Assembly: GCF_003970865.1 (NCBI RefSeq) | Contig: NZ_RXLZ01000006.1 | Span: forward strand, 1 to 64,000 | From: Stenotrophomonas maltophilia | Lineage (GTDB): Bacteria > Pseudomonadota > Gammaproteobacteria > Xanthomonadales > Xanthomonadaceae | Length of the DNA: 64,000 nucleotides | Reading direction: 5' to 3' | Shown here: positions 1-64,000 of the stretch, piece by piece | Numbering within the stretch: the stretch's first letter is position 1 | Layout: the number at the start of each line of letters is the position of its first letter | The notes under the pieces: model-generated | What the model was told of the DNA's origin: nothing | The model's database searches: none | Seen by the model: only the letters and a program-made list of their open reading frames with translations | Position numbers and translations under genes: made by a program

Positions 1-109
1 CTTTTTCTTACTGATATCGTACTTTTGTTGTCTATTTGTAACGCGTCGCGACCTACGTAATCACACACCGGGAAGCTCGGCGGCAGCGTCAGATGTGGAT
101 AAGGGACAG
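1..109. other. Sequencing-adapter contamination at contig end
   Basis: Bases 77-109 align without gaps to the 33-base Nextera read-1 adapter (14-base tail plus 19-base Tn5 mosaic end) with only three mismatches, at positions 80, 98 and 104. Just upstream, about 46-67 loosely resembles the end of the Illumina P5 oligonucleotide, and the bases between would correspond to a sample index. Bases 1-45 are AT-rich compared with everything that follows and look like noisy adapter or primer sequence. Genomic sequence therefore probably begins near base 110. The adapter match is seen directly; the P5 match is weak. Confidence 0.85.
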
Positions 110-349
110 CACCCGCTCCCTCCCGCTTCCCAACCTCGACATCTGTCGCAGATTGCACGGTGAGGGCGGATCACCGCGCCAGCCAGCACTGCCGGTGCTT
201 AACAGCGTGGGAGAATGCCGAAAGCGTCTCCAATCGAGTGATGTTTGCAACTCTTCTGATTGGCATTGCACAGCGCCAGGGACTCAGATGGCGTGCCACC
301 GGAAAAGGGTGGCCGGGCTTCGAATCCCGTGTTGGCTTTGAGTAAGTGC

Positions 350-455
350 GCTTGCCAGCCGGCGTCACCATGCGTGGCGCCGGCTGGCAATCCGTCTGCC
401 GGCTATGGCGGGCGGTGCGTGGGGGCCTTCGGGCCCGCCGGACTGACATCAACCC
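350..455 (+). ncRNA. C4-antisense-RNA-like structured element (candidate)
   Basis: Two strong hairpins occur in tandem. The first has a perfect 13-bp stem (352-364 with 378-390) and a 13-nt loop. The second is a GC-rich stem around 406-446 capped by a UUCG tetraloop, with the arms GGGCC and GGCCC inside an outer GGCGGG/CCGCC pairing. The TGCGTGG and CCACGCG segments in and after the loops are complementary and could pair at longer range. From memory, this arrangement (GGCGGGCGGTGCGTGG, then a CTTCGG loop) matches the C4 antisense RNA family found upstream of phage antirepressor-type genes and repeated in xanthomonad genomes. It lies directly upstream of the small gene at 528. Family membership is not verified by a covariance search. 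Confidence 0.5.
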
Positions 456-527
456 GGTGTTCGAACCACGCGCCGTCCGCCACTTTTATGGGTGGCGGCT
501 ACCGATTGCCCTGCACGGAGCCTTGCC

Positions 528-902
528 ATGAACGAATCGGACTTTCCGCATTTGCACGCCTACCGCAGTACCGCCCGCGACGACGGTTCGCCACAGGCTG
601 CGCCTGCTGTGGACAGGAACACCTTCATTGCCAACCTCAACCGTATCGGCTCCGGTGCGGCGGCCGACGGACAACCCTGGCCGGAGCGTCACCAGCTGCC
701 CGGGCGCTGCCTGGCCCTGGCCGATGCAGATTGCGCGTTGAGCGGGTTGCGGGTGGTGCTGGAAATATTGCTGGCGGCGGAACGCACCCGGCAGAACGGC
801 GAACCGGAAGAGTACGTGGGCGACCGGGTGATGGAGGGGTTGGTCATGGCCTGCCAGTCGTTGTGCGCGCAGGCGGTGGGGCGGTTGCAGCCCGAAGGGT
901 GA
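528..902 (+). CDS. Small orphan protein downstream of C4-like RNA
   Basis: Predicted 124-residue soluble protein with no signal peptide or membrane segment. I chose the ATG at 528 because GGAG lies 7 nt upstream; an in-frame GTG at 492 would extend it by 12 residues that overlap the structured leader. The body (about residues 25-120) is acidic and probably helical, with a run LEILLAAERTR and a later stretch of Ala/Gln/Cys. I do not recognise an enzyme family. Its size and position behind a structured RNA resemble the paralogous short genes scattered in Xanthomonadaceae that share the same leader, but this is inference. Confidence 0.6.
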   Translation: MNESDFPHLHAYRSTARDDGSPQAAPAVDRNTFIANLNRIGSGAAADGQPWPERHQLPGRCLALADADCALSGLRVVLEILLAAERTRQNGEPEEYVGDRVMEGLVMACQSLCAQAVGRLQPEG

Positions 903-947
903 ACGCGATGCGCCACGCCCTTCGGCGAGGACCGCTTTCAGCAGGTG

Positions 948-1283
948 TCAGTGCTCGCTGAAAGCGCTCCTCAGATCGAGCCCGATAATCGGTGAGAAGT
1001 CCACTTTGCACAGCTCCAGCTCGAAGAGCTGATCGTGATTGTCCAGGCACAGGGTGACTCTCACCGGCACGCCGTCGGCATCGGCAAGCATTGCAGTGGC
1101 AATGTCGCTTCCGAAGACCTGGGTCCTGCTGGACAGGAACACCACGCCTCCGAATCCGACGACCTCCACGTCCTCCACCTGGGCGAGCGCCAGATCCTTC
1201 AACAACCGTTCGGACAGCTCGGTCGTCTCCGGCAGCAGCCTATGGATGAGGGAGACCTCGTCGGGGGTGAGGAATCTGGGCAC
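948..1283 (-). CDS. Small DUF6984-like protein, possibly immunity
   Basis: Predicted 111-residue cytoplasmic protein. I place the start at the GTG at 1283 because GAAGG sits 6-7 nt upstream and the resulting N-terminus (PRFLTPDEVSLIHRLLP) has the R-x-L-T-P-x-E opening I associate with DUF6984-type proteins. An ATG at 1307 would overlap the preceding gene by 14 nt. The gene begins 10 nt after the stop of the 1683 gene, so the two are probably co-transcribed. It lies at the tail of an RHS toxin locus on the same strand, where arrays of small immunity-like genes are common. The immunity role is inference; the family call is tentative. Confidence 0.6.
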   Translation of the reverse strand: MPRFLTPDEVSLIHRLLPETTELSERLLKDLALAQVEDVEVVGFGGVVFLSSRTQVFGSDIATAMLADADGVPVRVTLCLDNHDQLFELELCKVDFSPIIGLDLRSAFSEH

Positions 1284-1293
1284 GGAATGTCCT

Positions 1294-1683
1294 TCAGGGC
1301 ACTGCATCCGCCATCGGCTGATTCTCGATCCGCCATGTCCTGGCGTAGATCAGAATGACGCTTCCGGTTGAGCTGGTCTCGATACGGAAACACTTCAGGC
1401 CGGACAGCGGATAGCCGACGGCCTTCCAACGATCAAGAAGATCAGCGAGTCCCGGCTCGTCATCGTCGACCCTGGCGAACTCAATTCCCTCGTCACCCAG
1501 TACGCCGAAGTTCATGAGCGCCGAGCACCCGTAGGCTTCCGAGAAGCAAACGGTTGCCTGCCGGCCGTCCGGCCAGCGCACGTGGACCTTTACCTCATCG
1601 CATACGCCTGGATTGCTTCTATCGATGTTGATAGCCAGCAACGTGGCGTCACACCATTCGAACGCGTTGAAATCCTCATTCAT
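1294..1683 (-). CDS. Small hypothetical protein, immunity-like
   Basis: Predicted 129-residue acidic cytoplasmic protein starting with MNEDFNAFEWCDATLL. The ATG at 1683 has GAGG about 9 nt upstream. It shows alternating short strands (VKVHVRWPDGRQATVCFSE) and an acidic helix (DDDEPGLADLLDRW), the composition usual for toxin-immunity proteins. I recognise no named family. It is the first of two close genes behind the RHS toxin locus, separated from the lipoprotein gene by about 470 nt without a supported gene. A role as a leftover or orphan immunity protein is inferred from context only. Confidence 0.6.
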   Translation of the reverse strand: MNEDFNAFEWCDATLLAINIDRSNPGVCDEVKVHVRWPDGRQATVCFSEAYGCSALMNFGVLGDEGIEFARVDDDEPGLADLLDRWKAVGYPLSGLKCFRIETSSTGSVILIYARTWRIENQPMADAVP

Positions 1684-2149
1684 CTACGGGAACCTCTCAG
1701 ACGTATACAGCTGGACGACCGAAACGTGACACCGCCGCCATTTGCTATGGCGGGCATAAGTGCTCCTGCGGGCCTTGTGGAACGGCCAGGATCTCGGCAC
1801 GACGGTCGGCATCAGAGAATCGCTCGTTCCGGCAGACTGTCGGCCTAAGTAGTCATCAAACCCCGACACGGAAACAGCCAGCACTCGGCAGAGCAGCATG
1901 GTGGGATAGAGAGTCCTCTGACTGGCGACGAAGGCGTACCTCACGTGGACTCTTTGGCAAAGAACGCCGCCGCCCCTTTTTTAGGATTTCACACTCCATC
2001 CGTAGCAAGGAACGACAGAATCGGTAGCAACGGGCGCGGCCTCGCGGAAACCGCCACGTCCATGCGCCTCAGTCTCGCCGCGCATGGCCAGCCCGCTACG
2101 GATTCCTGACCCGCCACAAACAGCCCAAGCCTCGCCCCGGCAGTCGGCA
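1684..2149. other. 466 nt without a supported gene
   Basis: Only short reading frames without ribosome binding sites or family resemblance are present (for example minus-strand frames at 1684-1944 and 1981-2187). The stretch lies between candidate immunity genes in the RHS locus, so it may be decayed toxin-tip or immunity sequence. I could not identify a parent sequence. Confidence 0.5.
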
Positions 2150-2602
2150 TCAAGGGGTGAAAGGCTCAGACCTGTAGTCACACCCATTGATGTCGCGAAA
2201 CACTACTGAGTATTCCTTATGTTCATCTGCCTGCCCGGGAACGAAGAGACCGTTTGCATCAAACAATACTACCTGCGGCTTGCCGCGACTGACACGCAGA
2301 CTCCGGGTGGGGCCAGCAACCTCCTCAAGGATCGGGTTGAAAATCTTCCAACTTGGGCTTCCCTTCGGTCTCTGCTCGGTGACCGCGCTCCGGGCAGCGA
2401 CATGACCGTCGGGACCGTCGAGCGCAATCCGGATTGCGGGACCAGACATATGCGTCACCTCGAATCTACCAACCCAGGATTCGGCAACTGAAGCCGATTC
2501 GACATACCTTATCTGGGCCTCACTGCAGACCTTGTGACCATCAAGTGTGGAACATGCCGCACTACTCAGTGCGATCGCTAGGAAAAGCGCGACATTCTTC
2601 AA
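2150..2602 (-). CDS. Lipoprotein, candidate immunity to RHS toxin
   Basis: Predicted 150-residue lipoprotein. The signal peptide (KNVALFLAIALSSA) ends in a lipobox AAC, so Cys17 would be acylated. The start is a TTG at 2602, one nucleotide after the TGA of the RHS gene, giving a stop-restart arrangement with a GGGGCGGTGA purine-rich site inside the end of the RHS gene. The mature part is beta-rich with two further cysteines (CSEAQ, GCDY). Tight coupling to the toxin gene and envelope targeting, matching the toxin's own Sec signal, suggest it protects the periplasm or outer membrane from the toxin tip. No family is recognised; the immunity role is inference. Confidence 0.7.
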   Translation of the reverse strand: MKNVALFLAIALSSAACSTLDGHKVCSEAQIRYVESASVAESWVGRFEVTHMSGPAIRIALDGPDGHVAARSAVTEQRPKGSPSWKIFNPILEEVAGPTRSLRVSRGKPQVVLFDANGLFVPGQADEHKEYSVVFRDINGCDYRSEPFTP

Positions 2603-2603
2603 T

Positions 2604-5600
2604 TCACCGCCCCCTGATTATCAATCGATGCTTGCCACTATCATCCCACTGTTGCCTTGACCTGATCACCGCAGGAAGAATGCTCTCCGACAAATGGCTC
2701 TGCATTGCGGCAGCACTTTGCACCTCACATTCCTGCGCGCTCTGATACCGGTTTGCGCCAATACTAGCTTCGAATCGCTCTGCGGCCGCTCTTGCATTTT
2801 CGGCCCAGCCCTGCAGGTCTCCGACATGATCCATTTCGTCACGCATCGTCGAACGCCTGATGGCAGGAGAATCATATCGGTCGCGCATCAGCACAGTGGG
2901 GGTGAGGCCAACGGCATATTCTTCAAGATAGTGGCCCGCAGCATCGCAATTGCACTTAGGGCTGATAGTCCATTCCATGGTCGTCCGAGCAAGCGTATTG
3001 GCCCTGAATTCAGATGTCGGTGCGCCCGGGTACGTCGCAGTCATGTCGCCATTTCGAGTTCCCCTCTTCCATGCAACCGGATTCAACTCCCAATCCAGCA
3101 ACCCAAATGGATCCATCGAAGCGACCGGCCTCGCACTCGCATAGAGATACAACAAAATGCCACCATTCAATCCCAACGGATCGCCCTGAGAATACCGCCC
3201 GACCTCAGGGTCATACTCTCGCTGCGAGTTGTAGAAGAAGCCGCTCGCATCGGTCGCCTGCTGCCCCGGGAAACGGAGGGCCAATAGAAAGGACAGGCCA
3301 TCACCATCTGGATCCGCACTCGGAATCTGGTTGCCGAACACCTCGCTCTTGTTGCTCCACTCCCAGATCGCAGCATTCCGCGTCGGGTCGATCACCACGC
3401 GCGGTGTACCCAGATGGTCCGGCTGGACATAGGCCAGCTCCGGCACACCTGTGCTTGGCACATTGATGAGTGCCACCGGGTAGTTGTCCAGCCAGATCGC
3501 CTGCTGCTGAGCCTCGCCCGTCGCCGAATAATTGCCCAGCCACTTCCCTGCCTCGCCATAGAGCGTAATCTGCGCTGCACCACCGGCCGGCTTGCGCAGC
3601 ACGCGCTCACCACGATGGTTGTACGCGTAGCTCTCCAGTGTGGCGTTACCCTGCTTCACCACGTTCATGCGGTTGGCATCGTTGTAGGTGAACGTCTTGC
3701 TGCCAATGATGGTGGTGTTGCCCACAGCGTCATGGTTGCGCGCTTCGCCATCCACCGCAGTCAGGCGATGGCTGGTTGCGGGATAGGTGTAGCTGGCGGT
3801 GCCTGCCGAGGTGGTCAGTGCGGTCCGATTGCCGGTGGCGTCATACGCGTAGGTCTCAATCGGCGTGCCGGTAGCGCCGTCCTGGGTCTGGGTCAGTCGG
3901 CCTAGCGCGTCGTAGGCGTACTTGGCGAGTACCGTTGAGCCTGTGCCGTTCTTCAGCTCGGTGATCGAACCGACCGGGTCATAGCCGTAGCCCAGCGACA
4001 GGCCGCCCGCGGCCGGGTCGTGCACCGCTTGCGGTCGATAGTCCAGGTCCAACGGACGCTGCAGCTGGCGGCCATTGCCGTAGGTCCAGCCAGTCGCCGG
4101 CCCGAAGGCTGCATAGGTCACGTTGTTCACCACGATCTGGCGCGCCTGGCCGGGCCGGGTCAGGCCGATCTGGCTGATGCGGCCCTGGATATCACGCACG
4201 TAGTCGGCCACGCTGCCATCGGGGTAGGTCAGCGCGGTCAGGCGACCCGACTTGCTGTAAGCGTAGCGCAGCGTGCTGGCGACGCCGTTGACGGTCTGCA
4301 CCTTGCGGGTGACCTGGCCGAAGCGATCATGGCAGTACTGGGTGCTGCCATTGGCATGCAGCACCTGGCCCACGCGCCCCTTGGCAAAGCGCTCGTCGGC
4401 GGCGCAGGCAGTCGGTGTCACGTCATAGCTGTAGCCCACGTCCAGATTGGGGTCTGGATAGGCAATGCCGATCAGGCGATTGAGCGCATCGTAGTGATAG
4501 GTGGTGGTGACGCCGCGTGCATCGGTGGCCGTCTTGCGGTTGCCGGCAGCATCCACGGTGAAGCTGCTGGCGCCACTGTCCGGGCTGACCTGCCCGGTCA
4601 GGTCACCGAACCCGTTGTAGGCATAGGTCGTATGCAGGCCTTTCGGGTCGGTGACCTGGGTGACCTGGTCCAGCGCGTTGTACTGGCTGCGGATCTCCGC
4701 CGCCACGCCGCCGACATCCTGCAGGGTCTGCGCCAGTCGGTTGAGCGGATCGTACTGCTGGCTGGTCACGCGCTGCAGGGCGTCGGTCACGGTCTGCGGG
4801 TTGCCGTTGGCATCGTAGGCAAAGCCGGTGGCGTGATTGCTCGCGTCCTTCAGTGCGGTCAGCTGGCCGAGCGTGTTGAACGTCCGTGCCAGGGTGCGAC
4901 GCAGGGTGCCGCCAGTATCCAGCGTGTCTTCCTTGAGGCGGTTGCCGGCGTTGTCCAGCGTGTAGTATATGGTGTTGCCGGCGTTGTCGGCGATATCCGT
5001 CAGCCGCTGGGCGGCGTCGTAGACATAGGTAACGCTGCTGCCGTCAGGCTCGGTGACCTGTTGCGCCTGGCCGGTCGGCCAGTAGCTGATCTGGGTCACC
5101 CGGTCCTCGGCTGTGGCGGCACCGCGCACGGTGACCGAGGTCGGCCAGCCGCGGGCATGGTAGGTGTAGTCGGTCACAACGCCGTTGGTATCCTTGACCG
5201 ACAACGGCCGCCCGAACGCGTCGTAAGCCAGAGTCTCGGCCGTCTGGCCCAGCGCATTGGTCACGCTGCGCAGGTCGCCCTTGCGATAGCTGCAGGCACC
5301 TCCGGTCGCGCACCCTGCATCATCCGCCGAGTAATAGGCATAGGTAACGGCATCGGCCACATCCGTGCGCGGGCCATCCACACTCTTCAGCAGCCCCTCC
5401 ACCGGGCAGCTGCCTGCCGCTGCCACATCAGCGGCTTCGCAGTACGTGTAGCTGGTGATGCGCGTCTGACCGGAAGCGGTGTCGGTCACCGTGTTGGCCG
5501 TCGGCTGGCGTCGGGAATTGAAGGCCGTGCGGGTTTCGCGGCTACCGATCCGGGTGGTCAGTACCGCATTGGTTTCGACGTCGCGCGCCGTGGTCACCAT

Positions 5601-7382
5601 ACGCTGCTCGGGCAAGCCGACCGCTTCGGTCACGGTATGGATGCTGACGGCACGACCGCTTACCGGATCGGTGCCCTGCGCATAGGTGTGCTTGGTCTGG
5701 ATGCCGCGGCGATCGGTGTAGGTATCCAGACGCCGGCGGAAGTCGACACTCTGGTCGTAGTAGGTTCGGCTGACCGTTCCCTGCGAATCCGTCAGGCCGG
5801 TCACCTTGCGCGACGGAGCGCTATCGCCTCCGGGTGTCAGGGTGTAGTCGGTCTGCCGCCCCAGCGCGTCGGTCACGACTGCACCGCCGTTGGGGCTGTA
5901 GGCCAGTGTCACACCATCGGCACCGCCGGCATGCTGACTGGAGATCACACGACCGATGGAATCGTAGGTGAAGGTGCTGTAGCGGCGACCGTCCTCGGCG
6001 GTGATACCGGTCAAGTGCTGGGGGAAGTCCTGGTTCTCGTAGTGATACGTCCGCACACCACCACCCGCATAGGTCACCGTGGCGACCTGGTTCTGCGGCG
6101 TGTAGGTATAGGTGGCGAGCGCAACGCCTTCGACCAGCACCGAACTGATCAACGCCTCATAGTCGTTGGACTGGTAAACGAACTCGAGCGTGCGGCCACT
6201 GCTGTGGGTGACGGCTGCAAGGCGGTCGCTGTCGTCATAGATGTAGGTCAGCGACGTGCCATCCGGGAAGCGCTTGGCGGCAAGACGCCCGTCCGCGCCG
6301 AAGGTAGAGATGGAGCCCGCTGAATACAGCGTCCAGTTGCCGTTCTGGACCAGACGATCGCCACTGTCGTCGTCCGCCTCATAGGCTTGCCCGATCTTCT
6401 TGAATGCACGCTGGAAACCAGTGCTTTCAATGATGCCCACACTGTCAACGCCATCCAGTGCCAGGTGGGCGCCCAGCGAATGGGTCCAGCCATAGCCGAA
6501 GCCACCGGATGACGTGGAGATGCCGGAGTGATAGAAGCGCGTCAGTGCGATCCAGCCCAGATCAAAGTCCTGCGCGATTTCGTACTTCTCGCCGGTTTTG
6601 ACGTCACACGGATTGCCGACATTGCCGTCGCAAGGTGCCTTATTCGTCGCCTCGCTGTCCTCTTCCGAGGGACAATTCGTACCGGCGCTGTCCTTGTCGC
6701 ACTTCTGCGACTTCGAGGTGATGGTAGCAACGAATTCTTCGCTGACGCAGGCGTTGTGCTTGTTGGACCACTGCGTGAACGGGATGGGGCAGTTCAAGCG
6801 TCGCGCGCGAACAAGCCCTGTCGTTCCTGCGTCGAAGGGCACGCACGGAGACTCCGCCGAATTGCTGCCCAGCATCCAGGTGACCCGATACTCCCTGACC
6901 TCCGAAATTCCATCCATCTCAGGGGCAGTGGCGACCCAGTCTCCTTCCGGCACCGCGGTTTCCCCTGGACACTGGGGATTGATGTCTTGCAAGTCTGCAA
7001 TAAGCGCTTCCAGCACTTCCTCTTCGGACAAGAAGCCACCATCGCCTGCGCCGTAATAGGTCCACTCGGGGTCTGCGGGTTGAGACTTACCCATCCAGTA
7101 GGTGATCGACGTATTGCCGTTCAAGTCCACGACTTTCGACTTGATCTTGTCGACGTACTGCCAGCCGAACTGGAAATCTGGTGGGAACGGGCTGGGTGCG
7201 GGCAGGTTCTTGATGGCAGCCACCGCCGCCTGTTGGGTCTTGTACTGAGTCGCATCGCCGCCGGGCTGCGAAATGCGCCAGGTAATCTTGCTTTCCTGCG
7301 CCTGTGCCATAGCAGGGGCGAAGCAGCCGAGGGCAACAATCGCCAGCGCGGCACGCGAGAGGGTCTTCAGTCGTTCCAACAT
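2604..7382 (-). CDS. Sec-exported RHS/YD-repeat polymorphic toxin
   Basis: Predicted 1592 residues. The ATG at 7382 has GGAGA 7-8 nt upstream and begins a clear Sec signal peptide (MLERLKTLSRAALAIVALG, cleaved after AMAQA). A cysteine-rich segment (about 200-270) precedes a DUF6531-like entry region (NPCDVKTGEKYE, about 275). YD repeats then run from about 350 to 1290, including many copies of Y-x-Y-D-x-x-G-R. The RHS core motif DHLGTPR is near 1305, followed by the repeat-associated core and the cleavage-type boundary DPFGL at about 1425. The remaining 164 residues (2607-3098) are a variable toxin tip that is more AT-rich than the core. A signal peptide, with no PAAR or VgrG domain, implies Sec export rather than type VI delivery. 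The lipoprotein gene behind it is the likely immunity partner. Confidence 0.92.
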   Translation of the reverse strand: MLERLKTLSRAALAIVALGCFAPAMAQAQESKITWRISQPGGDATQYKTQQAAVAAIKNLPAPSPFPPDFQFGWQYVDKIKSKVVDLNGNTSITYWMGKSQPADPEWTYYGAGDGGFLSEEEVLEALIADLQDINPQCPGETAVPEGDWVATAPEMDGISEVREYRVTWMLGSNSAESPCVPFDAGTTGLVRARRLNCPIPFTQWSNKHNACVSEEFVATITSKSQKCDKDSAGTNCPSEEDSEATNKAPCDGNVGNPCDVKTGEKYEIAQDFDLGWIALTRFYHSGISTSSGGFGYGWTHSLGAHLALDGVDSVGIIESTGFQRAFKKIGQAYEADDDSGDRLVQNGNWTLYSAGSISTFGADGRLAAKRFPDGTSLTYIYDDSDRLAAVTHSSGRTLEFVYQSNDYEALISSVLVEGVALATYTYTPQNQVATVTYAGGGVRTYHYENQDFPQHLTGITAEDGRRYSTFTYDSIGRVISSQHAGGADGVTLAYSPNGGAVVTDALGRQTDYTLTPGGDSAPSRKVTGLTDSQGTVSRTYYDQSVDFRRRLDTYTDRRGIQTKHTYAQGTDPVSGRAVSIHTVTEAVGLPEQRMVTTARDVETNAVLTTRIGSRETRTAFNSRRQPTANTVTDTASGQTRITSYTYCEAADVAAAGSCPVEGLLKSVDGPRTDVADAVTYAYYSADDAGCATGGACSYRKGDLRSVTNALGQTAETLAYDAFGRPLSVKDTNGVVTDYTYHARGWPTSVTVRGAATAEDRVTQISYWPTGQAQQVTEPDGSSVTYVYDAAQRLTDIADNAGNTIYYTLDNAGNRLKEDTLDTGGTLRRTLARTFNTLGQLTALKDASNHATGFAYDANGNPQTVTDALQRVTSQQYDPLNRLAQTLQDVGGVAAEIRSQYNALDQVTQVTDPKGLHTTYAYNGFGDLTGQVSPDSGASSFTVDAAGNRKTATDARGVTTTYHYDALNRLIGIAYPDPNLDVGYSYDVTPTACAADERFAKGRVGQVLHANGSTQYCHDRFGQVTRKVQTVNGVASTLRYAYSKSGRLTALTYPDGSVADYVRDIQGRISQIGLTRPGQARQIVVNNVTYAAFGPATGWTYGNGRQLQRPLDLDYRPQAVHDPAAGGLSLGYGYDPVGSITELKNGTGSTVLAKYAYDALGRLTQTQDGATGTPIETYAYDATGNRTALTTSAGTASYTYPATSHRLTAVDGEARNHDAVGNTTIIGSKTFTYNDANRMNVVKQGNATLESYAYNHRGERVLRKPAGGAAQITLYGEAGKWLGNYSATGEAQQQAIWLDNYPVALINVPSTGVPELAYVQPDHLGTPRVVIDPTRNAAIWEWSNKSEVFGNQIPSADPDGDGLSFLLALRFPGQQATDASGFFYNSQREYDPEVGRYSQGDPLGLNGGILLYLYASARPVASMDPFGLLDWELNPVAWKRGTRNGDMTATYPGAPTSEFRANTLARTTMEWTISPKCNCDAAGHYLEEYAVGLTPTVLMRDRYDSPAIRRSTMRDEMDHVGDLQGWAENARAAAERFEASIGANRYQSAQECEVQSAAAMQSHLSESILPAVIRSRQQWDDSGKHRLIIRGR

Positions 7383-7738
7383 CCCTGTTCTCCTTCCTGG
7401 ACGAACACAGCGCCGGCGGGAACGAGAACGCGGAGGTGTTCCCCGCGCCATGCTTCGGATCGTCCCTGGTCCGGAATGCGGCAGTGCCACATGCCGCTTT
7501 TATCGTTGAGGACGCTTACATATTCAAGTGTGGAGACGCGGAACCGATCACAGATTCAAGCATCCGTAACGATTCAGCGGACCGCGCCCTTTCCCCATGA
7601 CTTCCTGCACAGGGAGTCGGTGTTATACCTCACTACATTACCAGCACGACCTGTCGCGAGGTCGGCAGGCTGCGGCACTCCGCTGCAGACCTGACCCATC
7701 GGAAGGGCTGGCACGCGTCACGGCCCAGGGGAATGGCA
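7383..7738. other. Divergent intergenic region, RHS and hydrolase
   Basis: 356 nt between two divergent genes, which must contain the promoters of both the RHS gene and the hydrolase. I see a short inverted repeat near 7648-7668 (GACCTGTCGCGAGGTC) but no operator or RNA that I can name. Confidence 0.4.
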
Positions 7739-8560
7739 ATGAAGAGCAGCCGAGTGACGTTGTGGGTGCTGGCCGCGATGATGGTCGCTGCAGGCACCGC
7801 CCACGCAGGGGAAATCCAGGTGGATCGCGGCGCCTACGCACTGCAGGCCGAAGAGACCGGGGCCGGCCCGATCACCGTAGTCTTTGAATCCGGTTTCGGG
7901 CAGGGCGCGGGCGCCTGGAAGGAGGTGGTTGCGGGTCTGGGACGCGACTATCACAGCATCACCTACGCCCGTGCAGGACTCGGCAAATCCGGTAGCGACG
8001 GTCACCCCAAGCGCATCGATGGGCATCTGGCCGACCTCACGGCCGTGATCGATACGCTCGCACCCGGTCGCCGCGTTGTGCTGGTGGGTCATTCCTATGG
8101 CGGTCTGCTGGCCACGGAGTTCGCACGCCGCCATCCGGAGCGCCTGCAGGGCCTGGTGCTGGTGGACCCGGCCACGATGGGGCAGCGCCATGCGTTCAAG
8201 CAGGCCGACAGTGCCCGCCTGCAAGCGGACGATGCCCAGCTGCGGGCAATGCTGCCGCCGGCCATGGCTGCCGACTACGCCGTGCTGACCGAACAACTGG
8301 ATGCACCCGGTGCGGAGACCCCGCGCACGATGCCGGACGTGCCCGTGGCGCTGCTGACTGCAACCCAGCTCGCTGCCGAACCGCTGTTCTTCGAAGAAAC
8401 CGCAGTGGGCAAGGCACTCTGGAAGGCACAGCACGCCCTGCTCTTCTCGGGGTTCACCCGCGGTACGCATCGCTATCTGTCGACGGGGCACACCCTCCAG
8501 CGCGAGGATCCTGCTGCGGTGGTGGCCGCGATTCAATCAGTCTCCGGTACCTTGAAGTAG
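7739..8560 (+). CDS. Exported alpha/beta hydrolase
   Basis: Predicted 273 residues with a Sec signal peptide (MKSSRVTLWVLAAMMVAAG, cleaved after AHA). The second ATG, 7739, is preferred over 7733 because AGGGGA lies 6 nt upstream. The fold is recognisable from the oxyanion strand VFESGFGQGAGAW, the nucleophile elbow GHSYGG near residue 117, the helix/strand LQGLVLVDPA, and a late histidine in STGHTLQREDP near residue 250. It is likely a periplasmic esterase or hydrolase of the alpha/beta-fold superfamily; the substrate cannot be read from sequence. It is convergent with the AraC regulator gene downstream, with no obvious operon partner. Confidence 0.85.
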   Translation: MKSSRVTLWVLAAMMVAAGTAHAGEIQVDRGAYALQAEETGAGPITVVFESGFGQGAGAWKEVVAGLGRDYHSITYARAGLGKSGSDGHPKRIDGHLADLTAVIDTLAPGRRVVLVGHSYGGLLATEFARRHPERLQGLVLVDPATMGQRHAFKQADSARLQADDAQLRAMLPPAMAADYAVLTEQLDAPGAETPRTMPDVPVALLTATQLAAEPLFFEETAVGKALWKAQHALLFSGFTRGTHRYLSTGHTLQREDPAAVVAAIQSVSGTLK

Positions 8561-8595
8561 CCGTTCCAGGCAACGGCTTTCCGGATTGTTCCCTG

Positions 8596-9390
8596 CTACT
8601 GCCCACGCAGGCGCACCGCAAAATACCGCGTCGGGGAAAGGCCAAGCGCCTTCTTGAACATCGTGATGAAGGCCGTCACCGACTCATAGCCCAGCGTCTC
8701 GGAAACGCGTTGTACTGGTGCACCACCGGCGAGTTCACGAATGGCGATGAGCAGATGCAACTGCTGTCGCCAGCGCCCGAAGGACAAACCCGTTTCTCGC
8801 TCAATCAGCCGGGTCAACGTGCGCTCGCCCAGGGCCAGGCGCATGGCCCACTGGCGGATGGTGCTGCGGTCTGCCGGATCAGCCGACAATGCCGCAGCCA
8901 ATGCACGCACCTTCGGGTGATCGCTGACCGGCAACGACAGATGCTCGGCCGGCATCTGCACCAGTTCGTCCAGCAGCACCCGCGCCAGCCGGTCGGTGTG
9001 ACTGCCATGCGGGTAGTCCAGCGGCACATCGGCCAGGTGCAGGATCATCTCGCGCAGCATCGGGGAGATCGCCAGCGTCACGCACTGCATGGGCAGATCG
9101 ACGATGCCGGGTTCGACGAACAGATAGCACAGGCGGGCGTTGGCCGTGGCGCGGTTGCTGTGCGGCATGCCACCCGGAATCCAGACGCCACACTGCGGCG
9201 GCACGATCCACAACGCATTGGCCACTTCGCAGGTCACCGCTCCATGCAGCGCAAGAATGAGCTGACCCTTGCGGTGCTCATGCACGGGAATTTCCGCGTC
9301 ATGCTCGGCCACCTGCAGGCGGCTGGCAACCGCCGGGCGATCGGTCTCGTCCGGGTCCAGGTCAAAGCCGGGGAGCGAAATGCGAGCCAT
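8596..9390 (-). CDS. AraC-family regulator of divergent efflux operon
   Basis: Predicted 264 residues. An N-terminal cupin (about 20-100; HEHRKGQLI, WIPGGMPH) binds an effector, and a C-terminal double helix-turn-helix (about 165-260) carries LALGERTLTRLIERETG and LGYESVTAFITMFKKALG before the AraC signature end (SPTRYFA). I chose ATG 9390; longer in-frame extensions run into the divergent promoter region and lack a binding site. It is transcribed away from the FUSC efflux operon, 70 bp apart, the usual layout for a local activator or repressor of an aromatic-acid or drug exporter. Inducer unknown. Confidence 0.88.
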   Translation of the reverse strand: MARISLPGFDLDPDETDRPAVASRLQVAEHDAEIPVHEHRKGQLILALHGAVTCEVANALWIVPPQCGVWIPGGMPHSNRATANARLCYLFVEPGIVDLPMQCVTLAISPMLREMILHLADVPLDYPHGSHTDRLARVLLDELVQMPAEHLSLPVSDHPKVRALAAALSADPADRSTIRQWAMRLALGERTLTRLIERETGLSFGRWRQQLHLLIAIRELAGGAPVQRVSETLGYESVTAFITMFKKALGLSPTRYFAVRLRGQ

Positions 9391-9460
9391 TCTCACATTG
9401 ACCGGTTTTAGCGATTGGTTGTCATTGTAGCGAAATTCGCCGTTGCGGCCGATCACTAGC

Positions 9461-11431
9461 ATGGCCCGCATGCACTTCCCCACGTCTTTCCGTCCCCACG
9501 TATTCCAAGCATTTGCCCGGTTGAAAAGCCCCGCCCCCAGGACCGACCAGGAGGCGGTGCTGTTCTCGCTCAAATGCCTGCTCGCCGCGTCGCTGGGGCT
9601 GTATGTCTCTCTAAGGATCGGCCTGAATCGCCCGTTCTGGGTGATCGGCACGGTCTATCTGGTGTCGCAGCCCCTTTCCGGGGCAACACTGAGCCGCGGC
9701 CTGTTCCGCCTGCTCGGTACCGTGGGCGGGGCCATCGCCACCGTTGCGCTGGTGCCACGCTTCGCCAATGCGCCGCTGGTGCTGAGCGCCGCGCTCGCCA
9801 CGTGGATGGCGCTGTGCCTGTACCTGGCGATGCTCGACCGCACGCCACGTGCGTACGCGTTCCTGCTGGCCGGCTATACCACCAGCCTGATCGGGTTTCC
9901 TGCGGTGATGGTGCCGGGAGAGGTGTTCACCATCGCCATCACGCGCGTGCAGGAAATCGCCATCGGCATCCTGGCCGCAACGCTGGTACATGGGCTGGTG
10001 CTGCCGCGCCGGGTCTCGATGCGCGTGCACGCACGAGTTGCTGCCGTGCTGGAAGATGCGGAACGATGGACACGCGACATGCGCGCCAGTGCATCGGACA
10101 CGGTGCTGGCGACGGACCGCTCAAAAGTAGCAGCCGACCTGCTCGAACTGCATGTGCTGTCGATCCACCTGCCCTTCGACAGCGCCCACGGCGTGGCCCA
10201 GGTGCAGATCCTGCGTGCCCTGCATGACCGGATGCTGGACGTACTGATGCTGTCCAGCGCGGTGGAAGATTCCATCGCCCGGCTGCGTTCACCGCAGGCC
10301 GGCACAATGGATGCAAGCGGCTGGCGCGATCTGCTGCAGGCCAGCCTCGCCGCGCAACGGGCCGAACTCGACCTCGCCCACGCCGACTGCCGCGTGCTGC
10401 AGGCACAACTGCACACTGCCCGCCCCGATTGGCGCCTGCATGTGCCTGACCGTCTTGCGCGGAATGTGCAGGGCGCAGTGATTCACCGGGATCACAGGAA
10501 CGCCGCGCGCAGCGCACTGGGGGCGTTCGTAGGCATCCTGCTGAGCTGCGTGCTGTGGATCATTACGGGCTGGTCGGACGGCGCCACGGCGGTGTCCATC
10601 ATCGGCACTGCATGCGTCCTGTTCGGCACCCTCGAAGCACCGGCACCACACGTCACGCGCTATCTGGTGGGATCGTGCATCGGCGTTGCCGTCGGCCTGG
10701 TCTACGGTCTGCTGATCTTCCCGGCGCTGTCCGATTTCGTCGGCCTGATTGCCGCGCTCGCGCCGGTGCTGCTGCTGTGCGGATCGTTCCTGGCCCGGCC
10801 GCCCTTCATCATGGCCGCCCTGGGCGTGGTACTGACCTTCCCGCTCATCGCAGGCCTGGGTGCGACCAATACGGTCAACATCGTCGGCGCACTCAACAAC
10901 AGCATTGCGTTGTTCGTCGGTACGACAATGGCACTGTGCAGCATGCAGTTGTTCCAGACCGCCGATGCGGGCCGCAACCGCGCACGGTTGGAGCGTTCGA
11001 TCCGTCGGGACATCGCACGACATGCCGCCGGCCAAGGTGATGTGACCCGCGCCTGGCTCAGCCGCATGCTGGATCGAATCGGGCTGCTCGCTCCCAGGTT
11101 GCAGGGCCGTTCCAGTGCGGCACACGACCTGCGGGCATTGTTTGCGGACGTTCGTGCGGCACGTGCATCCAGCCAACTCCGTGCGCTGGAAAAGCGGCTG
11201 CACAACCCGCAGGTCCGGGCGCTTCATGCGGTGCTGATCGAACGCATCGCTGCACATTTCAGGGTTCGCGCCCACTCGGCACGCAGTGTCGACACCCATC
11301 TTCTGGAACTGCTGGACCGCATGCGCGAGGCAGCGGCGGCCAGCAGCGGGGCTGATCAGGGGCATCTGTCGCACCTGCTCTGCGGGTTGCGCCGCGACCT
11401 GCTGGCATCCCCGCTTACCCATCGGCACTGA
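9461..11431 (+). CDS. FUSC-family inner-membrane exporter (AaeB-like)
   Basis: Predicted 656 residues. It has two transmembrane clusters (about 30-185 and 350-495), each followed by a soluble helical region, the duplicated architecture of fusaric-acid-resistance/AaeB-type pumps. Typical features are the first cluster with GLNRPFWVIGTVYLVSQP and the second with ALGVVLTFPLIAGLGATNT. The start is uncertain between ATG 9461 and ATG 9470; neither has a strong ribosome site. It heads a four-gene operon (DUF1656 protein 4 nt downstream, then HlyD-type adaptor and outer-membrane factor). It probably exports hydroxylated aromatic acids or similar toxic anions by proton antiport; the substrate is inferred from the family. 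Confidence 0.88.
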   Translation: MARMHFPTSFRPHVFQAFARLKSPAPRTDQEAVLFSLKCLLAASLGLYVSLRIGLNRPFWVIGTVYLVSQPLSGATLSRGLFRLLGTVGGAIATVALVPRFANAPLVLSAALATWMALCLYLAMLDRTPRAYAFLLAGYTTSLIGFPAVMVPGEVFTIAITRVQEIAIGILAATLVHGLVLPRRVSMRVHARVAAVLEDAERWTRDMRASASDTVLATDRSKVAADLLELHVLSIHLPFDSAHGVAQVQILRALHDRMLDVLMLSSAVEDSIARLRSPQAGTMDASGWRDLLQASLAAQRAELDLAHADCRVLQAQLHTARPDWRLHVPDRLARNVQGAVIHRDHRNAARSALGAFVGILLSCVLWIITGWSDGATAVSIIGTACVLFGTLEAPAPHVTRYLVGSCIGVAVGLVYGLLIFPALSDFVGLIAALAPVLLLCGSFLARPPFIMAALGVVLTFPLIAGLGATNTVNIVGALNNSIALFVGTTMALCSMQLFQTADAGRNRARLERSIRRDIARHAAGQGDVTRAWLSRMLDRIGLLAPRLQGRSSAAHDLRALFADVRAARASSQLRALEKRLHNPQVRALHAVLIERIAAHFRVRAHSARSVDTHLLELLDRMREAAAASSGADQGHLSHLLCGLRRDLLASPLTHRH

Positions 11432-11435
11432 CCTC

Positions 11436-11645
11436 ATGCTTTCTGACCTTTCCATCGATGGCGTGCTGATCCCCGGCCTGCTCGCCGTGGCCGCCGCCGC
11501 GCTGTTGCTGTCGATGCTGACCTCACGTCTGCTCGCCAGCCTCGGCCTGTACCGGTTGTTCGCCGCGCGGCCCTTGGTGGGCCTGTCCCTGTTCGTGATC
11601 CTGGCGGAGCTGATGATCCGGCTCTCGCCCCTGCTCGAGAAATGA
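11436..11645 (+). CDS. DUF1656 small membrane protein (AaeX-like)
   Basis: Predicted 69 residues with two hydrophobic helices (about 8-28 and 44-62) and the family opening LSDLSIDGVLIPG. Members of DUF1656, such as AaeX, always sit between the FUSC pump and the HlyD adaptor, as here, with 4 nt to the upstream stop and 1 nt to the downstream start. The role in the pump is unknown; it is probably an accessory subunit in the inner membrane. Confidence 0.9.
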   Translation: MLSDLSIDGVLIPGLLAVAAAALLLSMLTSRLLASLGLYRLFAARPLVGLSLFVILAELMIRLSPLLEK

Positions 11646-11646
11646 A

Positions 11647-12531
11647 ATGAAACACCTGCTTGCTGTCACCGGACGCTGGAGCGCAACGCTGGCCGTGTGT
11701 GCGCTCGCCGCCATTGCCGCGCTCTCCCTCTGGAATCGTTACGAAATGCGCCCGTGGACGCGGGATGGGCGGGTGCGCGCCGATGTGGTGCGCGTTGCGT
11801 CGGACATGGGGGGACTGGTCACCCAGGTGCTGGTGCACGACAACCAGCGGGTCAGCGCCGGACAACTGCTGCTGGTGCTGGATCAACCGCGCTTCGCTGC
11901 CGCGCTTGAGAAGGCCGACGCAGCGGTCAGCAGCGCACGCGCGACGCTGGCGCTGGCCCGCCGCGAATCGACGCGGGACAACGCACTTGGCAACCTGGTC
12001 GCCTCGGAAACACGCGAACGCAATGCCGCCAAGGTCGATACCGAGCTGGCCGCGCTGGCGCAGGCACGGGCCGAACAGCGCGTTGCCCAGCTCAACGTGC
12101 AACGCACCGAGGTACGCGCGACCACCGATGGCATCATCACCAACCTGGACCTGCACGCGGGCGACTACCTGCAACCCGGTGCGCAGGCGCTGGCGCTGAT
12201 CGACACCCGCAGCCTGCGTATCGAGGGCTACTTCGAGGAAACCAAACTGGCCTGCATCACCGAGGGCGATGCCGCCGTGGCCCGGCTGATGGGCGACGAC
12301 CACGACGTCCGCGGACACGTGGACACCATCGCCGCCGGCATTGCCGACGATCAGCGCTCAAGCACACACAACCTGCTGCCCGCCGTGGCGCCGACCTATA
12401 CCTGGGTGAGGCTGGCACAGCGCATCCCGGTACGCATCCGTATCGATGATGCTCCACCGGATACGCGTCTGATCGTGGGTCGCACTGCAAATGTGACCAT
12501 CACGCCCTCGGCACAGGGAGCCTGCGAGTGA
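11647..12531 (+). CDS. HlyD-family membrane fusion protein (AaeA-like)
   Basis: Predicted 294 residues. It has a single N-terminal membrane anchor (about 8-28), the biotinyl-lipoyl half motif DMGGLVTQVLVHDNQRV (about 53-69), a coiled-coil hairpin (about 80-155), the second lipoyl half TDGIITNLDLHAGDYL and a beta-barrel domain with TRSLRIEGYFEETKL. It would bridge the FUSC pump to the outer-membrane factor in the periplasm. The gene follows the DUF1656 gene by 1 nt, and its stop overlaps the start of the next gene by 4 nt, so translation is coupled. Confidence 0.92.
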   Translation: MKHLLAVTGRWSATLAVCALAAIAALSLWNRYEMRPWTRDGRVRADVVRVASDMGGLVTQVLVHDNQRVSAGQLLLVLDQPRFAAALEKADAAVSSARATLALARRESTRDNALGNLVASETRERNAAKVDTELAALAQARAEQRVAQLNVQRTEVRATTDGIITNLDLHAGDYLQPGAQALALIDTRSLRIEGYFEETKLACITEGDAAVARLMGDDHDVRGHVDTIAAGIADDQRSSTHNLLPAVAPTYTWVRLAQRIPVRIRIDDAPPDTRLIVGRTANVTITPSAQGACE

Positions 12532-13964
12532 GCTTGCGAACAGTGCGAGGTGGGCTGCTTGCCCTGCTGCTGCCCATGACGGCCTGCGTGTCCGGCCCCG
12601 ACTATCACCTGCCTGCGAATGCCGTCGCAGCCTCCCCCCGGGCGGCGCAGGCGTTCGTCTCGGGCCAGGAGGCATCGTTCAGCCACGACGCGCCACCGGA
12701 TCGATGGTGGCAACTGTATGGCGACCCCCAGCTTGACGCCTACGTACGCGAAGCACTGGCGGCCAATACCGACCTGCGCGCCGCCGATGCCAACCTTCGG
12801 CGCGCCAGCGCAACCGTGCTGGAGTATCGCGCACGCGGTGCCGTGCAGGCCGACGTGGATGCATCGGGCACGCTCGCCCATGCCGGTGGTTACACCCACG
12901 CGTCGGCCGCGCCGCAGTCCTATGCGCTGGGTCTTCACCTCGCCTATCCGCTGGACCTCGCAGGCGGCATCCGCCGCGGCATCGAAGCCGCCAACGCGAA
13001 CGCGGAGGCGGTTGCTGCGGCACGGGACCAGGTCCGCGTGGTCGTCGCTGCTGCCGTCACCCGTGCCTATCTGCAGGTGTGCACCAGCAATCACACGCTC
13101 GCCGCAACCCGGCAGGTGCTGGCGATACAGCGCGCCACGCTGGAGGCAACCCGACGCCTGGCTGCGGGCGGGCGCGGAACGGACTTCGATGTCAGCCGTG
13201 CCGGTGCAGCCGTCAATCGCAGCGCGGCGGCGATACCGCACCTGCTGGCGGAACGGCAGGCCTCACTGTTCGAACTGGCCGCACTGATGGGCAAAGTCCC
13301 GGCAGACTATCCCAGGGAAGCAGAAGGGTGCCCACAGCCCCCTGAGCTGGAGCAAGCATTGCCGGTCGGTGACGGCTGGCAGCTGCTCCAGCGGCGCCCT
13401 GACGTACGCGCAGCCGAACGCAGCCTGGCCGCCGCGACTGCAATGATCGGTGTCGAGACGGCGGGACTCTATCCGCAGATCACTCTGGGTGCCTCTTCGG
13501 GCGTGGCTGGCACACCGGCGCATCTGCTGTCAGCCGACAGCTTCGGTGCGAGTATCGGCCCCGTGCTGTCATGGCACTGGCCCAACCGCCGCGCGGCCAA
13601 GGCCCGCATCGCAGCGGCGGGTGCCAATACAGATACTGCTCTCGCTTCCTTTGACGGCATCGTGCTGCAGGCACTGCGCCAGACCGAGACCGCGCTTTCT
13701 GCCTGCACGCAGGAGCTTGAACGCGAGCGCAGCCTGGCGCAGGCGCGTGGGGACGCAGCGCGGGCCGCTGGGCAGGCACAGCAGCTCTACCGTTTCGGCA
13801 GGATCGATTTTCTCGACGTGCTTTCGGCGCAGGCCGCGCTGGCAGATGCCGAGTCCGCGTTGGCCGCCTCGCGCGCGCAGCGCATTGATCGCCAGATGGA
13901 TCTGTTCCTGTCCCTGGGGGGTGGCTGGACCGCGAGCAGTCCGGCCGAGGGTGTGCCGCGCTGA
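12528..13964 (+). CDS. Outer-membrane efflux lipoprotein (NodT/OprM-type)
   Basis: Predicted 478 residues. It starts with GTG at 12528, inside the 4-nt overlap with the adaptor gene. The signal peptide ends in the lipobox MTAC (Cys20), followed by VSGPDY, the usual opening of NodT-family factors. Two repeats of the outer-membrane efflux domain follow (about 60-250 and 270-465), with the typical W-W-x-L-x-D-P-x-L (RWWQLYGDPQLD) and L-x-x-R-P-D-V-R (LLQRRPDVRAAE) motifs. It completes the tripartite export system; an outer-membrane component encoded in the same operon is an addition relative to E. coli aaeXAB, which relies on TolC. Confidence 0.93.
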   Translation: MSLRTVRGGLLALLLPMTACVSGPDYHLPANAVAASPRAAQAFVSGQEASFSHDAPPDRWWQLYGDPQLDAYVREALAANTDLRAADANLRRASATVLEYRARGAVQADVDASGTLAHAGGYTHASAAPQSYALGLHLAYPLDLAGGIRRGIEAANANAEAVAAARDQVRVVVAAAVTRAYLQVCTSNHTLAATRQVLAIQRATLEATRRLAAGGRGTDFDVSRAGAAVNRSAAAIPHLLAERQASLFELAALMGKVPADYPREAEGCPQPPELEQALPVGDGWQLLQRRPDVRAAERSLAAATAMIGVETAGLYPQITLGASSGVAGTPAHLLSADSFGASIGPVLSWHWPNRRAAKARIAAAGANTDTALASFDGIVLQALRQTETALSACTQELERERSLAQARGDAARAAGQAQQLYRFGRIDFLDVLSAQAALADAESALAASRAQRIDRQMDLFLSLGGGWTASSPAEGVPR

Positions 13965-14235
13965 GTCCGTTTTCGCAACATCGATCGCCCTGCGCGATCT
14001 GCCCGCGAAAGCGGCACCCACATCCGTGTTCGCTCGCATGGACTGCCCTGTTCGCAGCTCACGGTGTTGCGTGCTGGGCCGCAGCAGCGAGAGTTCTGGC
14101 AGTCCGACACTGAGTGGCTGCGCGTTCAGATCGCCACCGGCTTGATAATCGGCGCGCTGCAGCGTTGAATGCGGAACGCGCCGGAGCTCCGCCACCGTGG
14201 GCCCGGGCGTGCTTCCCTCACTGCGGCCGACATGA

Positions 14236-14769
14236 ATGATGACAATCACTGGGTTCCCGGGCGCACTGCTCGTCGCTTGCCTTCTCGCAGGCCCGCCGGC
14301 GCAGGCAGGCCAGAGGGAATCATCCTCCGACGTCAAGGCCATCGAACAGGTGGTCGAATCGTTCCGCGCCTCGCTGATCAACAAGGACAAGCCAACCTAC
14401 ATGGGCCTGTTCTTCTCGGACAAACCGGAAGACATCGGCTGGCAGTTCGTATCCGAGGACGTGCGCCTGCAGGACATCCGCAAGGCCAAGCCCGATGCGA
14501 TCAAGGCACGGCGGATTCCCGCCAACAACTTCATCGCGCTGATCGACGGGGCGGTGGCTTCGCCGAAGCCAAAGGAGGAGAAATTCTCCAACACTAAGAT
14601 CGAGACAGATGGCGATGTGGCCTCGGTGTCGTTCGACTACAGCTTCCACGACGATGGGGTGAAGACCAACTGGGGCAAGGAGATGTGGCAGCTGATCCGG
14701 ACCGAACAGGGCTGGAAGATCTTCTCGGTGATCTACTCGGTCCGCGATTCACGCAGCCCAGCCGAATGA
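14236..14769 (+). CDS. Exported SnoaL/NTF2-fold-like protein
   Basis: Predicted 177 residues with a signal peptide (ITGFPGALLVACLLAG, cleavage after AQA). The mature protein opens with an amphipathic helix (DVKAIEQVVESFRASLINKD), then YMGLF. It ends with strands VASVSFDYSF and MWQLIRTEQGWKIFSVIYS, the helix-strand order of NTF2-like (SnoaL/DUF4440) domains with the characteristic W-x-I-x-S-V-x-Y ending. The start is either of two adjacent ATGs at 14236 and 14239. Likely a periplasmic ligand-binding or hydrolase-like protein; function not identifiable. Confidence 0.75.
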   Translation: MMTITGFPGALLVACLLAGPPAQAGQRESSSDVKAIEQVVESFRASLINKDKPTYMGLFFSDKPEDIGWQFVSEDVRLQDIRKAKPDAIKARRIPANNFIALIDGAVASPKPKEEKFSNTKIETDGDVASVSFDYSFHDDGVKTNWGKEMWQLIRTEQGWKIFSVIYSVRDSRSPAE

Positions 14770-14818
14770 GCGATCTGTCAGACTGGTGCACACCGTTCGT
14801 CCACGCCAGCCAGACCCG

Positions 14819-15445
14819 ATGACCCGCATTGCCGACCTCAGCGCCGACCAGCTCGCGCACCACGCCCTCAACATCTTCATCGCCCAGGGCCGCCACGTGG
14901 AAGGCGCACGGGTGATCTACCGGGCACTGCAACTGGACCCGCACCATCCCGGTGCGCTGCGCTGCCTGAGCGATTTCCTGGCCCACGAGGGCACCGAGCC
15001 CTTCGCGGCAGCCACGCTGGAGTACGCCCTGTCCGGCACCGTTCCACTGAATGACGATGCGCGCCGGATGCTGGATGACCTGCGCTTTCTCGACATCTGG
15101 TCCTGGGGATTCTCCCGGCACGTCTCCGGCGAAACCAACCTCAGCGGCGAAGCCTTCCAGCAGCGCGAGGACTTCGTCTTCGATGGCCCGGCCTATGCGG
15201 CCTTCCTCAACACGGTCACCGAGCCAGCCGGATCGCTGCAGGGCGCCTTCCAGGCGGCCGTCCGCATCTGCGGGTTGATGTGCGGCCTGTTGCGCCATGC
15301 GGAGAAGGACAATCCGGCGTTCGATGACGTGCTGCGATCTTCCGATTTCGTCGAGACCGAGGCGTACCCGGCATGGCTGGCCTCGCCGACGGATGAGCTG
15401 GACACCCTTGACCAGACCATCCAGGCGCAGCGCCAGGGCGGCTGA
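14819..15445 (+). CDS. TPR-like cytoplasmic protein
   Basis: Predicted 208 residues starting MTRIADLSADQLAHHALN at ATG 14819. Residues 10-60 form a tetratricopeptide-like helix pair (IFIAQGRHVEGARVIYRALQ, then LDPHHPGALRCLSDFLAH). The rest is a mixed region with aromatic clusters (FLDIWSWGFSRH, EDFVFDGPAYAAFL) and a helix with two close Cys residues (AVRICGLMCGLL). No signal peptide. I do not recognise a named family beyond the repeat; it may be a protein-interaction module. The gene stands alone, 50 nt after the preceding gene, with a hairpin after its stop. Confidence 0.65.
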   Translation: MTRIADLSADQLAHHALNIFIAQGRHVEGARVIYRALQLDPHHPGALRCLSDFLAHEGTEPFAAATLEYALSGTVPLNDDARRMLDDLRFLDIWSWGFSRHVSGETNLSGEAFQQREDFVFDGPAYAAFLNTVTEPAGSLQGAFQAAVRICGLMCGLLRHAEKDNPAFDDVLRSSDFVETEAYPAWLASPTDELDTLDQTIQAQRQGG

Positions 15446-15457
15446 AGGAAAATCCAA

Positions 15458-15485
15458 CGGGCGTCCGACGCTTTCCCGACGCCCG
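15458..15485 (+). terminator. Hairpin after the TPR-like gene
   Basis: An 8-bp perfect stem (CGGGCGTC with GACGCCCG) and 12-nt loop, 13 nt after the upstream stop codon. There is no T-run, so an intrinsic terminator is only a possibility. Confidence 0.35.
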
Positions 15486-15527
15486 CGTGCACATGCTCTC
15501 GTCAGGTCATTTCATGGCAGGACTGGC

Positions 15528-15920
15528 ATGCAGCCACCTCACCCCAGGGACAGCGGCAAGTACCCGCACGGCAAGACCGGCCTTCGCCGCATCTTCCATA
15601 CGCTGATCCATTCGCGCGATGGCTTCATCGCAACGTTCCGCGGCGAAGCGGCCTTCCGGCAGCTGTTGCTGCTGCATGCGCTGCTGATCGCTACCGCGTT
15701 CCTGCTGGACATCAGTGCGATCGAACGCGCTGTGGTGCTGGCGGTCTGCTTCATCAGCCTGCTGGTGGAGCTGCTCAACTCGGCCATCGAAGCGGTGGTC
15801 GACCGCATCTCGCTTGACCACCACCCGCTATCCAAGAACGCCAAGGACATGGGCAGCGCCGCACAGACCACCGCACTGCTGATGGTCGGCACGGTGTGGG
15901 GTGTGATCCTGCTAGGCTAG
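15528..15920 (+). CDS. dgkA: Diacylglycerol kinase
   Basis: Predicted 130-residue inner-membrane enzyme that phosphorylates diacylglycerol to phosphatidate, recycling lipid from osmoregulated glucan and envelope synthesis. Three transmembrane helices follow an amphipathic N-terminus (TGLRRIFHTLIHSRDGF). The family signature E-x-x-N-S-A-I-E-x-x-V-D (LLVELLNSAIEAVVDR) is at about residues 81-96, and the catalytic/ATP-site region NAKDMGSAAQ is near 107. Length is normal for the prokaryotic enzyme. ATG 15528 is chosen because the region upstream has no conservation and is separated from the previous gene. Monocistronic. Confidence 0.95.
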   Translation: MQPPHPRDSGKYPHGKTGLRRIFHTLIHSRDGFIATFRGEAAFRQLLLLHALLIATAFLLDISAIERAVVLAVCFISLLVELLNSAIEAVVDRISLDHHPLSKNAKDMGSAAQTTALLMVGTVWGVILLG

Positions 15921-15970
15921 CTCGTGCCCGACCCGCCGGGCAAGGCCCGGCGCTATCTCGTGTTGATGCG

Positions 15971-16891
15971 TTACTGCGCCGCCAGGGCGAAATCCAGACC
16001 CGCACACACCGCCGCCACCTGGGCGTCGTTGCATTCCTGCGGGTTGGTGCGCGGGCTGTCCGGGTAGACCTCGGTGGTGGTGGCAAAGCGTGCGTCGGTG
16101 AAGCCGGCGCAGGCGCCGATCGAACGCGACTCGCCCCAGACCACGCCCGGCGACTGCAATGGCAGGCCGACCAGGTTGCCCTCGGCGTCGGCCGGGGCGA
16201 TATGGGTGACCGGGGCGACGGCGGTGATCAATGCCTTCTGGAATTCGGCCTGCGGATCTTCGCTGTTGCCGATCACGTAGAAGCCATCCGGAATGGTGTC
16301 GCGCTCGAACGGCTTGCCGTCGCGGGCGCAGCGGGCCGGATCGAACTCCTGCAGGTCGCTGTCTGTGGTCTCGTGCAGGTCCAGGTGCACCAGCAGTTTC
16401 GGCTTGCGCTCGGCAACCCAGGCCATCAGCGCGGCCGCTTCCTCGATCTGGCCGCCGTCACGGAAACTGCGGTTCGGGTCGATGGCATCCGGGTTCCAGC
16501 GCTGGATGCGCTCGTAGCCCCACGGGCTGACGCACGGCGCCACGATCAGGTTCAGCCGGCCCAGGTAGCGCTCGGCCTGCTGTTCCAGGAACTGCAGGGC
16601 GCCATGCACGCCGCTGGTCTCGTAGCCATGCACGCCACCGGTGATCAGCGCGGTCGGCAGGGCCGGGTTCCAGTCGTGGTTGACCACGGCGAACAGCGGG
16701 TAATGGTCCGGCGCATAGTCCAGCTGGCCGTACTGGATCACGTCGAAGCTGTCGTCCAGGCGCTCAAGGGCGGCCACCACGTCGTCGTGATAGCTGCGCT
16801 GGCGCTGCTGGCGGGCCCGCCACTGTGCGCGTTCCGCGTCGCCCCAGGGCTGTCCAGGGGTGCCGATCGGGTAGAACTGCGCAACAGTCAT
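15971..16891 (-). CDS. M14-family zinc carboxypeptidase-like protein
   Basis: Predicted 306 residues; ATG 16891 has GGAG 6 nt upstream. The M14 fold is shown by the zinc site H-G-Y-E (GGVHGYETSG, about residue 90), the second zinc ligand in LLVHLDLHETTDSD (about 172), the N-R-S-F motif (DPNRSF) for substrate carboxylate, and the late glutamate in TTEVYPD (about 278) as general base. There is no signal peptide, so it is probably cytoplasmic. It resembles succinylglutamate desuccinylase/AspA-like and M14 single-domain peptidases; specificity unknown. It converges with dgkA. Confidence 0.85.
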   Translation of the reverse strand: MTVAQFYPIGTPGQPWGDAERAQWRARQQRQRSYHDDVVAALERLDDSFDVIQYGQLDYAPDHYPLFAVVNHDWNPALPTALITGGVHGYETSGVHGALQFLEQQAERYLGRLNLIVAPCVSPWGYERIQRWNPDAIDPNRSFRDGGQIEEAAALMAWVAERKPKLLVHLDLHETTDSDLQEFDPARCARDGKPFERDTIPDGFYVIGNSEDPQAEFQKALITAVAPVTHIAPADAEGNLVGLPLQSPGVVWGESRSIGACAGFTDARFATTTEVYPDSPRTNPQECNDAQVAAVCAGLDFALAAQ

Positions 16892-17036
16892 TGGGTACTC
16901 CAAGGGTCGAACGGGATGGGTGCAGCCGGTCATTCTAAGCCTTGTCGCGCCTGCGGGTCCCCTCCCCCGGCCCGGCCTTCATCCAGGCCGGGTCATCTGG
17001 TTGTAAAATCAACGGTTTTTGGCCCCTCACCCCTTG

Positions 17037-17690
17037 ATGGCGAACGCAGCGCAGCCGGTCCTGGGTGGACCGGAGTTCCTCCGCCTGCTCGCCCGTCTCA
17101 GCGACGGCGCGATGCCGGCCACCAGTCCCGCCCTGACCGATCGCCTCGGCCAGTGGGTGGACTGGAGCCGTGCCGTGGCCCTGTCCGGAGCGCTCGGCGG
17201 ACGCCTGCCCGAGCCCGGTGAAGCCGCCGAAGCGGTCCAGGATGTGCTGGCCGACTGCGCCCAGGCGCACGCCAGCCTGCTGGCCTCGATCCGTGAGGAT
17301 GCCGAGGCCGAGCGCCTGCTGGACCTGGCCGAAGCCGCCGCTGCACCCAACTTTGCCTCGCTGCGCCAGCGCTATCGGGTGCTGCAGCAGGCCATCCAGA
17401 CCGCCACTGGGCGCCTGCGCGGCCGCCTGCGCGACCAGCTGGTGCAGGTTTCGCCCGAGCTGGCGCGGCTGGCCGAGGTCGATGCGGTGATGGAACAGAC
17501 CCTCACCCCGCGCGAGCACAGCCTGCTGGCCACGGCGCCGGCAGTGCTCGGCGCCCGTTTTGAACGCGTGCACGGCCAGCCCGGTTGGCGCGCGGCCTTC
17601 CGCCATGACATGCGCACCCTGCTGCTCGCCGAACTGCAGCTGCGCTTCCACCCGATCGAAGGGCTGCAAGACGCCCTGCGCTCCCACTGA
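17037..17690 (+). CDS. DUF3348 protein, first gene of stator cassette
   Basis: Predicted 217-residue all-helical soluble protein (ATG 17037, no strong ribosome site). It is rich in Ala, Leu, Arg and Glu, with segments such as LRQRYRVLQQAIQ and LRGRLRDQLVQVSPELARLAEVD that would form long helices, and a C-terminal RHDMRTLLLAELQLRFHPIEGL. I identify it as DUF3348 partly from this pattern and partly from its fixed neighbours. It ends 10 nt before the DUF802 gene. No enzyme motif is visible; a cytoplasmic partner or adaptor of the membrane complex encoded downstream is the best inference. Confidence 0.8.
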   Translation: MANAAQPVLGGPEFLRLLARLSDGAMPATSPALTDRLGQWVDWSRAVALSGALGGRLPEPGEAAEAVQDVLADCAQAHASLLASIREDAEAERLLDLAEAAAAPNFASLRQRYRVLQQAIQTATGRLRGRLRDQLVQVSPELARLAEVDAVMEQTLTPREHSLLATAPAVLGARFERVHGQPGWRAAFRHDMRTLLLAELQLRFHPIEGLQDALRSH

Positions 17691-17700
17691 CCGGAACACC

Positions 17701-19965
17701 ATGTCCAGAACTGCTTTCCATGTCGTTGTTTTCCTTGTCGGCCTGCTGGCCGTGTGCTGGATCGGCATTGGCTACGTTTCGGTGCATCCGCTGGGTGCAG
17801 CGGTGGCGGCGATCATCGCGGCCTGCTACATCGCCGGTGGCGTGGAGCTGTACCGCTACCGCCAGGCCAGCAACGGCCTGCGCGCCGCACTGAACGACCT
17901 GTCCAGCGCGAAGGAAAGCCTCGCCCCCTGGCTGGAGCGCGTGCCGGTGGGCCTGCGCAACGCCGTGCGACTGCGCGTGGAAGGCGAGCGCACCGCCCTG
18001 CCCGCACCGATACTGACCCCGTACCTGGTCGGCCTGCTGGTGCTGCTGGGCATGCTCGGCACCCTGCTGGGCATGATGGACACGCTGCGTGGCACCGGCC
18101 TGGCCCTGCAGAGCGCGACCGACATGGCCGCGATCCGCGGCTCGCTGGCGTCGCCGGTGCAGGGCCTGGCGGTGGCATTCGGCACCTCGATCGCCGGCGT
18201 GGCCAGCTCGGCCATGCTCGGCCTGCTGGCAGCGCTGCTGCGTCGTGACCGCCTGCAGGCCGTACAGCAGCTGGACCGCGCCATTGCCGGCGACCTGCAT
18301 CCGTACTCGCAGGCCTGGCAGCGCGCCGAATCGCTGCGCCTGCTGCAGGCACAGTCCGCGGCGCTGCCGGCGCTGGTCGACCGCCTGCAAGCGATGACCA
18401 GCGCGTTCGAACAACACAGTTCGTCTGTCAATGAGCGCCTGCTGGCCGGCCAGGCCGAGTTCCTGACCCAGAGCCAGGCCCTGCTGGAACGCCTGGCGGT
18501 GTCGCTGCAGCAATCGCTGCGCGAAGGTGCCGAAGCCAGCGCCGCCGCCATCGGTGGTGCGCTGCAGCCGATGACCGAGGCCACGCTGGCTGGCCTGGCC
18601 CGTCACGGCGAAGCACTGCACGCCCGCGTCGAGCAAGCCGTGCAGCAGCAGCTGGCCGGCCTGAGCGACGGTTTCGAGCGCAGCCGCGTCGCCACCGAGG
18701 CCAGCTGGGCCAAGGTGGTGAGTGAACAGACCCAGGCACAGCAGGCACTGGTGGGCGATCTGCGCCAGCACCTGCAGGCCTTCAGCGATGGCCAGGCCAC
18801 GCATGCCGAAGCGCTGGTCGCACGTATCGGCGAGCGCCTGCAGGCCGACGCACAGGGCAATGCAGGGGCCTTGCGCGCCGCCGCCGAACAGCAGCAGGCG
18901 CTGAACAGCGCGCTGGTCGAGCGCCAGCAGCAGGCGCTGCTCGCAGCCGGTCAGCAGCTGGACGAGCATGCGCAGGCGTTGCTGCAGGCACTGGAACAGC
19001 GCCACAGCGCCAGCCAGTCGCTGCTGCAGGACCACGAACAGCAGCGCTCGCAGGATTGGCAGGCCGCGCAGGCCGCCGCCGCAACCGCGCATGCCGAACT
19101 GCAGGCCAGCCTGGACAGCCGCGAACAGCAGCGCCAGGCGCACTGGGACGCGGTCAGCGCCGAGCTGCAGCAGGCACACGCCACGCTGCAGGCGCAGCTG
19201 CAGGCCGGCGACGAACAGCGCCTGCAGCGCTGGAGCGATGCCTTGCAGCATGTTTCCACCGACCTGGCCGAGCGCCTGCAGGCCAACGGCGAACGCCTGG
19301 CCGCGCAGCAGCAGCAGGTCTGCGACACGCTGGCGGCCACCGCGCAGCAGATCGGCGAGAACGGTCGCGCACAGGCCAGCGCCACGCTGGCCGAAGTGTC
19401 TACCCTGCTGCAGACCGCCGCCGCCGCACCCAAGGCCGCTGCCGATGTCATCAACGAGCTGCGCAGCACGCTCTCGGAGAGCCTGGTGCGGGACAACGCG
19501 ATGCTGGAAGAACGTGGCCGCCTGCTGGCCACCGTGCAGACCCTGCTGGATGCAATCAACCACGCCTCGCACGAACAGCGCACGGCGATGGACGCGCTGG
19601 TCGGCGGTTCCGCCGAGCTGCTGGAACGCGTCGGCAGCCGCTTCACCGACCATATCGCCGCCGAGACCGGCAAGCTGGATGGCATTGCCGCGGCGCTCAA
19701 TGGCAGCGCCGGTGAAGTGGGCCAGTTGGCCGGCACCTTCGGCGACGCGGTTGCGCAGTTCGGCAGCGCCTCCACCGAGCTGTCCGGCCGCCTGGAACAG
19801 ATCGGCGGTGCGCTGGATGCCTCGCTGGCGCGTAGCGACGAGCAGCTGGCCTACTACGTGGCGCAGGCGCGCGAGGTGGTCGACCTCAGCCTGCTGTCGC
19901 AGAAGCAGGTGATGGAAGAACTGCAGCAGCTGGCCACGCGCCGCGGCAAGGCCGGTAGCGCATGA
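17701..19965 (+). CDS. DUF802 protein: MotA/ZorA-like channel with long coiled coil
   Basis: Predicted 754 residues. Two N-terminal membrane helices (about 6-47) are followed by a short cytoplasmic part. A second helix pair (about 103-125 and 155-185) carries MotA/TolQ/ExbB-like glycine-rich signatures (LGMLGTLLGMMDTLRG and QGLAVAFGTSIAGVASSAM). After about residue 190 the rest is an uninterrupted Gln/Ala/Leu/Glu-rich helical tail of about 550 residues, ending near residues 690-754. This architecture, four membrane helices then a very long tail, is that of ZorA in Zorya phage defence rather than of flagellar MotA or TolQ. The next gene overlaps by 4 nt and encodes the matching OmpA/MotB-like partner. 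The Pfam-level identity (DUF802) is from memory. Confidence 0.85.
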   Translation: MSRTAFHVVVFLVGLLAVCWIGIGYVSVHPLGAAVAAIIAACYIAGGVELYRYRQASNGLRAALNDLSSAKESLAPWLERVPVGLRNAVRLRVEGERTALPAPILTPYLVGLLVLLGMLGTLLGMMDTLRGTGLALQSATDMAAIRGSLASPVQGLAVAFGTSIAGVASSAMLGLLAALLRRDRLQAVQQLDRAIAGDLHPYSQAWQRAESLRLLQAQSAALPALVDRLQAMTSAFEQHSSSVNERLLAGQAEFLTQSQALLERLAVSLQQSLREGAEASAAAIGGALQPMTEATLAGLARHGEALHARVEQAVQQQLAGLSDGFERSRVATEASWAKVVSEQTQAQQALVGDLRQHLQAFSDGQATHAEALVARIGERLQADAQGNAGALRAAAEQQQALNSALVERQQQALLAAGQQLDEHAQALLQALEQRHSASQSLLQDHEQQRSQDWQAAQAAAATAHAELQASLDSREQQRQAHWDAVSAELQQAHATLQAQLQAGDEQRLQRWSDALQHVSTDLAERLQANGERLAAQQQQVCDTLAATAQQIGENGRAQASATLAEVSTLLQTAAAAPKAAADVINELRSTLSESLVRDNAMLEERGRLLATVQTLLDAINHASHEQRTAMDALVGGSAELLERVGSRFTDHIAAETGKLDGIAAALNGSAGEVGQLAGTFGDAVAQFGSASTELSGRLEQIGGALDASLARSDEQLAYYVAQAREVVDLSLLSQKQVMEELQQLATRRGKAGSA

Positions 19966-20600
19966 GCGACGAGCTGGAGGTCGATGGCGGGTCGCACGCC
20001 CCGATCTGGGCCGCCTTCGGCGACCTGATGTCGGTGCTGCTGGGCGCGTTCGTGCTGATCCTGGTCGGCGTGGTTGCCGTGCAGCTGGAACTGTCGCAGC
20101 GGCTGGACCAGGAAGTGAAGCAGCGCCAGGCCGAAGCCAAGCGCCTGCAGACATTGGAGCAGGCACTGGCGGGCCCGTTGGCCGCCGGTCGGGTGACGCT
20201 GGTGGATGGCCGCATCGGCATCAGCGGCAGCGTGCTGTTCGCGCTGAACTCCGACCAGCTGCAGCCGGAAGGCCAGGAGCTGCTGCGCAGCCTGGCCGCG
20301 CCGCTGGCCGCCTACCTGGGCAGTCGCGAAGAGATCCTGATGGTCAGTGGCTTCACCGATGACGCACCGGTGCGGGAAGGCAACCGCCGCTTTGCCGACA
20401 ACTGGGAGCTGTCGGCACAGCGGTCGCTGACCGTGACCCGCACCCTGATCACCGATGGCGTACCGGCCGACGCCGTGTTCGCCGCTGCGTTCGGCAGCGA
20501 GCAGCCGGTCAGTTCCAATGCAAGCGAAGACGGCCGCGCACGCAACCGCCGCGTGGAGATCGCGCCGATTCCCAAGCCCAAGGCTCCGGATGCCAAGTAA
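19962..20600 (+). CDS. MotB/ZorB-like OmpA-domain stator protein
   Basis: Predicted 212 residues. One N-terminal membrane helix (about 14-40) holds FGDLMSVLLGAFVLIL, with Asp21 placed like the proton-carrying Asp of MotB and ZorB plug helices. A short coiled coil (LDQEVKQRQAEAKRLQTLEQ) leads to an OmpA-type peptidoglycan-binding domain (about 85-205). This contains GFTDDAPV and GRARNRRVEI, whose Asp and Arg contact diaminopimelate in known members. The ATGA overlap with the upstream channel gene implies coupled production in fixed ratio. It should anchor the channel to the cell wall. Confidence 0.9.
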   Translation: MSDELEVDGGSHAPIWAAFGDLMSVLLGAFVLILVGVVAVQLELSQRLDQEVKQRQAEAKRLQTLEQALAGPLAAGRVTLVDGRIGISGSVLFALNSDQLQPEGQELLRSLAAPLAAYLGSREEILMVSGFTDDAPVREGNRRFADNWELSAQRSLTVTRTLITDGVPADAVFAAAFGSEQPVSSNASEDGRARNRRVEIAPIPKPKAPDAK

Positions 20601-20967
20601 GCCACCAGCGCTCGAAGGCCTGCGCGCACTGGTGCGCGACCTCGATGCGGGGTCGCGCTCGCTGCCGCATTACCCGCAGGTGCCCATGCTGCAGCAGGTG
20701 CAGCGCGAATGGTCGGAGCTGCGCAGCGAACTGCAGGTGCGCCGCTCCCTGCGCACCGAAGCCCCGGCCGACGGCGGCCCGCTGAACTCGGCGGTGCTGG
20801 TGCAACGCATGCTGGACACGATGCAGGCGACCAGCCCCGGCTACCTGCGCCACTTCATCGACTACGTGGACACCCTGTCCTGGCTGCAGGCGCTGCAGGA
20901 TGGTGCCGCCAGCGGCGGTGATACCGCAAAGCCGAAGCGCACGCGCAAGCCGCGCAACGCGGGTTGA
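20590..20967 (+). CDS. DUF2894-like protein, last gene of stator cassette
   Basis: Predicted 125 residues, starting at ATG 20590 and overlapping the OmpA-domain gene by 11 nt. The N-terminus (PPALEGLRALVRDLDAGS) and the middle (VQREWSELRSELQVRRSLR; HFIDYVDTLSWLQALQ) are helical, and the C-terminus is a basic Lys/Arg tail (KPKRTRKPR). I assign DUF2894 from its place in the DUF3348-DUF802-OmpA-DUF2894 order and general pattern. Role unknown; the basic tail could contact nucleic acid or acidic protein. Confidence 0.75.
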   Translation: MPSKPPALEGLRALVRDLDAGSRSLPHYPQVPMLQQVQREWSELRSELQVRRSLRTEAPADGGPLNSAVLVQRMLDTMQATSPGYLRHFIDYVDTLSWLQALQDGAASGGDTAKPKRTRKPRNAG

Positions 20968-21030
20968 TCGCGCTTTGACGCCGACCTCGTTCGGCGCTCC
21001 TGGATACGACACTCCTGATCCGCGTTTCTG

Positions 21031-21098
21031 GTAGACGCCAACCTTGGTTGGCGCTCCACCAACGACGCTGCGCATGCCAACCAAGGTTGGCATCCACC
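21031..21098. repeat. Pair of inverted GTAG-type palindromes
   Basis: Two imperfect palindromes (GTAGACGCCAACCTTGGTTG from 21031 and its near complement ending at 21098) lie in inverted orientation. They share the GTAG start and stem-loop form of SMAG repeats but have a different stem sequence. They fill the gap between the stator cassette and the TonB receptor gene and could fold into one large hairpin that ends transcription. Confidence 0.7.
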
Positions 21099-21280
21099 AA
21101 TGCATGCGTCGGCATGCCACGCGTATAGCGGTGTCACCAGACAGTCATCTGTCTAGCGCACCATTTTCACGTTGACCCACGGCGCCCGCAGCGCCTGCGG
21201 TCGCATCGGCTGTCTCCCCTTTTGAACTCCATGAGCTCCGCACCCATGCGGTGGCTCGTGCCTGCCTGAGTGTCCGTAAC

Positions 21281-23599
21281 ATGACGAAGACTTTGTTGGC
21301 CGCCGCGCTGTCGATCGCGCTCGCTCCCGCGGCCTGGGCGCAGGATGCTGCCCCGACCTCCAGCACGCCCTCCGCCACCACCCTCGATGCGGTCTCGGTG
21401 ATCGGCAGCGGTGAAGCCCGCCAGGTGCAGCGCATCACCCGCGAGAACCTCGACATCCTGCCGCCGGGTACCAGCCTGCAGAAGACCCTGAACCTGCTGC
21501 CGGGCGTCAATGCACAGTCGGCCGATGCGCTGGGCACCAACGAGCAGTCGATGACGCTCAGCCTGCGCGGCTTCAACTCCACCCGTCTCGGTTACACGCT
21601 CGACGGCGTGCCGCTGGGCGATGGTGCGTACAACAACTACAACGGCCTGACCATCAACCGTGCGCTGATCAGCGAGAACATGGCCGGCGCGGAACTGGCG
21701 GTGGGCATCGGCAGCCTCGGCACGCCGTCCACCAGCAACCTCGGCGGCACCATCTCCTATACCTCCGACCGCCCGGCCCAGGAACTCGGCGGCCGCGTGG
21801 TGCAGACCTTCGGCAGCGATGCCAACCGCCGCACCTTCGTGCGTGTGGACAGCGGCGAGTACAACGGTTTCTCCGGCTACGTCTCCGGCATGAATGCCGT
21901 CTCCGATCTGTGGAACGACCAGACCGCCTACAACAAATCCACCACCAAACAGTTCAATGCCAAGGGCGTGTGGAACTTCGGCCGCGGCCAGATCACCGGC
22001 TTCGTCGATACCTCGCGCACCACCCAGGCGGACTACTTCTACCTGTCCAAGGACGAGATGTCGCGTGGCCTCGGCTGGGACTGGGGCGGCTACGCGCCGG
22101 ACTGGAACAAGGCCGTGGCCAAGGCCTACTGCAATACCGCCAGCCTCAACGCGAAGAAGTGCGACAGCAGCGGTCCGGACAAGGATGCCGATGGTGCCTT
22201 CACCGCCGGGCAGATCCTGCGCGATGACAACCTCTACTACCTGGCCGGCGACTTCTTCCTGGCCGATGGCTTCAGCCTGCGTGCCCTGGCCTACCACCAC
22301 GATGACCGCGGCGAAGGTCACAACTGGAACAGCGGCGCCTGGTCGAACAAGGGCACGGCGCAGGAGATCCCGATCATCTTCCGCAACACCATCTACACCA
22401 TCGACCGCGATGGCGGCACGCTGTCGTTCGACTGGGAGCTGGGTGCACATCGCATCGAAGGCGGCGTCTGGTACGAGCGCAACACCAGCAGCGCCGAGCG
22501 CTACCAGACCGCCGTGGATGGCCCGCGCGACCTGAGTGGCATGAATACCCTGCCCTCCGACGTCGGCGTGTTCGCCCAGCGCACGCGTTGGAAGACCCAT
22601 CAGTTCTTCCTGAAAGACACCTGGCGCCTGCTTGATGATCGCCTGACGCTGGAGTTCGGCGCCAAGAGCCCGCATGCCACCTCCGATGCACAAGCACTAC
22701 CGGGCGACGCGAAGACGCCGATCTCGCCGACCTCGAACAACCAGTTCGCCACCGGCTCGCTGAAGGCCAGCAAGAATTTCCTGCCCAGCATCGGCGCCAA
22801 CTTCCGCCTGGCCGAGCACCACGAAGTGTTCGCCAGCTACGCCGAGAACATCGCCATGTTCCAGGGCGGGTTCAAGCTGGGCCCGCAGGCGGTCAGCCAG
22901 GCCACCTGGAATGCGCAGGGCAACCTGAAGCCGGAGGAGTCCCGCTCGCTCGAAGCCGGCTACCGCTTCGTCACCGATACCCTGCAGGCCTCGATCGCCG
23001 CCTACGACGTGCGCTTCGACAACCGCCTGCTGCAGTACAACCCCTGTGACTCGCGTCAGCCGGTCGGCCCGACCTGCGGCAACCGCTTCTACAACGTGGG
23101 CGGCGTCGACAGCCGCGGTGCCGAGCTGACCGTGCTGTGGACCCCGAACGAGCACTTCAGCTGGTACACCTCGGCCTCGCTGAACCGTTCGACCTACGCC
23201 TCCAACTACGTGCAGGCCGGTGTGGAGCAGCAGATCAAGGGCAAGATCCAGACCGATACGCCCAAGCAGCTGCTGGCCACCGAGATCAGCTGGCGTGACA
23301 ACGGCTGGTTCGCCAGCCTGCGTGGCAAGTACACCGGCGAACGCTTCTACACCTACACCAACGACCAGGGCTTCGGCGGCTTCACCGTGTTCGATCTGGC
23401 CGGTGGCTATGACTTCGGCCAGGTCGGCTTCGCCAAGGGCATGCGCCTGTCGTTCAACGTGACCAACCTGACCAACAAGCGCTACGCCAGCAACCTGGAC
23501 TCGAGCGTGTTCGCGCCCAGCGACCCGGCCGGCAAGCTGTATGTGTTCCATGCCTCGGCACCGCGCCAGGTGTTCGGTACGATCGACCTTCGCTTCTGA
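21281..23599 (+). CDS. TonB-dependent receptor beside esterase-like phytase
   Basis: Predicted 772-residue outer-membrane receptor. The Sec signal (MTKTLLAAALSIALAPAAWA) precedes the plug domain (about 35-160; SMTLSLRGFNSTRLGYTLDG) and a 22-strand barrel ending in FGTIDLRF with the terminal Phe. ATG 21281 is chosen because it starts the signal peptide; upstream in-frame codons add a non-signal stretch. The next gene, 21 nt downstream of the stop, encodes a secreted esterase-like phytase domain protein, so the receptor probably imports a ligand that the enzyme processes, such as a phosphorylated inositol or its metal complex. Substrate is inferred. Confidence 0.92.
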   Translation: MTKTLLAAALSIALAPAAWAQDAAPTSSTPSATTLDAVSVIGSGEARQVQRITRENLDILPPGTSLQKTLNLLPGVNAQSADALGTNEQSMTLSLRGFNSTRLGYTLDGVPLGDGAYNNYNGLTINRALISENMAGAELAVGIGSLGTPSTSNLGGTISYTSDRPAQELGGRVVQTFGSDANRRTFVRVDSGEYNGFSGYVSGMNAVSDLWNDQTAYNKSTTKQFNAKGVWNFGRGQITGFVDTSRTTQADYFYLSKDEMSRGLGWDWGGYAPDWNKAVAKAYCNTASLNAKKCDSSGPDKDADGAFTAGQILRDDNLYYLAGDFFLADGFSLRALAYHHDDRGEGHNWNSGAWSNKGTAQEIPIIFRNTIYTIDRDGGTLSFDWELGAHRIEGGVWYERNTSSAERYQTAVDGPRDLSGMNTLPSDVGVFAQRTRWKTHQFFLKDTWRLLDDRLTLEFGAKSPHATSDAQALPGDAKTPISPTSNNQFATGSLKASKNFLPSIGANFRLAEHHEVFASYAENIAMFQGGFKLGPQAVSQATWNAQGNLKPEESRSLEAGYRFVTDTLQASIAAYDVRFDNRLLQYNPCDSRQPVGPTCGNRFYNVGGVDSRGAELTVLWTPNEHFSWYTSASLNRSTYASNYVQAGVEQQIKGKIQTDTPKQLLATEISWRDNGWFASLRGKYTGERFYTYTNDQGFGGFTVFDLAGGYDFGQVGFAKGMRLSFNVTNLTNKRYASNLDSSVFAPSDPAGKLYVFHASAPRQVFGTIDLRF

Positions 23600-23620
23600 T
23601 TGACCGCCCGGAGTCCACCG

Positions 23621-25078
23621 ATGCTCACGACCGCCCTGCTGCTGGCCACCCTCTCCGCCAGCGGATACTCCGCGCCGCATGAGGCGACGGGCGCACCGCC
23701 GCGCACCCTGCAGCTGGGCGGTCGCACCTATGTGGACAAGGGCCTGGTCGCCGCCGGGCGGCTACCGGCGGGCACGGTGGACTTCCTGGGCGACACGCTG
23801 GGCTCGTTCTCGTCGCTGGCGGTGCAGCCCGGTACCTGGAAGCGCACTGCCAACGGCTACGAAGGCGTGCTGTGGACCCTGCCCGACCGCGGCCGCAACG
23901 ACCCCGAGGCCGGCCTGTTCTACGACTACACCGGCCGCGTGGAGCGCATGCAGCTGCGCATCGACATCTCCCCGGGCAAGCCTGCGCTTGGCACGCTGAC
24001 CATGGTGCCCGACAAGGGCGTGGTGCTGAAGGACTTCAACGGCCAGCCGTTCACCGGTGCCGACCCGGGTGACCACACGGTCACCCAGCGCGAGGTGGTG
24101 CTGCCCTCGCCGGCCAGCGGCGCAGGCGCGGGCAAGGTCTCGCTGGATGCCGAGTCGCTGCAGTTCACCGCCGATGGCCACTTCTATATCGGCGACGAGT
24201 ACACCGCAAACGTCTACTACTTCGATGCGCAGGGCCAGCTGCAGGGTGTGATCGTGGCACCGCCCGCGATCCGTCCGCAGCGCGATGGCAAACCAGCGTT
24301 CGGTTCGCTGGCGCCACCGCAGACCGGCCGCCGCAACAACCAGGGCGTGGAAGGCATGGGCCTGTCACCCGACGGCACCCGCCTGTTCGTGGCGCTGCAG
24401 AGCGCCACGCTGCAGGACAGCTCACAGGGCAACGCGGCTGGCCGCATCAACACCCGCGTACTGGTCTACGACGTGACGGCCTCGCCGACGCCACAGCAGC
24501 CGATCGGCCATTACGTGATGGCCCTGCCCGCCTACGCCCACGACGGCAAGGGCAAGCTGGACCGCACCGCCGCGCAGAGCGAGCTGCGCGCACTGGGCGA
24601 CCATCGCTTCCTGCTGCTGGCCCGGGATGGCAATGGGCTGGGCAAGGACGGCGATGACCCGATCGTCTACAAGTCGGTGCTGCTGGTGGATGTGGCCGAT
24701 GCCAGCAATCTGGCAGGCAGCGCCTATGAAACCGGCACCACCTCGGTGCTGGCCGATGCGGCGGGCACCGTGTTGAAGGACGGCATCGTACCCGCACGCA
24801 GCGACGAACTGCTGAACCTGCTCGACCGCCCGCAGCTCGCACGTGCCGGGCTGGATCTGGACACGAAGCACGGCCCGCGTGCCGGACTGCTCTCGGAAAA
24901 GTGGGAAGCCATGGACGTGCTGCCGGCACTGGACCCGCAGCACCCGAACGACGTACTGCTGCTGATCGGCAACGACAACGACTTCATCGCCCGCCACTGC
25001 CGCATGCAGGGCCAGGCCTGCGACAGCGCCTACGACAACGACAACCGCGTGCTGGTCTACCGCCTGACCCTGCCCTGA
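23621..25078 (+). CDS. Exported esterase-like phytase domain protein
   Basis: Predicted 485 residues; ATG 23621 has GGAG 8 nt upstream. A short hydrophobic N-terminus (LTTALLLATLSASGYSA) serves as signal peptide. The rest is a beta-propeller-type domain with repeated Asp-rich strands (LPDRGRNDPEAGLFYDY, FYIGDEYTANVYYFD, LLIGNDNDFI) that I assign to the esterase-like activity of phytase family (PF13449). It is co-transcribed with the TonB receptor before it. Probably periplasmic or surface phosphoesterase; catalytic residues are not established for the family as far as I know. Confidence 0.85.
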   Translation: MLTTALLLATLSASGYSAPHEATGAPPRTLQLGGRTYVDKGLVAAGRLPAGTVDFLGDTLGSFSSLAVQPGTWKRTANGYEGVLWTLPDRGRNDPEAGLFYDYTGRVERMQLRIDISPGKPALGTLTMVPDKGVVLKDFNGQPFTGADPGDHTVTQREVVLPSPASGAGAGKVSLDAESLQFTADGHFYIGDEYTANVYYFDAQGQLQGVIVAPPAIRPQRDGKPAFGSLAPPQTGRRNNQGVEGMGLSPDGTRLFVALQSATLQDSSQGNAAGRINTRVLVYDVTASPTPQQPIGHYVMALPAYAHDGKGKLDRTAAQSELRALGDHRFLLLARDGNGLGKDGDDPIVYKSVLLVDVADASNLAGSAYETGTTSVLADAAGTVLKDGIVPARSDELLNLLDRPQLARAGLDLDTKHGPRAGLLSEKWEAMDVLPALDPQHPNDVLLLIGNDNDFIARHCRMQGQACDSAYDNDNRVLVYRLTLP

Positions 25079-25087
25079 CCACAACGG

Positions 25088-25154
25088 GTAGTGCCGGCCG
25101 CTGGCCGGCAATCGCCATGTTCGAAGGCCCGGTAGTGCCGGCCGCTGGCCGGCA
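25088..25154. repeat. Two SMAG (GTAG) palindromic repeats
   Basis: Two identical 23-bp units (GTAGTGCCGGCCGCTGGCCG plus GCA) begin at 25088 and 25132 in direct orientation. The second abuts the stop codon of the RAYT gene. The sequence matches the SMAG class described for S. maltophilia. Confidence 0.92.
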
Positions 25155-25601
25155 TCACAACCAGACCGACCACGCATACGGATACTCGCCAATCTGCCCA
25201 GCAAGACCGGCACGTACCGGATTCCCCAGGATGTACATCGCCTGCCGCGCCAGCGACTCCTCGGCCCTCACGGCATGATCGAAGTAGCCAGGCTGCCACA
25301 CCGTGCATCGACGCCCCGCCAGGCGATTCAGGGCAAGCGCGCTCGACGACTTCATCCGGCGTGCAATGTCTGGAAGGTGAGCTGCGCGCAGCTCGAACAT
25401 CCAGTGGACGTGATCCGGCATGACGACCCATGCGTGTGACTGTACGAGCCCGCGCTGTTCGATGTAATGGAACTGGTCGATTACACATGCTGCTGCAGCG
25501 TCGCTTTCAAAGAGCCGGCGGCGCTGGTGTGTGGTGGTTGTCAGAACGTAGGACTGGCCGATGATCGAGTGACGGCCCAGGCGGAGGCGATGGCTGCTCA
25601 T
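25155..25601 (-). CDS. REP-associated tyrosine transposase (RAYT)
   Basis: Predicted 148 residues (ATG 25601; an in-frame ATG at 25622 would add seven). It belongs to the Y1/HUH transposase superfamily: the metal-binding H-V-H is in VVMPDHVHWMFEL (about 62-74), and the catalytic tyrosine is in the helix AMYILGNPVRAGL (about 127), followed by YPYAWS. RAYTs are single-copy, domesticated relatives of IS200/IS605 transposases that bind and mobilise REP palindromes. SMAG elements sit directly against its 3-prime end and, inverted, about 85 nt beyond its start, which fits this gene being the SMAG enzyme or a relative. All catalytic motifs look intact. Confidence 0.92.
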   Translation of the reverse strand: MSSHRLRLGRHSIIGQSYVLTTTTHQRRRLFESDAAAACVIDQFHYIEQRGLVQSHAWVVMPDHVHWMFELRAAHLPDIARRMKSSSALALNRLAGRRCTVWQPGYFDHAVRAEESLARQAMYILGNPVRAGLAGQIGEYPYAWSVWL

Positions 25602-25685
25602 GCGCCATGGTGGGTCGATCATTGGGCGTTGGCTGTCGGGCCATGCCTCGATGGGGGTTGGGAAATGTCGGAAGTTGAATGAGGT

Positions 25686-25744
25686 TCCCGGCCAGCGGCC
25701 GGCACTGCCGGGGCTGTGGGTTGCCGGCCAGCGGCCGGCACTAC
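25686..25744. repeat. Two SMAG repeats, opposite orientation
   Basis: Two units in reverse orientation (one diverged, about 25686-25709; one canonical, 25722-25744, ending GCACTAC) lie between the RAYT gene and entA. Together with the units at 25088-25154 they bracket the transposase as inverted flanks. Confidence 0.88.
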
Positions 25745-25770
25745 CGTTGCCGGGCAGCCGCCGTCGGGGC

Positions 25771-26529
25771 TCAGGCGCGCAGGGTGGCGCCGCCGTCGAC
25801 GTAGAGGTCGCTCATTGCCACGTGCCCGGCCTGCTCGGAGAGCAGGAACATCACCGAGTGCGCGATGTCCTCCGGGGTGGCGAGTTTGCGCAGTGGAATG
25901 CCGGCCTTGTAGGTCTCCAGGTTGCCGGCGATTACCCGCTCGGCACCGCGTTCGTCCTGCCACATGCCGGTCTGCATCGGGGTCAGCGTTGAGCCGGGGG
26001 CGACGATGTTGCAGCGGATGCCCAGCGGCGCCAGTTCCAACCCAAGGCAGCGGGTGAACATGGTGGCCGCGGCCTTGGACGCGGCATACGCCGCCATGCC
26101 GTGCCGCGGCACGCCGGCCGCATTCGAGCTTACGGTAACGATTGCGCCCTGCCGGCGCGGCGACATCACCCGCGCCAGTGCACGACCGACATGGAACACG
26201 CCATCGGCATTGACCGCGAACACCCGGCGCCAGTCGTCGTCGCCGGTTTCGGTCACGCCGCCCACATGCAGCACACCGGCCACGCTGGCGGCCAGCGCGA
26301 TTGGCCCGATGCTGGACTCGACTTGGTCCACCAGGGCGTCCACCGCGGCGCTGTCGGTTACATCGAGTGCGAACGACGTCACCCGGGTATCTGATACTCG
26401 CGGCACCTCGCGATCGGTCGCCACCACCGTGCAGCCGGCCTCTGCCAACAACCGAACCAGTGCCTCTCCGATACCACCGGAGGCACCGGTCACCAACGCT
26501 ACGCGGCGTTCAAAACCGGTCAACTGCAT
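25771..26529 (-). CDS. entA: 2,3-dihydro-2,3-dihydroxybenzoate dehydrogenase
   Basis: Predicted 252-residue short-chain dehydrogenase that oxidises the isochorismatase product to 2,3-dihydroxybenzoate with NAD+. The Rossmann motif is [10 protein letters not shown] (about 14-23). The catalytic Ser/Tyr/Lys set is in VSSNAAG and YAASKAA (about 137-160), and the C-terminus [11 protein letters not shown] is typical. It is the last gene of the siderophore operon; its ATG at 26529 lies 10 nt inside the end of entF, so translation is coupled. Identity as EntA rather than a general SDR rests on operon context. Confidence 0.93.
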
Positions 26530-29500
26530 GTTGCGATCTCCTGTTGCTCGTCCCATTGGCGCAACCGCGCCGACAACCACGGTGCCAGCTGCGCCACCGC
26601 ATCGCGGCCGGTCAGTTCGGCGTGCAGGAACGGCAGTTCCAGTGCCTGCACCCTGCGCGCGTGGGTCCGCCACAACGCCGACTGCAGCTGTGGCCGCGCC
26701 TGGTGATCCCGGCCCGCGCGGACGTGCACCAGCGTGCCGTCGAACGGTTGGTGGATGTGTTCGCGGATCAGTCGATTGGTGCCGGTCACCGCGCGCACCA
26801 CCCCATCGAGCACCACATCCGGCAGGCTGCCGAGTGCACTACCGCCACGTCGCAGGAACGCCAGAATGCGATCACGGCTGTCCAGTTCCGGATGCGCATC
26901 CGGATCGTGGCCGGCAATCGCCAGCAGTGCCCGCAATGCAGCGATGGCATCGGGTTCTGGTTCGGCCCGCCAGCACTCGCTGGGATAGGCGTCCAGCAGT
27001 ACCAGCTCACCGACGTCGCGGCCGATCTCATGCAGGCGCACCGCCATCGCCTGGGCGAGGATGCCGCCCACCGACCAGCCCAGCAGATGCACCGGCCCCT
27101 TCGGCTGCAGTGCGACCACGCGCTGTACGTAGTCGTTGGCCATCGCCTCGATGCTGCTTGGCAGCGGCTGCCGCGCATCCAGTGCCGGCGACTGCAGGCC
27201 ATACACCGGGCGTGCCGGCTGCAGTGCCCTGGCCAGGGTGCGGTAGTTCCAGACGATGCCACCGGCCGGGTGCAGCACGAACAGCGGCGTGGGCCCGGCA
27301 GCGTCAGTCGCGGCCAGCGCGATCACTGGCCCCAGTGCGTGATCGGCCAGCGCGGGCGGCTCGGCAATGCGAACCGCCAGCGCGGCCACGGTGGGCTGCG
27401 CGAACAAGGCACCCAGACCCAGATCGCAGCGCCAGCGCTGCTCGATGGCCAGCAGCAGGTGCACCGCCGACAGCGAGTCACCGCCGAGACTGAAGAAGTC
27501 CGCATCCACCGCCACCGGCGCCTCACGCCCAAGCGCCTGTGCGAACAGCAACGCCAGCTCCTGTTCCAACGGCGTGCGCGGCGCCAAGCCGGCAACTTCA
27601 AGTTGCGGTGGCTTCGGCAACGCGTTGCGGTCGAGCTTGCCGTTGGCGGTCACCGGCCAGTGGTCCACGCCGACAAACGCCGAGGGCACCATGTAGTCCG
27701 GCACGCGCGTGGCCAGGTGGCTGCGCAGCATCACAGCATCGGCTAGCGCGGTCGGCACATACGCCACCAGACGCGCTTCGCCGGGAGCATCCTGGCGCAG
27801 CAGCACTTCCACCCGCTCCATGCCAGGCAGTTCGCGTAGTGCCGCCTCGATCTCGCCAAGTTCGATGCGCAGGCCGCGCAGTTTCACCTGGTGGTCGCTG
27901 CGGCCCAGGTACTCCACCGCACCATCGCGGCGCCAACGGGCTACGTCGCCGGTACGGTAGATACGCTCGTCCGCCAGGAAAGGATCGGCAAGGAAGCGTT
28001 CGGCGGTCAGGTCATCGCGACCGAGATAGCCACGTGCCAGTTGCACGCCACCCAGGTACAGGTCACCGGCCACGCCTGCCGGCACCGGCTGCATCCGGGC
28101 GTCCAGCACGTACAGGCGGGTGTTCCAGACCGGGAACCCGATCGGCACTGGCCGCGAGCGGTCCTGCGTCGACGCCGGCCAGTAGCTGACATCCACCGCA
28201 GCTTCGGTCGGGCCATACAGGTTGTGCAGCTCTGCGTGCACGCGCGTGTGGAAACGGTCGCGCAATGAAGCGTCCAGCGCCTCACCGCTGGTGAACACCC
28301 GGCGCAGCTGCAACCCGGCCGAGGCCGGCGCGGCGAGGAAGGCATCGAGCATCGACGGCACGAAATGCGCCGTGGTGATGCCATGCCCACGGATCAAGCG
28401 CGCCAGTTCAGTGGGATCGCGATGCGCGTCCGGCCCGGCGACCACCAGGGTGGCCCCGCACAGCAGCGGCAGGAAGAACTCCCAGACCGACACATCGAAG
28501 GTTGCCGGGGTCTTCTGCAGCACGCGGTCATCGGCGCGGATGCCGTAGTGCTCGCGCATCCACAGCAGGCGGTTGACGATGGCACGGTGCTCGATGACCA
28601 CGCCCTTGGGCTCGCCGGTCGAACCGGAGGTATAGATCACATAGGCCGCATCGCTGGGCGCAGGATCGGCCCACGGCGCGGCGAAGCTCAGCGCCGTCCA
28701 CTGCTCCGGCGCGAGCATCGGTACGCCAGCCATGCGCGCCGAAACCTCGGACGCAGCCAGTACGCACACCGGCTGCGCCGAGGCGAGGATACGTGCCAGC
28801 CGCTCGTCAGGATGGGCAAGGTCCACCGGCAGGTAGGCGGCTCCGGCGCGCAGCACCGCCAGCAGCGCGATCACCAGCTCCAGCGAGCGCGGCAATGCCA
28901 CAGCCACCACGCTGCCCGGGCCGACATCCATCGCCCGCAGCTGTGCCGCCAGCGCGAAACTGCGCGCTTCCAGCGCTGCGTAATCCAAAGCAGCGTCACC
29001 GAACACCAGCGCAGGCGCGTGCGGGTCCCGATCCATGCCCTGCTGCAGCAGCTCGACCAGGGTGGTCTCCGGCAGCGCGTGCGCGGTGGCATTGAAACCA
29101 TGCAGCACCTGCTGCGCCTCCACGGGCGTCGCCAGAGGCACGGCTGCGATATCGTCAGCCTGCAGTGCCGCCGACACGAAATGCAGCAGCCGCGCCGCGT
29201 GCGCTTCGACATCCTCGCGACTGTACAGCGCGGGATTGGCCTCGATCTCCAGGTCCAGCAGGTGCTGGCCGTCGCCACGGAAGCCCAGCGTCAGATCATC
29301 CACCGGCCCGGTGCACAGCACCTCCAGCGTGGCCTGCACGCCGGTCAGCGCCAGCGGCTTGTAGAACGGCTGTACATTCACCAGCGGGCCGTGCAGGCGC
29401 TGCTGCGCGCCGACCAGGCCCAGATCCCGGCGCAGCTGCTCGCCGCGGTAGCGGCCGTGCTTGCGGCCCTGGCTGAGCTGGCGACCCAGGCCGCGCGTAA

Positions 29501-30410
29501 AGGCTTCAACGCTGCCCTCGGCGGCCGCCACGCGCAGCGGCAACACATTCATCACCATCGCCGGCACCCGCGCCGACGCGTTGCCGAGCCGCCCCATGTA
29601 GGGCACCCCCAGCACCACTTCATCGGCAGCGCTCATCCGCCGCAGGTACTCGGCCGACAACGCCGCCAGAACGTCCGGCCAGGCCTGCAGCCAACGTACC
29701 GATGCCTGCAGCAGCTGCTCACGAAATGCCGCATCGAGCGGCTGCACCCAGCGCAGCGCGTCGTCACTGGCCGCGAGCGTGCCGGCCAGGCCCACGCCCG
29801 CCGGTGCGCCCTGCATGTGCTCGCGCCACCATTGCCCGGCCTGCGTGCGGCGCGGGTCGGCACGATAGGCAGCATCATCGGCCAGCACGCCCGCCAGCCC
29901 CGGCAGTGGCTCACCCATGCGGCCGGCATACAACGCGCACACGCGATCAGTGAACAGCGCCATGCCGTAGCCATCGGCCGCCAGATGATGCACCCGCAGG
30001 TACCAGACCCAGCGCTGCCCGCCCAGTTCAAGCAGCACCTGCTGACTGATCCGGTCGCGGGTGGGGTCGACCGGGCTCAGCCGGTCGGCATGCATCAGGC
30101 TGCGTGCCGCAGCGGCAGCATCCGCCTCGGCGGAAACATCACGCACCGAAAGCAGCGGCACGTGTGCCGGGTCATGCCACTGCTGCGGCTGGCCATCGGC
30201 TCCTTCGGCAAACCGCAGCGCAAAGGCCTGGGCCTCGCCCGCTGCCTGGTCTGCCGCTGCAACGAACGCGGCCACGTCCAGCGGGCCATCGATCCACACC
30301 GCATGCGCGGTATTGAATGACGGGTTGTCCGGTGCCAACCGCTGTGCGAACCACAGTCCAGCCTGGGCCTCGGTCAATGCCACCGGCGTGGCCAGCGCGA
30401 CGGCGTTCAT
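26520..30410 (-). CDS. entF: Enterobactin-type NRPS (C-A-T-TE)
   Basis: Predicted 1296-residue non-ribosomal peptide synthetase with four domains. The condensation domain (about 10-430) has HHLAADG in place of HHxxxDG. The adenylation domain (about 450-950) has [11 protein letters not shown]. The carrier domain (about 965-1040) has LGGDSLSAV, with the phosphopantetheine serine. The thioesterase (about 1050-1290) has GWSVGG and a late catalytic His in LPFLHAEL. Specificity-pocket segments ([39 protein letters not shown]) follow E. coli EntF closely, predicting serine. The product should be a cyclic tri-(dihydroxybenzoyl-serine) like enterobactin. The start overlaps the carrier-protein gene by 4 nt. 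Confidence 0.96.
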
Positions 30411-30664
30411 GCGTTCTGCGCGGCCTGCAGCGTCTGCACCACGTTCCACCACTGGCGCAGCGTGGTGTGTTCGGCCAACTGCGAGAACTCCAGCGGCAGG
30501 CCCGTGTTGCCCCAGGCCAGGACCAGGCCGAGCATGCGCATCGAATCCAGGTCCAGGTCGATCAGGTTGTCGTCGTCACCGATCTCGGCCGGCGTGCACT
30601 CCAGCACGCGCGCCACATCGGCACGCATCCGCTCCAGATCCAGCACCTCACCGGTGGCAGCCAT
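30407..30664 (-). CDS. Stand-alone aryl carrier protein (split EntB C-domain)
   Basis: Predicted 85-residue acyl-carrier-type protein with the phosphopantetheine site LDLDSMRML at about 38-46. In E. coli this domain is the C-terminal part of EntB; here it is a separate gene. ATG 30664 shares one base with the isochorismatase stop (TGATG), so it is reinitiated directly behind it, and its own stop overlaps entF by 4 nt. EntE should load it with 2,3-dihydroxybenzoate for condensation by EntF. Confidence 0.93.
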   Translation of the reverse strand: MAATGEVLDLERMRADVARVLECTPAEIGDDDNLIDLDLDSMRMLGLVLAWGNTGLPLEFSQLAEHTTLRQWWNVVQTLQAAQNA

Positions 30665-31296
30665 CACAGCACCTCCAGCAGCTGGTCGGTGGTCATCGGC
30701 ACCCCGCTGGTACGCGCGATCCAGTGCAGCGCCTGATCGTGATCGGCGCGCGAGAAGTCCGCCACCGCATCGGCGGCGATGAAGGCCTCGATATCACGCT
30801 GGAAGGCTTCGACCACGGTCGCGGTGCAGCCGATATGGGCGTACACGCCGGTCACCAGCAGCTGGTCGCGCCCACGTACCCGCATCAGCGTCTCCAGGTT
30901 GCTGCGCTGGAACGCGCTGTAGCGGTGCTTCATCAGCACGTGCTCGCCCGGCTGGGGTGCCAGCGCCTCGATGATCGGTTCGTGATCGGCGCTGCGGCGC
31001 ATGCCCGGCCCCCACAGGTCGGCCTGCAGGCCACGGTCACGGCGATCCTGGTCGCCATGCTGGGCGGTGTAGAACACCGGAATGCCGTGCGCGCGGCAAT
31101 GCGCCAACAAGCGTGCGATGTTGTCCACGGCCGGCCGCAGCGGCGCGTTGCCAGCGTCGAATGCGGCCAGGAAGTAACGTTGCATGTCGTGCACCAGCAG
31201 CGCAATGCGATCGCGCTGGGGGCGCCACGGGCCACGCGCCTGCGGGAGTTCAGCGGCGGTCGGCAAGGGGTAATCGGTGATACGGGGCAGCGCCAT
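30664..31296 (-). CDS. entB: Isochorismatase (EntB without carrier domain)
   Basis: Predicted 210-residue enzyme that hydrolyses isochorismate to 2,3-dihydro-2,3-dihydroxybenzoate and pyruvate. It keeps the EntB/PhzD motifs: catalytic Asp in LLVHDMQRYFL (about 37), Lys in VLMKHRYSAFQ (about 123), and GVYAHIGC, where a Gly replaces the nucleophilic Cys of related amidases. It ends where the E. coli isochorismatase domain ends; the carrier domain is encoded by the next gene. Start and entE stop share one base (TGATG). Confidence 0.95.
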   Translation of the reverse strand: MALPRITDYPLPTAAELPQARGPWRPQRDRIALLVHDMQRYFLAAFDAGNAPLRPAVDNIARLLAHCRAHGIPVFYTAQHGDQDRRDRGLQADLWGPGMRRSADHEPIIEALAPQPGEHVLMKHRYSAFQRSNLETLMRVRGRDQLLVTGVYAHIGCTATVVEAFQRDIEAFIAADAVADFSRADHDQALHWIARTSGVPMTTDQLLEVL

Positions 31297-32948
31297 CAGC
31301 GCGTTCCTCCTGTCTGTTGCAGATGACGCGCACGCAGCTGCGCGCGCAGTTCGCGGCGGCTGATCTTGCCGACCGCGGTGGTATCGAAACTGTCGACGAA
31401 CACGATCTGGTCCGGCACCTTGAACGCCGCCAGGCCACGACCGCGCATCCAGGACTTCAGCGCCGGTGCCTTGAACGGCTCGCCCTGCGGAATCACGAAG
31501 GCACAGCTGCGCTCGCCCAGGTACTCATCGGGAATGGAGACCACGGCCGCATCGAACACGCCGGGGTGGGCCAGCAGGTGATCTTCGATCTCTTCGGCGG
31601 AGATCTTCTCGCCGGCACGGTTGATGTGGTCACCGGCGCGGCCCTGCACCACCAGGTAGCCTCCGGGCAGCTGCTGCACGCGGTCGCCGGTGCGATAGAA
31701 GCCATCGTCGGTGAACGAGCGCGCATTGGCCACCGCATCGTTGTGGTAGCCGCGGATGGTGTACGGGCCACGGGTGAGCAGATGCCCCACCTCGCCTTCG
31801 GCCACCGGCTGGTCCTGGTCATCGACCACGCGCACTTCGTCATCCGGACTGATCGGCCGGCCCTGGCAGGCCACGATCAGTTCCTCCGGATCATCCAGCC
31901 GCGTGTAGTTGACCAGGCCTTCGGCCATGCCGAACACCTGCTGCAGCGTGCAGCCAAGACCGTCGATCACCCGCCGTGCGGCTTCCGGCACCAGTTTGGC
32001 GCCGCCCACCTGCAGTACCTGCAGGCTGGACAGGTCATGCTTGCTGGTGGCGGCGGCCTGTGCCCACAGCAGCGCCAGCGGCGGCACCAGCCCGCAGCAG
32101 GTCACCTGTTCGCGGGCGATCAGCGGGAAGGCCGCATCCGGCCCGGGGCCGGGGCTGAGCACCACGCGGGCACCGGCATACAGCGCGCCGAAGAAACCCG
32201 GCGAGCTCATCGGAAAATTGTGCGCGGCCGGCAACGCGACCAGGTAGACGCTGTCGCGGTCGATGCCGCAGAGGTCATTGCTGGCACGGAACGAATAGAT
32301 GTAGTCGTCGTGGGTGCGCGGAATCAGCTTGGACAGCCCGGTGCTGCCTCCGGAAATCTGCAGGAACGCCACCGACTGCGGATCCGGATCGGCCGGCAGC
32401 TGGCTGCGATCGCCCTGCAGCGCCTCCAGCGCGATGAACTCCGCCGCCTCGCCGTCGATCACCACATGGCGCACGGCCGGCATTTCGGCCTGCAGCGCCC
32501 GCGCCAGCCCGCGATGATCGAAGCCATCGTGCAATGCGGTGGTGATGTAGGCACTGGCTTCAGCCTTGTTGGCGAAGTGGACCAGCTCGGTGATGCGGTG
32601 CGCCGGCAACGCGTACACCGGCACCAGCCCGGCGCGGAACAGTCCACAGACCGTGGTCATGAAGCCTGCCGTGTTGCCCAGCTGCACCAGCACCCGTTCT
32701 CCGGGCTGCAGGCCGAGCGCCAGCAGGCCGGCACCAATCCGCCCGGCCTCGTGCCACAGCTGCGCGTAGCTCAGGCGGACATCACCGGCGACCACCGCGA
32801 TGTCATCGGCATAGCGTTCCGCACGTTCGCGCAGGAACGCCGGGAAGGTCTCGCCACGCCAATGACCGGCTTCGCGATAGCGCGCCACCAGCGCGTCGGG
32901 CCACACCTGCTGCAGCGGCAGGCGGGAAGAGTCAGTGGAGGTACTCAT
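31296..32948 (-). CDS. entE: 2,3-dihydroxybenzoate-AMP ligase
   Basis: Predicted 550-residue adenylate-forming enzyme that activates 2,3-dihydroxybenzoate and loads the aryl carrier protein. It shows the phosphate-loop motif [16 protein letters not shown] (about 192), the aryl-acid pocket region [14 protein letters not shown] (about 235), [12 protein letters not shown] and the hinge TGDRV (about 420), and a late catalytic Lys in [10 protein letters not shown] (about 530). Length is normal. Its ATG at 32948 overlaps the entC stop by 4 nt. Confidence 0.96.
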
Positions 32949-34138
32949 GCGGCAGGCTCGATGGCGGGCGCGGATTCATGGACACCCAGCGCGTTCAACA
33001 GGGCAGCGAACTTCGCTGCGGTTTCGGCCACCTCGGCCTCGGGGTGCGACTCGGCGACGATGCCTGCACCGGCATACAAGCGCAGCTGCGTGCCCTGCAG
33101 GCGCGCGCAGCGGATCGCCACGTACCAGTCGCCGTCACCCTGCGCGTCCAACCAGCCCACGGCGCCGGCGTAGAAGCCGCGCGGCACCGGTTCCAGTTCG
33201 CGGATGCGCTGCAGCGCCGCCAACCGTGGCGTACCGCAGACTGCCGGCGTGGGGTGCAGCTGTGCCAGCAGTTCGGCGGCAGACGTCTGCGGATCCTTCA
33301 GGGTGGCGTGGATGCGGGTGCCCAGGTGCCACATGCTGGCCGTGGCATGCAGCACCGGCCGTGGCTGCGCATCGATGTGGCCGCAGTACGGTGCCAGGCC
33401 CTCGACGATGGCTTCGACCACGTGGCGGTGCTCGTCATGGTCCTTGGTCGAGGCCAGCAGCGCCTGCGCGGCACGCTCGTCCTCGGCGGCATCGGTGCTG
33501 CGCCGCGCGGAACCGGCCAGCGGATGCGACAACAGCTCGGCGCCGCGCTTGCGCAGCAGCAGTTCCGGGGTTGCCCCCACCAGCCAGGCTGGTGCCTGGC
33601 CCAGCTCCACCGGCAACGGCACCGCGTAGGTCGCCACCGACGGATCCGCGCCCAGGCGTGCCAGCAGCACGTCCGGGGACAGCGCCTGGCGGGTGCGCGC
33701 CAGCAGGCTGCGCGCCAGCACCACCTTGTGCAGGTTCTGCTCGGGAGCACGCAGGACCTGCACCGCCGCGGCAACCGCTGACGCATAGTCCTGAGGCACA
33801 GGCTCGGCCTTCAGGGCGCCGTCCAGCGGCGGTGCGGCCTGCGGCTGCAGTGCCAGCGCCGGCAGCAGGCGCTCGGGCTGGTACAACGCATCGTCGGCAC
33901 GCGGCTCGAACGGCACCGCGCCAACCAGCAGGCCCGGGCCGCCACGCTGCTGGGCAAAGAACTCCGAGACGCGTTCTGCCAATGTCGCCAGTGCACCGGC
34001 CGGCAGCGTGGCGCGGCAGCCGCGTGCGTGCACGTGCTGGCCCGCATGCTGCAGCAGGAACAGCGACGCGTCGTCGGTGCTCTCCTGCGGCGCTGGGGCG
34101 GCCTCCGGCCACGCGCCCTGCATCAGGGAATCGTTCAT
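32945..34138 (-). CDS. entC: Isochorismate synthase
   Basis: Predicted 397-residue chorismate-utilising enzyme converting chorismate to isochorismate, the first committed step of dihydroxybenzoate synthesis. ATG 34138 has GGAG 9 nt upstream. Family motifs are KVVLARS (about 140, catalytic Lys), [18 protein letters not shown] (about 215), [10 protein letters not shown] (about 245), [11 protein letters not shown] (about 310) and [18 protein letters not shown] (about 350). It is preceded by the exporter gene with a 4-nt overlap and followed by entE with another. Confidence 0.96.
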
Positions 34139-35331
34139 GGGGTCTCCTTCATCCGATGCGCTGCAGCCAGCGCGCACAGCAACAGCAGCAGCGCACCGAC
34201 CAGCAGGTAAGGCAGGCTTGGCCCGCCGCGATACAACAGCGTGCCGAGCATCGGCCCGGCCACCATGCCCAGCCCCTGCGCGGCAGCGACGGTGCCGGCG
34301 GCGGCGCCCTGCTCGTGCGCCTCCACCGCATCGGCGGCCAGCGCCTGGAACGAGGGGAATACGAAGCCCATGCCAAACGCGGCCAGCGCATACGCCGCCG
34401 GCAACTGCCAGCCCTGCTGCACGCCTGCCACCGAGGCAAAGCCAATGCCGGAAATCAGGGCGCCAAGGACGATCCAGCGACGTGGATGGACCTCCAGCTT
34501 CATCACCAGCGCCTGCGCCAGGATCAGGCCGACACCAACGGCGGTGAGTGCGATGCCGGCCATGCGTGCACCAGCCGCCGCATCCAGGCCCAGGCGATCA
34601 ATCGCGAAGAAGCCAACCGTGACCTGCGCGATGGTCACCGAGACCATGGCGATGAACGCTGCCAGCTGCGGCAGGCGCAGGCGCGTGTCGAGGCGACTCA
34701 TCGGCGTGCGTCGCTGCGAGGACGCGCCCACCACGGGCGGTGTGGCCGGCAGCCGCCAGGCCAGCAACGCCAGTGCCAGCAACGGCAGCAGCGCGGCCAC
34801 GTACAGCGCCAACGACAGGTTCGTATAGGCCAGCCAGCCCGCGGCGGCCGGGCCGAGCACCATGCCCAGCGCGTTGGCACTGCCCAGGCGGGCAAGGAAT
34901 TTCGCACGTTGGCCGGTCGGTGCCTTGTCGGCGATGAGCGCGGCTGCGGTAGGAGGCACCGCCGCATAGAACAGGCCGATCAGGCCACGCGCGCCGACCA
35001 GCACCAGCACGGACACCAGTACCGGCGGCACCGCCTGCAGGGCGACGTCGATGAACACCGCCAGCGCGATGTAGACCACGGTGTAGGCACTCATCGCCAG
35101 CATCAGCACGCGCTTGCGGCCGATGCGGTCGCTGAGCTGGCCCCAGGGGCGCGCGGCCAGCATCCACAACACGCCTGCGGCGGTGACCGACAGGCCGGCA
35201 TGCCACTCGGACAAGCCGAGCATGCGGACCACCGGGCCGATCACGGCGACGAAGGACATCATCGCCATGGTGCCGATCAGGGCAGCCAACACCAGCGCCG
35301 GCAAGCCGGGAACGACGGGACGTGCGTGCAT
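34135..35331 (-). CDS. MFS exporter, likely siderophore efflux
   Basis: Predicted 398-residue major-facilitator protein with about 12 membrane helices and the MFS loop motif GQLSDRIGRKRVLML (about 64-78). It starts at ATG 35331 and overlaps entC by 4 nt, as the first gene of the siderophore operon; an EntS-like function, exporting the finished catecholate, is the best inference. The Fur-like site lies about 90-120 nt upstream. Sequence alone does not separate it from other drug/H+ antiporters. Confidence 0.88.
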   Translation of the reverse strand: MHARPVVPGLPALVLAALIGTMAMMSFVAVIGPVVRMLGLSEWHAGLSVTAAGVLWMLAARPWGQLSDRIGRKRVLMLAMSAYTVVYIALAVFIDVALQAVPPVLVSVLVLVGARGLIGLFYAAVPPTAAALIADKAPTGQRAKFLARLGSANALGMVLGPAAAGWLAYTNLSLALYVAALLPLLALALLAWRLPATPPVVGASSQRRTPMSRLDTRLRLPQLAAFIAMVSVTIAQVTVGFFAIDRLGLDAAAGARMAGIALTAVGVGLILAQALVMKLEVHPRRWIVLGALISGIGFASVAGVQQGWQLPAAYALAAFGMGFVFPSFQALAADAVEAHEQGAAAGTVAAAQGLGMVAGPMLGTLLYRGGPSLPYLLVGALLLLLCALAAAHRMKETP

Positions 35332-35420
35332 GGAACACCAGCCGTAACAGGAAAGGATGGGCGGGCGCACCTGCGCGCCCCACCCGGCACCGGCCCTGCT
35401 CAGGACCAGACACCATCCTT

Positions 35421-35450
35421 AAATGATAACGGCTCGTATTTGCATTTGAT
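35421..35450. promoter_or_regulatory. Fur-like site upstream of siderophore operon
   Basis: An AT-rich island in otherwise GC-rich sequence, AAATGATAACGG, then CGTATTTGCATTTGAT. On the minus strand it reads ATCAAATGCAAATACG then GTTATCATTT. It keeps the overlapping hexamer pattern of Fur boxes (GATAAT-like units) but is imperfect. It lies 90 nt ahead of the MFS gene. Iron control of this operon is expected from function; the site itself is a visual call. Confidence 0.6.
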
Positions 35451-35484
35451 ACCCATTCTCTTGAATGGGCATGCAACAGTGGGT

Positions 35485-35829
35485 TCAGCGCATTGCACGC
35501 AGGCCCAGCAGGCCACGGCGCTTGAACCACCATTCCAGCGGCAGCGTCACCAGCGGCGGGATGGCTGCCAGCAGCGCCAGCGCACTGGCCCACCACGGCC
35601 AGCGCAGGCGCACCGCCGCGAACAGGGTGACTGCCACGTAGACCAGGAAGGCCACGCCGTGCAGCGGCCCGAACAGCTTCACCAGCGCCACGTTGGCCAT
35701 CGGGCCGTACTTCATCCACATGCCGATGAGCAGGCCGGCCCAGGTCACGGCCTCGATGAAAGCGACTGCGGCAAACAGGCGTCCGGTCGGGTGCATGGGG
35801 GAACGTTGGGTCACGCGAAGCTCCGGCAT
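35485..35829 (-). CDS. DUF3817 membrane protein
   Basis: Predicted up to 114 residues with three membrane helices (PTGRLFAAVAFIEAVTWAGL, VKLFGPLHGVAFLVYVAVTL, WWASALALLAAIPPLVTLPL) and the H-G motif (GPLHG) and short polar tail (EWWFKRR) of DUF3817. The true start may be ATG 35796 (103 residues), which begins at MHPTGRLF, the usual N-terminus. ATG 35829 lies only 7 nt from a possible Fur-like site. Function unknown. It lies between two candidate Fur sites, upstream of the siderophore operon and on the same strand. Confidence 0.8.
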   Translation of the reverse strand: MPELRVTQRSPMHPTGRLFAAVAFIEAVTWAGLLIGMWMKYGPMANVALVKLFGPLHGVAFLVYVAVTLFAAVRLRWPWWASALALLAAIPPLVTLPLEWWFKRRGLLGLRAMR

Positions 35830-35835
35830 CGGGAT

Positions 35836-35864
35836 ATCAAATGCGAATGATACGCAGATGCGAA
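35836..35864. promoter_or_regulatory. Second AT-rich Fur-like site (weak)
   Basis: The stretch ATCAAATGCGAATGATACGC resembles the 35421-35450 island (both contain ATCAAATGC reading in some direction) and lies just upstream of the DUF3817 gene. The match to the Fur consensus is partial, so this is a low-confidence call. Confidence 0.35.
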
Positions 35865-35870
35865 CCCCAT

Positions 35871-35925
35871 GTAGAGTCGAGCCGTGCTCGACTGCTGGAG
35901 CGTGTCCACCAAGGTGGACACCTAC
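35871..35925. repeat. Two GTAG-type palindromes, one supplying a stop codon
   Basis: The first unit (35871-35893, GTAGAGTCGAGCCGTGCTCG) and the second, inverted unit (35902-35925, ending GGACACCTAC) have different stems but the same GTAG boundary. The second unit's GTAG, read on the minus strand, provides the TAG stop of the luciferase-like gene. Confidence 0.8.
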
Positions 35926-36857
35926 CGGAGCGTGTATGGCAGAACCTGCTCCCCGATCTCACGCAGCACCCCGTCCATCGGCCGCCCGTTGTCGACCAGG
36001 TTGAACATCACGTGTGCCACGCCCTGCGCATGCACGCGCAGCAGATAGTCACGCAGGCCATCGCGGCCGACCTTCAGGCCCAGCGGCAGCGGCTCGGCTG
36101 GCGCCTGCGGATCTGCCTGCAGATCCAGCAGCATCGACTGCACGAACGGTTTGCCCGGCCCACCACGCTGCACCAGCGCCTGCTGCCACAGGCCGATGCG
36201 TCCTTCCTGCGCGGCTTCCTCGCGATGATAGGTGGCCCAGCCTTCGGCCTCGCGCGCGATCCACTGCAGGCTCTGCCGTGCGGTACCCACCACCAGCATC
36301 GGAATGCGCGTTGCCGGCGCCGGCAGCACGTCGAAGCCACCGGTCGCCTGCAGTACGGCGGTCCGCTCATCGGCCTCCGGTGACAGCGCCGCGCGCAACA
36401 AGGTCCAGCGCTCACGGAACGTCGCCGCCCTGCCCTCCAGGTCCTCGCCGAAGGCGGCGAATTCTTCCGGGCGGTCACCCGAACCCAGGCCCAGCACGAA
36501 CCGTCCGCCGCTGATCCGGTCCAGGCTCAAGGCCGACTTCGCCACCTGCAGCGGCTGCCGCAATGGCAGCACGATGGCCGCGCTGCCGACCACGATGCGC
36601 TCGGTCGCAGAGGCCAGCATACCCAGCCACAGGAACGGGTCATCCAGCGCGCTCGCTGTCGCGTCCGGCCCCTGCGGCACCATCAGCGGGACATCACGCG
36701 TCCACAACGCGGCAAAGCCCAGATCATCGGCCAGTCGCGCAATGCGCCGCGCCTCGTGCGGATCGGCCAGCCCATGTGCGGCGACAGGCGTCATCAGGCC
36801 CAGGCTCAGGCCCTGTTGCGGAAACAAGGCAGCGTAAGCAGAATTGAAATCACTCAT
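35922..36857 (-). CDS. Luciferase-like (LLM) flavin oxidoreductase
   Basis: Predicted 311-residue TIM-barrel protein of the bacterial luciferase-like monooxygenase class, using reduced flavin or F420-type cofactor. Typical segments are GLSLGLMTPVAAHG at the N-terminus, DLGFAALWTRDVPL (about 44-57), SATERIVVGSAAIVLPLRQP (about 83), SGGRFVLGLGSGDRPEEF (about 115) and the late VMFNLVDNGRP. The stop TAG is contributed by a GTAG repeat. Substrate unknown; no operon partner. Confidence 0.88.
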   Translation of the reverse strand: MSDFNSAYAALFPQQGLSLGLMTPVAAHGLADPHEARRIARLADDLGFAALWTRDVPLMVPQGPDATASALDDPFLWLGMLASATERIVVGSAAIVLPLRQPLQVAKSALSLDRISGGRFVLGLGSGDRPEEFAAFGEDLEGRAATFRERWTLLRAALSPEADERTAVLQATGGFDVLPAPATRIPMLVVGTARQSLQWIAREAEGWATYHREEAAQEGRIGLWQQALVQRGGPGKPFVQSMLLDLQADPQAPAEPLPLGLKVGRDGLRDYLLRVHAQGVAHVMFNLVDNGRPMDGVLREIGEQVLPYTLR

Positions 36858-36923
36858 GCCGCCAGCTTAGCGTGCAGGCCTGCGGCAACGATGACGCGCC
36901 GCCCACCACCGGAAGAACACTGC

Positions 36924-37373
36924 ATGCCGACGATCCGCCCTGCCCACGTCGATGACCTGCCTGCGATCAGCACGGTGTGCCTGGCCGCGTTCACTGCGGC
37001 GGTCGCGCCTTCGCTCAGCGCGGCCGGCATCGCCACCTTCGGCAGTGTCGCCGCTGCCGAAGCGTTCGGCGCGCGCCTGCAGGGCGACAACCACATCCTG
37101 GTGGCCGAGCAGGACGGCCGTGTCGTCGGCGTGATCGAACTGAAGGAGGGCCGGCACCTTGCGATGCTGTTCGTCGATCCCGCCTGCCAGGGCCAGGGCA
37201 TCGGCCATGCTTTGTTCGAGGCGGTGCTTCCACAGGTGCGCGAGCCGGTCATGACCGTGCGCGCCTCGCTCAATGCAGTACCGACCTACCTGCGCTATGG
37301 CTTTGCGCTGGACGGTGACGTCGGCGAGTTCAATGGGTTGGTGTATCAGCAGATGGTGCGGGCAGCGGCCTGA
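36924..37373 (+). CDS. GNAT-family acetyltransferase
   Basis: Predicted 149 residues. It opens with TIRPAHVDDLPAISTV, the usual GNAT N-terminus. The acetyl-CoA-binding strand-loop is LAMLFVDPACQGQGIGHALFE (Q-x-x-G-x-G/A at about 95-100), and the C-terminal Y-x-R-Y-G-F motif (YLRYGFALDGDV) is intact. ATG 36924 has GGAAGA 11 nt upstream. It is divergent from the luciferase-like gene. Acceptor substrate unknown. Confidence 0.88.
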   Translation: MPTIRPAHVDDLPAISTVCLAAFTAAVAPSLSAAGIATFGSVAAAEAFGARLQGDNHILVAEQDGRVVGVIELKEGRHLAMLFVDPACQGQGIGHALFEAVLPQVREPVMTVRASLNAVPTYLRYGFALDGDVGEFNGLVYQQMVRAAA

Positions 37374-37502
37374 AGGCATCCGCCCGGCGTTGCCCGGCAA
37401 TGCCCGGTGGGCGTCATGCCCTGCAGCACGCCCGTCATAAGCAAACTGAATCAGCGGGCTCCCCGGCGGTTCCTACAATGGCCTGTCACCCTGCCCTTCG
37501 AG

Positions 37503-39023
37503 ATGCTGCCGATGCGCGTCGCGCTTTCCGTGTTGCTGCTGGCTTCGGCGCTGAGCGCCTGCACCCCGGCCCCGGTTTCCACCGCCAACTCCGCCGAGGC
37601 ACCCGCGCCGGCGTCCGCCATTGCCTGGCGCCAGGGCGATGTGGACGATGCCTTCGCCGAAGCCGCCGACAGCGGCAAGCCGGTGCTGCTGTACTGGGGC
37701 GCGGTCTGGTGCCCACCGTGCAACCAGCTCAAGGCGGGCCTGTTCAAGGACCCGGCCTTCATCGCGTTGAGCAGCAAATTCGTGCCCGTCTACCTGGATG
37801 GCGACGAGGAAGGTGCGCAGGCCTGGGGCGAACGCTTCGGCGTACGCGGCTATCCGACCCTGATCGTGCTGGACCCACAGCGCAACGAAATCACCCGCGT
37901 GGCCGGCGGCAACGACGCCGCCGAACTGACCCGGGCTCTGACCGTTGCCGCAGGCCGCCGCAGTGCCGTTGCCGCCACCCTGGCCACCGCGTTGGCAACG
38001 CCGGACCGACTGGCCACCGAAGACTGGCAGGTACTGGGCGACTACGGCTGGGAAGTGGACGCCAACCGCCTGGCCGGCGAGCGCAGGAGCCAGGACGTAC
38101 TGCGCCAGTTGTCCAAGGCGGCACCGGGTGCCGCCCTGCAGCGTCGCTTCGCTCTGCTTGCCTTGGCAACAGCCGAAAAACCCGATGCCTCGCCCACCGA
38201 AGTACGCGAGCTGCTGCAGGCAGTGCTGGCGCAACCGGCGGAAGTGCGCCGCAACCGTGAGTTGCTGGGCTATGCAGGCGTGCAGCTGGTCAAGCAGGCC
38301 AGTGCCGGGCCGGCCACCAGCAACACGCTGGGACAGCAGCTGCTGGTCGCACTGGAGCGCGCGGACGCCGAGCGCGGTGATCGCGCCGACGACGCGTTGT
38401 CGCGTGCGCTGACCGAAGTATCGCTGGCCCGCCAGCAGCAGTCGAAGGGCGCACTGCCCGCGGCCCTGGTTGAGCGGGTCAAGCAGCGCGTGGCCGCTGC
38501 CGATGCCGCCGCCACCGATGCGCATGCGCGCCAGGCCACGATCAGCAGCGCGGTCTATGCCCTGCGCGAGGTTGGCGACGACGCAGGTGCCGAGGCGCTG
38601 TTGCTGGCCGAGCTGAAACGCAGCGAGCAGCCGTACTACTACATGCCCGAGCTGGCCGAACTGGCCGAGCAGCGCGGCGACACCGCCGGTGCGCTGGAGT
38701 GGCTGAAGCGCGCCTACGACGGTGCACAGGGCCCGGCTACCCGCGTGCAGTGGGGCGTGCTGTACGTGGAAGGCCTGCTGAAGCTGGCGCCGGACGATGC
38801 ACCGCGCATCGAGCAGGCGACCGCGTCGCTGATCGCCGAGCTGGAGGCACAACCGTCGGGTTACCACCAGCGTACCCGCCAGCGTTTCGAGCGGCTGGCC
38901 GGGCAGTTGAAGACGTGGAGCGGCAAGCACCAGGGTGCGGAGACGCTGGCGCGGCTGCAGCAGCGGATGCAGCAGGCATGCGGTGACCAGGTGGATGGTG
39001 CGTGCAAGGACTGGTTGAGTTGA
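37503..39023 (+). CDS. Thioredoxin-fold lipoprotein with helical repeat tail
   Basis: Predicted 506 residues (ATG 37503 or 37512). The signal peptide ends in a lipobox (ALSAC), so it should be anchored in the envelope. A thioredoxin domain follows (about 45-155) with the redox motif WCPPC, DPAFIALSSKFVPVYLDGD and the cis-Pro loop RGYPTLIV. The remaining 350 residues are helical and resemble TPR repeats (for example YMPELAELAEQRGDTAGALEWLKRAYDG near 410). Likely a periplasmic DsbD/TlpA-type oxidoreductase or a thiol-based chaperone; partner unknown. No neighbour operon. Confidence 0.82.
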   Translation: MLPMRVALSVLLLASALSACTPAPVSTANSAEAPAPASAIAWRQGDVDDAFAEAADSGKPVLLYWGAVWCPPCNQLKAGLFKDPAFIALSSKFVPVYLDGDEEGAQAWGERFGVRGYPTLIVLDPQRNEITRVAGGNDAAELTRALTVAAGRRSAVAATLATALATPDRLATEDWQVLGDYGWEVDANRLAGERRSQDVLRQLSKAAPGAALQRRFALLALATAEKPDASPTEVRELLQAVLAQPAEVRRNRELLGYAGVQLVKQASAGPATSNTLGQQLLVALERADAERGDRADDALSRALTEVSLARQQQSKGALPAALVERVKQRVAAADAAATDAHARQATISSAVYALREVGDDAGAEALLLAELKRSEQPYYYMPELAELAEQRGDTAGALEWLKRAYDGAQGPATRVQWGVLYVEGLLKLAPDDAPRIEQATASLIAELEAQPSGYHQRTRQRFERLAGQLKTWSGKHQGAETLARLQQRMQQACGDQVDGACKDWLS

Positions 39024-39081
39024 TGATAACGCTGGCAGCGGGCACGTCAGCGCGCCGGTGAGGTTCGAAAAGCGGGTTCTG

Positions 39082-39144
39082 GTAGTGCCGGCCGCTGGCC
39101 GGCAACCCGACCTTCGCTGATTGCCGGCCAGCGGCCGGCACTAC
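39082..39144. repeat. Inverted pair of SMAG repeats
   Basis: A forward unit (39082-39104) and a reverse unit (39122-39144) with a 17-nt spacer; together they can form a long hairpin of more than 20 bp in the transcript after the thioredoxin/TPR gene. They may act as a terminator or mRNA-end protector. Confidence 0.9.
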
Positions 39145-39265
39145 CATGCCGCTCTTGCTCCCTTTCACGCATTTCAATCCTTCCCCTTGACCTCAACCAA
39201 TGTTGAGGTGCGATAACAGTCTCCCCACGGCCAGCCCTTTGGCCTTCCCCACGGAGATTGCTTCG

Positions 39266-39895
39266 ATGTCGTACTCGCTTCCCCCGCTCCCCTATGCCTA
39301 CGACGCCCTCGAGCCGCATTTCGATGCGCGCACGATGGAGATCCACCACAGCAAGCACCACCAGACCTACGTCAACAACCTCAACGCCGCCATCGAGCAG
39401 GCCGGCATCGCCGAGCAGCCGGTCGAGGCGCTGATCGCCAACCTCGATGCCGTGCCCGAGGCGCAGCGTGGCGCAGTCCGCAACAACGGCGGTGGCCACG
39501 CCAACCACAGCCTGTTCTGGACCGTACTCAGCACCCACGGTGGTGCACCCGATGATGAGCTGGCCGCCGCCATCGACCGCGATCTTGGCGGCTTCGATGC
39601 CTTCAAGGACGCCTTCACCAAGGCGGCGCAGACCCGCTTCGGCAGCGGCTGGGCCTGGCTGACCAGCGATCGCGATGGCCGCCTGCAGGTGGAAAGCAGC
39701 GCCAACCAGGACAGCCCGCTGATGGGTGCAGCCGTGGACCTGTCCGGCAACACCCCGATCCTCGCACTGGATGTCTGGGAACACGCCTACTACCTGCACT
39801 ACCAGAACCGTCGCCCGGACTACATCGGTGCGTTCTTCAACATCATCAACTGGGCCGAGGTCGGCCGGCGCTACCGCCAGGCCAGGGCCTCATGA
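39266..39895 (+). CDS. sodA: Mn/Fe superoxide dismutase
   Basis: Predicted 209 residues, removing superoxide in the cytoplasm. Metal ligands are His27 ([17 protein letters not shown]), His in [13 protein letters not shown] (about 81), and Asp/His in [19 protein letters not shown] (about 171 and 175). The GGGHANH segment, with Gly before the ligand region, is more like Mn than Fe enzymes, but metal choice cannot be settled by eye. Its stop overlaps the flavin-reductase gene by 4 nt. A manganese uptake regulon lies about 7 kb away in the same window. Confidence 0.93.
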
Positions 39896-40467
39896 GCGGC
39901 GAAACACTGCCGTACGCCGGGCCGTGGGCGGGGGTCTTCCCCGCCCCGGCCCCGGTGCCGTCGGTCGAGATGCCGCCGCGTGCACTGCGGCGGCTGCTCG
40001 GCCACTTTCCTACCGGCGTGGCCATCGTCTGCGCACGTGATGCGCAGGGCAAACCCATCGGCCTGACCATCAATTCGTTCGTGCCGGTGTCATTGCAGCC
40101 GCCGCTGGTGCTGTGGAACCTGGCGTTGCACGCGCAGAGCCTGTCCACCTTCCAGCGCGCCACCCGCTTTGCGATCAGCGTGCTGGCGGCCGACCAGGAA
40201 GCGCTGGCCCGGCGCTTTGCCGATCCGCAGGTACGCAACCGCTTCGACGGCCTCGCATTGCTGGATGACGACGAGGACGCCCCGCCACGCATCGCCGGTG
40301 CGGTAGCGCATCTCAGCTGTACCCGCCACGCACAGTGGCCGGTGGGCGATCATCTGCTGCTGGCCGGCCGCATCATCGAAGTGCACGAGAACGGCGGCGC
40401 GCCGCTGCTGTTCCATCGGGGCCGCTTCCAGCCCGGCCCGGCCGAGCTGCTGGTGGAGGTGCGCTGA
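39892..40467 (+). CDS. Flavin reductase-like protein
   Basis: Predicted 191 residues of the flavin reductase (FMN-binding split barrel) family. The family motifs are [18 protein letters not shown] (about 33-50), [21 protein letters not shown] (about 57-77) and [13 protein letters not shown]. Translationally coupled to sod by an ATGA overlap and to the following TPR gene by TGATG. It may supply reduced flavin to a monooxygenase or recycle flavin after oxidative stress; coupling to SOD is suggestive only. Confidence 0.85.
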
Positions 40468-40802
40468 TGAACATTGAAGCTCTGGAATGCATGCTTGCCG
40501 CCGGCAAGGATGGCGCGCTGCTGCGCTTCGGCCTGGGCAAGGGCTGGCTGGATGCCGGCAACCCGGTGCGCGCGGCCACCCATCTGGGCCGTTGCGTGGT
40601 GCTTGATCCGCAGTACTCAGCGGCGTGGAAGCTGCTGGGCAAGGCCTGGCTGGCCAGTGGCCAGCCGCAGGCGGCGCGCGAAGCATGGCAACGCGGCCTG
40701 AGCGTGGCCGGCAGCAAGGGCGACCAGCAGGCACGCAAGGAAATGCAGGTGTTCCTGCGACGCCTGGACCGCGAGCAGGCGGACCTGGCGAAAGCGGGCT
40801 GA
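40467..40802 (+). CDS. Small TPR protein
   Basis: Predicted 111 residues. Two tetratricopeptide-like helix pairs are visible (LLRFGLGKGWLDAGNPVRAATHLGR, then AAWKLLGKAWLASGQPQAAREAW), followed by a charged C-terminal helix. It begins at the base shared with the upstream stop (TGATG) and is the third gene of the sod unit. Likely a protein-interaction factor; no specific partner is evident. Confidence 0.8.
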   Translation: MNIEALECMLAAGKDGALLRFGLGKGWLDAGNPVRAATHLGRCVVLDPQYSAAWKLLGKAWLASGQPQAAREAWQRGLSVAGSKGDQQARKEMQVFLRRLDREQADLAKAG

Positions 40803-40807
40803 GTCGA

Positions 40808-41956
40808 TCAGCCCGCGTTGGCCGATGCCGGTGCGGACATGATGTCCGACATCGGCAGGCGGCGCGGCTTGCTCGGGAACGCGTGACGCAGGATGCGCCA
40901 GACCACCTGGCCGAACTGGCGCGGCAGCGAGCCGTTGTTGTAGTGCTGGCCGTAACGGCGGCAGATGTCCTTCACTTCCTTGGCAATGGCCGCATAGCGG
41001 TTGGCCGGCAGGTCCGGGTAGAAGTGGTGCTCGATCTGGTGGCTGAGGTTGCCCGACAGCACGTTGATCAGGAAGCCGCCGCTGATGTTGGACGAACCCC
41101 GCAGCTGGCGCAGGTACCAGTGACCGCGCGATTCATTGCGCAGGCATTCCTTCGGGAAGGTTTCCGATTCGGCGGTGAAGTGGCCGCAGAAGATGATCAC
41201 GTAGGTCCAGATGTTGCGCAGGCCGTTGGCCACCATGTTGCCCAGCATCACGGTGAGGAAGAACGGGCCGGCCAGCAGCGGGAAGAACACGTAGTCCTTC
41301 AGCACCTGGCGGGCCATCTTCCGCGCCACCGGGCGGGTCTGCATCCACATCGCACGGCCGCTGATGCGACCCTTCAGCCAACGGCCCAGGCGCAGGTCCT
41401 GCGCGGCCACGCCCCACTGGAACAGCAGCGCGAAGATCGGTGCGATGATCGGCTGCAGCAGGTAGAACGGCTTCCAACGCTGTTCCGGGAAGATGCGCAG
41501 CAGGCCGTAGCCGATGTCATCGTCCATGCCACGCACGTTGGTGTAGGTGTGGTGGCGGAAATTGTGGGTCTTGCGCCAGTTGTCGGCGGTGGCAACGATG
41601 TCCCACTCGTAGGTGTTGCCATTGAGCTTGGGGTCGCCGGTCCAGTCGAACTGGCCATGCATGACGTTGTGGCCCAGCTCCATGTTCTCCAGGATCTTCG
41701 ACAGCGCCAGCAGCAGCGTGCCGGTGATCGCAGCCGGCCACAGCAGCGGCATCCAGAACAGCGGCGAGAATGCCGCCAGGAACAGCAGGCCGCGGCCACC
41801 CACGCCAAACCAGCGCACGGCGGCAGCCACGCGGCGGATGTAGCGGGTATCGGAGGCGCCGAGGCTGCCGATCACACGGTCGCGGATCGCATCGAGTTCC
41901 TCACCGAAGGCATGCATCTCGGCGGTGCTCAGGGCACGGTCGGTAGCGCGGGTCAT
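40808..41956 (-). CDS. desB: Acyl-CoA/fatty-acid desaturase (DesB-like)
   Basis: Predicted 382-residue membrane di-iron desaturase. Three histidine boxes are present: GHNVMHG (about 95), HNFRHHTYTN (about 131) and HQIEHHFYP (about 305), separated by membrane helices, as in Pseudomonas DesB and related delta-9 desaturases. It lies 11 nt after the reductase gene and divergent from a TetR regulator, the same DesB-DesC-DesT arrangement known in Pseudomonas. It should introduce double bonds into saturated acyl chains, tuning membrane fluidity. Gene name by analogy. Confidence 0.88.
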   Translation of the reverse strand: MTRATDRALSTAEMHAFGEELDAIRDRVIGSLGASDTRYIRRVAAAVRWFGVGGRGLLFLAAFSPLFWMPLLWPAAITGTLLLALSKILENMELGHNVMHGQFDWTGDPKLNGNTYEWDIVATADNWRKTHNFRHHTYTNVRGMDDDIGYGLLRIFPEQRWKPFYLLQPIIAPIFALLFQWGVAAQDLRLGRWLKGRISGRAMWMQTRPVARKMARQVLKDYVFFPLLAGPFFLTVMLGNMVANGLRNIWTYVIIFCGHFTAESETFPKECLRNESRGHWYLRQLRGSSNISGGFLINVLSGNLSHQIEHHFYPDLPANRYAAIAKEVKDICRRYGQHYNNGSLPRQFGQVVWRILRHAFPSKPRRLPMSDIMSAPASANAG

Positions 41957-41967
41957 GGCAGGCGTCC

Positions 41968-43038
41968 TCAGAGATCCAGGGTCAGGTCGGTAGTCGGTGC
42001 GCTCACGCAGATCCGTACCGGCTGTGCCGATTCGGACTGCAGGTCGCCGGTGCGCAGATGGCGGGTGGCGCCACTGACGCGGTCACAGCTGCAGCTGTTG
42101 CAGATGCCCATGCGGCAACCATGCTTGGGCTTGATGCCATGGGCTTCGAGGCTTTCCAGCAGTGAGCGGCCACGCGGCACGCTCAGCTGGCGGCCACTGC
42201 GCGCAAGCGTCAGCGACACCTCGCCTTCGCTGCTGGCATCGCGCAGCGGCGCCGGCGGGGTGAAGGCTTCGGCCTGGAAGCCAGCCACCTGCTGCGCCAG
42301 GCGTTCACGCGCGGCGGCAACAAAGCCGTCCGGGCCGCAGGCCAGCACATGGCGCTGCGCCAGCGGCGTGTCATCGCCGGCCACCTGCAGATCATGGATA
42401 TCGATTCGCGCGGCCGGCACCTCACCCTCGCGGGTGGTCAGCAGGTGCACGCGCAGGTTCGGATGCGCCGCGGCCAGCGCCTGCAGCTCATCACGGAACT
42501 GCAGATGGGCAGCGGTGCGCTCCCAGTAGAACAGGTCCACCGGCGCTGCCAGCGGGCGCTGGCAGGCGTCGCGCAACAGGCTGCGCATCGGCGTGATGCC
42601 ACTGCCGGCAGCCAGCAGCAGCACCGGCGCCGCGGCCGGCATATGGAACTCGCCGAAGGCGGCATCGAGGCGGAACAGTTCGCCCGGCTGCGCATGGTTG
42701 ACCAGATGCTGACTGACCCGGCCGCCGTCGATCGCCTTGACGGTGATCGCCAGCTCGCGCCGCCCCAGTGCGGTAGGGCTGTAGCTGCGCTGCCACAAGC
42801 GCCCTTCAATCTCGACGCCGAGGGTGACGTGCTGGCCAGCGCGCATGCCGGCCCAGTGCCGGTTGGTGCGCAGGACCAGGGTCGCCGCGCCCTCGCCGGC
42901 CGGCTCGCGCCGGACCAGGCGGGCCACCGGCTCGCGCAGGGTCCACAGGGGATTGAGCTGGCCCGCCCAGAAATCGAACAGCGACGGCGAGACCCAGCGG
43001 TACGGAGAGAACAGGGACGGACGGACGACAGCGCTCAT
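41968..43038 (-). CDS. desC: Ferredoxin reductase-type electron donor to desaturase
   Basis: Predicted 356 residues. An FAD-binding domain (about 45-140; RPGQ-like MRAGQHVTLGV and WQRSYSPTA) and an NAD(P)-binding domain (LLLAAGSGITPMRSLL, about 150; HVLACGPDGFV, about 240) lead to a C-terminal 2Fe-2S ferredoxin (about 275-356). The cluster ligands are C-x4-C-x2-C in KHGCRMGICNSCSC, plus a later Cys (VRICVSA). ATG 43038 is preferred; ATG 43077 would place coding sequence across the operator. It should pass electrons to the adjacent desaturase. Confidence 0.9.
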   Translation of the reverse strand: MSAVVRPSLFSPYRWVSPSLFDFWAGQLNPLWTLREPVARLVRREPAGEGAATLVLRTNRHWAGMRAGQHVTLGVEIEGRLWQRSYSPTALGRRELAITVKAIDGGRVSQHLVNHAQPGELFRLDAAFGEFHMPAAAPVLLLAAGSGITPMRSLLRDACQRPLAAPVDLFYWERTAAHLQFRDELQALAAAHPNLRVHLLTTREGEVPAARIDIHDLQVAGDDTPLAQRHVLACGPDGFVAAARERLAQQVAGFQAEAFTPPAPLRDASSEGEVSLTLARSGRQLSVPRGRSLLESLEAHGIKPKHGCRMGICNSCSCDRVSGATRHLRTGDLQSESAQPVRICVSAPTTDLTLDL

Positions 43039-43060
43039 GAGCGAACTATACGGGCGCACA

Positions 43061-43082
43061 TACACCTGTGTATACATGTGTA
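43061..43082. promoter_or_regulatory. Palindromic operator between desBC and desT
   Basis: An imperfect palindrome with arms TACAC and GTGTA, and a perfect central-offset TGTATACA (43069-43076), in the 92-bp gap between the divergent desC and TetR genes. It is AT-rich against a GC-rich background. The likely ligand is the TetR protein encoded at 43131, which would then control both arms. The DNA symmetry is seen; binding is inferred. Confidence 0.65.
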
Positions 43083-43130
43083 TATTGAACCGGATTGGGT
43101 ATGATTCAGCCTCGCCCCACCGGAACCCCC

Positions 43131-43787
43131 ATGGCCGCCGCCACCGCCTTGTCGACGCCCGAAGATGCCAACAGCCCGGCCCGCCGTACGGTGAGCCGCG
43201 AGGATCTGCTAGCTGCTGCCCTGAAACTGATCGGGCCGCATCGCAGCCTGTCCACGCTCAGCCTGCGCGAAGTGGCACGTGAGGCCGGCATCGCGCCGAA
43301 CAGCTTCTACCGGCAGTTCCGCGACATGGACGAACTGGCCGTGGCGCTGATCGATGCGGCCGGCCGCTCGCTGCGCACCATCATCGGCGAGGCCCGGCAG
43401 CGCGCCACCTCCACCGCCACCAGCGTGGTGCGGGTCTCGGTGGAGACCTTCATGGAACAGCTGCGCGCCGACGACAAGCTGCTGCACGTGCTGCTGCGCG
43501 AGGGTGCAGTGGGCTCGGACGACTTCAAGCATGCGGTCGAACGCGAGCTGCACTACTTCGAGGAAGAGCTGCAGCACGACCTGGTGCGCCTGGCCGCACT
43601 GGATGGCGCCGTACTGCATGCCCCGGAACTGGTGGCCAAGGCCATCACCCGGCTGGTGTTCGCGATGGGCGCCACCGCCATGGACCTGCCGCCGGAGAAG
43701 GATCCGGAGCTGGTCGAACAAATCTCCACGATGATCCGCATGATCATCGTCGGCGCCCGCACCCCCGCCGCGTTCCGCCGCGGCTGA
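43131..43787 (+). CDS. desT: TetR-family regulator of desaturase (DesT/FabR-like)
   Basis: Predicted 218 residues from ATG 43131 (GGAA 7 nt upstream); ATG 43101 would add ten. The helix-turn-helix is TLSLREVAREAGIAPNSFYRQFRDMDELAVALID (about 45-78 by segments: TLSLREVAREAG, then FYRQFRDMDEL), close to FabR/DesT proteins that sense the ratio of unsaturated to saturated acyl-CoA. The C-terminal ligand domain is helical. It is divergent from desC-desB with a palindrome between. A strong hairpin follows the stop. Confidence 0.9.
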   Translation: MAAATALSTPEDANSPARRTVSREDLLAAALKLIGPHRSLSTLSLREVAREAGIAPNSFYRQFRDMDELAVALIDAAGRSLRTIIGEARQRATSTATSVVRVSVETFMEQLRADDKLLHVLLREGAVGSDDFKHAVERELHYFEEELQHDLVRLAALDGAVLHAPELVAKAITRLVFAMGATAMDLPPEKDPELVEQISTMIRMIIVGARTPAAFRRG

Positions 43788-43798
43788 TCGAGGCCCCT

Positions 43799-43835
43799 GG
43801 GTCGGATCCCTTTCCAGAGGAAAGGGCTCTGACCC
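43799..43835 (+). terminator. Long hairpin after desT
   Basis: An interrupted stem with arms GGGTC/GACCC and CCCTTTCC/GGAAAGGG around a 3-nt loop, 11 nt after the desT stop. No T-run follows, but the stability and position fit a terminator; the sequence looks like a dispersed xanthomonad terminator-type repeat. Confidence 0.55.
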
Positions 43836-44149
43836 GCCCCAGCTCCATGAAGCCCGCCACGCAGCGCCACGGCGCCGATGAACCGTGGCCGCCATCACAG
43901 ATCTAGATTGCAGATGCGCAGCTTGAGCATCCTGCACGCGCCATTCACTGCGCTCTCACGCACGCTGAATTATTCAGACCGCGCACTCCATTCAGTTTGG
44001 TGAGTTATTGAACGGGGTTTGAATCCGGCAAGTACCGCTGCAGTCGTTTCAGATTAATTGCATGGCCCAGGCAAGACCCGATCCGCACAGTGCCGCCTCC
44101 GGTCCTGCGGATGCGGGTCCACCCCAGTAAGCTTCAAGGAGAAACACCC
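43836..44149. other. Leader region of the autotransporter gene
   Basis: 314 nt without a gene. An AT-rich stretch at 43968-44062 probably holds the promoter. A long hairpin (GACCCGATCCGCA at 44075 pairing with TGCGGATGCGGGTC ending at 44119, one bulged base) lies 16 nt before the ribosome binding site AAGGAG and may modulate translation. I see no named RNA family. Confidence 0.5.
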
Positions 44150-46531
44150 ATGCGCATGATGCAGTTCACGCCGTCCACTTCTTTCACCTGCGCCCCGCTG
44201 GGGCTGGCAATTGCCACAAGCCTTTTGTTGGCCGCTACGCCAAACGCACAGGCCATCATCCTTGTTGGCAACGGCCAAACCGTGACCCTCAACCCAGGAG
44301 ATCCACGCGAAGGGGACGCTGCACAGGTCTCGGGCGGTACGCTCATCGTCAACAGTGCCGCCATCGGAGAGATTCAGGCCGCCCACAGCAGCGGCAATCC
44401 GGCCCAGCTGCTGCTGAGCAATGCAACCGTAAACAATGCCGGGAGCACCGTGACCAACGGGCTCCGCAACAGCACGGCAATCATTCAGGATTCCACCATC
44501 AATGGCCGGTTCGCGCTTGCAACCGATATCGGTGCCAACTCGCTCCCACGCAGCAAGTTGACCGCCATCCGCAGCAGCTTCGGCCGTTCGGGGCTGCTTG
44601 GGCTGGGCGCCAACGCGGGCGCCACACTGGAGTCTCAGGGAAGCACATTCCGCGGTACCAGTGGCATTTCCATCGGCGGTGCCGTGGTCAACCTGCGCGC
44701 AGGATCAGCAGTCATCGGAGACACGTCGGGCCTCAACATCTCCTACAACTCGACCGCATCCGGACGTGCCGACAATCAGGCAACCTGGGGCGTCCTCATC
44801 GACGCCTCTCGCGTGGAGTCTGGTAGCGGCCCGGCCATCCTCGTCCGTCGCAGTGACATCAACGAAACCGTCCGCATCACCGCTCAGAACGGCGCCGCGC
44901 TTACCGGCGGCAATGGCGTAATGATCGAAGTCCGCGACAACGCCCTGCTCGACTTCACCGCCCGTGCCTCCACACTCAAGGGCGATATCACCATCGCCGA
45001 TACCGCCACCGGCACGCTGCGCTTCCTTGACGGCCTCGACCTCACCGGCCGTATCCTCGGCCCGGCCGACGTCATCGTCGACCAGGGCGGCCGCTGGACG
45101 CTGTCCGGCGACAGCAACACCGGTAATCTCACTCTGGGTGCAGGCAGCGACATCCTGCTCGGGCCGGGTGAGTTCCGCCAGCTGACCGTCAACGGCAACT
45201 ATGTCGGCCAGGGCGGCACGCTGCACTTCAATACGGTGATGGCCGCCGACGATGCGCCGACTTCGAAGGTGCACGTCACCGGCGATGCAAGCGGCAGCAC
45301 CCGGATCGTGGTCAACAACATCAATGGCGCCGGTGCGCAGACCATCAACGGCATTCCGCTGGTGCAGGTCGATGGCACCTCCACCGCAACTTTCGCCATG
45401 CAGGGCCGCGCCATCGGTGGCATGTACGAGTATTTCCTGCGCAAGGGCACTCCGGGCGCGACCAACGGCAACTGGTACCTGACCTCGGCCTACACCGGCA
45501 ATCCGTGCGACATCAATCCGGCGCTGCCGGAGTGCCAGGGCACTGGTCCGGTGGATCCGGTCGATCCTGTGGACCCGGTCGACCCGGTCAATCCCGTCGA
45601 TCCGGTCCCCGTGCTGCGTCCGGAGCCGGGCGCATACCTGGCCAACCAGGCCGCGGCCGTGCAGATGTTCCAGCTGCGCCGCCATGACCGCGGCGAGCCC
45701 GGTTTCGACCGCGCCCGCATCGGCACCTGGGTGCGCGCCGGGCGTGACCAGCTGCAAGCCAACGTGGCCGGCCAGGTCGACGCCCGTACCCACATCAATA
45801 CGTTGCAACTGGGCAGCGATGTCTGGCGCTGGGGCGATGGCCGTGGCCAGGTCGGCGTGATGTTCGGCACCGGCGAGGCGACCACGCAGGCGGTGTCGAC
45901 GCTGAGCGGTTATGGCACCCGCGGCAAGGTCAAGGGCAAATCGGCCGGTGTCTACCTGGGCTGGGTGCAGGATGCACAGAGCAGTGCCGGCCTGTATGTG
46001 GACGGCTGGCTGCAGGCGGCGCGCTTCGACAACGAGGTGCAGGGCGAAGGCATCGCCCGTGAGACCTACGACTCCAGGACCCGTAGTGCATCGCTGGAAG
46101 CCGGTTATGCCTGGGCCATCCGCAGCACTGAGGCCAGCACGCTGTACCTGCAGCCGCAGGCGCAGCTGACCTGGACCGACTACGACGGCGACAGTCTGGT
46201 CGAAAACAATGGCACCACGGTGGAAGACGGTCGCGGCGGCGGCCTCAACAGCCGCCTCGGCGTGCGCCTGTTTGGCCAGAGCACGCTGCAGGGCAGCCGC
46301 GTGCAGCCGTTCCTGGCAGCGAACTGGCTGCGTGGCCAGCGCGATGAGGCCATGCGCTTCAACAGCGAGTCGTTGAGCGCGAAGACGCCGGAGAACCGTT
46401 ACGAAGTGCAGGCCGGTGCCCAGCTGCAGCTGGGCCAGCGTTGGAGCGCATGGGGTGACCTGCGTGTGCAGCGCGGCGACAGCGGCTACCGCAACCATGG
46501 AGCCCAGGTGGGTCTGCGCGCCGCCTGGTAA
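44150..46531 (+). CDS. Type V autotransporter
   Basis: Predicted 793 residues (ATG 44150, AAGGAG 9 nt upstream). A long signal region (ends PNAQA) is followed by a passenger (about 40-460) of short beta repeats with many Asn, Thr, Gly and Ala residues, as in parallel beta-helix passengers. A Pro-Val-Asp-rich linker (repeats of PVDPVD, about 465-490) leads to the autotransporter beta-domain (about 500-793; YLANQAAAVQMFQLR, GTWVRAGRDQLQ), which ends GLRAAW with a terminal aromatic residue. The passenger lacks obvious protease or lipase motifs; adhesin-like function is inferred. A perfect hairpin terminator follows. Confidence 0.92.
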   Translation: MRMMQFTPSTSFTCAPLGLAIATSLLLAATPNAQAIILVGNGQTVTLNPGDPREGDAAQVSGGTLIVNSAAIGEIQAAHSSGNPAQLLLSNATVNNAGSTVTNGLRNSTAIIQDSTINGRFALATDIGANSLPRSKLTAIRSSFGRSGLLGLGANAGATLESQGSTFRGTSGISIGGAVVNLRAGSAVIGDTSGLNISYNSTASGRADNQATWGVLIDASRVESGSGPAILVRRSDINETVRITAQNGAALTGGNGVMIEVRDNALLDFTARASTLKGDITIADTATGTLRFLDGLDLTGRILGPADVIVDQGGRWTLSGDSNTGNLTLGAGSDILLGPGEFRQLTVNGNYVGQGGTLHFNTVMAADDAPTSKVHVTGDASGSTRIVVNNINGAGAQTINGIPLVQVDGTSTATFAMQGRAIGGMYEYFLRKGTPGATNGNWYLTSAYTGNPCDINPALPECQGTGPVDPVDPVDPVDPVNPVDPVPVLRPEPGAYLANQAAAVQMFQLRRHDRGEPGFDRARIGTWVRAGRDQLQANVAGQVDARTHINTLQLGSDVWRWGDGRGQVGVMFGTGEATTQAVSTLSGYGTRGKVKGKSAGVYLGWVQDAQSSAGLYVDGWLQAARFDNEVQGEGIARETYDSRTRSASLEAGYAWAIRSTEASTLYLQPQAQLTWTDYDGDSLVENNGTTVEDGRGGGLNSRLGVRLFGQSTLQGSRVQPFLAANWLRGQRDEAMRFNSESLSAKTPENRYEVQAGAQLQLGQRWSAWGDLRVQRGDSGYRNHGAQVGLRAAW

Positions 46532-46537
46532 GGCCAA

Positions 46538-46567
46538 CGCCGCCCCGGGCCCAGGCCCGGGGCGGCG
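46538..46567 (+). terminator. Strong GC hairpin after autotransporter
   Basis: Perfect 14-bp arms (CGCCGCCCCGGGCC and its complement) with almost no loop, followed by TTCCTC, 7 nt after the stop codon. A transcription terminator is likely. Confidence 0.8.
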
Positions 46568-46699
46568 TTCCTCAACTCCCCTCGCACCCTGCCGGGCATG
46601 ACATCCGGCAGGGTTCTGCCGCTTATTTGTAATGTTATAACACCGTCGTCCGCGATGTTCTGATCCCGCTTTCGGCTTCGTGATTGCACGGACTTATTT

Positions 46700-46717
46700 A
46701 TATAGCCGTTGCTATAT
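46700..46717. promoter_or_regulatory. MntR-like operator ahead of TonB receptor
   Basis: Perfect palindrome ATATAGC-CGTT-GCTATAT, 75 nt ahead of the receptor start. The same core TATAGC-N4-GCTATA occurs at 50093-50108 ahead of mntH. Such an element shared with mntH points to control by the MntR encoded between them. Confidence 0.75.
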
Positions 46718-46791
46718 CTATAACCCTCTGCTTTCATATGCGTCAGCCAGGTCGCCCTCGCCGCCTTTCCTCTCCCAAGGACGACGCCTTC

Positions 46792-48951
46792 ATGCCCGTT
46801 GCCACACCCCTCTTCCATCGGCTGCCCCTGGCCGCCGCCATCGCCCTGACCCTGCCGCTGCCCGCACTGGCCGCCACACCGAAGCCGACCGAGCTGGACC
46901 GCGTGCAGGTGAAGGTCAGCACCGCCACCCGCAGCGAACGCCTGCTGTCCGATGTCCCGATCCGCACCGAAGTGCTGCGCAAGGAAGACATCGCGCTGCG
47001 CGCGGCCACCGACTTCTCGCGTGCCGCCGAGCTGATCAACGGCCTGCGCGTGGAAAGCAACTGCCAGAACTGCAACACCAGCGAAGTACAGCTGCTGGGC
47101 CTGCCCGGCGCCTACAACCAGCTGTTGTTCGATGGCATCCCGCTGCTGTCCACGCTGGGCAGCGTGTACGGCCTGGAACAGATCCCGGCCGGGTTCGTCG
47201 ACCGCATCGAAGTGGTCAAGGGCGGTGGTTCGGCGCTGTATGGGCCGGGTGCGGTCGCCGGTGTGATCAACCTGATTCCGCCGCTGCCGGCGCGCAGCGG
47301 TGGCCATGTGCAGGCCGGCGTGGATGTATTGAAAGGCACGCCGCAGAAGAACGCCGACGTGCGACTGGACCTGGTGGCCAAGGAAGCAGACGCCGGCCTG
47401 TCGGTGATTGCCCAGCGCAACTGGAACAGCGGCATCGACTACAACGGTGACGGCTACACCGAAATCACCCGCAAGAACCTCAAGGTCGGCGGACTGCAGG
47501 CCTGGTACGCGCCCACGCCGGGTACGCGGCTGCGCCTGGACCTGCAGGTGACCGATGAAACCCGCCGCGGCGGCAACCGCCTGGACCAGCCCGAGTACCT
47601 GGCCAACATCGCCGAATCGCTGGATACGAAGTACCGGCGCGGCAGCGTGTCGTGGGACCAGGAGATCAATGCCGACGTCGATTTCCGCCTGGCCTATGCC
47701 TTCGCCGACATCGACCGCGACAGCTTCTATGGCGGTCTGGGCGATGTCGTCACCGATCCGTCCGCGCCGGGCTATGACCCCTCGCAGCTGGACCCGAACG
47801 TGGCCGGCAGCGCGGCCTCGCGTTCCTGGCGCCAGTACGGCCGCACCCACAACCCGCTGCACTACATCGACAGCCAGTTGAACTGGCGGTTGGGTGCGCA
47901 CGCCCTGGCCTTCGGCGTGCAGTACAAGCACGAGGCGCTGCGCGACGACAATCGCACCGGTGACGGCCAGCGCCTTGCGGTGCTGGAGGACGCCACCTTC
48001 CACAACCTGGGCGCCTTCATCCAGGACGAGTGGAGCCTGCGCGACAACGTCGACCTGGTCCTGGGTGCACGCGTAGACAAGAGCTCGGAGCTGGACAGCG
48101 CGGTGTTCTCGCCGCGCATCGCGCTGGCCTGGCAGGCCACGCCCAACCTGAAGTGGCGTGCCGGCATCGCCACCGGCTTCCGTGCTCCGGAGATCTTCGT
48201 CGAGGACGTGCATGTCGATACGCTGGGTGGCGAGCAGGTGCGCGTGCGCAACACCGACGGCCTGAAGGAAGAGCGCGCGTTGACCACCCTGTTCGGCTTC
48301 GACTGGCGATCGGACCCGGCCAATCCGGTGTGGAGCTGGGATGCCACTGCCTCCTATGCACGCATCCGCGACACCTTCGCGCTGGGCGAGATCCAGCGTG
48401 GCGATGACGGACAGCTGAGCCAACTGCGCTACAACGCCTCCGGTTCCAATGTGCTGGGCGCGGAAACCAACCTCGGCTGGCAACCCTCGCCGCAGTGGCG
48501 CCTGACCGCCGGTGCCTCGTGGTACCGCTCGCGCTTCCGCGAACCGCAGCGCATCTTCGACGACACCGGTGATGGTGGCGACACCGTGATCGAAAGCCGC
48601 GACTACCTGAAGACCCCACGCTGGACCGGCCTGGCCCAACTCAGCTGGATGCCGGCCGAGCCGTGGGAGACCTTCGTCGCGCTGCGCCACACCGGCCCGA
48701 TGTCGGTGCTGAACAACCGGCTGGGCGAGCTGCACCGTACGCGCTCGTTCCTGGTCACCGATCTCGGGGCGCGCTGGCACCGGCATCTGGGCGCGCAGGC
48801 GCAGCAGGAAGTGTCGGTGGCCGCAGGCGTCAAGAACGTGTTCGATCAGCGCCAGAAGGATCTGGAGATGGGCGCGCTGCGTGACAGCGACTATGTCTAT
48901 GGGCCGCGTTTCGCGCGTTCGTGGTACGTCAACCTGCGCTATGCGTTCTGA
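46792..48951 (+). CDS. TonB-dependent receptor, probable manganese receptor
   Basis: Predicted 719-residue outer-membrane receptor. A signal peptide (LPLAAAIALTLPLPALA) precedes a plug domain (about 35-150; CQNCNTSEVQLLGLPGAYNQ, VVKGGGSALYGPGAVAGVINLI) and a barrel ending in WYVNLRYAF. ATG 46792 starts the signal peptide and has AAGGA about 10 nt upstream. A palindrome shared with the mntH promoter lies upstream, and an exported thioredoxin, mntR and mntH follow. I infer it moves manganese across the outer membrane, as MnoT does in Bradyrhizobium. The NCQNC pair in the plug is notable. Confidence 0.9.
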   Translation: MPVATPLFHRLPLAAAIALTLPLPALAATPKPTELDRVQVKVSTATRSERLLSDVPIRTEVLRKEDIALRAATDFSRAAELINGLRVESNCQNCNTSEVQLLGLPGAYNQLLFDGIPLLSTLGSVYGLEQIPAGFVDRIEVVKGGGSALYGPGAVAGVINLIPPLPARSGGHVQAGVDVLKGTPQKNADVRLDLVAKEADAGLSVIAQRNWNSGIDYNGDGYTEITRKNLKVGGLQAWYAPTPGTRLRLDLQVTDETRRGGNRLDQPEYLANIAESLDTKYRRGSVSWDQEINADVDFRLAYAFADIDRDSFYGGLGDVVTDPSAPGYDPSQLDPNVAGSAASRSWRQYGRTHNPLHYIDSQLNWRLGAHALAFGVQYKHEALRDDNRTGDGQRLAVLEDATFHNLGAFIQDEWSLRDNVDLVLGARVDKSSELDSAVFSPRIALAWQATPNLKWRAGIATGFRAPEIFVEDVHVDTLGGEQVRVRNTDGLKEERALTTLFGFDWRSDPANPVWSWDATASYARIRDTFALGEIQRGDDGQLSQLRYNASGSNVLGAETNLGWQPSPQWRLTAGASWYRSRFREPQRIFDDTGDGGDTVIESRDYLKTPRWTGLAQLSWMPAEPWETFVALRHTGPMSVLNNRLGELHRTRSFLVTDLGARWHRHLGAQAQQEVSVAAGVKNVFDQRQKDLEMGALRDSDYVYGPRFARSWYVNLRYAF

Positions 48952-49489
48952 AGCACTGCGAGCGCTGTTGCTGGCCTGTGCCTTGGTGCTGGCCGCACCG
49001 GCGATGGCTGCGGACCTGCACGCGCAGGTTTCGGCCTCGCTGATGCGGCCCGAGCAGCGATCGCTGCGGCCGATGCAGTGGTCTCCACCGCCGAAACTGG
49101 TAGCGCTGTACTTCGGCGCCGACTGGTGTGCACCGTGCCATGCCTTCGTACCCACGCTGCGCAGCGTGCGTGATGCATTGCGCGAGGCTGGCGCCGATAC
49201 CGAAGTAGTGTACGTCAGCCTGGATGAAAGCGAGGCTGCATTGCGCCGCTACATGCACGCGCAGGACATGCCGTGGCCGGTACTGGACCCGCGCCGCGCA
49301 GCGCGCATGCCGGCGCTGCAGGCATTGGCCGGGCTGGCCCCGCCGAATCTGGTACTGATCGATGCCGACGGCACGGTGCTGGCCAATGGCTGGCAAGGCC
49401 GGCGCTATGAAGGCCTGCAGCCGGTGTTGAAGGAATGGACGAAACGGGCGTGCGCGCAGGAACAGGCACGCTGCCCGCCTGGATTGTAG
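48941..49489 (+). CDS. Exported thioredoxin-fold protein in Mn cluster
   Basis: Predicted 182 residues. A signal peptide (ALLLACALVLAAPAMAA) is followed by a thioredoxin domain with the redox pair WCAPC (YFGADWCAPCHAF, about 68) and AGLAPPNLVLIDADG around the cis-Pro. Its start lies 11 nt inside the end of the receptor gene, so the two are coupled. It may reduce or maintain cysteines of the receptor plug, or serve periplasmic thiol repair; role inferred. The stop TAG is part of a GTAG repeat. Confidence 0.85.
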   Translation: MRSEALRALLLACALVLAAPAMAADLHAQVSASLMRPEQRSLRPMQWSPPPKLVALYFGADWCAPCHAFVPTLRSVRDALREAGADTEVVYVSLDESEAALRRYMHAQDMPWPVLDPRRAARMPALQALAGLAPPNLVLIDADGTVLANGWQGRRYEGLQPVLKEWTKRACAQEQARCPPGL

Positions 49490-49529
49490 GGTCGCGCGAA
49501 ATGCCGCCGGGCACGGCCCGGCGCTACCG

Positions 49530-50000
49530 TTACGGCGCCCCGCCCTCGGCCTTGCGCACGAACGCTTCAAACAACGCCAGCGTCTGCTCGCTCACATGGT
49601 GCTCGATGCCCTCGGCATCGCGCCGCGCGGTATCCGCGTCCACGCCCAGCGCCAGCAGGAAACGCTCCACGGTCTGATGACGCTGGCGGCTGGCATGGGC
49701 CAGTGCCTCGCCTTCCGGGGTCAGGAACACGCCGCGGTACGGCCGCTGCACCACCCAGCCATCGCGGGCCAGGCGCCGCAGCATCTTCGCCACGGTGGGC
49801 TGGGCCACGCCCAGGCGGGTGGCGATATCGACCTGGCGGGCCTCGCCGCCGTCGGCCAGCAGGTCCGAGATCAGCTCGACATAGTCCTCCACCAGCTCCA
49901 TCCGGTGCGCCTCGCGCACTTGCCGGAAGCTCTCGACCTGGCGCTCGGCCTCGATCAAGGGGGTGCTTTTCAGCGATGTCGAATCGTCGGTCTTGCCCAC
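49530..50000 (-). CDS. mntR: Manganese-responsive DtxR-family repressor
   Basis: Predicted 156 residues. A winged helix-turn-helix (about 38-95; [23 protein letters not shown], seen as [13 protein letters not shown] then [14 protein letters not shown]) is followed by a helical metal-binding/dimerisation region with [13 protein letters not shown] and [12 protein letters not shown], the conserved Glu/His segments of MntR. It sits divergent from mntH, which holds a TATAGC palindrome in its promoter. It should repress Mn uptake genes when Mn(II) is plentiful. Confidence 0.93.
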
Positions 50001-50092
50001 GCCTGCGCCTGTCCTTCCGGGGTGATCCGGTGTTGAACCTGAATTCTGGACCAGTAACGCGATAAAGACGATTGTTTCACATTGCTAATGAC

Positions 50093-50108
50093 TATAGCAG
50101 GAGCTATA
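50093..50108. promoter_or_regulatory. MntR-like operator ahead of mntH
   Basis: Perfect palindrome TATAGC-AGGA-GCTATA ending 9 nt before the mntH start codon. The core is identical to that at 46700-46717. Position so close to the start suggests it overlaps the promoter or leader. Confidence 0.75.
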
Positions 50109-50117
50109 TTCGGACCC

Positions 50118-51449
50118 ATGAACACCCTGGCACCCCGCGACCCTTCGGCCTCCACTGCGGCCAGCCTGGGCGCGCTCAACGCCTCGGTGGCGGTGCCCGA
50201 CAAGGGTCACTGGTGGTTCCGCCTGCTGGCCTTCCTCGGCCCGGGCTACATGATCTCGGTCGGCTACATGGACCCGGGCAACTGGGCCACCGACCTCGCC
50301 GGCGGTTCGCGCTTCGGCTACCTGCTGCTGTCGGTCATCCTCATTTCCAACCTGATGGCGGTGATCCTGCAGGCGCTGTCGGCGCGGCTCGGTATCGCCA
50401 CCGGCATGGACCTGGCCCAGGCCTGCCGCGCGCGTTACCCGAAGCCGGTGAACCTGGCGCTGTGGGCGCTGTGCGAGGCGGCGATCATCGCCTGCGACCT
50501 GGCCGAAGTGATCGGCACCGCGATCGCATTGAAGCTGCTGTTCGACCTGCCGCTGCTGTGGGGCGCGGTGATCACCGCCCTGGACACGCTGCTGGTACTG
50601 CTGCTGATGAACCGCGGCTTCCGGGCGCTGGAAGCCTTCGTGATCGCGCTGCTGATGGTGATCTTCGGCTGCTTCATGGTGCAGATCGCGCTGGCCGCAC
50701 CGCCGGTGATGGACGTGCTGGGCGGATTCATTCCGCGCGCGCAGGTAGTGACCGATCCTCACGCGCTGTATATCGCCATCGGCATCATTGGTGCCACGGT
50801 GATGCCACACAATCTCTACCTGCATTCGTCCATCGTGCAGACCCGCGCCTACCCGCGCACCGACGAGGGCCGTCGCAGTGCCCTGCGCTGGGCAGTGACC
50901 GACAGCACCCTCGCGCTGACCCTGGCATTGTTCATCAACGCCAGCATCCTGATCCTGGCGGCGGCGGTGTTCCATGCCAACGGCCGGTTCGATGTGGAAG
51001 ACATCGAGCAGGCGCATCAGCTGCTGGCGCCGATGCTGGGCGTGGGCGCAGCGGCGACGTTGTTCGCGGTGGCCCTGCTGGCCTCGGGCCTGAATTCAAC
51101 GGTGACCGCTACGCTGGCCGGTCAGATCGTGATGGAAGGCTTCCTGCATCTGCGACTGCCACCGTGGCTGCGGCGGCTGATCACGCGCGCACTGGCGATC
51201 ATTCCGGTGGTGGTGGTGATCATGCTGTTCGGCGACCAGGGCGCGGTAAAGCTGCTGGTGCTGAGCCAGGTGGTGCTGTCGATGCAGCTGCCGTTCGCGA
51301 TCATCCCACTGGTGCGGATCGTGACCGACAAGGTGACGATGGGTGCCTTGGTCGCACCGCGCTGGCTGGGTGCGATTGCCTGGGTGATCGCGCTGGTGAT
51401 CGTGGTATTGAACGTGAAGCTGCTGGTGGATACCTTCAGCGGCGGGTGA
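50118..51449 (+). CDS. mntH: Nramp-family Mn(II)/H+ symporter
   Basis: Predicted 443 residues with about 11 membrane helices. The metal-binding motif DPGN is in [13 protein letters not shown] (about 52-64), and the second conserved loop is [10 protein letters not shown] (about 228-237); both are complete. ATG 50118 is chosen; an upstream in-frame start would read through the operator. It imports Mn(II) across the inner membrane. Divergent from mntR. Confidence 0.95.
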
Positions 51450-51473
51450 TGCCAGATCCAGGGGTTGGACCCA

Positions 51474-51570
51474 GTAGATCCACGCCATGCGTGGATGCTC
51501 TTGTGGAGTCGAGCCATGCTCGACTCATCGCTCACCGCGCGAACAGCAGCCGAGCATGGCTCGGCTCTAC
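51474..51570. repeat. Cluster of three GTAG-type palindromes
   Basis: Units at 51474-51496 (GTAGATCCACGCCATGCGTG), about 51502-51527 (GAGTCGAGCCATGCTCGACT) and 51548-51570 (inverted, ending CTCTAC) lie between the convergent mntH and thioredoxin genes. The last unit's GTAG supplies the TAG stop of the thioredoxin gene on the minus strand. Confidence 0.8.
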
Positions 51571-51893
51571 AAATGCAACGCGATCGCGGCCTCGATCTGT
51601 TGCGGCGACTGGAACCCCGCCAGGCGCGTACGTTCGTCACCGTCACGGAACAGCGACAGCGTCGGCGTCTGCCGCAGCCCCAGCTCCCTGAAGAACGCCT
51701 CACCCAGCACTTCCAGCTGCACGCGCAGCAGGGTCGTGCCCTGCCCCGCCACGCTGTTGGCCACCCGGTGCAACGACATCTCCAGCATCCGGCACCCCGG
51801 GCACTGGTCCTTGTGGAAATCCACCAGCACCCGCGGGTGTTCGGCCAGCAGCTGCTGGAACTGCTCAGGCGTGGTGGCGTCGATGATCTGCAT
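51567..51893 (-). CDS. Thioredoxin-like protein of the RNR operon
   Basis: Predicted 108-residue cytoplasmic thioredoxin-fold protein with the active site DQCPGC (about 29-34) and the cis-Pro loop RQTPTLSLF. No signal peptide. Its start lies 29 nt inside the flavodoxin gene, and it is the last gene of the nrdA-nrdB-flavodoxin-thioredoxin unit. It probably reduces the ribonucleotide reductase, the job of NrdH or thioredoxin in other operons. The CPGC motif differs from both standard thioredoxin (CGPC) and NrdH (CVQC-like). Confidence 0.85.
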   Translation of the reverse strand: MQIIDATTPEQFQQLLAEHPRVLVDFHKDQCPGCRMLEMSLHRVANSVAGQGTTLLRVQLEVLGEAFFRELGLRQTPTLSLFRDGDERTRLAGFQSPQQIEAAIALHL

Positions 51894-52407
51894 CGGTGTT
51901 GCTCCAATAGTGGGCCAGGACCGCGTCGGTCCAGGCCTCGATGGCCCCGGCATGGCGTTGGCCATGCGGCATCTGTTCGATTTCCAGCGGCGGGTAGTCG
52001 CTGCGGAAGTAGCGGATCAGGCGGTGCACGGCGCCGCAGTAGTACTCCTGCCCCCACTGCGTTTCGCCGGTGCCGAACACCGCCAGCTGCCGCGGCCGCT
52101 CGCCGCGTTCGGCAATACCTGCCACCCACGCCTTCATCTCCGACGGCGTGCGGCCGGCGTTGTCAGTCCAGCAGCCCAGCAGCACCAGGTCGGCCTCGTC
52201 GGCCGCCAGTGGCGGCGCCTGGCGCAGGTCGTCCGCCTCCTGCCAGTGCACCGCATGGCCGGCGGCGCGGCAACGCTCGGCAATCTGCCGGCCGAGTTCG
52301 CGGGTGTTGCCGCTCAACGAGGCGACCACCACCAGGATGCTCAGCGCGGCGCTGGGCTCAGAGGTCGTCGAAGCCGTTGTCGACGTTGGTCTTCTTGTAA
52401 CTTGCAT
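51865..52407 (-). CDS. Flavodoxin-like protein of the RNR operon
   Basis: Predicted 180 residues. The FMN phosphate loop is in ILVVVASLSGNTRELGRQIAE (strand ILVVVAS, loop SLSGNTRE, about 24-35), then LVLLGCWTDNAGRTPSE and LAVFGTGETQWGQEYY for the isoalloxazine-side loops. The only ATG (52407) lies 50 nt inside nrdB; a non-ATG start nearer to residue 22 is possible. By position it could act like NrdI, which activates the manganese cofactor of class Ib reductases, or as a general flavodoxin donor. The sequence is longer than typical NrdI. Confidence 0.8.
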   Translation of the reverse strand: MQVTRRPTSTTASTTSEPSAALSILVVVASLSGNTRELGRQIAERCRAAGHAVHWQEADDLRQAPPLAADEADLVLLGCWTDNAGRTPSEMKAWVAGIAERGERPRQLAVFGTGETQWGQEYYCGAVHRLIRYFRSDYPPLEIEQMPHGQRHAGAIEAWTDAVLAHYWSNTDADHRRHHA

Positions 52408-53398
52408 TGCGCATCTCGAAGAAGTCGGTCTTGGTTTCGGTGAAGTTGTCGGCGTAGGCCTTGATCCACGGCATCACGTTGTCGGTGGTGTCGCTGTACA
52501 GGCGCTCGATGCCGAGCATGCCGGCCATCTTGTTGGCACGGTACTTCACGTAACGCACCATTTCGTCCACGTCGATGCCGTCGATGCCATCCAGCACCTC
52601 CGACGACCACTGCGTCTCCAGCTCGATGGCATGCTCGAACGACTGGTGCACATAGGCGGTCAACTCGTTGGTCTGCAGCTCCGGGTTCTCGCCGATGATG
52701 GCGCGGATCAACTCGCTGATGAACTTGGTGTGCGCCAGCTCGTCGCGGTTGATGAAGCTGATGATCTTGCCGGTGCCGTTCATGCGGTTCTGCCGCACCA
52801 TGTTGTAGAAGTACGCAAAGCCGGAATAGAAGTTGATGCCTTCCAGGATCGAGGACTGGATCAGCGACTTCAGCAGGGTCTCGGCGGTCTTCTCGCGCAT
52901 GAAGTCGTCATACGCGCCCATGATCGGTGCGTTGCGCTTGATGATGGTCGGGTGGGTGCGGGCGATCTCGAAGATGCGGTTCTGGTTCGGCAGGTCGGTG
53001 ATCGAGGCCAGCACGTAGCTGTAGCTCTCGTTGTGGATCACTTCCTGCTGCCCGATGATCGCCGCGTTGGCGTGCGCGGCCGGGTCGGTGATGTACTCGG
53101 CCACGTTGTAGATGAAGCGGGTCTGCGGTGAATCCAGCGTGGCGAGCAGACCGATGATCGAGTCGTAGGCGTTCTTCTCGCGCGCGTTGAGCTCGCCGTA
53201 CTGGCGGGCATCCAGCTTCATGTCGACCTCGTCGGGAATCCAGAAGTTGGTCGACAGCTCCTTGTAGGCCCGATAGAACGACGGGTACGGGATGTCGTTC
53301 CAGTTGAGGATGCCGCTGGTGCGGCCGTTGATGATGCCGGTGCTGCGGTTGGGATGGCGCGGTTCGAGGATCTTGATGCGGTCGAGGGGGGTTGCCAT
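52358..53398 (-). CDS. nrdB: Class I ribonucleotide reductase, small subunit
   Basis: Predicted 346 residues (ATG 53398, GAAGG 9-10 nt upstream). All dimetal ligands are present: Asp in LLATLDSPQTRF (about 86), Glu and His in QQEVIHNESYSYVL, Glu in SSILEGINFYSG and Glu/His in NRDELAHTKF. The radical-forming Tyr is kept at the E-x-x-H-x-x-x-Y position, so this is not a tyrosine-less class Ic enzyme. The C-terminal tail (NVDNGFDDL) would dock on NrdA. It generates the radical for dNTP synthesis; whether the metal is Fe or Mn cannot be read from the ligands. Confidence 0.95.
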   Translation of the reverse strand: MATPLDRIKILEPRHPNRSTGIINGRTSGILNWNDIPYPSFYRAYKELSTNFWIPDEVDMKLDARQYGELNAREKNAYDSIIGLLATLDSPQTRFIYNVAEYITDPAAHANAAIIGQQEVIHNESYSYVLASITDLPNQNRIFEIARTHPTIIKRNAPIMGAYDDFMREKTAETLLKSLIQSSILEGINFYSGFAYFYNMVRQNRMNGTGKIISFINRDELAHTKFISELIRAIIGENPELQTNELTAYVHQSFEHAIELETQWSSEVLDGIDGIDVDEMVRYVKYRANKMAGMLGIERLYSDTTDNVMPWIKAYADNFTETKTDFFEMRNASYKKTNVDNGFDDL

Positions 53399-53430
53399 GG
53401 TTTTATGCCTTCGTTCTCTTTCTATCGTGT

Positions 53431-53567
53431 TGCCGGCCAACGGCCGGCACTACCGTAGATCGCGGTGTTGCCGGCCAGCGGCCGGCACTACCGTAGATCG
53501 CGGGGTTGCCGGGCAGCGGCCGGCATTGCCGTAGATCGCGGGGTTGCCGGGCAGCGACCGGCATTGC
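53431..53567. repeat. Tandem array of four SMAG units, 38-bp period
   Basis: Units start at 53431, 53469, 53507 and 53545, exactly 38 bp apart, each a 23-bp TGCCGG...GGCACTAC palindrome followed by a CGTAGATCGCG-type spacer. The third and fourth copies share a changed stem (GGGCAG) and end GCATTGCC. The array fills the gap between nrdA and nrdB, and each unit could fold in the mRNA. Confidence 0.92.
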
Positions 53568-53583
53568 CGTGGGTCGCCGGCGA

Positions 53584-55947
53584 TCAGCTGGAGCACCATT
53601 CGCATTCGCTGATGTCGATGTCGTTGGAGCGCACGTAGTAGGTGGTCTTCAGGCCTTCGCGCCAGGCGCTCAGGTGCAGCTCCAGCAGCGTGCTCGCGCG
53701 GATGGTGCTGGGCACGTACAGGTTGAAGCTGATCGACTGGTCGACATGGCGCTGGCGGCGCGCGTTCTGGCGCACGCTGGCGAACTGATCGACCTTGTAG
53801 GCGCCCTTCTCGTAGTACGGCCAAGTTTCCAGCGACAGGCCCGGTGCGGCCACCGGCCGCCGGAAGTCCTTCTTTTCCTCGTAGTAGAACGCGCTGTAGA
53901 TCGGGTCGATCGAGGCGGTGGAGCCGGCAATCTGCGCGGTGCTCATGTTCGGCGCCACCGCCAGCAGCCAGCCGTTGCGCAGGCCGTGCGTGGCCACTTC
54001 GCGGGCCAGGCTGTCCCATGCGGCGCCACTGTAGTCGCGGTCACGGAAGTAACGCCCGTTGTGCCAGTCACTTCCCGCGAACATCGGGTAGCTGCCCTTC
54101 TCCTTCGCCAGCTGCGCGCTGGCCTGGATGGTCAGGAAGTTGATGCGTTCGTAGAGCCGGTCGGCCAACGCCTCCGCATCCGGTGATTCCCACTGGATTG
54201 CCTGCTGCGCCAGCAGGTGGTGCCAACCGAACGTGCCCAGGCCGATGGCGCGGTACTTGCGGTTGGTGATCGTGGCCTGCGGCACCGGCAACGCGTTGAG
54301 GTCGATCACGTTGTCGAGCATGCGCACCTGGATCGGGATCAGCCGCTCCAGCACATCGGTGGCCAGCAGGTCATCCGGCGCACTGATCGCCCGGCCGAGA
54401 TTGATCGAGGACAGGTTGCAGACCACAAAGTCACCGGCACGGCGTGTGGTGACGATCTGGTCGCCGCTGACGATCTCCTGGATCATCCGCGTCGGGCTCA
54501 TGTTCTGCAGGATCTCGGTGCACAGGTTGCTGGAATAGATCATGCCCGCGTGCTTGTTCGGGTTCCGGCGATTGACCTCGTCGCGGTAGAACAGGAACGG
54601 GTTGCCGGTTTCCAGCTGGCTGAGCATGATCCGCTTGAACAGATCGATGGCCTTCACCGTGCGGCGGCTGATGCGCTCATCGGCGACCAGTTCGGCGTAG
54701 CGGTCGCGGAAGCTGCCTGAGCCGCGCTTCTCGTCGTAGAAGTCCTGCAGGTACCAGCCCTTGGCCTGCTTCACCTCGTGCGGGTCGAACAGGTACCAGT
54801 CGGCGCGGCGCTCGACCGCTTCCATGAACAGGTCGGGCACGCACACCGAGGTGAACACATCGTGCGCGCGCAGGCGCTGGTCGCCGTTGTTGAGGCGCAG
54901 GTCCATGAACGCTTCGATGTCGCGGTGCCAGATGTCCAGGTACACCGCCACCGCACCCTTGCGCTGGCCAAGTTGATCAACCGACACCGCGGTGTTGTTG
55001 AGCTGCTTGATCCACGGCACCACGCCGCCGGAGGAATTGGCCACGCCACGGATCGGTGCGCCGCTGCTGCGCACATAGCCCAGGTAGGCGCCAACGCCAC
55101 CGCCATGCTTGGACACGCGGGCGATATCGGTGTTGGAGTCATAGATGCCCTGCAGGCTGTCGTCCACCGTGTCGATGAAGCAGCTGGACAGTTGCCCCCC
55201 CACCTTGCCGGCATTGGCCAACGTCGGTGTGGCCACGGTCATGTACAGATTGGACAGCGCCCAGTACGCCTCGCCAACCAGCTGCATGCGCCGCTCACGT
55301 GGCTTTTCCTCCTGCATCAGGTACAGCGCGATGGTCAGCCAACGCTCCTGTGGCAGCTCGTAGACCTCGCGGCTGCGGTCGCTGGCCAGATAGCGCGTGG
55401 CCAGCAGGTACAGGCCGTTGTAGGCGAACAGTCGGTCGCGCTCCGGGTCGATCATCTCACCGGCCTGCTGCAGCTCTTCCTTGGAATAGCAGCGCAGGAT
55501 GTCGTTGCTGTAGATGCCGCGGTCGGCCAGGCTTTCCTGCAGGCCCACATACGAGCCGTACTTCAGGCCGACGTCGTAGAAGCGGTTGCGGCTGGCACGC
55601 TTGTACAGGCGGCGCAGGTAGATGCGCGCGGCAAACTGTTCCCACTCGGGTGCGACCAGGTCCACCCGCGACTCGGCCTCGCGGATCAGCAGATCGACCA
55701 GGTCATCGGCGCTGATGCTGGGTTTGCGTTCGACCATCGACTGCACTACGCGGCGGTAGTCGCTCACATCCAGCTGCGGGAACTCGGCATGCACGGCGTC
55801 GATGCTGCGCTGCAGGCGCTCGGCCTCGAACGGCAGGCGACGGTTGCCGGCCTCCTTGGTGATCCAGGTCGGCACGCGCTCGCCACCGGCGCGCAAGGCG
55901 TCGCCAGCGCCGGCCAGATCGGCCACGCGGAAGGTACTGTCGGTCAT
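53584..55947 (-). CDS. nrdA: Class I ribonucleotide reductase, large subunit
   Basis: Predicted 787 residues (ATG 55947). The catalytic core is intact: LSSCFIDTVDDS (redox Cys), SSNLCTEI (thiyl Cys and Glu), CNLSSINLG and the C-terminal shuttle pair C-E-W-C. The N-terminal 120 residues resemble a diverged ATP cone (LPFEAERLQRSIDAV, then KPSISADDLVDLLI). It reduces ribonucleotides to deoxyribonucleotides with NrdB. Paired NrdR-like boxes lie about 270 nt upstream. The 181-nt gap to nrdB is filled by a repeat array, unlike the tight spacing of the later genes. Confidence 0.96.
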   Translation of the reverse strand: MTDSTFRVADLAGAGDALRAGGERVPTWITKEAGNRRLPFEAERLQRSIDAVHAEFPQLDVSDYRRVVQSMVERKPSISADDLVDLLIREAESRVDLVAPEWEQFAARIYLRRLYKRASRNRFYDVGLKYGSYVGLQESLADRGIYSNDILRCYSKEELQQAGEMIDPERDRLFAYNGLYLLATRYLASDRSREVYELPQERWLTIALYLMQEEKPRERRMQLVGEAYWALSNLYMTVATPTLANAGKVGGQLSSCFIDTVDDSLQGIYDSNTDIARVSKHGGGVGAYLGYVRSSGAPIRGVANSSGGVVPWIKQLNNTAVSVDQLGQRKGAVAVYLDIWHRDIEAFMDLRLNNGDQRLRAHDVFTSVCVPDLFMEAVERRADWYLFDPHEVKQAKGWYLQDFYDEKRGSGSFRDRYAELVADERISRRTVKAIDLFKRIMLSQLETGNPFLFYRDEVNRRNPNKHAGMIYSSNLCTEILQNMSPTRMIQEIVSGDQIVTTRRAGDFVVCNLSSINLGRAISAPDDLLATDVLERLIPIQVRMLDNVIDLNALPVPQATITNRKYRAIGLGTFGWHHLLAQQAIQWESPDAEALADRLYERINFLTIQASAQLAKEKGSYPMFAGSDWHNGRYFRDRDYSGAAWDSLAREVATHGLRNGWLLAVAPNMSTAQIAGSTASIDPIYSAFYYEEKKDFRRPVAAPGLSLETWPYYEKGAYKVDQFASVRQNARRQRHVDQSISFNLYVPSTIRASTLLELHLSAWREGLKTTYYVRSNDIDISECEWCSS

Positions 55948-56214
55948 GGTGGTGAAACTCCAGGCTCGCACGCGCTTTGGCGGTCGATGCCATGGCGGCC
56001 CTGAACGCGATACCGGCGCACGGGGCGAACGGGTGGATTGCCAGGGCACGGGAACGTAGGTCGTCGGCATCTGCCTGCGCCTGCGGCCGGTATCCGGGCC
56101 GTGGGGGCGACCTGCGTCCGCACGATGGCGGCCGCGTCGACACGGCAAGCCTCAGGGGCGGGCCGCGGGACGTTTGCTGCATGTCCGGCGGCGGCGGCTG
56201 ACCGGGAGTGACGG

Positions 56215-56260
56215 CCACAACATAGTGGGGATATCCGAACTCGTCAACACAAGATGCGGT
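56215..56260. promoter_or_regulatory. Pair of NrdR-like boxes
   Basis: Box 1, CCACAACATAGTGG (56215-56228), is palindromic. Box 2, ACACAAGATGCGGT (56247-56260), is weaker. They are 32 bp apart start to start, the three-turn spacing characteristic of NrdR sites. They lie between nrdA and the divergent MDR gene, 268 nt from the nrdA start, which implies a long leader. Visual call. Confidence 0.55.
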
Positions 56261-56377
56261 AATCAGCACATGTCGCGACGATCAGTCGCAGGATGCCGTG
56301 TTGCACCTGCGGCGCCTTGTCGACAGCGCCTGCGTCCCCAGTTCGGTACAACATCAACTTTCCCCGGAACACCGCCC

Positions 56378-57355
56378 ATGCGCGCTGCCCAGTACCCCTC
56401 CTTCGGCGACCCAACCGACGTCCTTGCCATTGCCGATGCGCCGCTGCCTGAGCCCGGCCCCGGCGAGGTGCGCATCCGCACCGTGCTGGCCTCGATCCAC
56501 AACCACGACCTGCTGACCGTGCGTGGCCTCTACGGCTACAAGCCGACGCTGCCGGCGATCGGTGGCAGTGAAGCACTGGGCGTGGTCGATGCACTCGGCG
56601 ACGGTGTCGACGGCCTGCAGATCGGCCAGCGGGTTGCCGCCGCCTCGGTGCACGGCACCTGGGCCGAAGCGTTCATCGCACCGGCACGCATGGTGATTCC
56701 GATGCCGGAGGCGATCCCCGACGAAATGGCCGCACAGCTGATCGCCATGCCGCTGAGCGCGCTGATGCTGCTGGAGTTCCTGCACGTCGAGCCGGGCCAG
56801 TGGATCGTGCAGAACACCGCCAACGGCGCGGTGGGCAAGTCGCTGGCGATGCTGGCGCGGGCGCGTGGCGTGCATGTGGCCAACCTGGTGCGCAATGCCG
56901 ATGCGGTCGCACAGTTGATGGCGCTGGGCATCGATCATGTGTTCGACACCTCGATGGACGGCTGGAAGGATCGCGTGCGTGAGGCGACCGGCGAAGCACA
57001 GGCCGCGGCCGCGGTGGATTCCATCGGCGGCGACGCCAGCGGTGACCTGGTTGACCTGCTCGGCCACCACGGCACCCTGGTGTCGTTCGGTGTGATGAGC
57101 GGCGAACCGATGCGCATTCCCGCCGGCGGCCTGATCTACAAGGAAGCCACCGTGAAGGGTTTCTGGGGCAGCAAGGTCAGCCAGGCGATGGCGGTGGAGG
57201 ACAAGCGCCGGCTGGTTGGCGAACTGCTGAAGCGCGCCGCTGGCGGCGAGCTGACCCTGCCGGTGGAACAGATCTTCGCACTGGACGACATTGCCCAGGC
57301 AGCGGAGGCTGGCGCCGGTTCGGGCCGTAACGGCAAGGTGCTGCTGCGGCCTTGA
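56378..57355 (+). CDS. MDR-family quinone/enoyl reductase
   Basis: Predicted 325-residue medium-chain dehydrogenase/reductase without the catalytic zinc Cys. The N-terminal GroES-like domain (about 1-120; GEVRIRTVLASIHNHDLL) precedes the NAD(P)H Rossmann domain (QNTANGAVGKSLAMLARARG, about 148-167). The NTANGAVG loop resembles that of mitochondrial trans-2-enoyl-ACP reductases (MECR/Etr1), so an enoyl-thioester reductase is possible; quinone oxidoreductase is the alternative. Divergent from nrdA. Start ATG 56378 fits the family N-terminus. Confidence 0.85.
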   Translation: MRAAQYPSFGDPTDVLAIADAPLPEPGPGEVRIRTVLASIHNHDLLTVRGLYGYKPTLPAIGGSEALGVVDALGDGVDGLQIGQRVAAASVHGTWAEAFIAPARMVIPMPEAIPDEMAAQLIAMPLSALMLLEFLHVEPGQWIVQNTANGAVGKSLAMLARARGVHVANLVRNADAVAQLMALGIDHVFDTSMDGWKDRVREATGEAQAAAAVDSIGGDASGDLVDLLGHHGTLVSFGVMSGEPMRIPAGGLIYKEATVKGFWGSKVSQAMAVEDKRRLVGELLKRAAGGELTLPVEQIFALDDIAQAAEAGAGSGRNGKVLLRP

Positions 57356-57371
57356 TGCAATGCGCTGGATT

Positions 57372-57392
57372 CGGCGGCGCTGCGCGCCGCCG
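57372..57392 (+). terminator. GC hairpin after the MDR gene
   Basis: Perfect 9-bp stem (CGGCGGCGC with GCGCCGCCG) and 3-nt loop, 16 nt after the stop codon; no T-run follows. Confidence 0.5.
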
Positions 57393-57442
57393 CCGTCCCA
57401 ATGGATAATGCCTACTTCGTCTCTGCTGAAGAAGGAATCACG

Positions 57443-57727
57443 TTGAGCGCATTGAATGGTCGGAAGGTGCTGCTGGCGACCTTTCTCGGAAGCAAGCACC
57501 CGCCTGACGGTGTTCGGCCCTCCGAAGACTACTGGAGGTTGATCGGTACCAACGGAACCATTGTTCTTGAGGAATCCCAAACTTCCATGGCCAGGCATCA
57601 ACGCGGCCTGCGGGTGCTGGTCCAGTTTCCTGAAAGCATCAGGGGTATGGGGCTTGTGTGCCACAACGAGGTACCGGACAGCCTCTGGATTTTCGTCTCC
57701 GATCTAGTAATTCACCCGGTCGATTAA
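57443..57727 (+). CDS. Small orphan protein with TTG start
   Basis: Predicted 94 residues. I place the start at TTG 57443 because GAAGGA lies about 7 nt upstream; ATG 57401 is in frame but has no ribosome site. The sequence shows two beta-rich parts (LNGRKVLLATFLGSKHPPDG, seen around residues 4-23, and VLVQFPESIRGMGLVCHNEV) and ends LWIFVSDLVIHPVD. It is less GC-rich than its neighbours. No family is recognised; its size and isolation resemble orphan immunity-type genes. Confidence 0.55.
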   Translation: MSALNGRKVLLATFLGSKHPPDGVRPSEDYWRLIGTNGTIVLEESQTSMARHQRGLRVLVQFPESIRGMGLVCHNEVPDSLWIFVSDLVIHPVD

Positions 57728-57894
57728 ATGGATCGGGGTCGAATGCCGTAACGGCGCCCGTATGCAGTCCACTATTGCCTATTCCGATCGTTAAGAACCC
57801 GTGATGTATAACTGAATGCGCTTTCGTCATTGGAAGGCGCACGTGCCTGCGTGCGGTACTGACGGCTCCTCCCCCGTTCGGCGTTGTCGCTTCC

Positions 57895-60519
57895 ATGTAC
57901 CGCACCACCCTGAACCTGCTTGCCGGCGCGATCGCGCTGGGCCTCACCGCCGGCGCTGCCGGCGCCGCTGAATCCGCCGACACCGGCAAGGACAGCACCA
58001 CCCTCGGCGCCGTGCTGGTGACCGGCTCCAACATCAAGCGCAGCGATACCGCCGGGCCGAATCCGGTGCAGATCGTCAGCCGCGAACAGATCGAGCAGAC
58101 CGGCCGCTCCACCCTCACCGACGTGCTGCGCAACCTGTCGGCCAACGCCGGCAACAGTTTCGACGAGCAGTACACCGGCAGCTTCGCCGCCGGCTCGGCC
58201 TCGATCGGCCTGCGTGGCCTGTCGCCGAAGAACACGCTGGTGCTGGTCAACGGCTACCGTGTGTCCAACTTCGGCTTCGCGCTCAACACCCAGGACACTT
58301 TCGTCGACCTCAACGCGCTACCGATCAGCGCGGTCGAACGCATCGAAGTGCTGAAGGACGGCGCCTCGGCGGTGTACGGTTCCGACGCCATTGCTGGCGT
58401 CATCAACATCATCCTGCGCAGGAACTTCCAGGGCGTGGAAGTGGGCGGCGGCTTCGGTATCGCCACCCAAGGCGGCCTGGACGAACGCAAGGCCAGCCTG
58501 CTGGCCGGCTTCGGTGACCTCGAACAGCAGGGCTGGAACGTGCTGTTCGGGCTGGACCTGCTCAAGCGCGACCGCCTCGACGGCGACGATCGCGCCTATA
58601 CCCGCAGCGGCGATTTCCGCGACAAGCCCGGTGGCCGCTTGGCCGGCTGGTCCACCGCCGGTGGCAACTGGCTGTCCAACCCACGCGCGCCGCAGCCGTT
58701 CGCCAACTGCCCCGACGGCAGCCAGCTGCGCCCGTACAGCGACTTCGGCAGCACCCTGCCCGGCCAGGCCTGCGCCTTCAACGCGCAGCCGTTCAAGACC
58801 CTGCAGCCCGGCGCCGAGCGCCTGCAGGCGTCGTTGAGTGCGACCTACCGCTTCAATGACAGCGTCGAAGCCTTCGCCGACGTACTGTACAGCCACAACA
58901 AGGCCGACCAGATCTTCAGTGCGCCGCTGACCGTTGGCCCGGGCCTGCGTGCCTACAACCCGGCCACCGGCACCCTGATCGACGTGCCGGCGGTGCTGCC
59001 GGTCGGCCACCCGAACAACCCGGGCAGCACGCCGCTGCCGTTCGAGTACACCTTCTTCGACATCGGCCCGCGCCTGAAGGACAACACCCAGGTGTTCTAC
59101 CGTGCACTGGCCGGCGTGCGCGGCAGTGGCGAGCGCTGGGACTGGGAAGTGGCGGCGCTGACTTCGCAGAGCGCGCAGCGCGAATACGTCGACAACTTCG
59201 TCAACCGCTACGCGTTCGAACAGATCCTGCGCGATGGCAGCTACAACTTCCTCAACCCGTCCGCCACGCCAGGCGCGCTGGATGCACTGCGCCTGCAGAC
59301 CAAGCGACCGGGCTGGTACAAGCTGCACGCGTTGAACGTGAAGGCCTCGACCTCGCTGTGGGAGATGCCGGCCGGTGCGGTCGGCTTCGCCTGGGGTGCC
59401 GAGTTCCGCAAGGAATCACTGGACGCGCGCACCAGTGCGCAGGTGCTGTCGGGCACCGAACTGCGCCCGGCCATCAACGTGGTCAACGGCGAGCGCCAGG
59501 TCAGCGCCGCCTACGCCGAACTGAGCGTGCCGCTGCACCGCACGCTGGAGCTGCAGGTGGCCGGTCGCGGCGACCACTACGATGATTTCGGCAACGCGTT
59601 CTCGCCGAAGGTGGCGCTGCGCTGGCAGCCGCTGGACAGCCTGCTGCTGCGTGGTTCGTTCTCGCGTGGCTTCCGTGCACCGTCGCTGCCGGAGATCGCG
59701 CCGGGCCAGACCGTCAGCTATGGCTCGGTGATCGATCCACTGGATCCGCTGCAGCCCGGTGGCAGCCGTGGCGTGACCAACATCCGCACCGGTAACCCGG
59801 ACCTGAAGGCCGAGCGCTCGCGCAACTTCAACGTGGGCGCGGTGTGGTCGCCCGATGGCGATACCAGCATCGGCCTGGACTGGTACCGCATCGAGCAGGA
59901 CAACCTGGTCAAGCCGGACAGCGCGCAGTACATCGTCGATCACCCGGAGTTGTTCCCGGGCCGCGTGCAGCGTGAGAACGGGCGCATCCAGTTCATCACC
60001 AACCAGTACGCCAACCAGGGCGAGCTGACCACCTCAGGGCTGGACCTGGAAGCCAACCGCACCTTCCGCACCGAGGGCTGGGGCAACTTCACCGTGGCCG
60101 GCAGCTGGACCCATCTGCTCAGCTTCAAGCAGCCGCTGGTGGCCGGCCAGGCACCGTATGAAGGGGCCGGCAACAACCGCCACGGCGCACTGCCGCGCAC
60201 CCGCGGCACCACCTCGTTGAACTGGGCAGTGGGCGACTGGAGCAGCACGCTGAGCCTGCAATACGTGAGTGGCTACGACCAGCGTGTGGCGACGGCGACC
60301 AGCAACCCGGGCCTGCGTGACCGCATCAAGCCGTATCACCAGCTGGACCTGTACGTGGCCTACGAAGGTGTTCCCAACACCACGCTGTCGCTGTCGGTGC
60401 TGAACCTGACCGACAAGGATCCGCCGTTCGACCCGGCCGGTGGCTCCAACGGCTTCGACATCAGCCAGTACAACCTGCGCGGGCAGTTCGTCTCGCTGGG
60501 GGCGCGCTACCGGTTCTGA
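57895..60519 (+). CDS. TonB-dependent receptor
   Basis: Predicted 874-residue outer-membrane receptor. The signal peptide (TLNLLAGAIALGLTAGAAGA) is followed by the plug domain (about 40-165), with GSNIKRSDTAGPNPVQIVSR, LRNLSANAGNSF and VERIEVLKDGASAVYGSDAI, then the large barrel ending in SLGARYRF. The G-S-x-I-K/R-R opening is typical of the large xanthomonad and sphingomonad receptor group often linked to carbohydrate or peptide uptake. No co-transcribed partner reveals its ligand. It is convergent with the betT-like gene, with a perfect hairpin between. Confidence 0.92.
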   Translation: MYRTTLNLLAGAIALGLTAGAAGAAESADTGKDSTTLGAVLVTGSNIKRSDTAGPNPVQIVSREQIEQTGRSTLTDVLRNLSANAGNSFDEQYTGSFAAGSASIGLRGLSPKNTLVLVNGYRVSNFGFALNTQDTFVDLNALPISAVERIEVLKDGASAVYGSDAIAGVINIILRRNFQGVEVGGGFGIATQGGLDERKASLLAGFGDLEQQGWNVLFGLDLLKRDRLDGDDRAYTRSGDFRDKPGGRLAGWSTAGGNWLSNPRAPQPFANCPDGSQLRPYSDFGSTLPGQACAFNAQPFKTLQPGAERLQASLSATYRFNDSVEAFADVLYSHNKADQIFSAPLTVGPGLRAYNPATGTLIDVPAVLPVGHPNNPGSTPLPFEYTFFDIGPRLKDNTQVFYRALAGVRGSGERWDWEVAALTSQSAQREYVDNFVNRYAFEQILRDGSYNFLNPSATPGALDALRLQTKRPGWYKLHALNVKASTSLWEMPAGAVGFAWGAEFRKESLDARTSAQVLSGTELRPAINVVNGERQVSAAYAELSVPLHRTLELQVAGRGDHYDDFGNAFSPKVALRWQPLDSLLLRGSFSRGFRAPSLPEIAPGQTVSYGSVIDPLDPLQPGGSRGVTNIRTGNPDLKAERSRNFNVGAVWSPDGDTSIGLDWYRIEQDNLVKPDSAQYIVDHPELFPGRVQRENGRIQFITNQYANQGELTTSGLDLEANRTFRTEGWGNFTVAGSWTHLLSFKQPLVAGQAPYEGAGNNRHGALPRTRGTTSLNWAVGDWSSTLSLQYVSGYDQRVATATSNPGLRDRIKPYHQLDLYVAYEGVPNTTLSLSVLNLTDKDPPFDPAGGSNGFDISQYNLRGQFVSLGARYRF

Positions 60520-60523
60520 TGCG

Positions 60524-60557
60524 CGAACGGGGCGGCGGTGATGCGCCGCCCCGTTCG
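60524..60557. terminator. Bidirectional-type hairpin between convergent genes
   Basis: Perfect 14-bp stem (CGAACGGGGCGGCG with its complement) and 6-nt loop, 4 nt after the TonB receptor stop; likely ends transcription of that gene and could serve both strands. Confidence 0.8.
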
Positions 60558-60560
60558 TGT

Positions 60561-60583
60561 TGCCGGCCAGCGGCCGGCACTAC
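60561..60583. repeat. SMAG repeat (reverse)
   Basis: Single canonical 23-bp unit ending GGCACTAC, immediately after the terminator hairpin and 12 nt from the end of the transporter gene. Confidence 0.9.
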
Positions 60584-60595
60584 CATCAACGTGCA

Positions 60596-62575
60596 TCACC
60601 GGCTCAGGTGCAGGAACTGCAGGTGCCGTTCGTACTGGCTGATGATGTCGTTGATGATCTGCTTGCGGCTGTAGCCCACCAGGTCGTAGTCCTGGCTGCC
60701 TTCGTACAGATGCACCTCAGCGCGGTAGTAGCGCTGGTTGCGCAGCTGCTGTGCGGCGAACGACGGAGTGAGGTAGCCGCTGAGGATCACCCGGTACAGG
60801 AAGTCCTGCTGCTCGCCGTGATTCACCGTCAGCTCCATGTCGCCGGCCTCGAAGCGCGTGGCCACGTCCCAGCCCTGCCCGCGCAGCTGTTCGGTCACCG
60901 CTTCCATCGCCGGCTTCACCGTGTCGTCCATGAAGCGGTAGACCTGGTCGCGCACCGGGAAATGCATGGCCTGGCTCAGGCGCTGGCGCCAGCCCTGGTG
61001 GTGGCGGTCGTCACCGATCAGCGGCGATGGCCGGTACTGCAGCGCGCGCTTGCGGTGCGATTCGTCACTGAAGGCGCGGGTCAGGCCCCACATCATCAGC
61101 AGCAGTACCGCCGAGAACGGCAACGAGGCCAATACCACCGCCGATTTCAGTGCATCGATGCTGCCGGCCAACAGCAGCCCGGCGGTCAGCACCGCGATCA
61201 CCGTGCCCCAGAACACGCGCAGCCAACGCGGACCATCATCCTCCGGCGCACCGCCATGCGAGGACAACGTGGACAACACCACCGCCCCCGAGTCGGCCGA
61301 CGTCACAAAGAAGATGAAGCTGACCAGCACCGTCACCGCGATCACCGTGCGACTCCACGGGTAGCCATCCAGCAGTGCATACAGCACCGTCGGTGGGTCA
61401 TCCACCGCCAGCTGCGCCAGTTGCTGCTGACCGTGGTGCAACACCTGGTCAAGCGCGCTGTTGCCGAAGATCGACAGCCAGGCCAGGGTGAAGCCCAGCG
61501 GGATCAGCAGCACGCCGAACACGAATTCGCGGATGGTGCGGCCACGCGAGATGCGCGCGATGAACAGGCCAACGAACGGTGCCCAGCCGATCCACCAGGC
61601 CCAGTAGAACACCGTCCAGCCACCCAGCCATTCCGGTCGGCCGCCATAGGCATACACATCGAAACTCTTGCCAACCACGCTGCCCAGGTAGTCGCCCAGG
61701 TTCTGCATCAACGTGCTGAGCAGGTACTGGGTGGGGCCGGCGCACAGCATGAACAGCACCAGCGCGATCGCCAGCAGCATGTTGATGTTGGCCATCCAGC
61801 GCACGCCCTTCTCCACCCCGGACACTGCCACGGCCACCGCCGCGCCCATCATGCTGACCACCAGGATGATCTGCACCAGGTTGGAGTGCGGGATGTTGAA
61901 CAGGTGCGACAGGCCGGCATTGAGGTGCAGCACGCCGAAGCCCATGTCGGCGCCGATGCCGAACACGGTGGCAACGATGCCCAGCGCGTCCACGGTGTAG
62001 CCGATCGGGCCATTGATGCGCTTGCCGATCAGCGGGTACAGCGCCGAGCGCAGGGCCAGCGGCAGGTTGTGGCGATAGGCGAAATAGGCCATCGCCATTG
62101 CCGCCAGCGCGAACACGCCCCAGCCGTGCAGGCCCCAGTGCAGGAACAGCAGCTGCATGGCCTGGCGCGCGCCGGCCTCGCCCGCGGCCGGATCGCCCTG
62201 CGGCGGCTGCAGGTAGTGGGTCAGCGGTTCGGAAACGCAGAAGAAGAAGAGGGTGATGCTGATGCCGGCGGCGAACAGCATGCCGGCCCAGGAGAGGTAG
62301 CTGAACTCCGGCTCGTCATGGTCGGCACCCAGCTTGATGCCACCGTACTTGGACAGCGCCACCCCCACCACGAACACCAGGTAGAGGGTCATCGCCAGCA
62401 GGTAGTACCAGCCGACATTGAGTGCGGCCCAGTCCTGCGCCTTGACCAGAAGGCGGCCCGCACCGAGCGGGAACAGGCTGACGAACAGCGCGAACGCCAC
62501 GACAACGATCGCCGCGAAGGCGAACACAGGCCGAAGGGTGCGCACCGGGGATTGTTGCGGCTCCAGTACATCCAT
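60596..62575 (-). CDS. BCCT transporter, choline/betaine (BetT-like)
   Basis: Predicted 659-residue inner-membrane transporter with about 12 helices. The BCCT signature tryptophan-rich helix is WTVFYWAWWIGWAPFVGLFIARISRGRTIREF, cited here by its parts FYWAWWIGWAPFVGLF and ISRGRTIREF (about 320-350). The glycine-rich substrate segment is FGIGADMGFGV (about 205). The long C-terminal cytoplasmic domain of about 150 residues is that of BetT-type carriers, where it senses osmotic stress. It imports choline or a related trimethylammonium compound for osmoprotection. No betAB genes are in view. Confidence 0.92.
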   Translation of the reverse strand: MDVLEPQQSPVRTLRPVFAFAAIVVVAFALFVSLFPLGAGRLLVKAQDWAALNVGWYYLLAMTLYLVFVVGVALSKYGGIKLGADHDEPEFSYLSWAGMLFAAGISITLFFFCVSEPLTHYLQPPQGDPAAGEAGARQAMQLLFLHWGLHGWGVFALAAMAMAYFAYRHNLPLALRSALYPLIGKRINGPIGYTVDALGIVATVFGIGADMGFGVLHLNAGLSHLFNIPHSNLVQIILVVSMMGAAVAVAVSGVEKGVRWMANINMLLAIALVLFMLCAGPTQYLLSTLMQNLGDYLGSVVGKSFDVYAYGGRPEWLGGWTVFYWAWWIGWAPFVGLFIARISRGRTIREFVFGVLLIPLGFTLAWLSIFGNSALDQVLHHGQQQLAQLAVDDPPTVLYALLDGYPWSRTVIAVTVLVSFIFFVTSADSGAVVLSTLSSHGGAPEDDGPRWLRVFWGTVIAVLTAGLLLAGSIDALKSAVVLASLPFSAVLLLMMWGLTRAFSDESHRKRALQYRPSPLIGDDRHHQGWRQRLSQAMHFPVRDQVYRFMDDTVKPAMEAVTEQLRGQGWDVATRFEAGDMELTVNHGEQQDFLYRVILSGYLTPSFAAQQLRNQRYYRAEVHLYEGSQDYDLVGYSRKQIINDIISQYERHLQFLHLSR

Positions 62576-62771
62576 GGGGCGGCGTTCTCCGGTAGATCAA
62601 AGGGTTAGCCGACCGATTCTGGCTGAACCGCAGTGGACAGAGCATGAAGTTGCGGCCTGCGGTCACAGGCCCATCCTGCGATTCCGTGTTATCACGCGCG
62701 CGCTGCTGCGTACCTGCGCCTGATGGCACCGCACGGGCCACGTTGATCGCGGCCCGCGCGTTTCCATCCGA

Positions 62772-63152
62772 TCACGACATCACATGCACCGCGCACAGCT
62801 TGTTGCCGTCCGGGTCGCGCAGGTAGGCCAGGAACAACTGGCGCCCGGCCATGCTGCGGATGCCGGCCGGATCTTCGATGGCGGTGCCACCGTGGGCGAC
62901 ACCGGCGTCCTGCCAACCGCGCACGGCCTCGGCGCTGTCGAGGGTGAAACCAATCGTGCCGCCGTTGGCATGGCATGCGGGCTGGCCGTCGATCGGTGCG
63001 GTGACGATGAACATGCGGCCGTCCTTGAAGTACACCAGCCGGCCCTTGTCATCGAACACTCCCGGACGTGCACCCAGAGCGGTGAACAGGGCATCGTAGA
63101 AGCGATGCGCGACGTCCATGTCGTTCGTTCCAACGGTGATGTGGCTGAACAT
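62772..63152 (-). CDS. VOC-family (glyoxalase-like) protein
   Basis: Predicted 126 residues starting MFSHITVGTNDMDVAHRFY (ATG 63152, GGAG 8-9 nt upstream). The fold is shown by the two beta-alpha-beta-beta-beta halves, HITVGTNDMDVAHRFYDAL and FLAYLRDPDGNKLCAVH, with the D-P-D-G-N-K motif near the end typical of small VOC proteins. Substrate and metal use are not readable. It stands alone and is divergent from the sigma-factor gene. Confidence 0.9.
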   Translation of the reverse strand: MFSHITVGTNDMDVAHRFYDALFTALGARPGVFDDKGRLVYFKDGRMFIVTAPIDGQPACHANGGTIGFTLDSAEAVRGWQDAGVAHGGTAIEDPAGIRSMAGRQLFLAYLRDPDGNKLCAVHVMS

Positions 63153-63242
63153 GCGGGCACTCCATGTGGAAAGCCGCAGTGTCGGCGAGCACGCCGGGCA
63201 TCGCAAATCCGGCGACCTCCCCCGCTGCGGCATGCCCAGGAT

Positions 63243-63292
63243 TTGTCGTGCGCCGCCCGATCACTCTATAATGGGAATCATTCTCATTAATG
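63243..63292 (+). promoter_or_regulatory. Promoter with Fur box ahead of fecI-like gene
   Basis: TTGTCG (63243-63248) and a perfect TATAAT (63267-63272) are 18 bp apart. Overlapping the -10 and running to 63291 is AATGGGAATCATTCTCATT, a near-perfect inverted repeat matching the classic Fur box. Iron-bound Fur would block this promoter. Confidence 0.85.
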
Positions 63293-63296
63293 ACCC

Positions 63297-63821
63297 ATGC
63301 CGATGGCCGTGCCCGCCGCCTCCAGCACCGCGCTGGCGGGGTTCTACCGCGAACACCATGGCTGGCTGCTGGGCTGGCTGCGCCGCCGCACCCACAACGC
63401 CGACTGCGCCGCCGACCTGACCCAGGACACCTTCCTGCGCCTGCTCAGCCGTCGCGTCGATCCATCCGAACTGCGCTTGCCGCGCGCCTATCTCAGTACC
63501 ATCGCGCACGCCCTGCTGGTCAATCACTGGCAGCGCGCGGACCTGGAGCGCGCCTATCTGACCGCGCTGGCCGCACAACCGGAGCCGGTGCATCCCTCCG
63601 CAGAGGAGCGCACACAGGCGCTGCAGCTGCTGCATGCCATCGCTGACATGCTGTCCGGCCTGGCCGAGCGGCCACGGCGTGCCTTCCTGCTGGCCCGGCT
63701 GTCCGGACTGGGCTATGCGGAGATCGGCCAACAGCTTGGCGTGTCCGAGCGTATGGTCAAGAAGTACATGGCGCAGGCGATGCTGCATTGCCTGCGCCTG
63801 TCCGGCGACGCGGCGGCATGA
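63297..63821 (+). CDS. FecI-like ECF sigma factor
   Basis: Predicted 174-residue extracytoplasmic-function sigma factor. Region 2 (about 15-80) has DLTQDTFLRLLSR and PRAYLSTIAHALLVNHWQR, and region 4 (about 115-168) has LPRRAFLLARLSGLGYAEIG-type sequence (RPRRAFLLARLSG, YAEIGQQLGVSERMVKKYM). The LxxIA-LLVNHWQR segment is typical of the FecI group that controls TonB receptor genes for ferric siderophores. Fur-box promoter directly upstream; the ATGA overlap with the next gene couples it to its FecR-type regulator. Confidence 0.93.
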   Translation: MPMAVPAASSTALAGFYREHHGWLLGWLRRRTHNADCAADLTQDTFLRLLSRRVDPSELRLPRAYLSTIAHALLVNHWQRADLERAYLTALAAQPEPVHPSAEERTQALQLLHAIADMLSGLAERPRRAFLLARLSGLGYAEIGQQLGVSERMVKKYMAQAMLHCLRLSGDAAA

Positions 63822-64000
63822 GCGCGGCAGTGGCCGGCCCGGCGCTGGAGCAGGCGGCAGAGTGGTTCGCGCTGCGCCAACAGGGCTGGAGCGACGACGA
63901 CCAGCAACACTGGCGCGCGTGGCTGCACGCCGACGCCGGTCACGCCGACGCCTGGCGCCGGGTCGAGGCGGTCTGGCAGTCGTTCGCCCCGCTGTCGGCA
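63818..64000 (+). CDS. FecR-family sigma regulator (partial, 3-prime cut)
   Basis: The first 61 residues of a FecR-type anti-sigma/sensor protein, cut by the window end. The N-terminal DUF4880-like domain is visible (LEQAAEWFALRQQGWSDDD, then HWRAWLHADAGHADAWRRV). Starts in an ATGA overlap with the sigma-factor gene. The membrane helix, the periplasmic domain and the partner TonB receptor should lie beyond the window. Confidence 0.88.
   Translation, partial: MSAAVAGPALEQAAEWFALRQQGWSDDDQQHWRAWLHADAGHADAWRRVEAVWQSFAPLSA

Follow-up and report, generated by a model that had tools for sequence, protein, structure and literature searches.

The question raised by this locus is whether a set of stator-like genes in Stenotrophomonas DNA represents a new machine or a known defence system and, in the latter case, whether it behaves as a roaming module or as an ordinary part of the chromosome. 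The window, i.e., the whole stretch of 64,000 nt that was analysed, carries four same-strand ORFs at 17037–20967 (+) according to the ORF list, just where a sequence-only reading had placed four tightly coupled genes. The features of this cassette are the following:

17037..17690, + strand: DUF3348 gene; 217 aa, all-helical; Pfam PF11828 (E 1.6e-58), PADLOC PDLC00658 (E 2.4e-76)
17701..19965, + strand: zorA of type III; 754 aa; PADLOC PDLC00647 (E 0, 1077.7 bits, residues 1–753)
19351..19962, + strand: part of zorA coding for the conserved distal tail (about residues 551–754), a putative docking site, from alignment conservation
19962..20600, + strand: zorB of type III; 212 aa, one membrane helix; Pfam PF00691 (E 7.2e-18), PADLOC PDLC00651 (E 2.3e-115)
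20590..20967, + strand: DUF2894 gene; 125 aa; Pfam PF11445 (E 4.2e-25), PADLOC PDLC00654 (E 1.7e-72)

The listed ORF of zorA begins with a TTG at 17560, the in-frame ATG being at 17701. The start of the DUF2894 gene was set at 20590; its listed ORF begins at 20455, within zorB, and the PF11445 and PDLC00654 scores given above are those of the ORF from 20455. The zorA and zorB genes overlap by 4 nt, and zorB and the DUF2894 gene by 11 nt. All four genes match the four PADLOC models dedicated to Zorya type III (E values from 1.7e-72 to 0). In the channel protein, Pfam gave a DUF802 match with an E value of 7.8e-7 and a MotA_ExbB match of 3.7e-4, which is under its cut-off. The nearest named loci come from Stenotrophomonas maltophilia and near species, with ZorB identities of up to 100% (99.5% in the comparison of close loci). 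Taken together, these sequence matches make it almost certain that the cassette is a Zorya type III system in a genome of the S. maltophilia group. This type was named and phage-tested in 2021 by Payne et al., and that report describes it as a zor gene pair flanked by DUF3348 and DUF2894 genes (PMC8565338). The cassette is therefore not a new kind of system, and the labels of "unknown function" and "new machine" given to it by the sequence-only reading have to be abandoned. As for nomenclature, the DUF3348 and DUF2894 proteins are called ZorF and ZorG, respectively, in papers and the labels are reversed in PADLOC-DB 2.0.0; moreover, the text of the 2021 paper prints "zorBC" pairs in passages where zorAB seems to be meant (PMC8565338).

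The order and strand of all four genes were the same in 61/61 loci studied by tblastn (the window and 60 others picked by DUF3348 match), indicating that the cassette is not a chance arrangement and bearing out the coupling claimed earlier. When loci were found through ZorB, all four genes appeared in order in 73 of the 80 named loci (the best 80 of 541). Six of the seven exceptions are located at contig ends; in the seventh, L231, an intact DUF3348 gene had escaped the script. A fifth linked partner was also considered and rejected, as no ORF cluster outside the four genes was common to more than 17 of the 61 loci, and the commonest of these clusters resemble scattered paralogues by sequence (LysR-like and TonB-receptor-like).

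Hydropathy analysis located the membrane segments of ZorA near residues 8–26, 30–48, 108–126, and 158–180. These four segments form a MotA/ExbB-like channel of about residues 1–230, which is followed by a tail of 524 residues containing 7% Pro/Gly and displaying a hydrophobic periodicity of 3.66 residues (power 3.39 vs. 1.37 for the 99th percentile of shuffled sequences), in keeping with the long helical tail first noticed in the translation. This period is close to 11/3 and would suit a hendecad bundle. The tail is presumably on the cytoplasmic side. A profile built in this work matched the type I ZorA of structure 8vvn (8vvn_C, E 0.0016, residues 110–182), and in this match T121 and T162/S163 align with Thr/Ser residues of the 8vvn protein. 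The two pore motifs were present in 130/134 and 133/134 sequences, these 134 being the ones kept after dropping L135, L148, and the ZorA proteins of 600 aa or less. Regarding ZorB, the corresponding profile matched the type I protein 8vvn_B (E 8.1e-9), and also 8qyd_F (E 2e-7). Thus, both the PADLOC models and the profiles uphold the proposed kinship with ZorA and ZorB.

Residue 21 of the window ZorB, which had been singled out as a membrane Asp, is Asp in 141/141 ZorB sequences, coming from the 61 and 80 loci with some strains in both sets, so its conservation is confirmed. The protein has an OmpA-type domain whose peptidoglycan binding is predicted from the PF00691 match (E 7.2e-18) and from the conservation of the peptidoglycan-binding motifs SGFTD (136/141), DN..LSA.R (141/141), and NRRVE (139/141).

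Conservation along ZorA was followed in an alignment of 59 of the 61 sequences, from which L135 and L148 were dropped. The mean modal identity is 0.74 in the membrane part (residues 1–225), the middle of the rod (residues 426–500, window numbering) is occupied in a fraction of only 0.09–0.60 of the sequences, and residues 551–750 reach again a mean modal identity of 0.74, with 25-residue blocks between 0.63 and 0.88. The distal tail is thus conserved as much as the channel, on the far side of a rod of variable length, the 134 sequences having total lengths of 652–1229 aa. Two fixed ends joined by a rod that is free to vary in length suggest, at the sequence level, a spacer that would link the motor to a docking site. 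We slightly favour the view that the distal tail is the site at which the DUF3348 and DUF2894 proteins would dock. The previous proposal that the tail passes a signal to these two proteins finds backing in this pattern, with docking itself as a candidate role. The zorA genes of L135 and L148 are apparently frameshifted or mis-started, the signs being a 451-nt gap to the DUF3348 gene and a 595-aa product whose gene is separated from zorB by 123 nt; the source genome of L148 is 85% complete. In addition, two genomes encode an extra protein (L064, G060:C1, ~431978–433501; L063, G079:C2, ~30701–31807) with a weak match to ZorA models, possibly another long-tailed stator; contamination of G079 is 10%.

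The AlphaFold2 model of the DUF3348 protein is all helix (pLDDT 88.1, pTM 0.82), and that of the DUF2894 protein is helical with a poorly ordered end (pLDDT 77.1, pTM 0.45). No nuclease fold was recognised in these two predicted models, the fold searches giving nothing decisive. The C-terminal tail of the DUF2894 protein is usually, not universally, basic (net charge of +4 or more in 123/140 sequences), and it is conceivable, if rather doubtful, that this tail touches DNA. The window has a short form of the protein (125 aa), without the N-terminal domain, the median over the 61 loci being 216 aa. Such short forms (119–143 aa) were found in 8/61 loci, separate lineages among them (the window, L106, L107, L108, L124, L137, L147, and L148).

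The genomic setting of the cassette was then considered. An M14-peptidase gene lies directly upstream in 12/12 loci of the S. maltophilia group and a TonB receptor gene downstream in 7/12 of them; in the genus as a whole (23 loci) the cassette occupies at least five settings, and the site differs between clades. Hence, of the two locations contemplated at the outset, a defence island or a fixed chromosomal site, the former did not hold (see below), and the latter held for the upstream neighbour of the 12 close loci and failed between clades. In the window, the TonB receptor forms with a phytase-like gene a pair at 21251–25078 that comes and goes (7/12) beside the fixed upstream neighbour, and the M14/AstE-like peptidase gene (15971–16933, −) recurs beyond the window, at ~69.7–70.6 kb of the same contig, as a second copy with 61% identity. 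The window also encodes an RHS-repeat protein of 1628 aa (2604–7490, −), a FUSC/HlyD/outer-membrane efflux gene set (9443–13964), a nonribosomal peptide synthetase with condensation, adenylation, carrier, and thioesterase domains together with a separate AMP-binding enzyme (26520–32948, −), perhaps a siderophore cluster, and an autotransporter with a pertactin-type match (44090–46531).

The nearest ORFs of the 61 cassettes, one a side, gave 115 proteins (61 upstream and 54 downstream were kept, neighbours of more than 900 aa being excluded). Their Pfam matches correspond to transporters, receptors, and enzymes. Six PADLOC families were matched by one gene each, namely RtcR-type regulator models, a homing-endonuclease model, and ZorB/MotB models, and no second recognisable defence system was present among these 115 neighbours of the 61 loci. 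Likewise, neither ZorC, ZorD, nor ZorE was detected among the same 115 ORFs at an E value of 1e-10, in agreement with the absence of these partners noted before. As a control, 33 ORFs beside nine type I loci matched 116 models, including type I/IV restriction and Zorya II; several of these models fall on one gene and some on ordinary genes (PDC-S08 on a 5′-nucleotidase, and RTasRmuC, the set containing an RmuC protein). This control is small, as it used 9/14 fetched loci chosen for a complete-looking operon ORF layout, and it took two genes a side where possible vs. one a side for type III. The type III cassettes studied here are outside defence islands.

In the S. maltophilia group, the median dN/dS values were 0.133 for the DUF3348 gene, 0.126 for zorA, 0.043 for zorB, and 0.107 for the DUF2894 gene, and those of four flanking genes were 0.173, 0.092, 0.054, and 0.120. 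The cassette evolves, then, like its flanking genes, under purifying selection.

As regards distribution, the type III ZorA model was matched in 88/91 Stenotrophomonas genomes (84/86 of those of good quality), the exceptions being G016 and G021, which are of good quality and sisters on the 60-genome rpoBC tree, and G070, which is 76% complete. DUF3348 was found in 87/91 genomes of the genus; in G030, which has no such match, a contig begins with zorA. The surplus matches to both families in the genus were weak or came from pieces of the same gene. By contrast with type III, the type I/II ZorA models gave no match above the curated cut-off in any of the 91 genomes (best type I match, E 1.3e-6), the type I cut-off being strict here, as it was passed by 2/370 genomes of the class. 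Beyond the genus, DUF3348 was present in 143/296 genomes of the family sample, in 17/46 genera, and in 24/397 genomes of the phylum sample (23 above the cut-off). Between genera, therefore, the distribution is patchy, and the 29/46 family genera without a match imply that the cassette is dispensable.

Descent was studied with trees of 61 cassettes and 60 rpoBC sets, 58 genomes being common to both. Within the genus, the ZorAB tree has 14 supported splits, of which 10 equal a supported rpoBC split and one is conflicting; the DUF3348 tree has nine (five equal, none conflicting) and the DUF2894 tree another nine (six equal, one conflicting). The quartet agreement of ZorAB with rpoBC within the genus was 0.858 vs. 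0.948 for rpoB–rpoC. Very probably, then, the cassette is core-like and mostly vertically inherited within Stenotrophomonas. Over all 58 genomes, 10/30 supported ZorAB splits conflict with rpoBC (5/21 in Xanthomonadales), size-matched rpoBC samples conflicting in 0–1 splits, and the quartet agreement outside the genus falls to 0.606 vs. 0.938 for rpoB–rpoC. These values make an older transfer of the cassette between genera likely as far as the trees can tell. The rpoB vs. rpoC control is itself noisy, with 3/25 conflicts in all genomes, 3/15 in Xanthomonadales, and 2/6 in the genus, and for this reason single split conflicts carry little weight.

Carriage on mobile elements was also searched. 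Of 72,556 plasmid records, 27 match the window ZorA, all of them of 366 kb or larger and belonging to Caballeronia, Paraburkholderia, Burkholderia, Cupriavidus, Variovorax, Azoarcus, and Aquabacterium. Carriage by phages was rejected: 12 phage records match ZorB at less than 60% identity, and the two that span at least 80% of its length do so at 28%. Viral contigs of IMG/VR were discarded as well, as 40 of the 41 loci obtained with the ZorB query begin no earlier than residue 51, and the sole full-length match (L308) has 27% identity. The phage and viral matches are distant OmpA/MotB-type proteins. Finally, the picture of a mobile defence-island module, which is a general habit of defence systems and does not define Zorya, did not fit the cassette, given its presence in 88/91 genomes of the genus and its 115 neighbours without a second recognisable defence system. 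The system itself is known; nevertheless, we found in the openly licensed literature neither its behaviour as an ordinary inherited chromosomal set, in place of a roaming module, nor any statement of type III as core in a genus or outside defence islands.

All these data can be best explained, with a probability of roughly 0.8, by a chromosomal Zorya type III system, mostly vertical in the genus, in which a motor would act through its tail end on adaptors. By analogy, five ZorA and two ZorB would make a rotary stator. An envelope disturbance such as phage injection may cause ZorB to grip the cell wall, ions would then cross at Asp21, and the ZorA ring and its tail would move. The conserved tail end would in turn act on the DUF3348 and DUF2894 proteins, which may be adaptors or blockers and not nucleases, the basic DUF2894 tail being perhaps on DNA. 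Types I and II require this Asp together with the tail and peptidoglycan binding, and their effectors act on DNA (PMC11890865). A defence role is supported by heterologous protection, the copy of S. nitritireducens having lowered the plaque formation of one or more phages in E. coli (PMC8565338).

This motor-to-adaptor model was ranked as the most likely, and its strongest rival is a stator for envelope maintenance, in which the cassette would be a housekeeping device for the sensing or repair of wall or membrane stress and the phage protection seen in E. coli a by-product. The near-universal presence and mostly vertical descent in the genus, the transporters, receptors, and enzymes found as neighbours, the purifying selection similar to that of the flanking genes, and the partners without a recognised nuclease fold would all suit such a function. 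So would the CRISPRi screen of Burkholderia cenocepacia K56-2, which has Zorya III and in which no predicted defence system altered fitness under phage Bcep176 (PMC12584637). Nevertheless, that screen used one productive phage, infection altered expression of the leading one or two genes in both the Zorya I and the Zorya III operon, and its authors offer other explanations, such as that the systems are inactive against Bcep176 or that the knock-down was too brief (PMC12584637). Furthermore, the S. nitritireducens system directly protects E. coli from phage (PMC8565338) and 29/46 sampled genera of the family do without the cassette, which argues for its dispensability. We regard this rival as possible but improbable. 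A related proposal is equally tentative: type III might be a motor that resides in Xanthomonadales and Burkholderiales to survey the envelope, not an acquired immunity, being retained by almost all tested species of the genus, passed on there with the chromosome, and free of nuclease partners, with wall damage signalled via the tail end to the two adaptors. If this were true, such a motor would have mobile relatives in the nuclease-armed Zorya I/II.

An abortive ion leak, in which the partners would gate ZorAB and infection would open the channel, depolarise the membrane, and stop the cell with no DNA effector, appears unlikely. Those who named type III propose that DUF3348 and DUF2894 regulate ZorAB and cite the idea of a proton channel in abortive infection (PMC8565338), and both partners are helical without a recognised catalytic fold. 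However, a simple leak would not call for such strong conservation of the tail end at a distance from the membrane, and the effectors of types I/II act on DNA. As for a TonB/ExbBD-like energiser of the receptor encoded directly downstream (21251–23599), it was rejected as extremely improbable, because neighbours are not conserved (the receptor adjoins in only 7/12 close loci, with TonB-receptor matches in only 9/115 nearest neighbours) and ZorB carries an OmpA-type peptidoglycan-binding domain.

The cassette has a wider meaning. Types I/II are understood as motors that deliver nucleases to DNA, and type III, without a recognised nuclease and here outside islands, yet with a copy that is protective in E. 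coli, offers a natural test of a motor without a nuclease. In addition, its core-like status in the genus warns against scoring type III as acquired immunity in surveys.

Comparison with known systems places the cassette closest to the Zorya type III of S. nitritireducens DSM 12575, with which it shares all four families and the flanking layout (PMC8565338). It differs from the published type III in its short DUF2894 protein (125 aa vs. a median of 216 in 61 loci), and defence by the window copy is predicted. It resembles type I (8vvn, Shewanella ANA-3) and type II in the MotA/ExbB channel with a long tail and in the MotB-like anchor with a membrane Asp and a peptidoglycan-binding domain; unlike them, it is without ZorC/ZorD or ZorE among its nearest neighbours, and the sampled type I loci adjoin restriction genes. 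With MotAB/PomAB, ExbBD, and TolQR it has in common the channel family (MotA_ExbB 3.7e-4, under the cut-off) and an OmpA-type anchor, but the 524-residue tail and the four-gene cassette with DUF3348 and DUF2894 set it apart from these stators, and the Zorya models match it far more strongly than the profile of that channel family.
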